The notes under the pieces: model-generated
The model's database searches: none
Told to the model about the DNA's origin: nothing
What the model saw: the letters and a program-made list of their open reading frames with translations, nothing else
Part shown: positions 1 to 43,654 of the stretch, one piece after another
How the letters are laid out: each line of letters opens with the position of its first letter
Position numbering within the stretch: position 1 is the first letter of the stretch
Made by a program: the position numbers and the translations under genes
Assembly: GCA_903819895.1 (NCBI GenBank)
Contig: CAIJFH010000001.1
Location: forward strand, 1-43,654
DNA length: 43,654 nucleotides
Direction: 5' to 3'
Source of the DNA: Candidatus Adlerbacteria bacterium
GTDB taxonomy: Bacteria; Patescibacteriota; Minisyncoccia; Phycocordibacterales; SBAW01

Positions 1-413
1 AGCACCTGCTCCTCGCAGCGCGCCGGGTCGGCAGCGGGCTTGTCGATTTTGTTGATGACGACGATTGGCTTGAGTCCCAACTCGAGCGACTTCTTGAGCA
101 CAAAGCGCGTCTGCGGCATCGGCCCTTCTTGCGCGTCGACAATAAGAAGCACCGAGTCGATCGAGCGCAGCACGCGCTCGACCTCGGAGCCGAAATCGGC
201 GTGACCAGGCGTGTCGACGATGTTGATTTTCGTATCCTTATAGAAAACAGCAGCCGGCTTGGAGTAGATGGTGATGCCGCGCTCGCGCTCGAGGTCGTTG
301 GAGTCCATCGTCACACCCTCGGCCGCGGCCCCCGTCTGGCGCAGCAACGCGTCCGTCAAGGTCGTCTTGCCGTGGTCCACGTGTGCGATGATGGCGATGT
401 TTCTAATTTCCAT
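1..413 (-). CDS. typA: GTP-binding translational GTPase TypA/BipA, N-terminal part (truncated by window edge)
   Basis: Minus-strand translation [29 protein letters not shown]...[11 protein letters not shown]...[19 protein letters not shown]...[20 protein letters not shown]1/G2/G3/G4 motifs of translational GTPases with the TypA-style start. Not in the ORF track because it runs off the edge. Confidence 0.93.
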
Positions 414-497
414 AGTTTTTTCGGGTTATAAACAAAAAAGCGCGGGACACCCGAGCAGTCCCCGTATCATACCAGAGATTTTTCAAAAAGAAAGCGC

Positions 498-791
498 CTA
501 CTTCTGCATACCGGCAATCTGCTCGGCGACGGCTTTTTCGATGCGGCCTTCGAAGAGGCGCCACATCAGCGGGAGCTTGGCGTCGACGATAAAGTGTTTA
601 TCCTCGACCACGAGCGTGCCGGTGATGCGCTGCTTTTGTGCAACAAAGGAGAAGTCGAGCGCGTTGTCGTGCCACTCTTCTTTCTCGATCACGACCTGAT
701 CCTTCATCTGCGGGCGAGCATCGACAAGACCTTTTTTAACTCGGTCGATTGCTTGTGCTTTGGAAAATGTGTGCGGGATGTCGAGATGCAT
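498..791 (-). CDS. Polyhydroxyalkanoic-acid-system-like small protein (PHA_gran_rgn-like)
   Basis: 97 aa; MHLDIPHTFSKAQAIDRVKKGL...W..NALDFSF..QKQRITGTLVVEDKHFIVDAKLPLMWRLFEGRIEKAVAEQI resembles the PHA system/START-like small family. Confidence 0.6.
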   Translation of the reverse strand: MHLDIPHTFSKAQAIDRVKKGLVDARPQMKDQVVIEKEEWHDNALDFSFVAQKQRITGTLVVEDKHFIVDAKLPLMWRLFEGRIEKAVAEQIAGMQK

Positions 792-816
792 ATTACTGTT
801 TTATATATGTATGTAA

Positions 817-1260
817 TTACTGCCGCTGCACAACAACAGTGAGCGCAGTCGTGGCGTTTTTGGATCGCAGTGCGATGGCGTGCTCGCCCACTTGTTTGAT
901 GGGCACCTCGATGTGGATCGACTCCTCGGGGATCTGCAACGAGTGCTCGGCCAAAATTGCCTTCGCGACATCTTTGGCGACAACGCCTTTAAACAATCCG
1001 CCCTTCTCGGTTGCTTTGGCAGCAACGGTGACCCGCTTGCCGTGGAGCATCTTTGTTTTTTTGTCGAGCACCTCCTCCTCGGCGCGCTGCGCCTCCTCGC
1101 GCGCCTTGTGTGCTTGCTCGATCCGCGCGACCTTCTCGGGTGTTGCGGGCTCGGCCGCCTTGTGCGGGAAGAGGAAGTTAGCCGCGTAACCATCTGCAAC
1201 CGTTTTTATCTCGCCCGCTCGCCCCACCCCGCGCACGTCTTTGAGGAAGATTACTTGCAT
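817..1260 (-). CDS. rplI: 50S ribosomal protein L9
   Basis: [36 protein letters not shown], the canonical L9 N-terminus; 147 aa. Confidence 0.95.
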
Positions 1261-1295
1261 ACCCTGACTATACCAAAGCCCAGCGGCTTTATCTA

Positions 1296-2540
1296 CTAGT
1301 TGCCGAGCAAGTATTTGACTGCCGCGTCGGTTTGCGGATCAATCTTCTGCTTTGCAAGTTCGGGGGTCGTGGTCGCGAGAATGTCCGGGTGGAGGCCGCC
1401 ATCGGAGATCGACGAGCCATTGGGGGTCAACCAACGCGCAATGGTCACCTTGAGCTCCGCACCGCCGCCGAGGTCGAGCAACTCCTGCACCGAGCCCTTG
1501 CCAAAGGTGCGTGTACCAACCAACTTGGCAACGTTGTGCTGCTGCAAGGCGCCCGCGAGTATCTCGGATGCCGATGCCGAGCCCTGGTCGACCAAAATCG
1601 CCATCTTAAAGTTGGGGTTACCTTGGAAGATGTTGTACCCCACACTGCGGTGCACATCGTTTGCTTGCTTGCCCTTAAAGTCCTCGGTCACCACAGTGTC
1701 GCCAACGGGCAAGAAGTAGCTCGCCATGTCGACCGCCGCGTCGAGGTAGCCACCCGGGTTGCCCCGCAGGTCGAGCAGCAACCGATTGTCACCCGACTGG
1801 ACAAAGTTGCGCAACGCCGCGCGGAAGAGGTCTGCCGAGTTTTGCGAGAAGCTGTACAACTCAATCACATAGATACCATCGGGGCGAGCGTAGTCCTTGA
1901 TGACGGGAATGTTGATGGTGTCGCGCACAATCGGGATGATGATGGGCGTGCTCGAGCCCACGCGCTGTACCGTAATGTTGACCGTCGTGCCGATTGGCCC
2001 GCGGATGAGCTTGACCGCATCATCGGTCGAGAGCCCGTCGGTGGTGGTTGTGCCAATATCAAGCAGCACATCACCCGAGAGCACCCCCGCGCGTGCAGCA
2101 GGTGTGTCCTTGAGCGGCGAGACGACGACAATCTGCCCTTTGTCGTTGGTGTCGATTTGCATCCCCACACCACCAAACGAGCCGCTGATATCATCTTGGA
2201 AGATCTTTGCATCCGATGGCGGGAAGAAGACCGTGTACGGGTCGCCAAAACTTTGTGTCAGGCCAGCGATTGCGCCGTATACCTGTTTTTGTGTCGTGGG
2301 GAAGGTGCTCGACGCATGCGTCTGCACAAAATTTTGATTGAGTAATTTGTATGCGGTCCAAAACGCGGTCATGTCGACATCACTTGGTTGCGTCGGCGCA
2401 CTTGCCACCGCGACCGTCACTGTGCCGCCTGCCGCAGCTGCCGTATCTGCACGCTCCACCGTGCCTGCATACACCCCACCTCCAAACGCGACCACGAGCG
2501 CAAGTAATACACCGAAAGCTCTCCACTGTGTCTTTGTCAT
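1296..2540 (-). CDS. S41 family carboxy-terminal processing peptidase (CtpA-like)
   Basis: Signal/TM start [29 protein letters not shown] ([40 protein letters not shown]), S41 core ([50 protein letters not shown]). Start shortened from the 625-aa ORF. Confidence 0.93.
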
Positions 2541-2546
2541 AGTGCG

Positions 2547-2561
2547 AGTATACCATATACT
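2547..2561. promoter_or_regulatory. Divergent -10 boxes for corA (+) and the S41 protease gene (-)
   Basis: AGTATA (2547-2552, TATACT on minus) and TATACT (2556-2561), each exactly 6 nt before the respective ATG. Confidence 0.65.
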
Positions 2562-2567
2562 AAAAAA

Positions 2568-3479
2568 ATGATTACGCGTCACACGCAGCGCACCGTCACG
2601 TGGATTGATTGCGTCTCGCCCACCCCGGCCGAAGTCCGCCAGCTGATGTACGAGTTTGGCATCGACCCAGCACTTGCCGAAGAGTTGCTGCTGCCGTCGT
2701 TTAAGCCGCGCGTCGAGCGCCGGAGCGACCTGCTGTTTGTGATACTCCACTTCCCCGTGCTGCGCACCGCGCACCAGCACCCCGAACAAGAGATCGACTT
2801 CCTCATCGGCAAAGATTTTCTGATTACTGTCCGCTACGAGCAGATCGACCCCTTGCACGCATTTGCCAAAGCGTTTGCAGTCGAGGAGGTGCTCGGCACC
2901 AACGCTGCCACCGCACACGGCGGGCATCTGTTTGTCGCCATGGTGCGCAATGTCTACCAAGCGCTGGGTGACGAGTGCGACACGATCCGCCGCCGCCTGC
3001 GTGATATCGAGGAGCATATCTTTAGCGGCGAGGAGCGCACCATGGTGGCGCACCTGTCGCAGACGGGGCGCATCATCCACGACTTTCGACAATCGCTCGT
3101 GTCGCACGACGAGATGTTGGCGTCGCTCGAGCCCGCGGGCATCCGGCTCTTTGGGCAAGAATTTTCCTACCATATGCGCATCTTAATCGGCTCCTACCAG
3201 CGTATCGAGCGCACGCTCGAGAATTTGTACGGCTCGCTTGCCGAGCTGCGCGAGACCAACAACTCGCTGTTGTCGACCAAGCAAAACGAAACAATGAAGA
3301 ATCTCACGATTATGGCGTTTGTCACCTTTCCGCTCACGCTCATTTCGAGTATCTTTGGGATGAACACCAAGTACCTCCCCATTGTGGGCATGCCAGGGGA
3401 TTTTTGGATTATTATCGGCGCGATGGCGGTCATCGCCTGTAGCTTGTTCCTCTTCTTTAGACATAAACACTGGATATAA
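2568..3479 (+). CDS. corA: CorA-family divalent metal ion channel
   Basis: 303 aa; C-terminal TM pair with GMN signature (SSIFGMNTKYLPIVG), long helical cytoplasmic domain. Confidence 0.92.
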   Translation: MITRHTQRTVTWIDCVSPTPAEVRQLMYEFGIDPALAEELLLPSFKPRVERRSDLLFVILHFPVLRTAHQHPEQEIDFLIGKDFLITVRYEQIDPLHAFAKAFAVEEVLGTNAATAHGGHLFVAMVRNVYQALGDECDTIRRRLRDIEEHIFSGEERTMVAHLSQTGRIIHDFRQSLVSHDEMLASLEPAGIRLFGQEFSYHMRILIGSYQRIERTLENLYGSLAELRETNNSLLSTKQNETMKNLTIMAFVTFPLTLISSIFGMNTKYLPIVGMPGDFWIIIGAMAVIACSLFLFFRHKHWI

Positions 3480-3482
3480 GAC

Positions 3483-4973
3483 ATGTTTGCACGACCATCA
3501 ACGACAAAAACGACGCAACAAAACACGCTGCCGCCACTACGATTCCACAACACACTGTCCGGCACGCTCGAGACATTTACGCCAATCTCGAGCGGCTGCG
3601 TCAAAATGTACAACTGCGGGCCGACGGTATACGACCGTGTCCACATCGGCAACCTGCGTGCCTACGTTTTTGCCAACACGCTGCGCCGCGCGCTCGACAC
3701 GTGGGGCTACGACGTCAAACAAGTAATCAACATCACCGACGTCGGCCATCTCGTGAGTGACGCGGACGACGGCGAGGACAAGATGGAAAAGAGTGCCAAA
3801 AAACGCGGCCTCTCGGCGCAGGAGATCGCGCAGGAGATCACCGATTTATTTTTTACCGACCTCGACCTGCTTGGTATCGACCGCGACACCATCCAGCTCC
3901 CTAAAGCGACCGAGTTTATCGCCGAGCAAATCGCACTGGTGCAAACGCTCGAGGAAAAGGGGTATGCGTACATCATCGCCGATGGCGTCTATTTTGATAC
4001 CGCAAAGTTTGCGAGCTATGGCAAACTCGGCAACATTAATGTCGCCGAGCAAAAAGAGGGTGCACGCGTGGAGGAAAATGTCGAGAAAAAAAATCCCAGC
4101 GACTTTGCCCTGTGGAAGTTGTCGCCGAATGGCGAGCAACGTCAGCAGGAGTGGGCGTCGCCCTGGGGGGTTGGCTTCCCCGGCTGGCATATCGAGTGCA
4201 CCGCGATGATATTTAAACTCCTTGGCAAGCAGATCGACATCCACACCGGCGGCATCGACCATATCCCCGTGCATCATAATAATGAAATCGCTCAGGCCGA
4301 GGCAGCGACTGGCCGGCAGTATGTGCGCTACTGGATGCACGGCGCGTTTATCAATATCGAAGGCAAACGGATAGCAAAGTCGCTTGGCAACACCATCTAC
4401 TTGCAAAGTATTGTTGATAAGGGGTACTCGCCGCGCGCACTGCGGTACTGGTTTTTGACCGGGCACTATCGCTCGCCGATGAACTTTACGTGGGATGCAC
4501 TCGACGGTGCCAACACCGCGCTCAAAAATTTGTCGCGACACATGCTCGATACAACGAACAGCAACACCACAACAAGCGATGCGCAACACAGTACGCAGAA
4601 AGCAGAACCCGACGCTGCCTTTCTCGCCGACTTCTACGCCGCAATTGCAGATGATCTCGACACACCAAAAGCAATCGCGCGAGTATGGGAGTTGGTCAAA
4701 GATGCGAGCGTGTCGCCCGAGGTAAAACGTGCATCACTGCTCGCCGCCGACCAGGTGCTGGGGCTCGGGCTTGCTGACACACAACCGGTTGTCAAAATCG
4801 AGTTTATGCCGATTGACACCTTGCCCGAGGAAGTGCGCGCGATTGTTGCTGAGCGACAAGCGGCGCGCACGGACAAAAACTTTGCTCGCTCGGACGAGTT
4901 GCGCACTCAGCTCGCCAGCCAAGGATACGAGGTGACCGACAGCGCCGACGGCCAGCATATTTCTAAAAAATAA
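3483..4973 (+). CDS. cysS: Cysteinyl-tRNA synthetase
   Basis: [63 protein letters not shown] (KMSKS-like). Confidence 0.96.
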
Positions 4974-4994
4974 TCCTAAGCGCAGATGGTCGCG

Positions 4995-5405
4995 CTATAT
5001 CGCCACCGCGATTTCAACCTTGGAGACACGGTCCTCGAGCTGCTTGCGCTGCTCGACCTCGATATCCATCCAGCGATACACGCCATCAACTCTCCCACCA
5101 ACAATCTCGAGCTGCTCGTCGACGTGCGTAAAGCGCTCGTCCATCTGATCAAACCGCTCGCCAACTTCCTGAAACTGTGTAAACATCGCGGTCGCGAGTT
5201 TGTCGATGAGTTGGTCCAGATGCTCGAACCGCTGATCTATTTTCTCGAACCGGGCATCAACCTGCGCAAACCGTGCATCCATAGAAATTGCGAGCGCTTC
5301 GATACGCTTGTCTGTTTGTTCGAATCGGGTATCCATAGACACCGAAAGTTTCTCAATATGCTTCTCGATTCGGTCAAGCCGCTGGTCTAGTTTCTTCTCG
5401 TCCAT
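4995..5405 (-). CDS. Predicted coiled-coil protein of unknown function
   Basis: Start chosen at MDEKKLDQRLDRIEKHIEKL because a TATACT box lies 9 nt upstream. Repeating ISMDARFAQVDARFEKIDQRFEHLDQLIDKL heptad-type pattern. Confidence 0.7.
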   Translation of the reverse strand: MDEKKLDQRLDRIEKHIEKLSVSMDTRFEQTDKRIEALAISMDARFAQVDARFEKIDQRFEHLDQLIDKLATAMFTQFQEVGERFDQMDERFTHVDEQLEIVGGRVDGVYRWMDIEVEQRKQLEDRVSKVEIAVAI

Positions 5406-5526
5406 ATACCCGGGAGTATAGCATACCGTCTTATTGTCCACTGTTTTATCCACCCGTTATCCCCGCAATCGGCAATGGTTGGCGTGATTTGGTAACTTCC
5501 CCACCAGAGCGAAACGCGCTACGCTG

Positions 5527-6936
5527 GTGAGTATGCCCGAGAAGAAAAACGATCGCCGCCGAGACACACCGCCCCCACCGCGCAAGAATGCGTCACTGCG
5601 TATCCCGCCGCAAACACTCGAGACCGAGCGCGCACTCTTGGGTGCGCTGCTCATCCGCCCCGAAGGGATGCTCGAGTCGACCGACGTCCTGTCGCCCGAT
5701 GCGTTTTATAGCGAAAAGCATCGCATCATCTACCGCGCCATGATGGCACTGCTCGGCAAAAGCGAGCCGATTGATATCGAAAGTGTGCGTGCCAAATTGG
5801 CCGACCAGGGGACGCTCGAGAACATCGGCGGCATCGCCTACTTGGCAGAACTCGCCAGCGAAGTGCCCGCCGCCAGTAACGCCCGCCACTACGCCGAGCT
5901 GGTGCAAAAAAAGTTTACGCTGCGCTCACTCATCGACGCCGGCGAGTATGTCGCCGAGTTGGGCTACGACGAGGCGGAGGAAATTGATGAAACACTCGAC
6001 AAAGCAGAAAAGAAAATATACGAAGTCACTTCCTCGCCCACGCTGTCAAAGTTTACCTCACTGCGCGAGACCTTGACCGAGGCATGGACTCGTCTCGAAC
6101 ATTTGCATGAGCATAAAGACGAGATGCGCGGCGTGCGCACCGGCTTTCGCGATATCGACAACATGTTGGCGGGGCTCCAAAAGTCCGACCTCATCATCCT
6201 CGCCGCACGACCGTCGATGGGTAAGACCGCGTTTGCGCTCGACATCGCGCGACAGTCGGCGGTGCAGCATGGCACGACCGTCGGCATCTTCTCTCTTGAA
6301 ATGAGCTCGCAGCAGTTGGTCGACCGCATGGTCGCAGCGGAGGCAAAAGTCAACGCGTGGAACTTGCGCACCGGGCATATCACCGACCAGGAGGATTGGG
6401 CACGGCTGCGCGAGGCGTATGACCGGCTCGGCACGGCACCGATATTCATCGACGACCAGCCGGGCGCGAGTATCCTCAAGATGCGCTCGGTGGCACGGCG
6501 ACTCAAACGCGAGCATGGGTTGGGGCTCCTCATTGTCGACTACCTGCAGCTGATGGTGCCCACCGGCGCTAAAGCGTCCGACTCGCTGGTGCAGCAAGTG
6601 ACAGAAATTTCGCGCTCGCTGAAGAACCTCGCGCGCGAGCTGGATGTGCCCGTACTCGCACTGTCGCAGCTGTCGCGTGCGGTCGAGCAGCGCCGAGGCA
6701 AGCCGCGACTCTCCGACCTGCGCGACTCGGGGTCGATCGAGCAAGACGCCGACGTGGTGATGTTTATCCATCGCGATGATAAGATGAACGAGACCTCCGA
6801 CCGCCCCGGCATCGCCGAGATTATGATCGAGAAACACCGCAACGGCCCGGTGGGCTCGGTCGAGCTCTTCTTCGACGACAAGCGCACCACGTTTGTCACA
6901 CTTGAGAAAGGCGACTACGGCGGCCAGGATTTTTAA
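5527..6936 (+). CDS. dnaB: Replicative DNA helicase DnaB
   Basis: N-terminal DnaB domain (PQTLETERALLGALLIRPE), Walker A ARPSMGKTAFALDIARQ, LLIVDYLQLM, LSRAVEQRRGKPRLSDLRDSGSIEQDADVV. Confidence 0.96.
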   Translation: MSMPEKKNDRRRDTPPPPRKNASLRIPPQTLETERALLGALLIRPEGMLESTDVLSPDAFYSEKHRIIYRAMMALLGKSEPIDIESVRAKLADQGTLENIGGIAYLAELASEVPAASNARHYAELVQKKFTLRSLIDAGEYVAELGYDEAEEIDETLDKAEKKIYEVTSSPTLSKFTSLRETLTEAWTRLEHLHEHKDEMRGVRTGFRDIDNMLAGLQKSDLIILAARPSMGKTAFALDIARQSAVQHGTTVGIFSLEMSSQQLVDRMVAAEAKVNAWNLRTGHITDQEDWARLREAYDRLGTAPIFIDDQPGASILKMRSVARRLKREHGLGLLIVDYLQLMVPTGAKASDSLVQQVTEISRSLKNLARELDVPVLALSQLSRAVEQRRGKPRLSDLRDSGSIEQDADVVMFIHRDDKMNETSDRPGIAEIMIEKHRNGPVGSVELFFDDKRTTFVTLEKGDYGGQDF

Positions 6937-7584
6937 ATGAACCCCATTGACCAACTCACGCAACTCTTCGAGCGATTCCCGGGCATCGGGCCGCGGCAGG
7001 CGCGCCGGTTTGTGCAGTTTCTCTTGGTCGAGCGCGCAGGATATCGCAACGAGCTCGCCGAGCATATCCGCCTGCTTGCTTCGCAGACGAGCCAGTGCGG
7101 CAGATGCTACCGCTGGTTTGCCAAAGACAGCAGGAGCGCGGGCGCTGATAAGAAATGCTCCATCTGCAGCAGCACGTCGCGCGACGCCGGTATACTTTTT
7201 ATTGTAGAGAAAGATGCGGATATCGAAAGTGTCGAGCGCAGTGGATTTAAAGGACTCTACTTTGTCCTGGGCGGCACGATCCCCCTTGCCGCCGATGAGC
7301 CCGAAAAACACATCCGCCTGATTGAGCTCCTCGCGCGACTCGAATCCGACGCCAGTTCCCCGTACGGAGGACGGACCTCCGTATCGCTTACCGAAGTGAT
7401 TTTGGGACTCTCGGCGACCACCGAGGGCGACCACACGCGACAAATCCTGCAAGAGAAAATCTTCCCCATCGCCGCGGGACTCTCCTTCAAACTCTCCTCC
7501 CTTGGCCGCGGCCTCTCGACCGGCAGCGAGCTCGAGTACGCCGACCCGGACACTATTGCGAGCGCGCTTTCATCTAGAAATTAA
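6937..7584 (+). CDS. recR: Recombination mediator protein RecR
   Basis: IDQLTQLFERFPGIGPRQARRFVQFLL, zinc finger CGRCYRWF...CSICSS, Toprim region; starts directly after the dnaB stop. Confidence 0.93.
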   Translation: MNPIDQLTQLFERFPGIGPRQARRFVQFLLVERAGYRNELAEHIRLLASQTSQCGRCYRWFAKDSRSAGADKKCSICSSTSRDAGILFIVEKDADIESVERSGFKGLYFVLGGTIPLAADEPEKHIRLIELLARLESDASSPYGGRTSVSLTEVILGLSATTEGDHTRQILQEKIFPIAAGLSFKLSSLGRGLSTGSELEYADPDTIASALSSRN

Positions 7585-7602
7585 GGGCTTTTTTGTTGCC
7601 TG

Positions 7603-7974
7603 TTACGCGAGCTTGTCGATTTTGACCTGGAAGAAGGGCTGGCGATGGCCACGCTTCTTAAAATAGTTTGACTTGGCTTTGTATTTGATGACCACCACCT
7701 TCTTGGCGCGGCTGATCTTCTCGATCGTTGCCGACACCTTGGCGCCCTTGATAAACGGTGCGCCGATGGTCGTGTTGGAGCCGTCGTCAACCAAGAGCAC
7801 ATCCTCAAAGACGATTGCGTCGCCGACCTTGTAGCCCTCGCCAGCCGCCTTAGCAGCTGGCAGGAGCTTCTCGATCTTGACCGAGTCGCCCTCCGAGACG
7901 AGATACTGCTTCCCGCCCGTCTGGATAACGGCAAATTCCTTTGTTGCCTCGTTGGTTGTGGTCTTGGTTGCCAT
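7603..7974 (-). CDS. rplU: 50S ribosomal protein L21
   Basis: EFAVIQTGGKQYLVSEGDSVKIEKL...KVVVIKYKAKSNYFKKRGHRQPFFQVKI. Confidence 0.95.
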   Translation of the reverse strand: MATKTTTNEATKEFAVIQTGGKQYLVSEGDSVKIEKLLPAAKAAGEGYKVGDAIVFEDVLLVDDGSNTTIGAPFIKGAKVSATIEKISRAKKVVVIKYKAKSNYFKKRGHRQPFFQVKIDKLA

Positions 7975-8056
7975 GACCCGGACACTATAGCGTATTGGGA
8001 CAATATGTGCAATACTAGTGGCAGGAAGCCCGGTGGTCGGGCTGTTGGAGGACTGG

Positions 8057-8164
8057 ATGATGAATACTCATCAAAATAAACTGCCGTGGTTCATTGGAAC
8101 CCGGATTATTCTTATTCTGTCCTTCGGCCTTTGGGTCGGGGGAGCGATGCTTCTTTTTTCCTGA
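8057..8164 (+). CDS. Predicted 35-aa single-TM microprotein
   Basis: Hand translation MMNTHQNKLPWFIGTRIILILSFGLWVGGAMLLFS-stop; Shine-Dalgarno GGAGGA upstream; hydrophobic helix. Below the size cutoff of the ORF track. Confidence 0.5.
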   Translation: MMNTHQNKLPWFIGTRIILILSFGLWVGGAMLLFS

Positions 8165-8175
8165 AGGAGACGAGA

Positions 8176-8295
8176 ATGAACGAAGACGACGGACTAGACA
8201 GCGTGGCAGAGTTTGTGCTTGTTTTTGCACTTCTCTGCGTCGTAGCCCTAGCAGAGTTCCTTCACGGAACTCTCCAAAGAAAGGATTACGTGTGA
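8176..8295 (+). CDS. Predicted 39-aa single-TM microprotein
   Basis: MNEDDGLDSVAEFVLVFALLCVVALAEFLHGTLQRKDYV; AAGGAG 7 nt before the ATG; acidic N-terminus, TM helix, basic tail. Confidence 0.55.
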   Translation: MNEDDGLDSVAEFVLVFALLCVVALAEFLHGTLQRKDYV

Positions 8296-8312
8296 CCCGT
8301 GCTGCCGACCCG

Positions 8313-8346
8313 CGCCGGGGTTTCTCTCACAAGGAGGACCCCGGCG
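8313..8346 (+). terminator. Hairpin downstream of the micro-ORF pair
   Basis: CGCCGGGGT ... ACCCCGGCG, 9-bp perfect stem, 16-nt loop; weak T-tract. Confidence 0.5.
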
Positions 8347-8359
8347 AACTGTTTCTATA

Positions 8360-9457
8360 CTACTCCTTCCCCTCCAAGAGCGGCTTGTCGAGCACCGCGA
8401 TGTCGATGTTGATGTCGGTCGAGGCGTCGATGCGCAGCACATCTTTTTCAATCTTCCCCAACTCTTTGGTACCCGCGTTGTAGTGGTTGACCGTCGTCGA
8501 AAGCGAGGTACCCAACTTTTTATAAAACTCTTGGTAGGCGTTGATATGCCGCCCGAGCTGCTCGACATTCTTCGCGATATCCTTTGCCTGCTCCTCGATC
8601 TTAAACGCTTTGAATCCGTAGAGCACCGACTGTAGGTATGCAGCAAAGGTTGTCGGCGAGACGATGATTACCTTTTTATCATTCTGCGCATAGTCGAGCA
8701 GGTTGCGCGTGTTGATTGCCCCAACACCGTCATTGAGCAGGTCGTAGTAGATACCCTCGGCTGGGATGTACATAAACGCAAACGGCAGCGTGCCGTCCTT
8801 AGGCCGGACATACTTGCTCGTCTCGTCGATGCGCTTCTTTAAATCTTTTTTAAACGCCTCTTCGAACTCGGCGCGGCGGATGTCGTCTTTCTCATCATGG
8901 AGCCGCGTATAATTCTCGAGTGGGAACTTGGCGTCAACCGGGATTACCCCCTCCTTGGTAAAGATAACTGCGTCGACCGTGTCGCCACCGGGGAACTCGT
9001 ACTGCATCTTGTAGGCCGTCGGCGGGAGGATATTGCCCATCACCAACTCGAGCGACGCTTCGCCCAAGTTGCCGCGCTGTTTTTGGTTCTTGAGCACCTT
9101 CTCCAAATTGTTGAGCTGCTCGGCGATGGTAAAGACCTGCTTGGTCGACTCCTGCGTCTGGGTCACTCCTTTGGCGACTTCGATCAGCTGCGCCGAGACG
9201 CGGTCGGTGATGTTGCTCATCAACTTTTGCGATTGGTCAAACTGCGTCTTCATCGAGTCAAACATGCGCGATGTCCCCTCGCCAAGCTTGTTTTCCATCG
9301 CGCGGGTCAAATCCTGCAACTGCTGTTGGAGCAGCACCAAGCCCTGCGTGTCTTGCTCGGCCGGCGCCGGCGGTTGGGATGACTTTTGCCACAGCAAAAA
9401 CAAAAAAACCAAGTTCCCCAGCACAAGCAGCACCAACACGCCGATGAGTATTTCCAT
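8360..9457 (-). CDS. rmuC: DNA recombination protein RmuC
   Basis: N-terminal TM MEILIGVLVLLVLGNLVFLFLLW, coiled coil, RmuC core (RGNLGEASLELVMGNILPPTAYKMQYEFPGGDTVDAVIF...PVDAKFPLENY). Confidence 0.93.
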   Translation of the reverse strand: MEILIGVLVLLVLGNLVFLFLLWQKSSQPPAPAEQDTQGLVLLQQQLQDLTRAMENKLGEGTSRMFDSMKTQFDQSQKLMSNITDRVSAQLIEVAKGVTQTQESTKQVFTIAEQLNNLEKVLKNQKQRGNLGEASLELVMGNILPPTAYKMQYEFPGGDTVDAVIFTKEGVIPVDAKFPLENYTRLHDEKDDIRRAEFEEAFKKDLKKRIDETSKYVRPKDGTLPFAFMYIPAEGIYYDLLNDGVGAINTRNLLDYAQNDKKVIIVSPTTFAAYLQSVLYGFKAFKIEEQAKDIAKNVEQLGRHINAYQEFYKKLGTSLSTTVNHYNAGTKELGKIEKDVLRIDASTDINIDIAVLDKPLLEGKE

Positions 9458-9562
9458 ACAATATATAGTAGCATACCAACACCTGCCGCACCTTTCACAT
9501 CTGAGTATTCTGCGGTATAAAAGGGCTAGAAACCTTAACACTGAGCAACGAGAGGATTGAGC

Positions 9563-9799
9563 ATGTCTCGAGAAGTCGTGTACATACGATTCTCCTTTGC
9601 GCCTGCATACATACGGAATCCACTAATGGCAGCACTTCGTGAAATGGGTATAACCGCAACGGTTGTTCTTTCAGATAATCCGCGAAACAGGGGGTGCGGT
9701 ATCTGTCGTCTTGCAGACACGACACCGGAGCTGCGACGAGAAGTTAAAAAGCTTCTGTCCGACCCGTTCTACCACATAGCCGCACAGTTAGAGGAGTAA
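9563..9799 (+). CDS. Hypothetical protein (78 aa)
   Basis: MSREVVYIRFSFAPAYIRNPLMAALREMGITATVVLSD...; GAGAGGATTGAGC leader, plausible -35/-10 (TTCACA-16-TATAAA) upstream. Confidence 0.5.
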   Translation: MSREVVYIRFSFAPAYIRNPLMAALREMGITATVVLSDNPRNRGCGICRLADTTPELRREVKKLLSDPFYHIAAQLEE

Positions 9800-9804
9800 C
9801 AGCA

Positions 9805-10227
9805 ATGGCATCCGGGGCAGTGCGCAGGAGTGGGGCGTATCAAAAAACAGTCAAAAAAGTCGTGGGAGGTCGTGGAAGACAACCACTCTCTCCACCAAAC
9901 GCCACGTATCTGCGAGTGGCAACCCGCAACGATGCGTTGCATCTAATTGCCGCAGAGTACGAAAAGATTGGCAACTGCACCCTCTCGCCAGTTGCACGCG
10001 CCGCCACGGGCGACAATCGGTTGGTACCACCTATTCTACAACCAGCCGTCGCTGCACTTGCCAAAGTCGGCGTTCGTCCACGCGACTACACTATTGGCTC
10101 ATTTCGATTTGTTGGCAAACTAAGCGGCAAAGATGTCCGCCACATTTGCGTGCACGCAGGAGCTCATGTCGACCCAGCAGGACAGCACATTGCGGCGATA
10201 TGCCGCGGGAGGATACATCGTGCGTAA
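9805..10227 (+). CDS. Hypothetical protein (140 aa)
   Basis: Starts 6 bp after the previous stop with GGAG Shine-Dalgarno; no recognised domain. Confidence 0.5.
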   Translation: MASGAVRRSGAYQKTVKKVVGGRGRQPLSPPNATYLRVATRNDALHLIAAEYEKIGNCTLSPVARAATGDNRLVPPILQPAVAALAKVGVRPRDYTIGSFRFVGKLSGKDVRHICVHAGAHVDPAGQHIAAICRGRIHRA

Positions 10228-10230
10228 ATT

Positions 10231-10260
10231 AGGGCTCGCCGTTTTACTATGGCGAGCCCT
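10231..10260 (+). terminator. Perfect 10-bp stem hairpin just after ORF 9805-10227
   Basis: AGGGCTCGCC-GTTTTACTAT-GGCGAGCCCT. Confidence 0.5.
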
Positions 10261-10286
10261 TACCTGTTTCATACAAAAAATTAAAA

Positions 10287-10330
10287 ACGGGGTCGTACGC
10301 TCGGTGGCGTACTGACCCCGTTGCCTTTTT
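10287..10330 (+). terminator. Strong intrinsic-terminator-like hairpin
   Basis: ACGGGGTCGTACGC / GCGTACTGACCCCGT followed by TGCCTTTTT. Confidence 0.65.
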
Positions 10331-10573
10331 CGACAATCTTTGACACCTTGCTCTTCGCAAGATCCCGTTGTTCGAAAAAGGATTGGCACATGTCCACACT
10401 GTGAGCAATTACCCCACAGATACAGCCGGTCTTGACCGGATATGCCAATAGGCCTGGCTTGACTTGACCCGAAGGTATTATTAGGTATTTACTCTCTCCT
10501 CTCCCCGAGGGGTTAAGGCGTCACATGTGTGACGTTCTGTCCTTTAGTGGACAGACGGAATATCCCTACCGTC
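10324..10573. ncRNA. Candidate structured noncoding region (series of stem-loops)
   Basis: CCTTTTTCGACAA...TTGTTCGAAAAAGG enclosing CTTGC-TCTTC-GCAAG; then CCGGT/ACCGG, CCC/GGG, CGTCAC-ATGT-GTGACG, CTGTCC-TTTAGT-GGACAG, GACGG/CCGTC. No known RNA family recognised. Confidence 0.25.
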
Positions 10574-10721
10574 AAGCATTCATTACGCACACCCTTGGTT
10601 GTTGACTGATGATCTGCGCATTCAGTACCTCCGTCGCCATAGTATCCGAGATGTTGATTTTTGCAATACACGCGCGATACGCAGTCGACACGCGCCACAT
10701 GTCTTGGTATTCTTTCCTTAT

Positions 10722-11174
10722 ATGACACACACCGAACTCCGCGAGCAGATCAAGCAGGCGATGCGTGACCGAGCAGAATTAAAATTGTCGGTGCTGCGTG
10801 GGTTGCTCTCGGCAGCCACCAACGAGCTGGTCGCGAAGGGCAAAAAGCCAACTGACGAAATCAGTGAGGACGATTTGGCCGGGCTCATCCGCCGCGCCGC
10901 AAAGCAGCGCAAGGACTCGATCGAGCAGTTCGAAAAAGGCGGCCGCCCCGACTTGGCAACCAAGGAGCAGGAAGAGCTGGCAATCCTCGAGACCCTCCTC
11001 CCTCCCCTTATGTCTGCCGACGCAGTGACCGCTGTCGTCAAAGCAAAAGCCGCCGAGCTTGGTATTACAGACAAAACAAAAGTAAACCAACTCATTGGCG
11101 CGTTGATGAAAGATCTCAAAGGCAAGGCCGATGGTGCCGTTGTCAAAGCAGCCGTTGACGCGCTGTTTGTGTAG
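10722..11174 (+). CDS. GatB/YqeY domain-containing protein
   Basis: MTHTELREQIKQAMRDRAELKLSVLRGLLSAATNELVAKGK...LLPPLMSADAVTAVVKAKAAELGITD...DLKGKADGAVVKAAVDALF. Confidence 0.92.
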   Translation: MTHTELREQIKQAMRDRAELKLSVLRGLLSAATNELVAKGKKPTDEISEDDLAGLIRRAAKQRKDSIEQFEKGGRPDLATKEQEELAILETLLPPLMSADAVTAVVKAKAAELGITDKTKVNQLIGALMKDLKGKADGAVVKAAVDALFV

Positions 11175-11237
11175 CAGGTTGACAAAAATGTGCTTTGTGT
11201 GAAGATATGGTCAGGCAACCGACAATGGAGTTGTTTT

Positions 11238-11447
11238 ATGGGTTACGCTGACAATTCGTCGCCCCAAAAAACCGGACTAAGAAGGACAAGAGGAGCGCGG
11301 GCAGCAACCCCGACTCCGCGGGGCGCCGCTACTGTTTTATGCCCTGCTCACTCAATGCTGAATGATCGGCGAGCAGCAGATTCTGCAGCAAGAGCGCGGC
11401 GACAATTTGGCGAGGAGGACAATGAGGAAACGGCGGAGGATGACTAA
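11238..11447 (+). CDS. Small hypothetical protein, basic body and acidic tail (~69 aa)
   Basis: MGYADNSSPQKTGLRRTRGARAATPTPRGAA...RARRQFGEEDNEETAEDD; GGAG upstream of the ATG; immediately followed by a terminator. Confidence 0.45.
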   Translation: MGYADNSSPQKTGLRRTRGARAATPTPRGAATVLCPAHSMLNDRRAADSAARARRQFGEEDNEETAEDD

Positions 11448-11467
11448 TCCTCCGCCGCCTATTTTTT
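11432..11467 (+). terminator. Intrinsic terminator overlapping the end of ORF 11238-11447
   Basis: GGCGGAGGAT-GACTA-ATCCTCCGCC then GCCTATTTTTT. Confidence 0.8.
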
Positions 11468-11480
11468 ACCGAATTTAAAT

Positions 11481-12398
11481 CTACGCAACCACCTCCTCGT
11501 TGGTTGAGGCCGCACGCTGGCGGCGTTGTGCGTGGACAACCGCGCACATTCTCCGCACATATTTTGCGTCTAGTCTTGCCGCGGTATCTGCCCAAATTCT
11601 TACCACCGCCAGCAAAGCGCTCTCCGTGGACAGTGCACATGCAAGGGTCTGACGAACGAGCGACAATGCCGTGCTCGTGCTCGAATTGAGCGCCGTTGGA
11701 AACCGTACATCACGACCATCAGGCAGTGCCAGGGTACCGCCATACGTCTTGACCGCGCATATAGCTCGCACCGCACTTTCACTCTCGCTCAGATCTTCGA
11801 TGACCATGTCAGCGATACCAAGGTGGTACAGCATCTGAGCATCCAGTAGCGGCCGTTCGCAGATTGCCCACTCGACAACAGGCAGAGACACTCTCCGCTG
11901 GAGTAGAAAGACGTGCCACCCCATACCGGGGAAGAATCCAAACATCGACTCGGGTACGCGCATCTTCGCGCTTTTCGTTACAAGAACATATTGACAGGCA
12001 AGCGCCGCCTCGGCCGCGCCGCCCATCAAGGTGGCGTCGACAACCGCGACAGTGATGAGCCGGCCAGCAAACCCATTGAACAAGACCAATTGCTGCTGAA
12101 CGCAGTTCTTTCCGTAGGCACAAAGGGTTTCGAAGTCGTTCAGTTCTGCAAGCTGCGCAAACAATTTCAGATCACCGCCGTTAAAATTCTCCGAAAACAC
12201 CCACACGAAGTGGGTGAGAGTATCGCCCCCATCGAGCATCGATGTAACCAGTTCGAGCATCTCTCGCAAGTCAGCAAGCGTGCTCGGAGTGAAGCAATTG
12301 CGCGCGTTGCCCAGCAATTTTATGTAGACGACACCATGATGGACACGCACCTCAACTTCGCCATGGGTCATGTTGACCCGCATCTCGTTTACTACCAT
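11481..12398 (-). CDS. RpfF-like crotonase (DSF-family diffusible signal synthase homologue)
   Basis: 305 aa crotonase fold: VFSENFNGGDLKLFAQL, VAVVDATLMGGAAEAALACQYVL, MRVPESMFGFFPGMGWHVFLLQRR, and an RpfF-like C-terminus VVRIWADTAARLDAKYVRRMCAVVHAQRRQR. Confidence 0.8.
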   Translation of the reverse strand: MVVNEMRVNMTHGEVEVRVHHGVVYIKLLGNARNCFTPSTLADLREMLELVTSMLDGGDTLTHFVWVFSENFNGGDLKLFAQLAELNDFETLCAYGKNCVQQQLVLFNGFAGRLITVAVVDATLMGGAAEAALACQYVLVTKSAKMRVPESMFGFFPGMGWHVFLLQRRVSLPVVEWAICERPLLDAQMLYHLGIADMVIEDLSESESAVRAICAVKTYGGTLALPDGRDVRFPTALNSSTSTALSLVRQTLACALSTESALLAVVRIWADTAARLDAKYVRRMCAVVHAQRRQRAASTNEEVVA

Positions 12399-12424
12399 CG
12401 TTACACCCTTTTGTGTATCGAATA

Positions 12425-12476
12425 TGCCATTTTGGCAATCCGCGCAAAGTAAACACCGTTATAGCCAACGTGTCAA
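12425..12476 (-). promoter_or_regulatory. Predicted sigma70-type promoter and inverted repeat upstream of the rpfF-like gene
   Basis: Minus strand TTGACA - 17 nt - TTTACT; perfect TGCCA-AAA-TGGCA inverted repeat in the predicted 5' leader. Confidence 0.4.
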
Positions 12477-12499
12477 AAGGCCTGAAACATCAACAAAGA

Positions 12500-13975
12500 T
12501 TACTTCGCCAAGTCGAGCACTTCGTCGATACGGATTTTTTCGACAAAGTCGGGCACGTGGCTGACCAGTATCATCGCGCCGTCATATTTGTTGAGCGCCT
12601 CGGCGATGATCGGGATATGGCGGAAGTTGATATGGTTGGTCGGCTCGTCGAGGATCAAAAGGCCTGGTTTCAACAGTACCAACCGCGCAAACGCCACCAA
12701 CCCTTTTTGCCCCTCCGACAAATGGCCAATTTTGGTGTGGATCAACTCCCCCGTGAGCAAAAACCCTGCCGCGACGGTCCGCAAGTTTTCCTCGATCATC
12801 TTTTCCATCACTGCGGCCAACTCCTCGTGCACCGTTTTATCAAAATCGAGGTTGGAGAAATCTTGGCGATAGTAGCCCACGCGCACGCCAGGCGCGATCA
12901 CCGCGTCGGCGGTACCATTGGCGAGCGACTCGAGGAGCGTCGTCTTGCCGATGCCGTTTGGCCCCACCAACTGCAGGTGATTATTTTTCTTGAGCGAAAT
13001 CTCTGCCTTTCGTTTGGTCGGCTTGCCTGTCCCGAGAGGAGTCGAGGGATGATTTTTAATCGTCGTAAACGAGGTGATGCCGACAATCTCGCCAATGAGC
13101 TCCGGCTGCGACTGGATAGTAAACGGCCGAATGGTTTTATCCTCCTTTCGCACATCCACTTTCTCCTCCTCCAACTCCTCGGCCTTTTCGCGCATGCGCT
13201 TGGCGACCATACGCATCTGCCCGCCCTTGTTGGCAAAAAAGTTTGCCTTGTCTTTGTTGTCCTGGATCTGCTTCGCCAAGAGCGCGTTGGCGCGGTTTTC
13301 TTTCTCGATCCGCGCGGTGATCTGCTCGACCACGTCGAGATAGTTGCCGACATACTGCTCGATCTTGTGCGTGTGCACATCGAGATAGAGCACACCTTGG
13401 GTAAACGCGTTGAGAAACGCCGCGTCGTGCGAGATGACAACGCACGTCTTTTTATAGTCGACCAGAAATTTGGTGAGATGCTCGATGCCGGCGTGGTCGA
13501 GGTTGTTGGTCGGCTCGTCAAGCAGCAGGAGGTCGGGGTCTTGGATTAGCGCCGAGGCGAGGAGGAGCCGCGCCTGTTGGCCACCTGAAAATGCGCCGAC
13601 CAGTTTGTCGTGGTCGGGCACCACCAAGTTGACCGCCTCGAGCACGCGGTCGATGCGCGGGTCGATGTCATACACCTTCTTTGAGAACATTTTTTGAAAG
13701 AAGTCGCGCACCGACAGCCCCATGTCCTCGCGCGGGATCACCTGCCGCGCAATAGCGATTGAGGTGCCTCGGTCCAGATGTATCTGCCCGGCGTCGGGTC
13801 GGTAGGTGCCCATCAGCAAGCCAAATAAGCTGGTCTTGCCAGCGCCGTTTTGCCCCATGAGCGCGACCTTGCTGCCGCGACGCAAGTTGCAATCCACTTC
13901 AATGAGGATTGGTTTTTTGGGCCCATGCGCAAATGAGACCTCCTCAAACCGCACAATCGTATCCTGCTTTGCCAT
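12500..13975 (-). CDS. ABC-F family ATPase (duplicated ATP-binding cassette)
   Basis: Two Walker A motifs (GQNGAGKTSL, GPNGIGKTTL), two signature regions (AFSGGQQARLLLA, HLSEGQKGLVAFA), LLLDEPTNNLD / LILDEPTNHI, interdomain linker, no TM segments. Confidence 0.92.
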   Translation of the reverse strand: MAKQDTIVRFEEVSFAHGPKKPILIEVDCNLRRGSKVALMGQNGAGKTSLFGLLMGTYRPDAGQIHLDRGTSIAIARQVIPREDMGLSVRDFFQKMFSKKVYDIDPRIDRVLEAVNLVVPDHDKLVGAFSGGQQARLLLASALIQDPDLLLLDEPTNNLDHAGIEHLTKFLVDYKKTCVVISHDAAFLNAFTQGVLYLDVHTHKIEQYVGNYLDVVEQITARIEKENRANALLAKQIQDNKDKANFFANKGGQMRMVAKRMREKAEELEEEKVDVRKEDKTIRPFTIQSQPELIGEIVGITSFTTIKNHPSTPLGTGKPTKRKAEISLKKNNHLQLVGPNGIGKTTLLESLANGTADAVIAPGVRVGYYRQDFSNLDFDKTVHEELAAVMEKMIEENLRTVAAGFLLTGELIHTKIGHLSEGQKGLVAFARLVLLKPGLLILDEPTNHINFRHIPIIAEALNKYDGAMILVSHVPDFVEKIRIDEVLDLAK

Positions 13976-14077
13976 TCTCACCACCTTACCACAGATTTGC
14001 CAGTTTGACTCGTCAACCGCCCTTTTGTACAGCCAGTTTTCCACCTCTCTATACTATTGACGGAGCGAAAGTAGGCG

Positions 14078-14083
14078 TATACT
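14078..14083 (+). promoter_or_regulatory. Predicted -10 box for leaderless cupin/GH130 operon
   Basis: TATACT 7 nt before the ATG at 14091; TTGACG at 14057-14062 (15-nt spacer). Confidence 0.5.
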
Positions 14084-14090
14084 AGATGCA

Positions 14091-14456
14091 ATGGACGCGC
14101 TCTCTCACCTACCACACTACACCACCGACACCACGCGCCCGTGGGGTGGCTTTGAGCAGTTCACCCTCAACGAGCAAACAACGGTAAAAATACTCACCGT
14201 ACACGCAGGTGAGGCGTTTAGTTTACAGACCCATGCACATCGTGATGAATTTTGGCGCGTTCTCGCAGGAAGCGGCAGTATTACCGTTGGGGACACTACA
14301 CGCGAAGCACATGTAGGTGACTCATTTTACATTCCACAAGGCACCACGCATCGCGCACAAGGTGGCATCGACACCATGCAGATACTTGAGATCGCCTTTG
14401 GCGCCTTTGATGAGAGCGACATTACTCGGCTTGATGACCGCTACGGACGAGTATGA
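14091..14456 (+). CDS. Cupin, mannose-6-phosphate isomerase type II-like
   Basis: TRPWGGFEQFTLNEQTTVKILTVHAGEAFSLQTHAHRDEFWRVLAGSGSITVGD...GDSFYIPQGTTHRAQG. Confidence 0.85.
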   Translation: MDALSHLPHYTTDTTRPWGGFEQFTLNEQTTVKILTVHAGEAFSLQTHAHRDEFWRVLAGSGSITVGDTTREAHVGDSFYIPQGTTHRAQGGIDTMQILEIAFGAFDESDITRLDDRYGRV

Positions 14457-15598
14457 CCACACTCTTTTTTAGTATTGCGCTTTTGGCAGTCCTGTCGTTT
14501 TTCCTGCGCAAGCCACGTCCAGGCGAGACGCTTGCCGAGCAGCAGCAGGATCTCCAAAAACTCCTCGAGCGTTTTGCAGAGAACCCAGTGCTGAGCCCCG
14601 ACCCAACCCACTGGTGGGAGTCCAAGGCGGTGCTCAACCCAGCGGCGGTGTATGCGGGCGGCCGAGTGCATCTTTTTTATCGCGCCATGGGCGAGGACGG
14701 CATGTCTCGCCTGGGCTACGCGTGGAGCACCGACGGTATCCACTTTGAGCGACTACCCTACCCCGTGTTTGAGCACGAGAGCGTCGCCAAAGCGCGGTCG
14801 CACTATCCAAACACCTCGCCTGCGCGTCTCACCTACGACACCGTCAACAACGAGTCCGGTGGCGGCTGGGGCGGATGTGAGGACCCGCGCGGTGTGGTCA
14901 TCGACGGCCGCATCTACCTCACCTTCAACATGTTTAACGGTTGGGACTCGATGCGCGTTGCGTATACCAGCATCACCACAGACGACCTGCTGAACCGGCG
15001 ATGGAATTGGGATAAAAGCACCTACCTGTGCCGAGACAACCGCCAAAAAAACTGGGTGCTCTTCCCCGAGAAGATCAACGGCAAGTTTGCGCTCTTCTAC
15101 AACCTCGACAAGGGCGACCCAACGCGTGTCCACATTGCTTACCTCGACACGTTAGACATGACACAAACTCCCGGCGCCGACGAGGCGCTCGACCCGCACA
15201 AGCTCCCCGATCACATTGTGGCGTGGCATCATCGAACCCGCAGCGCCGCCACACCGCCAGTCAAGACAAAATATGGCTGGCTCCTGTTCTACCACGCGAT
15301 GGACAAAGACGACCCCGACCGCTACAAGCTCGGGGTCATGCTGCTTGATCTTGCCGACCCAACCAAAGTGCTGTTGCGTGCAGCGCGGCCAATCCTCGAG
15401 CCAAACGAGTGGTACGAAAACGATTGGAAGCCCGGCATCATCTACGCCACCGGAGCAATTGTGATCGACGACGATTTGCTTATCTACTACGGCGGCGGAG
15501 ACAAATATATCGCGGTCGTACGGACCAACTTGCATGAGTTCCTCGAGGCACTGAAGACCCACCAGCAACCAACCATATCCTTACTCGTCAACAAATAA
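14453..15598 (+). CDS. GH130-family glycoside phosphorylase/hydrolase with N-terminal TM anchor
   Basis: NPVLSP...WWESKAVLNPAAVYAGGRVHLFYRAMGEDGMSRLGYAWSTDG, GGCEDPRGVVIDGRIYLTF, NWVLFPEKINGKFALFYN; N-terminal TM FFSIALLAVLSFFLRKPRPG; ATGA overlap with the cupin gene. Confidence 0.88.
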   Translation: MTTLFFSIALLAVLSFFLRKPRPGETLAEQQQDLQKLLERFAENPVLSPDPTHWWESKAVLNPAAVYAGGRVHLFYRAMGEDGMSRLGYAWSTDGIHFERLPYPVFEHESVAKARSHYPNTSPARLTYDTVNNESGGGWGGCEDPRGVVIDGRIYLTFNMFNGWDSMRVAYTSITTDDLLNRRWNWDKSTYLCRDNRQKNWVLFPEKINGKFALFYNLDKGDPTRVHIAYLDTLDMTQTPGADEALDPHKLPDHIVAWHHRTRSAATPPVKTKYGWLLFYHAMDKDDPDRYKLGVMLLDLADPTKVLLRAARPILEPNEWYENDWKPGIIYATGAIVIDDDLLIYYGGGDKYIAVVRTNLHEFLEALKTHQQPTISLLVNK

Positions 15599-15614
15599 CC
15601 CTCATACACACCGT

Positions 15615-17543
15615 ATGTACATCATCAAACGATCACCCAACAACCCGCTCGTTGCGCCCAGCGCTGGCAAACAATGGGAGGCGCGCGGCACGTTCAACGG
15701 ATGTCCGGTCAAACATGGAGAGAAGATCTATCTTCTCTACCGCGCGCTTGGCGCGCCGGATGCGCTGATGGTGCCCGGCGGGCTCTCGACCATCGGCCGC
15801 GCCTACTCGACCGACGGCGAGCACTTTCGCGATCGACGACAATTTATCACCCCCGAGGAGGAGTGGGACAAGTACGGCTGCGAGGATCCGCGCGTGAGTT
15901 ACTTCGAGGGGCAGTATGTCATTTTTTACACCGCGCTTGGTGGTGTCCCGTTTGGCCCAGGCAATATCAAAGTTGCGGTCGCCCTGTCAAAAGATCTCGA
16001 GCACGTCACCGAGCGCCATCTCGTAACCCCGTTTAATGCAAAAGCGATGGCGCTCTTCCCCGAGCGCATCAACGGCAAAATTACCGTCATCCTCACCATC
16101 GACACCGACCTCCCCCCCAAGCCCGCGCGCATCGCGGTCGCCCAGTGCGACAAACTTGAGGACCTATGGGACTTGGGCTTTTGGCAACACTGGCACGACA
16201 ACCTCGAGCAGCACATCATCAACCCGCTGCGCAGTGACCAAGACCATGTCGAGGTGGGTGCCGCGCCCATCAAGACCAAGGACGGTTGGCTGCTCATCTA
16301 CTCGTACTTTCAAAACTACTACGCAGGCGAGGAGCATCGCGTGGTGGGTATCGAGGCATTGCTGCTCGACCTCGAGGACCCGACCACCATCACCGCCAAG
16401 ACCCACGGCCCCATGCTGGCACCCGAGGAGATCTACGAGCGCTATGGCATTGTGCCCAACGTGGTCTTCCCCTCCGGTGCACTTGTCACTAAAAATCGCG
16501 TCGACCTCTACTACGGCGCGGCCGACACCGTGTGTGCAAAAGCATCCTTCCATTTGCCCGACCTGTTGGCCTCGATGATTCCCGCGCGGCGCAGCGCTTT
16601 GGTGGAGCGTGCAAAAGGCAACCCGATTCTGCGCCCACTACCCGAGCACGCATGGGAAAGCCGTGCAGTGTTTAACCCCGGCGCGATCGACATCGACGGC
16701 ACCATCCACCTGCTCTACCGCGCCATGTCACAGGACAACACCTCGGTACTTGGCTACGCCGCAAGTAAGGATGGTATCCGCATCAGCGAGCGTGACACCG
16801 AGCCGGCATACGTGCCGCGCGAGGAGTTTGAGCAAAAACGAGGAGCATCCGACGGCAACTCTGGCTGCGAGGATCCGCGACTCACGCGCATCGGCAACAC
16901 CATCTACATGGCATACACCGCCTACGACGGCACGCACGCGCCGCGCGCCGCGCTCACCTCAATCTCGGTCAAGGACTTTACTGCCAAGCGATGGAAGGGA
17001 TGGCAAAAGCCAGTACTCGTCACCCCCGACGACCACGACGACAAAGACACCTGCCTCTTCCCTGAAAAAGTTGGCGGACAGTATCTCATTCTGCATCGCA
17101 TCAGCCCGCAGATTTGCGCCGACCTGCTCGACTCGCTCGACTTTACCAAGAGCCGTATCTCCCGCTGCATCGAGCTCCTCGAGCCACGGCCAGGGTTTTG
17201 GGACAGCCAAAAAGTGGGTATCGGTGGGCCTCCCATCAAGACCGACGCTGGTTGGTTGCTCATCTACCACGGCGTTTCAAAAACCAGCACCTATCGGCTT
17301 GGCGCGGCACTGTTTGATTTAGAAAATCCAACGATGCTGATCTCGCGCACCGTCGACCCCATCTTTGAGCCCCGCGAGGAGTACGAGCACGACGGCCAGG
17401 TCAAAAACGTGGTCTTTACCTGTGGCGCGATCGAGCGCGGCGGCACCATCTACCTCTACTACGGCGCAGCCGACACCTGCATCGGCGTTGCTAAAGTGCC
17501 GCTCAGCAAAGTGATGAGCATGTTACTCCCCGAGCGTATCTAA
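15615..17543 (+). CDS. Tandem two-domain GH130-family protein
   Basis: Domain 1: SPNNPLVAP...GCEDPRVSYFEGQYVIFYTA...ALFPERINGK; domain 2: KGNPILRP...ESRAVFNPGAIDIDGTIHLLYRAMSQDNTSVLGYAASKDG...GCEDPRLTRIGNTIYMAYTAYDG...CLFPEKVGGQYLILHR. Confidence 0.88.
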   Translation: MYIIKRSPNNPLVAPSAGKQWEARGTFNGCPVKHGEKIYLLYRALGAPDALMVPGGLSTIGRAYSTDGEHFRDRRQFITPEEEWDKYGCEDPRVSYFEGQYVIFYTALGGVPFGPGNIKVAVALSKDLEHVTERHLVTPFNAKAMALFPERINGKITVILTIDTDLPPKPARIAVAQCDKLEDLWDLGFWQHWHDNLEQHIINPLRSDQDHVEVGAAPIKTKDGWLLIYSYFQNYYAGEEHRVVGIEALLLDLEDPTTITAKTHGPMLAPEEIYERYGIVPNVVFPSGALVTKNRVDLYYGAADTVCAKASFHLPDLLASMIPARRSALVERAKGNPILRPLPEHAWESRAVFNPGAIDIDGTIHLLYRAMSQDNTSVLGYAASKDGIRISERDTEPAYVPREEFEQKRGASDGNSGCEDPRLTRIGNTIYMAYTAYDGTHAPRAALTSISVKDFTAKRWKGWQKPVLVTPDDHDDKDTCLFPEKVGGQYLILHRISPQICADLLDSLDFTKSRISRCIELLEPRPGFWDSQKVGIGGPPIKTDAGWLLIYHGVSKTSTYRLGAALFDLENPTMLISRTVDPIFEPREEYEHDGQVKNVVFTCGAIERGGTIYLYYGAADTCIGVAKVPLSKVMSMLLPERI

Positions 17544-17550
17544 CCCACCT

Positions 17551-18330
17551 ATGACACCCACCTTTCCTGCGCGACCACGTCTGATTGCCTTCGACCTCGA
17601 CGACACGCTTGCCGAAAGCAAGCAGCCGCTCACGCCCGAGATGGCGGCGCTGGTGTCACAGCTCCTTGCCCAGATACCCGTTGCAATTATGTCGGGCGGC
17701 AAATGGGAGCAGTTTACCAAACAAGTCGTTTCTCGACTGCCCGACCACACCAACCTGGGGCGCCTCTACCTATTCCCCTCTGGCGCGGGGCAGTGCTATG
17801 TCTACCGAGACAGCGCGTGGCACCTGCAGTACGACCACTCGTTTACCGAAGAGGAGCGTCAAAAAATCCGTGCTGCATTTGCGATTGCGCTCAAAGAGGT
17901 TGGCCTGGATACTCCACCACCACAACTTTGGGGCGAACAGATCGAGGACCGCGTCGCGCAATTCTCTTTCTCCCCACTCGGGCAGCAAGCGCCGGTGCCC
18001 GAAAAAAAGGCGTGGCGCGAGAAAAATAATCCGCTGCGCCTCAAACTGCGCGAGCTATTGGTGCCACTCTTGCCCGATTTTGAAGTAAAAGCAGGTGGTA
18101 TCACCACCATCGACATCACCCGAAAAGGTATCAGCAAAGCGTTTGGTGTCCGCGAACTGGCCAACATCTCGAACATCCCAATTGCCGACATGCTCTATGT
18201 GGGCGATGCGCTGTGGGAGGGCGGCAACGACGCGGTGGTAATCGAGACCGGCGTGCCCACCTACCAAGTTGCCAACAAAGAAGAGACCGCCGAGTTGATT
18301 ACACATCTACTCGCCACAGCAACACACTAG
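17551..18330 (+). CDS. HAD-IIB phosphatase-fold phosphomannomutase (eukaryotic PMM-like)
   Basis: LIAFDLDDTLAESKQPLTPEMAALVSQLLAQIPVAIMSGGKWEQF...DITRKGISKAFGVREL...ADMLYVGDALWEGGND. Confidence 0.8.
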   Translation: MTPTFPARPRLIAFDLDDTLAESKQPLTPEMAALVSQLLAQIPVAIMSGGKWEQFTKQVVSRLPDHTNLGRLYLFPSGAGQCYVYRDSAWHLQYDHSFTEEERQKIRAAFAIALKEVGLDTPPPQLWGEQIEDRVAQFSFSPLGQQAPVPEKKAWREKNNPLRLKLRELLVPLLPDFEVKAGGITTIDITRKGISKAFGVRELANISNIPIADMLYVGDALWEGGNDAVVIETGVPTYQVANKEETAELITHLLATATH

Positions 18331-19547
18331 CGTTGCAAGAACGCTTCTTTTGCCGAGAGTTTTGATGCGCGGAGCGCAGGCCATGCGCCTGACGCCAGAC
18401 CGATCATAATCGACAATCCAACCGTCAGGCCTGCAAACCACAGCGGCGTGATAAACAATGTGAACCCTTTGCCGCCCATGTGTGTTGCAAATATGTTGAG
18501 ACCAAAGTTGATGCCCTGCGACGCAGCAAAGCCCAGCACAATACCGCTGAGTCCTCCGAGCGACCCCATGATTGCCGACTCCAGCAAGAACAAGTTGCGC
18601 ACATCGGTGTCGGTTGCGCCAAGCGACTTGAGCACACCCACTTCGTAGGTGCGCTCCATAAAGGAGACGATCATCGTGTTAAACATACCAATCGCCGACA
18701 CAATGAGCGCCGTGATACCAAACACACCGAGCACAATCGTGATGATGTTGGTGATTTGTCGTGCTTGATTCACTAGGTCGATGCGTGCCGACACAATGAG
18801 TCCGCGTGTCGTGAGCGCGTTGCGGATACTCTCGACCGTGTCCACACTGTCTGCTTTGACCAGTGTTGTTTGATAAAAAGGTGGAGGTATTTGCACTACT
18901 TGTGGCGGCAAATCAACCAGCGGCGCTTGGGTATCATCCTCGATAATCCCCACAATTGGCAGTGCGCTTTTGGACGACGTGATGGTTGTTGTCCCATGCA
19001 GGTTGTCTTCGTAATCGACGCTAATATTCACTGGTATATTGAGCGCGCTGGTGCTAGTGGGCAACCCCATCACGGCCAGTGTTTGGCTGGTTACCACAAC
19101 ACCTGGTTGCGTCGTGGTGCTGTATACCGACCCCACAGTCGGGGCGCCTCCCGTCAGACGGAAGTACGCTGGGTCAACCAACTGCATCGCGACCAACGCT
19201 GGGTTGTTGGTCCCCTCCTTGGTCACCTCGCCAGAAAATGCGGCAACGGGCACTACCTCGGCAACATGAGGCACCGTACGCAGGTCAGTAATATCTTTTT
19301 CAGAAAACGTGAGGTTGGACTCGCTCGGGTAGGTCGCCTGCATCGTCACCAACGAGTCCTGGGTGGTCACCAGGTTGCCGATGAGGATATACTGCAAACC
19401 GTAGCCGAGCGACACCAAAAACAAGACCACGCCAAAACCCACCGACATACCAAGGATAGTCAGAATCGCACGGACTGGCTTCACGCGGAAGTTACGCAGC
19501 GAAAGCCGAAACATCTCACGCCACAGCAGCTTGTGTCCATCGGCCAT
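18327..19547 (-). CDS. ABC transporter permease, MacB/FtsX type
   Basis: FRLSLRNFRVKPVRAILTILGMSVGFGVVLFLVSLGYGLQ, periplasmic MacB-PCD-like domain, three C-terminal TMs (GIFGITALIVSAIGMFNTMIVSFMERTYEVGVLKSLGATD). Confidence 0.92.
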   Translation of the reverse strand: MADGHKLLWREMFRLSLRNFRVKPVRAILTILGMSVGFGVVLFLVSLGYGLQYILIGNLVTTQDSLVTMQATYPSESNLTFSEKDITDLRTVPHVAEVVPVAAFSGEVTKEGTNNPALVAMQLVDPAYFRLTGGAPTVGSVYSTTTQPGVVVTSQTLAVMGLPTSTSALNIPVNISVDYEDNLHGTTTITSSKSALPIVGIIEDDTQAPLVDLPPQVVQIPPPFYQTTLVKADSVDTVESIRNALTTRGLIVSARIDLVNQARQITNIITIVLGVFGITALIVSAIGMFNTMIVSFMERTYEVGVLKSLGATDTDVRNLFLLESAIMGSLGGLSGIVLGFAASQGINFGLNIFATHMGGKGFTLFITPLWFAGLTVGLSIMIGLASGAWPALRASKLSAKEAFLQR

Positions 19548-19568
19548 GCATCTAGTTTACCAGATGTT

Positions 19569-20900
19569 TTAGCGCTTGGGCTCGTATTCCCCCACACCAT
19601 CCACAATCACCTCCATACGCTCGGCCATCTGTTGCGCACTATTGAGCGGGAACCCAGCGCCAAACTCCTTGACCGGCATATGCAGGACCTCGAGAAACTG
19701 CTTTGCATCCACAAATCGGTGGATACGGTCAGAAATCAGCGCATCAAGCAGCTCCGCTTTAAATGGTGATATGTGGCCAATGTAGTCCTGTGTAATCCAC
19801 GTGCGCAGTTGTCGGATCTCATCTTGGATCGGCAGCTCGGGGTTTTCGTTAATAAGTGCAATCGTGGCATCCAGATCTTTTTGCTTGTTGATGATATCTT
19901 CGATATACGCGGCGATGCGCTCTGCTTTATTCTTCCACATCCCGGCGCCTCCCTCCTCAAAACTGGTGCCGAGCAGTTCTTGAAAGCGCAGCGTATCAAT
20001 CACCGAGGTAAATCGCTGTGCCAAAATATCTTCAAATCGCTGCATCTCGCCAACATTCTGTCCGCGCATAAAAAAGTTTGACAAGATACGCACCATCATC
20101 GCACGCGCCTCTTTGGTACGCGCCTCTTTGGCGAGCTGCTCCTTCAATTTTTCTTCGTCTGTCTGGCCGCCGGTGGTTTCGATTTTGTTTGCACCAGCGT
20201 TCGGGTCAGGTGTGCGATGCTCAACCGAGACAATCACTCCGTCTTTCATATGGAAAATGGTTCGCGCGTCGCGCAAGCTCCATGCCTCGTGGGTCACCAT
20301 GATAATGGTGCGACCATCTTGCTCGTTGAGCTCTCGTAAAATTTTGAGCGCGTTTTGTGCGTTGACCGAGTCGAGGTTACCCAGCGGCTCGTCGGCGATA
20401 ATGATGGGTGGGTTGTTTGCCAGCGACCGCGCAATACCCACACGTTGCTGCTGCCCTCCCGACAACTCCTGTGGGAACCGCTGTGCATACTGGTCGAGGT
20501 TGAGACGTTTGAGCAGTCGCTGCGCCTCCTCAAGCGCCTTTGCACGATTAATACCCACAAATGCCATCGGGAGTGCCACATTGTCGAGCACCGACAGCGA
20601 CGGCACCAGGTTAAATTGTTGGAAGATAATGCCGATACCCGTCTGGCGGTAAATCGCCAACTCTTGGTTGGTAAAAGCCGTGATGTCACGATCTTTAATC
20701 AGCACCTTGCCGCTCGTGACACGGTCAATACCAGAGGTTGCATACAAAAGCGTCGTCTTGCCACAGCCAGACGGCCCAAAGAAAGCGACATAATCGCCTT
20801 GCTCGATTTCGATGTTTATATCACGCAGCGCATGGTACTCGTTCTCCTTACCCTTGTCGTACCACTGCTCGACGTGCTCCAGCTTGATGATTGCGGTCAT
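19569..20900 (-). CDS. ABC transporter ATP-binding protein (LolD/MacB type) with ~200-aa C-terminal extension
   Basis: Walker A GPSGCGKTTLLY, LSGGQQQRVGIARSLA, IIADEPLGNLDS; extension from about residue 230 without recognised domain. Confidence 0.92.
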   Translation of the reverse strand: MTAIIKLEHVEQWYDKGKENEYHALRDINIEIEQGDYVAFFGPSGCGKTTLLYATSGIDRVTSGKVLIKDRDITAFTNQELAIYRQTGIGIIFQQFNLVPSLSVLDNVALPMAFVGINRAKALEEAQRLLKRLNLDQYAQRFPQELSGGQQQRVGIARSLANNPPIIIADEPLGNLDSVNAQNALKILRELNEQDGRTIIMVTHEAWSLRDARTIFHMKDGVIVSVEHRTPDPNAGANKIETTGGQTDEEKLKEQLAKEARTKEARAMMVRILSNFFMRGQNVGEMQRFEDILAQRFTSVIDTLRFQELLGTSFEEGGAGMWKNKAERIAAYIEDIINKQKDLDATIALINENPELPIQDEIRQLRTWITQDYIGHISPFKAELLDALISDRIHRFVDAKQFLEVLHMPVKEFGAGFPLNSAQQMAERMEVIVDGVGEYEPKR

Positions 20901-21343
20901 AACTGCTCGACGAAGTCGACAATTTCTTTTGGCGTAAGTTCTCCCTTGACGAGGTAATGGTCTGCACCCGCCTCTTTCGCCTTTTGTTTGAACTCCGGCT
21001 CGTCGTACTTAGAGTATACAATAATCCGCACGTGTGCATACTCCTGTCGGGAACGCAGGTCTTTGATAAACTCCAAACTCGGCAGTGGTTCGCGCACCAG
21101 CGCGCCGCCAATCCCTGGTGTCAGGAGAAACAGCCCGAGAAATATCACATTTGGCACTTCCTCTTCCTCTGCCAGATACTCGCGCGCCTGTTCAATCGTG
21201 CGCACAGTCGCCACTTCAATCATATGCTGCGGCCCGCTGTGGATCCAAAACGTATCGCGAAAGAGTATCCGCATCATCTCATCGTCGTCGACCATGAGCA
21301 CCCTTTTTGTGTGCACCTGTGTTTGCGTTGCAGTCACTACCAT
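20897..21343 (-). CDS. Response-regulator receiver-like protein, phosphoacceptor Asp apparently lost
   Basis: KRVLMVDDDEMMRILFRDTF...PNVIFLGLFLL...VRIIVYSKYDEPEFKQKAKEAGADHYLVKGELTPKEIVDFV; ATGA-type overlap with the downstream ATPase gene. Confidence 0.85.
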   Translation of the reverse strand: MVVTATQTQVHTKRVLMVDDDEMMRILFRDTFWIHSGPQHMIEVATVRTIEQAREYLAEEEEVPNVIFLGLFLLTPGIGGALVREPLPSLEFIKDLRSRQEYAHVRIIVYSKYDEPEFKQKAKEAGADHYLVKGELTPKEIVDFVEQL

Positions 21344-21354
21344 AGCACTACCAG

Positions 21355-24300
21355 TTAATGGATAAAGTTAAACGTACTTGAGAAGTTCTTGAAGATGATA
21401 TCAACAATGGACTCGCTCTGCTGCGGGGTGACGATCGTGCGAATCGGCAAGGTCTCTACGTTCCCGGCCTGGTCGGTCGAGGACACTTGGATACGATAGA
21501 TGGTTGCGGGCTTGAGGTTCGGGACCAACACCACGTGGTCCTCTACAAAGCCAGTATCATTCTCTATCTTATTCTTGAGCGCTTGTGTCGCAGAACCGCT
21601 CCCCTCCTCATAGTATACCGCAGAAGTCGCCGGTTTGTTGGTCTTCCAGGAGACAATCGACTGCACAATGTCCGTGCGACCTGGTATCAAACTGCTGTCG
21701 ATATGCAAGCTCGCCACCACCGGCGGGGTCTTGTCGACGCCCGTCGTCACCGGCACCGTCCCAATCATCGTGACCAAGTTACCGTCCACATCATAGCCGT
21801 ACACTTTTACATCATACGTGTGGCCAGAGATCAGGTTTGTTGCCGTAACATCGTGTGCCGTCACCAAGGTGCCGTCTTTAAGGGTCTGCGAGGTTCCGGT
21901 TGAGCGGTCGGTAAAGTCGATGCTCGATGAGGTCTTAGATCCTGTGGTCCAGATAATACGGAATGAGTCGGTTTTGACGTCGAGCACTTGTGGCGTAATC
22001 GGGCCCGACTTGGTCGAGAAGGTGTGGTCCGGACTCTTGCTCACCACCTGCGGGAAGATAAATGCATGCGTACTAAAGTGATACTTCGTACCCGACTTCA
22101 AGTTGGTTAGCGTAATACTGTGCGTTGTGGTCGCGGTCTGCAAATCAGATGCCTCCGAGGCGTATGCGGTGGAGCTTGCCGCAGCCACAAAGGATGCGTC
22201 GTCACCATAGTCGAGCACCGTGTATGCTTTAACATTCGTTGCCCACGACACCACTGCCGAGTCCTCGGTCGTACTGCTGACCACCGGGTCAGTCATAAAG
22301 GGCGGGTTGATCGACGGCAGGGCCGACTGGATAATATCCTCGATCTTGCTCTGTATATCCTGCGCTTTGAGCAGCGACATATTACCCAGATCTTCGCTTG
22401 AGAATTTTGTCGTAAATGTTTTCTCATCACTCTGCGTTGTGTTGCCATACGCGTCAATCACTGTGGCGATAAAATGATACGCAGTCCCCGGCAACAAGTT
22501 GCCCAGTTTAATTGAGGTGTTTGTTGATGCCGAGAGCGCTGAGCTACCCGCGGTGTACAGCGGCGTACTGGTCGCATCAGTACTCGACGCGACGGGCCCG
22601 TAATCGATAATCGTACGCACTGGCGCGCTCACCTTGAGGTTAACTGTCGCATCAAAGGTGTTGATAGGATCAATGGTTATATCATTGATTGTTGGTGGTG
22701 TGGTCTTGGCCGCCGTAGCAGCATTGTTGCTGTACGAGCCCGAGGACGGAGATATCACAATCACCTCGCTTGCTGCCGTCTGTACCATCTGTTCGTCAGA
22801 GACACCGCGCACCCCGGCCGCATCGGTCGCTATGATACGGAAGTAGTACTCGGTACCCGGAGCAAGCCCCGATATGGTCGCCACATGTGCTGTCACCAAT
22901 GTAGAGTCGAGCGTAGTCAGGCCAGTGTAGGAGCCATCGGTGGTTGATGCGATAGTGCCGTACTCAATCTGCGTGTCGGCGGGCTTGTTGGTCTGCCAAT
23001 AGACCACAATGTTGTGCGAGTCGACCAACGGCTCGGTAATGTTAAAGATGTTCGGTGGCGTCAAATCATCGCCCGTTGTCAGCGTGTACTCTCGCCCCGC
23101 GTTGTTGTCTGTCGACGTGTTCCCATCAGCGTCTTTTGACGTCACGTAGAAGTAGTACAAGGTCGACGCGGTGAGGCCGCTCAACGAGACCGAGTGTGTC
23201 GTTGTTGCTTCGGCCGATCCTGCCGTCAGGTAGGACGATGTGTCGGTCGCTGTGGTGCCATAAAAAACGTACGAATCGGACAGTGTATCGGTATTCCAGG
23301 TAATAGTCGCGCCATCATACCCCACCGGAGTGGCCGTCACTCCAGCAATCGCTGGCCCGGTCGCGGTGGTAAATGTATACCCTGCACCATTGTTGTCATC
23401 AGTCCCCGTCTCACCATACGAGTCCGCAGAAGATACTTTGAAGTAGTATGGTGTATTTGGCGTAAGCCCGGTCAGATACATCTGGTGCGTATTGGTGTAC
23501 ACATTAGACGAGGTAGTACTTGCATAAGTGGTATCAGTACCATAGTTAACCACCGAGCTCGAAAGCGCGTTAGCGGTCGTCCACGTGATACGTGCATAAG
23601 TGTTTTGGACTTGGTCAGCCACCACGTTGGTAATAATCGGCACTACTGGGCACGCGCCCGTAGTAAAGGTCTGATCAGCTCCGGTACTGGTGCCAATCGC
23701 ATTGCTTGCCGTCGCTGCAAAGTGGTAGAGCGTCGCGCACTCCAAACCAACAAGATCTTGATGGAACGCGCCAGCCCCAAAGGAGCCCGTTACCGATGAG
23801 GTCATGGTGTACTCGGTTGTTGTCCCGTAGGCAAACCCCTCGGACGTAACGGTTGATCCATTAATCGACAACACCGAGCCGTTGAGCACCGTGGTTGTGC
23901 CCGTAATCGCCGATGCACTAAGGGTGTTCACTGTTGGAGGCGCAGACGCAGTCACAAACGAGGTGACCGAGCCGTACCCTGTCCCGCCTGCATTTTCTGC
24001 ATACGCTTTGACATAGTAGGTTGTTGCTGGTGTCAAACCAGAGACATCTTGTGTGAAAGACGCTGTGCCGACCTGCGCACCAAGTGTCGTAGTTGCCGCA
24101 TTGGACACGAGCGCTGCCGTGGTCCCATACACAAAGCCGGACTGTGTCGCATCATCACCCCCTGTGACGGTAATCTGCCCATCAAACGTAGCGGTTGTTG
24201 CAGTAAACGAGGTAACCGACGAGGTGGTCACTGTTGGTGCGTTTGCACAGATAGCGGTCGTAAACGTCCCATCACCCGAGACAGCAGTGCCAGAACTGTT

Positions 24301-27300
24301 CGTCGCAGCACCCTCAAAATGGTAGGTGGTGCCGCAGGTCAAGCCGGTAATATGCTGGCTAAACGGACCAACTGTGTAGCTCCCGGTCGAAGATGCGGTC
24401 GAGCCATATCCCATATCAACGCCATAGTTAAATCCTTCGACAGTGACCGTATAGCCGCCTGTTGCCGTGACCGTACCATTGAGCGTTGCGGTGGTTTGGG
24501 TCACATTCGAAGCATCAAAGATGCTTACAATCGGCATGGATGCGGTGGTACTAAATGGCACAACAGAGCCATAACTCGTCCCGGCAATATTTCTCGCATA
24601 GGCGCGAACGAAGTAATTTGTCCCAGGGAGTAGTGTTGAGACGGTGGCGGTGAATGTTGCGGTACCAACCTGTACACCAAGTGACGTCGTAGCAACACCG
24701 GTATGGAAGGAGAAATCCGTGCTATAGATAAACCCCGCATCCGAAGCATCATCACCTCCCGTATTTGTTATCTGCCCCGAGAACGTCGCCCCGTCGGTAG
24801 TAGGACTCTGCACAGCATCAGTCGTCACTGTCGGGGCTGATGCGCAAGTTGCCGTGGTAAATGTCTGATCAGGCGATACAGCGGTGCCGTCCTGACTCGT
24901 TGCAAATGCCTGAACATGGTAGGTGGTGCCACAGGTCAGGGCACTCGAGATATCCAAAAAGAACGGGCCCACACTGTATGGGCCATTGGCCGCAGAGAGC
25001 GTAGTACCGTAGCTCGTGGTGAGACCATAATGGAACCCCTCGGCGGTTACTTGGTCGCCACCCGTTGCGGTGACTGCACCATTAAGTGTAGCTGACGTCT
25101 GAGTAACCGCGCTTGGTGCCGATACCACCACTGTTGGCGGCGCTGTCAGGGTGGTAAACGAGGTAATGGTACCAAACCCTGTACCCCCCGAGTTGGTCGC
25201 GTAAGATCTAAAGTAGTAGTTCACTCCTGCAGCAAGCCCCGAGACAGAGCCACTAAACGGCACTGCACCCACCTGCCCACCCTGGGTGGTCGTGGCAATG
25301 GGGCTCACGAGCGTTGGGTCGGTGCCGTAGGCAAAGCCGGACTGAGTGACCGTTGCGCCCCCGGTTGCTGTCACTTGGCCGTTGAGCATCACGCTCGATG
25401 TCGCCACCGCGGTAGCTGCGGAGGTTGTCACCGAAGGGGGGAACGCGCAAGACAAGGTCGAAAATGTCTGATCAGGCGAGTAGCTGGTACCAGACCCGTT
25501 CGTTGCAAACACCTGGAAGTGATACGTCGTGCCACACTGGAGGTTGTTGAGATCCAGAGGGAACGAGCCAGCAGCAAAGTTACCCATAAACGATGTCGTG
25601 AGCCCGTAGTTGCTGTCTGGGCCATAGTTAAAGCCCTCCACAGAGACCGTCGAACCACCTGTCGCACTCACCACACCAGTAATCGTCGCGCTGGTGCGCG
25701 TTATGTTGGTAGTAGACGACGCAGCGACCACTGGCGCCGACGCCGAGGTGGTAAACGCACTCATCGTGCCAAAACTGGTACCGCTAGAGTTGGTTGCGTA
25801 GGAGCGCACATAGTAGGTCGTTGCTGGTGTCAGACCAGTCACCAAACTACTAAATGTCGCCGTCCCTGTCTGCGCCCCCAAGGTCGTGGTGGCTATTGGG
25901 TTTTGCATCGAGAAGTCGGTCCCGTACACAAACCCCGATTGTGATGCATCCTCCCCGCCCGTGGCTGTAATCTGCCCATTGAGCGTCGCGCTGTTAGTGG
26001 TTACCAACGTGGCAAGATTAGTGGCCACGGTTGGGTTTTGAATATTGGCGGTGGTGAAGGTGTAGGTCGCACCTTTGTTGTCGTCGGTGAGCGTATTGCT
26101 GTCGACGAAGGTCGAAGACACTTTGTAGTGGTAGAGCGTATTTTGCGTCAAACCGGTGAGATACACCTCGTGTGTCGTCACATAGGATGAGCTGTGCTGG
26201 GTGAGGCCATAGGACGCCGTGGTGCCATAGTCCACCTGGCTCGTCGCTGGGCTGTTTGTGGTCCACACAATGCGTGCAGACGTGTTGAGTATTTGGTCGG
26301 CCTGGGGGCTCTCGAGCGTCTCGGAGCCATTCCCGCCCCCACCACTCCCCCCGCCACCTGTCACAACCACGGGCTGCTTGCTAATCACGCTACTGTAGTT
26401 GGCCATATCCCCATCGGTGTCGACCGTGCGCTCTTTGTAGTAGTAGATGGTGGTAGTCGAGACCGACGTGTCGAGGAAGTAGTTGACACTTGGGTCGGTA
26501 ATAGTTGCGTACGGCGACCCACCCCATGTACTCCCGTTGGTCGAGCGCCATACTTGGTAGCTACTAAAGGTTGCGCCCGCCGCCGAGACATATGGTGTCC
26601 AGGTAAAGAGCAACTTGGGCGTGGTGCTTGAAACATCGTTGACGTCCACACTCCCAGGCGGCAACGGTGCCACAGCAGTCGAGGTGCCCACGTTGCCGTA
26701 GATATCACGCACCACAAAAGTCACCGCGGTCGCGTCTGGCGATACATTGGCGGCAAGCACGGTGGATGTCCCAAGCGAGAACGACGTGCCGTTGGGGGTT
26801 GTGGTCGCAAAGAACCCCCCACTACCCGGGTTGAGCCCGTCGTAGGAACCATCTGCGTTGTCGGTTATCTTGTAGTCCTGGATAGCAGCCGATGCGCTCG
26901 CCTGTACCGAGACCGTGCTTGAGGATGATCCATCAATATGCAGCGTGGTGATATTTGGTGGCGTCGTGTCAAGGGTAAAGACACTCGAAGTGGCTACTGC
27001 AGTATGATAGATCGCTTCGCCATCGTCTGCGGTCACACGAACCTGAGCGGTGGTGGAATAATTATTGGGAATCTGTGCGGCTGCATTCCAATATGCAGTG
27101 TAGGTAGTGGTAGCATTGCCTACATAGGACTGCGAAAGAGTAGCGGATGCACCTGACCCGTCCACAATGCCACTAACGTTGTGCCACGACGCCTGCGTCG
27201 AGCAACTGCTAAGACAGTATTGGAAGGATGGCGTGAAGGTCGTGTCATCAGTGTCGAAGAGTCGATACTGGATCTTCACCTTCCCCCAATCTGGGTCGCT

Positions 27301-30192
27301 ACTCGTAGTAATTTGTGTCGACGTGGCACCACTCCCTCCACCAAAAGCGGTCGTGTCGAATAGCGGTGGTGTATTGATAGAATACTGTGCACTTAGGGAA
27401 CTTATCGACGGACTCGCTACCCCATCGTTAGATATGAGCGTTGCTTGCATCTCAAGATACCGATACGTTGGGCTATTTGCCCCACCAGCGCCATTCGCCT
27501 TGATTGCTGTCCCCGAAACCCCAGTAGTAGTTGCGACATAATAATCAGACCAGATTGCATTGTAGAGCGCATCCAAGCCCTGTGCCGCGGTAGCTCCGCG
27601 AGTACGAAACTTAATTTGCGTATTCGAAGGCAGAGTCGCATTCCAACGTAGATTCACCCATGCAGCATCGGCTGAACTATCTGCTTTAAGGTTTTGAATC
27701 GTGCCAGCGTTGTTGCTATTGTTATAGGCGATAGAGATGTTTGAGACCGATGCGTCACCGGTGAGGTCGATACGATACTTGAGTTGTATGCCAGAAGGGT
27801 TTGCAAAGGTGACCGGCGTGCCAACCGTTGTCGCTGTCCACGTAACACCATTGTCGTTAGATAGGTAGTACGCGACCGAACCCGTCTGACCATTGCTCGC
27901 ACTTGCACTAGTAATTGTCGCGTTTTGAATCCCAAAGGACGCATTCGCTATGGTAGTCGATATCGCCGACTGAGTCACGGGCGGGGGCGAGATCATACCT
28001 ACCGCGCCGCTGTTCAATGCAAAGAACACCTTCCCGTTCGAGTGTGCGAGCGACTGTATTTCTACACTGCTGCCCATGGCGTTTTGATACGCGGCAGTAA
28101 GATTGGTCCACACAGGTTTTGAAGCGGGGCCGTAGGAGTACAGCTGCCCTCCGTTTGGACAGGAACCCGATTGACATATGCCTCCAAAATAAAAGTTGGT
28201 GCTCGTGGGATCATAATCGATAGCGCTGGTATAAGGATTCGCACTTGAAACAGAGTTCGCCCCAGACAACGCTACAAACGTTGGCTCCAAAAGAGTACCA
28301 GAGGAGCGATCTGGACTGAATAGAACTCCCGGGGAACCTTGCGCTGCTAGGTTCTGACCACACATGGTGCCGTCGAGATTATTTACTGCGTAGAAATACA
28401 CACCATTCACGCCCGTCGGGGTAGTAACCCCTGTGCCTAGATTAAATCTAGCCCCATACGTACAACACCCACCCGAGCCGTATAGAGCATTTTCAAATGG
28501 ACTATACGTCTCGAAAGTGCTTGCGGACGAAATTCCAGTACCCGAAATAGTCGCCACCGCCCCTGTTCGTAAATTGTACGACTTGAACTGGTTACTCGTC
28601 TTATCCAGTATATAGGCAATACCATTTGCCTCATCGTATGACACTTGAGTCGACGTTGCGGCTAATGCTCCAGTAAGCGTACTCAGATAGGACAGACCGC
28701 TGTACGAAGGTAGCGACATAATTTCACCCTCACTCTCATATGCTGAAACAAGGCCTTCAAACAGTTTTTGACTGTTTGGATCGTACGCCATTCTTACATA
28801 AGTTGCATGCGGGGTTCCATCCAACGGAAAATGCGATGTAACATCAGTGGTTGTATACGGTGCGGTGAGTTGCATCTTGAATACTTTGTCCGTCAGATAG
28901 CTCGACGGCAGGGGCACATTCATGTAGAGATCGTTGGTATCCGAATTGTATGCAAACCCGACTGGATAGTAGTTCGTCGTAAAGTAGCTCGGCAAGCTCG
29001 CTGACACATTGGTGATTATGTTCGTGGTGTTTCGAGTGAGCGCGGTAGTGTGCGTGAACGTATACTCACCTGGATTATAGGTGTATAGGGCGGTAGTGTT
29101 CGCTGGCGACAAGTTGGTATTGTAGACCAATACATCGTCTACAGAACCATTTAAGTAATTACTGTAGTTGTTGGTGCCTTGATACGTGTTGTAGTAGTTG
29201 TATGCCCCGACTACCAGCGGGTCATAGTAGGAAACCGGGTCCACGTGTGTTGCCGCAGACGAGGTCTTGTCGACGCCGTTGATGTAGATCTTGACACTTG
29301 AGCCGTTTCGCACAAACGTGATCTGATACCACGCCCCTGTTGTGATCTGGCCAGCAGCTGTTGACGTGGTCTGAGCGACACTCGATGACTGCCGAGTATA
29401 GAAAGAAACCGCACCAGCGGTGGTGACGTATGCGCCGTACCCAGCACTGTTATTTCCTTTCTGAAACAGGTACGGGGTATTTGAGATGGAATTAAATTTA
29501 AAACGCCCGGATAGCGTGAAGTTCGAAGAAGTAAAATCTCCAACATTGTTTGCTGCAAAAAACTGGCTTGACCCGTCTAGAGTTATCGCTTCTCCGTAGT
29601 TCGTTGGCCCTGCAACTCCTGTTGTTGGCGCATACGCTGTGCTGCCCCAGTTAGTATTCCCACTCACATCATAGACAACATTGCTCGCGCTCCCTGTGCC
29701 AATGGTCGCAGTATCAAACGTCCAATGGGCGACCAAGCCCGTTTTGGGTAGCGAACTGTCTCCGTTTGCAGCAACAGCACCAGACACAATTGATGTTGAG
29801 GTTGCCACATTTGTCGGATTAAGGTGGTAACTTGTCCCGTTTGCACTTGGCCCCTGGGTAAAGTCCTCGGTCGGTAGTGTGTGTGCTAGAGAGCCGGAAT
29901 TAAGCGACACTAATCCGGGCTGTGTGGTCGTATCGATATTCGCAGTGACAACGGTCGATGTTGCGATGCGTCCGTCGCTGTTAACACTCCCCACCGTCCC
30001 ACCCCAGCCGCTCTGGAATGCGGTCTGATTATTCCATGTCGCGGTGTAGGTTGCTGCCTGTGCGGTTGGGAGAGCGAAAATAAGTTGCGAAAAGGTGAGC
30101 GAAAAAATCATCGCGAGCACCATAGCCGACGAGGCAACCTGCCGCACCGTGCGCAGCGTCCGCATCGCATTTTTTCTAAAAAGTTTTTTCAT
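21355..30192 (-). CDS. Giant secreted surface/adhesin-like protein (~2945 aa) with LamG-like and many FN3-like modules
   Basis: Start MKKLFRKNAMRTLRTVRQVASSAMVLAMIFSLTFSQLIFALPTAQA|ATYT (Sec signal); LamG/ConA-like region GLVAHWTFDTA...ITLDGSSQFFAAN...SGRFKFNS; multiple FN3-like repeats (TATLNG...GTTYHF..ATNSSGT...TFTT). Confidence 0.9.
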   Translation of the reverse strand: MKKLFRKNAMRTLRTVRQVASSAMVLAMIFSLTFSQLIFALPTAQAATYTATWNNQTAFQSGWGGTVGSVNSDGRIATSTVVTANIDTTTQPGLVSLNSGSLAHTLPTEDFTQGPSANGTSYHLNPTNVATSTSIVSGAVAANGDSSLPKTGLVAHWTFDTATIGTGSASNVVYDVSGNTNWGSTAYAPTTGVAGPTNYGEAITLDGSSQFFAANNVGDFTSSNFTLSGRFKFNSISNTPYLFQKGNNSAGYGAYVTTAGAVSFYTRQSSSVAQTTSTAAGQITTGAWYQITFVRNGSSVKIYINGVDKTSSAATHVDPVSYYDPLVVGAYNYYNTYQGTNNYSNYLNGSVDDVLVYNTNLSPANTTALYTYNPGEYTFTHTTALTRNTTNIITNVSASLPSYFTTNYYPVGFAYNSDTNDLYMNVPLPSSYLTDKVFKMQLTAPYTTTDVTSHFPLDGTPHATYVRMAYDPNSQKLFEGLVSAYESEGEIMSLPSYSGLSYLSTLTGALAATSTQVSYDEANGIAYILDKTSNQFKSYNLRTGAVATISGTGISSASTFETYSPFENALYGSGGCCTYGARFNLGTGVTTPTGVNGVYFYAVNNLDGTMCGQNLAAQGSPGVLFSPDRSSGTLLEPTFVALSGANSVSSANPYTSAIDYDPTSTNFYFGGICQSGSCPNGGQLYSYGPASKPVWTNLTAAYQNAMGSSVEIQSLAHSNGKVFFALNSGAVGMISPPPVTQSAISTTIANASFGIQNATITSASASNGQTGSVAYYLSNDNGVTWTATTVGTPVTFANPSGIQLKYRIDLTGDASVSNISIAYNNSNNAGTIQNLKADSSADAAWVNLRWNATLPSNTQIKFRTRGATAAQGLDALYNAIWSDYYVATTTGVSGTAIKANGAGGANSPTYRYLEMQATLISNDGVASPSISSLSAQYSINTPPLFDTTAFGGGSGATSTQITTSSDPDWGKVKIQYRLFDTDDTTFTPSFQYCLSSCSTQASWHNVSGIVDGSGASATLSQSYVGNATTTYTAYWNAAAQIPNNYSTTAQVRVTADDGEAIYHTAVATSSVFTLDTTPPNITTLHIDGSSSSTVSVQASASAAIQDYKITDNADGSYDGLNPGSGGFFATTTPNGTSFSLGTSTVLAANVSPDATAVTFVVRDIYGNVGTSTAVAPLPPGSVDVNDVSSTTPKLLFTWTPYVSAAGATFSSYQVWRSTNGSTWGGSPYATITDPSVNYFLDTSVSTTTIYYYKERTVDTDGDMANYSSVISKQPVVVTGGGGSGGGGNGSETLESPQADQILNTSARIVWTTNSPATSQVDYGTTASYGLTQHSSSYVTTHEVYLTGLTQNTLYHYKVSSTFVDSNTLTDDNKGATYTFTTANIQNPTVATNLATLVTTNSATLNGQITATGGEDASQSGFVYGTDFSMQNPIATTTLGAQTGTATFSSLVTGLTPATTYYVRSYATNSSGTSFGTMSAFTTSASAPVVAASSTTNITRTSATITGVVSATGGSTVSVEGFNYGPDSNYGLTTSFMGNFAAGSFPLDLNNLQCGTTYHFQVFATNGSGTSYSPDQTFSTLSCAFPPSVTTSAATAVATSSVMLNGQVTATGGATVTQSGFAYGTDPTLVSPIATTTQGGQVGAVPFSGSVSGLAAGVNYYFRSYATNSGGTGFGTITSFTTLTAPPTVVVSAPSAVTQTSATLNGAVTATGGDQVTAEGFHYGLTTSYGTTLSAANGPYSVGPFFLDISSALTCGTTYHVQAFATSQDGTAVSPDQTFTTATCASAPTVTTDAVQSPTTDGATFSGQITNTGGDDASDAGFIYSTDFSFHTGVATTSLGVQVGTATFTATVSTLLPGTNYFVRAYARNIAGTSYGSVVPFSTTASMPIVSIFDASNVTQTTATLNGTVTATGGYTVTVEGFNYGVDMGYGSTASSTGSYTVGPFSQHITGLTCGTTYHFEGAATNSSGTAVSGDGTFTTAICANAPTVTTSSVTSFTATTATFDGQITVTGGDDATQSGFVYGTTAALVSNAATTTLGAQVGTASFTQDVSGLTPATTYYVKAYAENAGGTGYGSVTSFVTASAPPTVNTLSASAITGTTTVLNGSVLSINGSTVTSEGFAYGTTTEYTMTSSVTGSFGAGAFHQDLVGLECATLYHFAATASNAIGTSTGADQTFTTGACPVVPIITNVVADQVQNTYARITWTTANALSSSVVNYGTDTTYASTTSSNVYTNTHQMYLTGLTPNTPYYFKVSSADSYGETGTDDNNGAGYTFTTATGPAIAGVTATPVGYDGATITWNTDTLSDSYVFYGTTATDTSSYLTAGSAEATTTHSVSLSGLTASTLYYFYVTSKDADGNTSTDNNAGREYTLTTGDDLTPPNIFNITEPLVDSHNIVVYWQTNKPADTQIEYGTIASTTDGSYTGLTTLDSTLVTAHVATISGLAPGTEYYFRIIATDAAGVRGVSDEQMVQTAASEVIVISPSSGSYSNNAATAAKTTPPTINDITIDPINTFDATVNLKVSAPVRTIIDYGPVASSTDATSTPLYTAGSSALSASTNTSIKLGNLLPGTAYHFIATVIDAYGNTTQSDEKTFTTKFSSEDLGNMSLLKAQDIQSKIEDIIQSALPSINPPFMTDPVVSSTTEDSAVVSWATNVKAYTVLDYGDDASFVAAASSTAYASEASDLQTATTTHSITLTNLKSGTKYHFSTHAFIFPQVVSKSPDHTFSTKSGPITPQVLDVKTDSFRIIWTTGSKTSSSIDFTDRSTGTSQTLKDGTLVTAHDVTATNLISGHTYDVKVYGYDVDGNLVTMIGTVPVTTGVDKTPPVVASLHIDSSLIPGRTDIVQSIVSWKTNKPATSAVYYEEGSGSATQALKNKIENDTGFVEDHVVLVPNLKPATIYRIQVSSTDQAGNVETLPIRTIVTPQQSESIVDIIFKNFSSTFNFIH
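23645..26036 (-). repeat. Eight ~100-aa FN3-like modules arranged as four A-B dimers within the giant protein
   Basis: A units: ..LNGQITATGGEDASQSGFVYGT..ATTTLGAQ.GTA.F...GLTPATTYYV.SYA.NS.GT.FG...FTT; B units: ..ATLNG.VTATGG..V..EGFNYG...Y......G.F..GPF..D...L.CGTTYHF.AFATNSSGT..S.D.TFTT..CA. Confidence 0.8.
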
Positions 30193-30296
30193 GTACACCA
30201 AATGCAAACTCTCGCGAGTTGCTTTAACTATAGCGCCAATACGCGCTGCTGCGTGGCACAAACAATGCGCGAGTGGGGATAACTACGCTAGCAAAA

Positions 30297-31088
30297 TCAG
30301 CGCAGCGATTTGTCGACCGAGTAGTCGCCCACTTTGGTGCGCAGGATATGGAGCGCGAGTGCTGGGACACCAAGCCCCTGCCCGAGCCCATGTGCAATCG
30401 ACCGGGCGTACGTACCGCTCGAACACGAAATAGCGACCGTTGCGCACGGGAACATCCTCGTTCCTTTTTTGCTCAACTGTCGCTGCCAGAGCTCCAAAAT
30501 TTCTTCTTGTCTAAAATCGCCCTGCACTTTTCCCACCGACTGCTCGATATGCAGCAACAAGTCCTTCTCGGGTATTTTATATATCTCGTCTAGACGAATA
30601 TCGTATACATTTATTGACTTTCTCGGCAATACGATATTTCCCAATAGACCCTCCCGCGCCCAGGTAAGGAGTGACTTGCCGTCTACTGGTTTGGAGGAGA
30701 ACGGTGGGTATTCCTGCGACACTTGGCCACGAAATTCGTTTAACCCCTGCGCGATGCTCCGGCGATTCACTACCGAGGTGTCGCCACCCTCCATCACCTT
30801 GCCAAGCAGGTCATACGTGTCGGTCGAGAATCCAAACAGCACGTCCAGCACATACTCTTTGTTCATATTGAGGTAGGCGTCATGCATCTTATTTGCCGAG
30901 CCAACCAACGCGATGAGCACCCCCTCGGCCATGGGGTCGAGCCGCCCTGCATACGACAGCACCTCGCTGGCACACTCGGGCTTTTGTATACGCAGCCGCT
31001 CAAGACGCTCGCGCGGCGTCTCCCCTTGCTGCTTGTAGAGGTTGAGGACTTTGCCACCAACGGTGCGTGGGCGCACCATCTCACCCAT
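30297..31088 (-). CDS. truB: tRNA pseudouridine(55) synthase TruB
   Basis: KVLNLYKQQGETPRERLERL...VLSYAGRLDPMAEGVLIALVG, VLFGFSTDTYDLLGKV, CSSGTYARSIAHGLGQGLG; SD AGGAG upstream of MGEMVRP. Confidence 0.9.
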   Translation of the reverse strand: MGEMVRPRTVGGKVLNLYKQQGETPRERLERLRIQKPECASEVLSYAGRLDPMAEGVLIALVGSANKMHDAYLNMNKEYVLDVLFGFSTDTYDLLGKVMEGGDTSVVNRRSIAQGLNEFRGQVSQEYPPFSSKPVDGKSLLTWAREGLLGNIVLPRKSINVYDIRLDEIYKIPEKDLLLHIEQSVGKVQGDFRQEEILELWQRQLSKKGTRMFPCATVAISCSSGTYARSIAHGLGQGLGVPALALHILRTKVGDYSVDKSLR

Positions 31089-31155
31089 ACTTTTTCTCTC
31101 CTGTAGATGACTACTGTTTTCCTGCGGCATTTCTGTTAGAATACAGTACAATCCT

Positions 31156-32406
31156 ATGACCAGCAAAAAAGAGAAACTTTCGACCGAGCCCTACAAGGGC
31201 GTGCGCGACTTCTACCCCGAGGACCAAGCATTCTTCAACTACCTGCTCGCGACCTACCGCAGCGTTGCCGAGCGTTTTGGCTATGTCGAGTATCACGCCT
31301 CGATCCTCGAGCCGTCCGATTTGTACAAGAGCAAAGGTGCCGAAAACGAAGAGATGGTCAACGAGCAGACCTACACCTTTGTCGACCGCGGGCAGCGCGA
31401 GGTGACGCTCCGCCCCGAGATGACGCCAACAGTCGCACGCATGGTCGCTGCGCGTCGTCGCGAACTCGGCTTCCCCTTGCGTCTCTTTTCGATTCCCAAC
31501 GTCTTTCGCTACGAGCGCCCACAGCGCGGGCGCTTGCGCGAGCACTGGCAGCTCAACGTCGACCTCTTTGGCTCGAAGTCGCTCGCTGCAGATGCCGAGA
31601 GTATTGCCGTCGCGGCAGACATTATGCGCGCCTTCGGCGCTACCGAAGACGACTTCGAAATCCGCATCGGCAGCCGCACCTTCTTAAACAATTTCTTGAA
31701 AGAAAAAGGATTGGATGAGGAGCGCGGTAGAAAATTTATCACCCTCTTAGATCGAAGGTCAAAAATATCTGCTGGCGATTTCCACACACAGATGCACGAG
31801 CTTGGTATAGACGCTCCATCGTTCGACCAACTTCCCGTGCCCTCAGATGTTGCAGAAGTTATAGAATTGGTACGCTCGCTTGGTATACACAATGTCCGCT
31901 TCGATTCATCCATCGTGCGGGGCTTTGCCTACTACACCGGCGTGGTGTTTGAGGTGTTTGATACGCACCCCGACAACAACCGCGCGCTGTTTGGCGGCGG
32001 CCGCTACGACAACCTCACTGCGCTGTTTGATGACGAGCCGATTACTGGTGTCGGGTTTGGTATGGGTGATGTCACCATGCGCGACTTTCTCGAGGTGCGC
32101 GGGCTCCTCCCCGCCTACCTGCCACCCACCAAGCTCTATATCGCAGTCGCTTCGGTTGAGAATGTGCCCGACGCCTTGACGATTGCGCAAGAATTGCGCG
32201 CGCAGGGTGTCGCGGTCGCGGTTGACTTTGGCGACAAGAAACTGGCCGACCAGATCAAGGCCGCGACAAAACACCGAGTCCCCTATCTACTGATCGTTGG
32301 ACAAAATGAGGTCACCTCCAACACCTTTGCCGTACGCGACCTCACGTCAGGAAGTGAGACGAAACTCTCGCGAAAAGACCTTGCGTCATTTTTTCTCTCG
32401 CTCTAA
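31156..32406 (+). CDS. hisS: Histidyl-tRNA synthetase
   Basis: YKGVRDFYPED, LRPEMTPTVARMVA, NVFRYERPQRGRLREHWQLNVDLFG, YYTGVVFEVF, GGGRYDNL, class II motifs and anticodon domain. Confidence 0.95.
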   Translation: MTSKKEKLSTEPYKGVRDFYPEDQAFFNYLLATYRSVAERFGYVEYHASILEPSDLYKSKGAENEEMVNEQTYTFVDRGQREVTLRPEMTPTVARMVAARRRELGFPLRLFSIPNVFRYERPQRGRLREHWQLNVDLFGSKSLAADAESIAVAADIMRAFGATEDDFEIRIGSRTFLNNFLKEKGLDEERGRKFITLLDRRSKISAGDFHTQMHELGIDAPSFDQLPVPSDVAEVIELVRSLGIHNVRFDSSIVRGFAYYTGVVFEVFDTHPDNNRALFGGGRYDNLTALFDDEPITGVGFGMGDVTMRDFLEVRGLLPAYLPPTKLYIAVASVENVPDALTIAQELRAQGVAVAVDFGDKKLADQIKAATKHRVPYLLIVGQNEVTSNTFAVRDLTSGSETKLSRKDLASFFLSL

Positions 32407-32429
32407 TTCTGAAACTGACACCTACTATT

Positions 32430-33005
32430 ATGCGGCGAGTTATTTTTGACATCGAGACAACCGGCGAGGGCATGCAGGGCGGTTTTGATTTGTCTAAGCA
32501 GGAGCTCACCGTGGTGTGCATCCACGACTCAAAGACAAATGAGTTTAGCAGCTACACCAAGGAGACCCTGCCGCAGTTGTGGGCGATTCTCGAGCGCACC
32601 GACGTGCTCGTTGGGTACAACTCCGACCACTTTGATATCCCCATCCTCAACAAATATTACCCGGGCGACCTAACCAAAATTAAGAGTATTGACCTACTCA
32701 AGGAGATAAAAAATATTCTTGGTCGTCGACTCAAGCTCGACTCTATCGCCGAGGCGACTTTGGGCCGAACCAAGACCGCCGACGGTATGCAGGCAGTCCG
32801 CTGGTGGAAGGAGGGCAAGATTGACCTCATTATCCAGTACTGCATCGAAGATGTGCGGATCACCAAAGACGTCTACGAGTACGCAAAGAAGCACAAATCA
32901 CTCAAATACAAGGACTTTGACGGCGTCCGTGAGGTAAAGCTCAACCCCTCGGAGTGGGAAAAGGTGGCAGACGCGGCAGCAATGACCCACACTCTCCCAT
33001 TTTAG
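32430..33005 (+). CDS. RNase H-fold 3'-5' exonuclease-like protein (YprB-like)
   Basis: VIFDIETTGEG (DxE), LVGYNSDHFDIPILNKYY (D), IQYCIEDVRITKDVYEY (D): DEDD-type motif order. Confidence 0.75.
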   Translation: MRRVIFDIETTGEGMQGGFDLSKQELTVVCIHDSKTNEFSSYTKETLPQLWAILERTDVLVGYNSDHFDIPILNKYYPGDLTKIKSIDLLKEIKNILGRRLKLDSIAEATLGRTKTADGMQAVRWWKEGKIDLIIQYCIEDVRITKDVYEYAKKHKSLKYKDFDGVREVKLNPSEWEKVADAAAMTHTLPF

Positions 33006-33068
33006 GTTTAGCCCGGAGATGCTATACTGTCGCTAACGCATTATTAATGTATCGCACATTGTGATTAT

Positions 33069-33800
33069 ATGAAAAGCCAGTACGTCCTCCCTATTACTAT
33101 CGTTGTTGCTGGGGCGCTTGTCGCCGGAGCAATCTTCTTGGTTGGCAAGAGCGGCACCTCGGGCACAACCAGCAACAATGGCCAACCACAAAAGACCTCG
33201 GTTCGCCCATATGACTCTGCTACAGACCACATTCTCGGCAATCCGAGCGCGTCGGTTAAAGTGGTTGAGTATGCCGACCTCGAGTGCCCATTCTGCAAGA
33301 CCTTCGAGGCGACGATGCACCAGGTGATGGACTACTATGGCCAATCCGGCAAGGTGGCGTGGGTATATCGCCCCTTCCCGCTCGCACAGATCCACTCCAA
33401 GGCACCCAAAGAGGCAGAGGCAGCCGAGTGCGCGGCAGACCAGGGCGGCGACACCGCATACTTTAAGTATATCGACCAGGTCTATGCGGTATCCCCGCTT
33501 GAGAACGGTCTCGACCTCGCTCAACTCCCGGTCATTGCAAAAGATGTTGGGCTCAACGTCGACACCTTTAATCAATGCTTGAGCAGCGGCAAGTATGCCA
33601 AGAAGGTGCAGGACAGTTACAACGAGGCAATCGCTGCGGGTGGCCAAGGCACACCGCTTATCTTTGTCATGGTAGGTAGCGACGCCGTCACGCTCCAAGG
33701 TGCGCAGCCGTATGACTCGATGCGAGCAGCAATCGACACGGTGCTCCAACAGATTGGCGCAGGCACTGGCACCACCGCAGCTACCACAACGAGCAACTAA
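33069..33800 (+). CDS. DsbA-family thiol-disulfide oxidoreductase, membrane anchored
   Basis: N-terminal TM ITIVVAGALVAGAIFLVG; VVEYADLECPFCKTFEATMHQVMDYY (CPFC), GGQGTPLIFVMV (cis-Pro). Confidence 0.88.
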   Translation: MKSQYVLPITIVVAGALVAGAIFLVGKSGTSGTTSNNGQPQKTSVRPYDSATDHILGNPSASVKVVEYADLECPFCKTFEATMHQVMDYYGQSGKVAWVYRPFPLAQIHSKAPKEAEAAECAADQGGDTAYFKYIDQVYAVSPLENGLDLAQLPVIAKDVGLNVDTFNQCLSSGKYAKKVQDSYNEAIAAGGQGTPLIFVMVGSDAVTLQGAQPYDSMRAAIDTVLQQIGAGTGTTAATTTSN

Positions 33801-33827
33801 CACGGTCGCGAAACAATCCGCCTGCGA

Positions 33828-36800
33828 TTATGACAAATTGCGCAATGCGCAGTACTCGCAGCGCTTGTCATCACACCGACGATCCCAAAACGCGAGGTCG
33901 TATACCTCGCGCGCAGTGCAGATAATCACATCGCGCAACTGTGCCACGTCGTCGTCGGTAATGACAAATCGCTCGCGATGATAGCGACCCTTGCTGTCGG
34001 GCTCAACAAAATCGATCACTCCCTCCTGCATACTCCAGCGCCCACCGACCTCGCCGCCTTGATGCTGCTCGAGAAGCAGCCGATAGAACGTCAATTGGCG
34101 TTTGTACTCGCCATTGCTATTCTTGGTCGCACCCTCGATCTCCCCGCGCGACTTTGGTTTGCCGGTTTTGTAGTCGTACACGACCACCTCGCGGTCGCTC
34201 ATAAACTCGACTCGGTCGAGGATGCCGCGCAGCGCAATTGTTGGCACGTCTGCAAACGGCAACCGCAGCGACACGCCGAGCGTATACTCGCCGAGCACAC
34301 GTTGCTGCCACGACTCTTTGTATGTCTCGTAGTAGCCACCGAGCACCTGCTCACCTTTTTGGAGCGCTTGGGCGAGATCAAACTCACTAAACGGTTGACG
34401 TCGGGCCGCGTCTCTAAATCGATCGATAAGCTGCGCTTGAGAGAGCATATCGCCTGCACGGACACTCGACACCAAATCGCGCAGCGCGGCATGCACCGCG
34501 TTGCCAAACAGCGCGTACTTGTCGGGCGCTTTTGGTATGCGCAGCAAGTTGCTGTAGAAGTAACGCCATGGGCACGCAAGATAGTTGTTGAGCGCAGTGA
34601 CCGACAACCCCTGCTCGAGAAATATTTCGTTTAAGAATACTTTATCTTTAAGTGAGTGCGCGGTACTTTGCCGTGGCGCAAGTAATTCTTGATTTGAGAC
34701 ACCTTGCTCGAACGCGACAGTGTCAACAACGACAACCGCGCCACCAAGCTCGTCGATAAACTGCGACGGCAACGAGGGCGCACCATCATCGCGCGCCACC
34801 GCATATGACACCGCCGCCTGCAGCCGCGCCCGCGTGAGCGCTACATAGAACAGGCGCCGATCATCCTCGAGCGCCGCGTCCGCAGCGTCTGTCTCTTGCT
34901 GCACAATCGGCAGATGAAAGTAAGATTTTTTAGCACTGCTCCCCCAACGCGCATCCTCGACACCAACGATGTATACGTAGTCGAACTCGAGCCCTTTGGA
35001 GCGATGCACCGTCATCAGCCGCACACGGTCGGGCGAGAGGACTGAGACATCCTTGCGCACCGAGACATCATGCTGCTCCAAGAGCGCTAGATACTCAACA
35101 ACATCTGCTAAGGTGTAGCTGTGGTGATGCGCGACCGCATCCTTGCACGTATCAACCAAGCCGTTTACTTTGGCGAGCTTCTCGGCTGCGTCAGGGAGGA
35201 GCAACAGGTGCGCCATATATCCCGACTCGTCGAGTATTTTCTCGAGCGCCTCGAGCGCTGGGATATTGCGCGCGAGAGTTGCAAAAGAAGACAAGAGCGA
35301 GTAGAGGGAGTGCAACTTTGCTGGCTTTGCAATTTTTGCACGACGCAGCTCGACGGTTGACGCCAGTATCTCTGCGAGCGACTTTTTTGATTTGAGCCGG
35401 TGGCGCGCAAGCTTGTATACATCCAGAGGTGCAACACCCAAAAAATCGGCATGCAGCAACTCAAACAAAAGTCGCTCCTCGCCAAAATGCACCGAGGCAC
35501 GCATCAACAGTAGGAGTTTGCGTATGTCGGGGTCGTGCATGATATTCTCGTCTGACTCGACCACAAACGGCACACCAACCCGCTCGAGCTGCTCGACAAG
35601 TGCCGCTGCGTCACGATTGTTGCGATACAACACCGCAACCTCGCCCGGCTGCACACCCTCGTCGAGCAGGCGGCGGATGTCTCGCGCGACAAATAGTCGC
35701 TCTAAAACACTCTGCGAAAATGCACGCAACAAGACCGGATGTGCCACCGAAGCCGCAGCGACCAGTGGGACACGCAGCTCTTTAACCAAAGGGATCTCGG
35801 CAGCGCTCCCCCGCGTGATCATGCTATGCGCCGCATCAAGCAAGAGCTGCCCCGAGCGATAATTGGAGCGCAGCGTGATGCGCAGCGCCTGCGGGTAACG
35901 CTCTTGGAAGTAGAGAAAATTTTGCAATGAGGCACCCTGAAAGCGATATATCGCCTGCTTTTCGTCGCCCACAATAAATAAATTGGGGCTCGGGTGGAAG
36001 CTCGACAGCAGCTCGAGTAGGCGATTTTGGGCATTGTTAGCATCCTGATGCTCGTCTGCCAAAAGGTATTGGTACTCCTCTTGGAGCAACAGGAGAAAAT
36101 CCGGGTCACTCTGGAGCGCCCGCACCACCTCGAGTATCATGTCCTCAAAGTCGTACAAACGACGCGCAGCAAGATCTGCCTCGTATCGTGTAAACACGCG
36201 TACCAGCTCATGCGTCCGTGCAATCTTGTCGAGCAATGTTTGATATACCCCTTTTACCTTACCTTTATACGCACCCTTAAGATGCACAAAGTCGGGCTCG
36301 GCACGAATTCTTTCTTCCTCACGATATAGGATAGCCGATAAATCCTCTGGAGCAACGTTTTCTCGTTTAAGCGAGGATATGGTCGAGAGCGCTGGACGCA
36401 GATAAAACAACGGGTCACCAAACGGGCGCAGCAGGTCGAGATCCTCACTCTTGATAATCTCCTCAAACAAAAGCACCCGGTCGATATCACTAATACTTTG
36501 TGCGCCAATAATACGCGGAAAACGCTCGGGGTAGCGCTGGATCACGTCGTTGCAAAAGCCATGGAAGGTGTGGATATGGATGCGGTAGGCGGGCGAGCCG
36601 ACAATGTCGACCAAGCGACGACGCATCGCAAATGCCGCTGACTCGGTAAAGGTGAGCGCCAAAATCGCGTCTGGTGGGGTGTCGGTACTGTGTAAAATAT
36701 TTGCTATCCGCAACGTCAAAATCTGCGTCTTGCCTGTCCCCGGCCCCGCAATCACCATCACGGGACCCTCAATCGTATCCACCGCGAGCTTTTGCTCCGG

Positions 36801-36881
36801 ATTGAGCTTTTTATAGAGCGTCAAAAAAGCCCCACCACCCGCCCCTTTCCCCTTTTTATCCCCTGCCTTTGCCATCCTCAT
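33828..36881 (-). CDS. UvrD/Rep SF1 helicase fused to C-terminal PD-(D/E)XK nuclease with predicted Fe-S cysteines
   Basis: GPGTGKTQILTLRIANIL, LLADEHQDANNAQ, VGDEKQAIYRFQGA, VHRSKGLEFDYVYIVG; nuclease GNAVHAAL, GILDRVEF...VVVYDYKTGKP; cysteines ACPWRYFY and RRCDDKRCEYC. Confidence 0.9.
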   Translation of the reverse strand: MRMAKAGDKKGKGAGGGAFLTLYKKLNPEQKLAVDTIEGPVMVIAGPGTGKTQILTLRIANILHSTDTPPDAILALTFTESAAFAMRRRLVDIVGSPAYRIHIHTFHGFCNDVIQRYPERFPRIIGAQSISDIDRVLLFEEIIKSEDLDLLRPFGDPLFYLRPALSTISSLKRENVAPEDLSAILYREEERIRAEPDFVHLKGAYKGKVKGVYQTLLDKIARTHELVRVFTRYEADLAARRLYDFEDMILEVVRALQSDPDFLLLLQEEYQYLLADEHQDANNAQNRLLELLSSFHPSPNLFIVGDEKQAIYRFQGASLQNFLYFQERYPQALRITLRSNYRSGQLLLDAAHSMITRGSAAEIPLVKELRVPLVAAASVAHPVLLRAFSQSVLERLFVARDIRRLLDEGVQPGEVAVLYRNNRDAAALVEQLERVGVPFVVESDENIMHDPDIRKLLLLMRASVHFGEERLLFELLHADFLGVAPLDVYKLARHRLKSKKSLAEILASTVELRRAKIAKPAKLHSLYSLLSSFATLARNIPALEALEKILDESGYMAHLLLLPDAAEKLAKVNGLVDTCKDAVAHHHSYTLADVVEYLALLEQHDVSVRKDVSVLSPDRVRLMTVHRSKGLEFDYVYIVGVEDARWGSSAKKSYFHLPIVQQETDAADAALEDDRRLFYVALTRARLQAAVSYAVARDDGAPSLPSQFIDELGGAVVVVDTVAFEQGVSNQELLAPRQSTAHSLKDKVFLNEIFLEQGLSVTALNNYLACPWRYFYSNLLRIPKAPDKYALFGNAVHAALRDLVSSVRAGDMLSQAQLIDRFRDAARRQPFSEFDLAQALQKGEQVLGGYYETYKESWQQRVLGEYTLGVSLRLPFADVPTIALRGILDRVEFMSDREVVVYDYKTGKPKSRGEIEGATKNSNGEYKRQLTFYRLLLEQHQGGEVGGRWSMQEGVIDFVEPDSKGRYHRERFVITDDDVAQLRDVIICTAREVYDLAFWDRRCDDKRCEYCALRNLS

Positions 36882-36898
36882 GCGGGCAGTATAGCACT

Positions 36899-38119
36899 TT
36901 AGCGCGGGCGAATCTTGAGCAGCAAAAATGCACCCGTGTATGTTAGCAGAAACGCACCCGCAAGAAGATACAAACCGACCGACAACACAATTTTGTCAGC
37001 GCCAAACAAATTGATAACACACAGAAAGAGAAGCCCACCTGCAACACGCCATACCCAAAGCGAAAAATCGCGCAACAGCATCGTGGCATAAAAATCGGAC
37101 TCCTTCCTGCCGATCTCCATCGAGTTGAGATCGATAACATGCGACGAGACATTCATTACCGGTGACAGCACTCCATCCACAACGGTGTAGATAATCAGTG
37201 CTACAAAGGTAAAAGCGTACCCAAACCAGAGCACCGCGAGCACGAGTCCGACTGTCGTGACACCATACATCGCAAGACGATTCTGCTGCGTGCGATAGCG
37301 AGCAACAATCAAGATGCACGCCGCCGAGAAAATCGCGAAAAGTGTGTCATACATACCGACCCGAAGCGCGGTACCCAGTATCGTGAGTATTGCAAGTGGG
37401 GGGACAACAATACCGAGCACTTGCTGAAAGCTCGTGCCCATGGTGTACAGCTGTGCCGCTTGATTTCTTCTATCTGTCAGAAAGTAGGTAATATCTGCAA
37501 ATCGTATTGGCTTGGGGCGATACGTCTTGATGGATGAGAAGCAGAAAAACCCAAGCAAATATACCGCAGGCGCAACGCTAAAAAGCAACGTGTAGGTGCC
37601 AAAATGGAACACGCTCCCTGATAGCCACAACAACACGGTTGCCACTGCCGGACCAACAAGAGACAGTATTTGGTTGCCTGCATTGAGTACCGATGAATAG
37701 AAATCGCGCTCGCCATCCTTCGTCTCGGACAACTCACAGGTATTGACGGTCAACCAAAAGATACCTTGCCCAAAACCCCACAGAAGCATCGCGGTATACG
37801 CATGTGCCATTGTTACTGTCTGCGACAAATACAACAGTGATACACCGAGAAACAAAAAGCTCCACATAAACCCTTGTTTGATATTGAGCCGCCAACGAGC
37901 TGCAAAGAAACCGGGTATACAAAAACCGAGCATAATTCCCGTATAAAAGACCACGGTTGCCGCGACGTTGAGGGAAATACTCGTAAACCGCTGATAGAGA
38001 AAAAGTTGCGTAAACACGCCAACCATCCCACCAACAAAAGCGTATATCCAATACAAAAAGACGAGCGAGCGTACCGACGGCCGCATCGCCAAGTATTGCT
38101 GGTATAGTTTCCCTTGCAT
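36899..38119 (-). CDS. Major facilitator superfamily-like transporter
   Basis: Roughly 11-12 hydrophobic segments starting VRSLVFLYWIYAFVGGMVGVFTQLFLYQRF; start MQGKLYQQ chosen from a TATAAT box 6 nt upstream. Confidence 0.8.
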   Translation of the reverse strand: MQGKLYQQYLAMRPSVRSLVFLYWIYAFVGGMVGVFTQLFLYQRFTSISLNVAATVVFYTGIMLGFCIPGFFAARWRLNIKQGFMWSFLFLGVSLLYLSQTVTMAHAYTAMLLWGFGQGIFWLTVNTCELSETKDGERDFYSSVLNAGNQILSLVGPAVATVLLWLSGSVFHFGTYTLLFSVAPAVYLLGFFCFSSIKTYRPKPIRFADITYFLTDRRNQAAQLYTMGTSFQQVLGIVVPPLAILTILGTALRVGMYDTLFAIFSAACILIVARYRTQQNRLAMYGVTTVGLVLAVLWFGYAFTFVALIIYTVVDGVLSPVMNVSSHVIDLNSMEIGRKESDFYATMLLRDFSLWVWRVAGGLLFLCVINLFGADKIVLSVGLYLLAGAFLLTYTGAFLLLKIRPR

Positions 38120-38125
38120 GGGTGG

Positions 38126-38151
38126 ATTATACATCACCGCGCGGGTATACT
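38126..38151. promoter_or_regulatory. Divergent -10 boxes for the MFS gene (-) and ATP-grasp gene (+)
   Basis: TATAAT on minus (38126-38131) 6 nt from ATG 38119; TATACT on plus (38146-38151) 7 nt from ATG 38159. Confidence 0.6.
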
Positions 38152-38158
38152 GGTAGCC

Positions 38159-39340
38159 ATGGCAGACCCCAAACCCTGCGACCACTGCGGCGGCGACCCG
38201 GTGCGACACGAGGTTGAGTATATTTCGCACACACTCGACCTCCTGCTCCAACCCATGGTCGAGCGTTGGCTGCGCGCAATGAGCACTATTGTCCCGCGCA
38301 GCAGCGGGAGGCGGAGCGTCATCATCTACGAGTGGCTCGCGCGTCGCGGTTGGGGGCAGATGCTCGATGAGCCCGACGACAAGACGCAGCTTCTGCACCA
38401 GATGCTGTGGCAAGAGGCCAACACGCGTGGCATCCGTATGCGCGAGTTCCGCCCCTTTGGGATGCACAAGGGGTCGTTTATCGCCAAACTCCCGAGCGGG
38501 CGTGTGCTCGATTTTGAAAGTTTGCCACTGCCCGACAATGCGCGCACGGTGTGGTGGATTGATACCAAGTCGACCCTGCGAAAGAAGTTGGCAAAGATGG
38601 GTGTGCCAGTCGCCGCAGGAGGTGCAGCAGCGACTCGTGCGGGGGCGCGTAAGATTTTTGATCGCATCCCTCACCCAGTGATTACCAAGCCGGTGATCGG
38701 GTCTGCATCGCGGCACACCACAATGCATATCATGAACGAACAAGAACTCGACCGCGCATTCGACATCGCGCGACAACTCGCGCCAATGGTGATTATCGAG
38801 CAAGAATTATTGGGCGCGGTGTATCGCCCAACGCTTGTCGCAGGAAAGTTGATCGCCACACTGCGCCGCGACCAGCCACATGTGGTCGGCGATGGCGTGC
38901 ACACGGTCGAGCAGTTGGTTGCCCAAACAAACACACATCCCAAACGACAAGGGCCGTACTTTCATCACATACGAATCGACGCCGCCGCGACACAAGAGCT
39001 CGCGTACCAATCGCTCACGCCACAAAGTATCCCCGAGAAAAATCGGCACGTGACGCTGCATCAAAAAATAAACTGGGGGGTCGGCGGCACCACCACCGAC
39101 GTCACCGACGACGTCCACCCCGACAACGTCGCGCTGTTTGAGAAAGTTGCGCACATTCTCCGCGCGCCAGTGGTCGGCATCGACTTCATCATCGACGACA
39201 TCAGCCGCTCGTGGCAAGAGCAAGCAAACTGTGGCGTCATCGAATGCAACAGCATGCCTTTTTTTGACAACCACCACCTCCCCTTCGAAGGCACCCCACG
39301 CAATGTAGCAAAACACATCTGGGATTTGGTTGACCGCTAA
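38159..39340 (+). CDS. Stand-alone cyanophycin-synthetase-like ATP-grasp ligase
   Basis: VITKPVIGSASRHTTMHI, VIIEQELLGAVYRPTLVAGKLIATLRRDQPHVVGDGVHTVEQLV, GVGGTTTDVTDDVHPDNVALFEKVAHILRAPVVGIDFIIDDISRSW...GVIECNSMPFFDNHHLPFEG. Confidence 0.82.
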   Translation: MADPKPCDHCGGDPVRHEVEYISHTLDLLLQPMVERWLRAMSTIVPRSSGRRSVIIYEWLARRGWGQMLDEPDDKTQLLHQMLWQEANTRGIRMREFRPFGMHKGSFIAKLPSGRVLDFESLPLPDNARTVWWIDTKSTLRKKLAKMGVPVAAGGAAATRAGARKIFDRIPHPVITKPVIGSASRHTTMHIMNEQELDRAFDIARQLAPMVIIEQELLGAVYRPTLVAGKLIATLRRDQPHVVGDGVHTVEQLVAQTNTHPKRQGPYFHHIRIDAAATQELAYQSLTPQSIPEKNRHVTLHQKINWGVGGTTTDVTDDVHPDNVALFEKVAHILRAPVVGIDFIIDDISRSWQEQANCGVIECNSMPFFDNHHLPFEGTPRNVAKHIWDLVDR

Positions 39341-39354
39341 CTCCCATCCAAGGG

Positions 39355-39864
39355 TTATCCTTGAATGTTGTCCTGCGCCGTCTGTAAAAACAAAGTATCG
39401 CGCGGAGTAATGTAATCGCGACCTTCGACGCTCGTTGCATTACTTTCCGAGACCGCGCGAAAAGCTTTATCGTAGGGCAGCCATACTATTTCAAAACCTT
39501 TCGCCAACTCCTCTTCCGTAAAATCAGGAGCGCCTTTCTCGCCTATCACTTTTGCAACATAACAATAGGAAGTTTGTTTGAGGGTAAATATTTTTCGATA
39601 CTCGACAATACTGCCAACTTCACCAATGACTTCGACGTCGCATCCGATTTCCTCTCGACACTCGCGCGCAAGCGCGGTCGGGATATCTTCGCCCGCATCA
39701 ATGCCACCACCCGGCAATTTGTAGTACTGCTCGTTTGTAACATGCAGCAGGGCAATCTTCCCCTCGCTGTCTACCACCACAGCCCGCGCCGCCTCGCGTG
39801 TTTTGTAGGTGGCAACCTCCGTCTCCGACACACCCTCTGGGTTAATGACCGCTAATTCTTTCAT
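39355..39864 (-). CDS. NUDIX hydrolase
   Basis: LPGGGIDAGEDIPTALARECREEIGCD, the Nudix box GX5EX7REUXEEXGU pattern. Confidence 0.9.
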   Translation of the reverse strand: MKELAVINPEGVSETEVATYKTREAARAVVVDSEGKIALLHVTNEQYYKLPGGGIDAGEDIPTALARECREEIGCDVEVIGEVGSIVEYRKIFTLKQTSYCYVAKVIGEKGAPDFTEEELAKGFEIVWLPYDKAFRAVSESNATSVEGRDYITPRDTLFLQTAQDNIQG

Positions 39865-39920
39865 ACGGGAATTGTAGCACGTCCACGTCATCCAGGAGTT
39901 ACCCTTGAACAACAAAAATT

Positions 39921-39944
39921 CCTCCAGCGCACCGGCGCTGGAGG
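39921..39944 (-). terminator. Intrinsic terminator for the minus-strand gene ending at 39974
   Basis: CCTCCAGCGC-ACCG-GCGCTGGAGG, perfect 10-bp stem; followed on the minus strand by AATTTTTGTT. Confidence 0.75.
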
Positions 39945-39973
39945 TCCTACTCAAAACTCCTTCGCTACTGTAG

Positions 39974-40288
39974 TTAGTAGCGTCTTAAGAACTTGCCCAA
40001 CGCCAGCCCAGCAAAAAAGCTGACGGAACCGACCAACGCAAATGGCACTTGTTGTTCTAACATGAACGCTGCCATTGAAGACATGGTGCGCAAGGCCGGA
40101 AACAGAGACGCGACAATACCGATACCTATTGGCATAAACAAGGATACTGCCGCAAAAAAAGCAACGTATTGTCCCCAGACGTGGTAGGGTTCCTCCTTAC
40201 CCAACAGGTAGTAGCCAGCCATAGCGGGGATAAATACCATAATAGTATCCCCGATAAACACCACACCCAGAGAGGTAATCGCTGTCAT
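39974..40288 (-). CDS. Small multi-TM membrane protein of unknown function
   Basis: MTAITSLGVVFIGDTIMVFIPAMAGYYLLGKEEPYHVWGQYVAFFAAVSLFMPIGIGIVASLF...; AGGAG upstream. Confidence 0.7.
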   Translation of the reverse strand: MTAITSLGVVFIGDTIMVFIPAMAGYYLLGKEEPYHVWGQYVAFFAAVSLFMPIGIGIVASLFPALRTMSSMAAFMLEQQVPFALVGSVSFFAGLALGKFLRRY

Positions 40289-40383
40289 CCTTTGCACTCC
40301 TAACTGTGTTGAACATTGACGGCAAAGACCGCCTAAAAACACACTAATACATCGCGACGTGTCCAGCAACCTCCTTTGTATTT

Positions 40384-41742
40384 TTAGTAGCTCCGCAATC
40401 GCTTTGCTTTATCGTGGGTGCGGATGCGCTCGAGGGCTTTGGCCTCGATCTGGCGGATGCGCTCGCGGGTGACGCCAAACTTCTTTCCCACTTCCTCGAG
40501 CGTGTGGTAGATGCCGTCCTCCAGCCCATGGCGGAGTTTGAGGATCTCGCGCTCTTTGGGCGAGAGCTCATCGAGGATTTCTTTGAGCTGGTCGGCGAGG
40601 ATGCGGCGCGAGACCTCTTGGTCGGGCGAGAGGATTTTGTCGTCTTTGATAAAGTCACCCAAGACCGACTTGCCGTCCTCGTCGTCGGAGCCGACGGGGC
40701 TCTCGAGCGACACGGTGTCCTGGTCAATTTTCTCTATTTGATAAATTTTGTCGACATCGACACCCATCTCCAGAGCGATCTCCTCGGCAAGCGGGTCGCG
40801 ACCAAGGTCTTGGCTCAGGCGGCGCGAGACCTGCTTGTACTTGGCAATTGTCTCGACCATGTGCACCGGAATGCGGATCGTGCGCGACTGGTCGGCCAAT
40901 GCGCGAGTGATTGCTTGGCGGATCCACCACGTCGCGTAGGTCGAAAACTTGTAGCCCTTGGTGTAGTCGAACTTATCAACCGCCTTAAAGAGGCCGAGGT
41001 TGCCCTCTTGGATGAGGTCGAGCAACGTCAGGTCGGGCGAGCGGCCAACGTACTTCTTGGCGATGGAGACAACGAGACGCAGGTTGGCACGCGCGAGCAG
41101 GTTGCGTGCCTCGTCCTCGCCATCAACGATGCGCTTTGCCAAATCGCGCTCTTGCTGCGCATTGAGGAGCGGGTACTTGCCGATCTCGCGCAGGTACATT
41201 TGGATCGAGTCGTAGGAGGAGTCCGAGCGCGAGTAGCCCTTTTCGATTACGTCATCATTGATCTCGAGCATGCCGCCACCCTCGAGTACGTCGATGTGCG
41301 CCGAGGCAAACTTCTCGTACAAATCCTCCAAAAAGTCGACATCGCTCTCGATGGTTGGGAACACTTTGAGAATTTCGTCGTAGGTGACAAAGCCGACCGC
41401 GCGACCGCGCGCCATCAAACTCTCTGCTTTTTTGCTGCGCTCATCAGTCCCCTTTTTTGCCGCCTTTGGTGCGGACTTTGACGCACCCTTGTCGGATGAT
41501 TTTGCTGCAGTTGCTTTTGCCTTCTTTGGTGCAAGCGCTTGGCGGCGCTTGGCGGCGATATCGCGCAGCTGCTTAGCCCGCCCAGCTACGCTGTTCGGGT
41601 GAACCTTTGCCGTGACGCTCGGCTTTTTGGTGGACTTAGGAGCACCTGCCTTGCCCTTGGCCGGCGCGGATGATTTGACCGAACGAGCACCCCCCTTCGA
41701 CTGAGTAATCGCCTTTTTTACCGCCTTTTTTTTGGTCGCCAT
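40384..41742 (-). CDS. rpoD: RNA polymerase sigma factor RpoD with long Lys/Ala-rich N-terminal extension
   Basis: [66 protein letters not shown]...[28 protein letters not shown]. Confidence 0.95.
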
Positions 41743-41757
41743 AGTGCCAGCAGTATA

Positions 41758-43437
41758 TCACAAATATTTCATTTTGTAACGCTCCTTTGCCACCACACGC
41801 TCGATATCGGCAAGGAGGTCGGCGGCGATAATCTCGCGGGTCGAATGCTCGCCCACCTCGCGGTCGAAGTCAAAACGGATCCGCTCGGCCATGGGCTCTA
41901 CTCGCGCAAGCAGCGAACGCACCCTCTCCTCCCCCAGCAAGCCAACCAGTGTTGCATACTGCTCGGACTCGGCAGGAAAGTTGCACGCAATCATTGCCGC
42001 TTTTTTGAGCATCGGGTCGAGTGCGGGCTCTGGCGAGGCCTCTGTCGCAGATACACTTTGTTCGACACCTTGCCCAGACACCTTTCGCGCTGCTTTGGCA
42101 ATTGCAACCTCTTTGCGGATCGCTCCCACATCACCGAGCCAGCGTGCAGCTATGTTGATAAAATGTTCCTGATCAATCGCACTACTAATCGCCGCGATGA
42201 GCGGGATCACTTGGCTCTGCACCTCGCGTTTGTACGAGCGCTCGTTGAGCCCCTCCTTGAGCATCTCTTTGAGAAAAAATTCGATTGCGGTCTTGGACTC
42301 GCGGATAATTGAGCGCAGCTCGTCGGGAGTATCTTTGGCGATGTCGGCCGGGTCGAGGCCGTCGGGAAAGCGCGGCACTTTGACATCAAACCCGGCAGCG
42401 TATGCCATGAGCGCACTTTTGAGTCCCGCGCGAATGCCCGCCGCATCGCCGTCGAGCGCGAGCACCAATCGTTTGGAGAATCGCCCCAAGAGCGCCAAGT
42501 GTTCGTCGGTCAGTGCCGTGCCCGATATCGCGACCGCAAAGGGCAAGCCCGATTGATGCGACAGCACCACATCAAACTGCCCTTCGACGAGCAAGATGCA
42601 ATCCGCTTTGCGAATCGCATTTTTTGCTTTATCAAACCCGTACAGCACACGCGACTTTTTAAACAGCAGCGTCTCGGGACTGTTCACATACTTTGCGGGT
42701 TCACTTCTCTGTTCACTCACTCGTTCAGTTTGTTGTCCGTTCGATGCATGAGCGCGAGTGTCTTTTATATCCTCAAAAAATCTGCCGGAGAATGCGATCA
42801 CCCTACCGTTGGCGTCACAGAGTGGAAACATAATGCGCCCACGAAATCGATCGTAAATCTCTGTTGGATTTTTTTCTGATCGCGCAGCAATCCCTGCATC
42901 AACTATTTCATCTTTCGAAAATCCAATCGACGCGAGATGCTCCGACGCGCTGCGCCACGTCGCGGGCGCGTAGCCGATGCGCCACGCCTTCTTTGTCTCC
43001 TCAGTCACGCCGCGCTTTGTGAGATACTCGCCAACATCCGTTCGCTTCGCTAACTCCTGCTCAAAAAATACGGTCGCGGCTTCGCACACCTCGCGCAGCC
43101 GCTCCTCTTTCTCGACATTCTCCTGCTTGGGTACAAAACTATGTTTGAGCACGACACCCACACGCTCGGCCAACAGCTTGAGTGCTGTAGGAAAATCAAT
43201 GCTCTCCATCTTTTGCACAAACGAAAAGACGTCGCCCTTCTCGCCACAGCCAAAGCAGATATACGTCCCGCGCTCGGGGCTGACGTGGAACGACGGCGTC
43301 TTTTCTTTATGGAACGGGCACTTCGCCGTGTAGGTGCGCCCCGCACGGTGGAGCTGAACATACTGCCCCACCACCTCGACAATATTTATCTTGTCTTTTA
43401 TTTCCTGTACCTGTGAGTCCTGCATAGATGCCTCCAT
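41758..43437 (-). CDS. dnaG: DNA primase DnaG
   Basis: Zinc-binding CPFHKEKTPSFHVSPERGTYICFGCGEKGDVFSFVQ; FRGRIMFPLCDANGRVIAFSGR; Toprim LLVEGQFDVVLSHQSG, LALDGDAAG. Confidence 0.95.
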   Translation of the reverse strand: MEASMQDSQVQEIKDKINIVEVVGQYVQLHRAGRTYTAKCPFHKEKTPSFHVSPERGTYICFGCGEKGDVFSFVQKMESIDFPTALKLLAERVGVVLKHSFVPKQENVEKEERLREVCEAATVFFEQELAKRTDVGEYLTKRGVTEETKKAWRIGYAPATWRSASEHLASIGFSKDEIVDAGIAARSEKNPTEIYDRFRGRIMFPLCDANGRVIAFSGRFFEDIKDTRAHASNGQQTERVSEQRSEPAKYVNSPETLLFKKSRVLYGFDKAKNAIRKADCILLVEGQFDVVLSHQSGLPFAVAISGTALTDEHLALLGRFSKRLVLALDGDAAGIRAGLKSALMAYAAGFDVKVPRFPDGLDPADIAKDTPDELRSIIRESKTAIEFFLKEMLKEGLNERSYKREVQSQVIPLIAAISSAIDQEHFINIAARWLGDVGAIRKEVAIAKAARKVSGQGVEQSVSATEASPEPALDPMLKKAAMIACNFPAESEQYATLVGLLGEERVRSLLARVEPMAERIRFDFDREVGEHSTREIIAADLLADIERVVAKERYKMKYL

Positions 43438-43521
43438 TCTAGCCGCTTTCTCCCCTCCGCGCAGGTACTTGACAATATATACTATTTGTTTAAGATAGCG
43501 TCGTATAGTACAGACCTCCCG

Positions 43522-43653
43522 CTACCCCTCAAGTAGGACACTCTGGACACTCGAATAATACACCGACGGGAACTGAAACCCCAAGCACTCACGCGGACGG
43601 TCGTTGAGAAAGGCGTGGCATGCTGCCAGATCTTCCTCAGTCACTGACGCAAT
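43522..43653 (-). mobile_element. C-terminal fragment of IS30-like DDE transposase (continues beyond window)
   Basis: Hand translation ...IASVTEEDLAACHAFLNDRPRECLGFQFPSVYYSSVQSVLLEG-stop; LN.RPR..LGF..P motif typical of IS30-type transposase C-termini. Confidence 0.65.
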
Positions 43654-43654
43654 A

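Follow-up and report, generated by a model that had tools for sequence, protein, structure and literature searches.

A crotonase grouping with the RpfF/PRK08788 clade in the reduced genome of a Candidatus Adlerbacteria bacterium

The window, that is, the whole stretch of 43,654 nucleotides analyzed here, carries on its reverse strand a gene for a crotonase (P0001) that, judged from its sequence, is a member of the RpfF/PRK08788 clade and the most diverged one within our sample. On balance, we slightly favor the view that it is a diverged, probably laterally acquired RpfF/PRK08788 crotonase acting as an acyl-thioester enzyme on acyl groups that are scavenged or belong to a partner cell. The gene and its immediate surroundings comprise the following features:

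10719..11174, forward strand: native flanking gene, YqeY-like, which adjoins RmuC in most congeners and shares 91% identity with its counterpart in the congener G015.
11175..12499, no strand assigned: segment without DNA match in G015 and G023, from the comparison with these two relatives.
11431..11457, forward strand: strong, terminator-like hairpin (z about −4.7 to −5.0) where the YqeY and crotonase genes converge, with an 11-bp stem followed by a T-run on the forward strand.
11481..12398, reverse strand: RpfF-clade crotonase of 305 aa with predicted catalytic Glu130 and Glu150 and pocket Trp269, from the ORF, the PDB and NCBIfam matches, the trees and the alignment.
12500..14044, reverse strand: native flanking gene for an ABC-F ATPase, which shares about 90% identity with its counterpart in G015.

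The crotonase ORF is intact, with an ATG start and no internal stop. A sequence-only reading of this DNA had described it as a crotonase with the RpfF pattern, and indeed every motif quoted there was found and the best PDB matches are DSF-synthase structures. By phmmer, the top four PDB entries are of the DSF-synthase type (7zq7, 2.3e-23; 3m6m RpfF, 3.1e-23; 5fus, 1.7e-18; 6dgn RpfF, 1.1e-17) and are directly followed by the best ordinary crotonase at 3.1e-07, a gap of 10 or more orders of magnitude separating RpfF structures from other crotonases. Among NCBIfam models, PRK08788/NF006452 is the best (140.8 bits), followed by RpfF NF053515 (96.1 bits), and all remaining crotonase models score 36 bits or less. 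Both leading scores lie below the model cut-offs, which are 177 bits for NF006452, passed by seven reference members with 220–412 bits, and 550 bits for the equivalog NF053515. Because the Burkholderia RpfF itself scores only 188 bits on the latter, NF053515 is restricted to near relatives of the Xanthomonas enzyme, and the failure of our protein to reach its cut-off therefore says little. Identity to clade relatives is 24–29%, and no full-length relative above about 30% identity was found.

We addressed the question of kinship by ML phylogenetic analyses and paired HMM scores. In both trees, of 22 and 36 rows, the protein falls inside the RpfF/PRK08788 clade (support 100/99 and 100/100, respectively) and apart from generic enoyl-CoA hydratases (ECHs), those of phylum-mates included; its branch is long, at about 2 changes per site, and its place within the clade is unsettled in both. 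An RpfF-clade HMM built without the protein gave it 142.5 bits versus 70.6 for a generic ECH HMM, clade members left out in turn scored 225–355 bits on the RpfF-clade HMM, and each generic ECH tested ranked the two profiles in the reverse order. These analyses, which the sequence-only reading had named as the means of telling RpfF kinship from a generic hydratase, thus place it in the RpfF clade. The references for RpfF were few and mostly plasmid-derived, X. campestris (Xcc) RpfF being included as an aligned PDB fragment; the PRK08788/NF006452 members considered are plasmid-borne and come from Sphingomonas, Methylobacterium, Bosea, Methylibium, and E. coli. The E. coli IncK2/Z plasmid NZ_CP060058.1 (22241-23074) encodes an RpfF-clade crotonase (L081), upstream of which lie genes for ABC/FtsX permease and outer-membrane lipoprotein sorting; among the RpfF-like rows, this sequence is the outermost in both midpoint-rooted trees. 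Matches in Arcobacter genome contigs proved to be FadJ-type multidomain proteins and were discarded.

Conservation of the active site was examined in Xcc RpfF numbering, with E141 as the anchor and E161, G169, M170, W258, and L276 as controls (residue list in PMC9864630). The two glutamates of RpfF type claimed from the sequence are there: E130 and E150 align with Xcc RpfF E141 and E161. Identical residues also occupy the positions of G85 (G74 in our protein), G137 (G126), G138 (G127), G169 (G158), M170 (M159), and W258 (W269), while L136 and L276 are substituted by M125 and V287. Over nine clade members, 23 columns are invariant and 18 of these are kept, both glutamates and the tryptophan included, at an overall identity of only 24–29%, which argues for selection and against decay. 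The five altered columns are, in the numbering of our protein, G122A, G128A, G182R, V196A, and G204S; G128A changes the third glycine of the GGGxE oxyanion motif, giving GGA, and G122A affects the glycine four residues ahead of that motif. The GGD of the oxyanion hole is conserved, the residue directly before it is absent, and the loop ahead of it is about three residues shorter altogether. The segment FNGGDL quoted in the earlier reading is accordingly present but one residue short of the family form FN[LMFV]GGDL. An insertion of about 20 residues precedes the C-terminal helices, and one additional residue follows the PGMG segment. Located near the oxyanion hole, these changes could modify or reduce activity. 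AlphaFold models of the protein, alone or with two Arcobacter rows, had a mean pLDDT of about 42, too poor for use.

On both sides the crotonase is flanked by genes native to the genus, and the hypothesis of a contaminant contig was rejected for that reason. The left flank (S41 protease, CysRS, DnaB, RecR, L21, RmuC, and YqeY) is collinear with G015 at 75–97% protein identity. DNA similarity to G015 and G023 breaks off at the YqeY stop codon and restarts at the ABC-F stop codon, native genes lie within 310 bp on either side of the crotonase, and both the G+C content (55.6%) and the codon usage of the crotonase gene are inside the range of the contig. The ABC-F gene is co-directional with it, 101 bp upstream, and the hairpin at 11431..11457 also folds on the reverse strand, just past the crotonase stop. 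YqeY is near a contig end in G015, with ABC-F on another contig, and in G023 the two genes are on one contig about 100 kb apart; the site of the crotonase therefore also marks a rearrangement, and neither G015 nor G023 shows a clean empty site. Contig C35 of the same assembly (G000, 55270-55716) carries another YqeY copy, which shares 71% identity with that of the window and may be a paralog or a sign of strain mixture, the contamination estimate of the genome being 3.49%.

Within the genus sample, the gene is restricted to one species, since it is absent from 34 of 34 congeners. With the PRK08788 profile, no other sequence exceeded 86 bits in 380 phylum, 397 order, and 384 class genomes. In the tree, the stronger of the remaining matches group with generic hydratases or FadJ-like proteins, and no RpfF-clade member was found in the sampled phylum-mates. 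Lateral acquisition is probably the simplest reading, and no donor was found. Phage cargo was considered and rejected: IMG/VR scans gave no relative, 16 stretches from a motif scan gave none by tblastn, and the only match in a phage collection, MT836970, is nearly identical to the protein from the Sphingomonas plasmid and resembles bacterial DNA. One phylum-mate with a 1.4-Mb genome has (L075; G137 contig C92) a cluster of enoyl-CoA hydratase, SDR reductase, thiolase-like, and methylmalonyl-CoA mutase-type genes, as read from ORFs; this is unusual for a small-genome lineage, and contamination is possible.

The genome comprises 837,506 bases at 96.4% completeness. Its content was tested by family with PF00550, PF00109, PF00501, and PF00990 besides the crotonase, most control genomes being positive each time. 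At this completeness, neither acyl carrier protein (ACP; PF00550) nor ketosynthase (KS; PF00109) was detected, and the genome likewise gave no AMP-binding acyl-CoA ligase of the RpfB type (PF00501) and no GGDEF domain (PF00990). The genome thus appears to be without fatty-acid synthesis of its own, which fits the reduced CPR/Patescibacteria-type genome suspected from the sequence; so do the genome sizes in its lineage, about 0.4–1.4 Mb among those listed. The search for ACP and for DSF receptors that had been proposed with the DSF hypothesis turned up no ACP and no GGDEF. The cell thus showed no sign of the acyl-ACP precursor or of a receptor of the RpfR type, and canonical DSF synthesis or sensing inside it is unsupported.

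The rest of the window offers no acyl-metabolism or DSF partner gene near the crotonase, and neither RNA families nor tRNAs were found in it. The only two-component gene is that of a lone receiver-domain protein (20897-21343), which stands in a row with a MacB/FtsX-type permease and an ABC ATPase (18327-21343, reverse strand); the receiver and ATPase genes adjoin in G015 too. On the forward strand, 14091-18330 encodes a mannose-6-phosphate-isomerase-type cupin, two GH130 (mannooligosaccharide phosphorylase) proteins, and a HAD/phosphomannomutase-like protein, a cluster that suggests mannan or mannoside use. A giant ORF of 2,968 aa with a TTG start (21355-30261, reverse strand) contains fibronectin type III/purple-acid-phosphatase-N-like repeats and a laminin-G-like domain; it probably encodes a large surface protein or adhesin. 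The crotonase is an orphan enzyme, with no adjoining partner gene and no c-di-GMP cyclase-type receptor found.

How such an enzyme might work can be proposed from its relatives. RpfF and Bcam0581 convert 3-hydroxyacyl-ACP into cis-2-acyl-ACP by dehydration and then hydrolyze the product, and they also cleave many acyl-ACPs (PMC4542539, PMC6361424). By analogy, the oxyanion hole, formed by GGD and the GG of GGAAE, would hold the thioester carbonyl of the substrate, and E130 and E150 would activate water or join in dehydration, thioesterase activity being presumably favored over hydratase activity. The product would be a free fatty acid, possibly cis-2-unsaturated, and a DSF-like product is possible on this basis. 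Since no ACP, ketosynthase, or acyl-CoA ligase was detected in the cell, the enzyme would use not a self-made precursor but acyl-CoA or acyl-ACP that it obtains from a partner cell or encounters there.

A narrower form of this explanation is that of a lipid-scavenging thioesterase or hydratase without any signaling role, which processes acyl groups from other cells. We regard it as a serious contender, at somewhat less than even chances. Fatty-acid synthesis is reportedly missing from CPR bacteria, which recycle lipids instead, and gains of a lysophospholipase and of acpP by transfer have been described (PMC12455944); RpfF, moreover, is a broad acyl-ACP thioesterase (PMC6361424, PMC4542539). 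On the other hand, no other acyl-metabolism gene is found nearby, and there is no AMP-binding ligase detected for making acyl-CoA.

That the protein is a true DSF synthase, producing cis-2-unsaturated fatty acids from the 3-hydroxyacyl-ACP of a partner as a signal to, or interference with, Gram-negative neighbors, seems to us rather unlikely. Its clade and the conservation of both glutamates and of the pocket Met and Trp agree with this possibility, as does the proposal that orphan quorum-sensing synthases of CPR act on other species (PMC7567580). However, ACP, KS, and ligase were not detected in the genome, there is no known route for a cytosolic enzyme to the acyl-ACP of a partner, the scores remain under the equivalog and family cut-offs, and the oxyanion loop is altered. 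Of the initial designation as an RpfF-type DSF synthase, the RpfF clade is retained, but DSF production is not supported, in view of the cut-offs missed, the position as most diverged member, and the ACP, KS, ligase, and GGDEF families that were not detected. Quite improbable in our judgment is a scenario in which a host-dependent CPR bacterium, itself without fatty-acid synthesis, manipulates neighbors through an acquired and reshaped RpfF that turns partner acyl thioesters into a DSF-like signal or drains the partner acyl pool.

It is similarly doubtful that the gene is a decaying or misassembled foreign sequence, functionless in its host. The long branch, the occurrence in one species only, the contamination estimate, and the second YqeY copy on C35 would fit such a history, but the ORF is intact, most of the clade-invariant residues are kept, the codon usage is in the range of the contig, and native genes lie close by on both sides. 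Finally, an ordinary β-oxidation enoyl-CoA hydratase is very improbable: the Pfam ECH_1 match (30 bits) speaks for it, but both trees and the paired HMM scores reject it, no acyl-CoA ligase was detected, and this is the sole ECH_1 match, hence the only crotonase, in the genome.

The preferred reading, an acyl-thioester enzyme of RpfF descent, can be set against known systems. With Xanthomonas campestris RpfF (3m6m), the protein shares the clade, both catalytic glutamates, PGMG, the tryptophan of the IW.DTA helix, and the C-terminal helical region; it differs by its low identity, the residue lost before GGD, GGA in place of GGG, the extra residue after PGMG, the insertion of ~20 residues before the C-terminal helices, and the absence of rpfB/C/G nearby. 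Clade and catalytic residues are also those of Burkholderia RpfF/Bcam0581 (BDSF synthase, 5fus) and of the RpfF of 6dgn, but the Burkholderia enzyme works with RpfR, a c-di-GMP enzyme (PMC6361424), whereas no GGDEF domain is detectable in the present genome. The PRK08788/NF006452 family provides the best model, yet the score is 140.8 bits as compared with 220–412 for the seven members. RpfF-like sequences have also been claimed for other CPR genomes: Bernard et al. (2020; PMC7567580) counted 6 RpfF homologs in CPR by BLAST and 67 by HMM, some beside RpfB homologs, and suggested other species as the targets of orphan synthases, so that the idea of RpfF signaling by CPR is already known. If the enzyme is active, it would be a tree-supported member of the RpfF clade in a lineage without fatty-acid synthesis, and the published proposal of CPR fatty-acid signals to other cells would become directly testable with one recombinant protein. 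The CPR/DPANN homologs, which we compare by description only, had been assigned with a minimum identity of 25% or with an HMM, and the crotonases of phylum-mates tested in our tree fall outside the RpfF clade. What is new here is thus a tree-supported member of that clade, together with a hint that permissive criteria may pick up ordinary hydratases, as may be the case for CPR crotonases named RpfF by identity alone.
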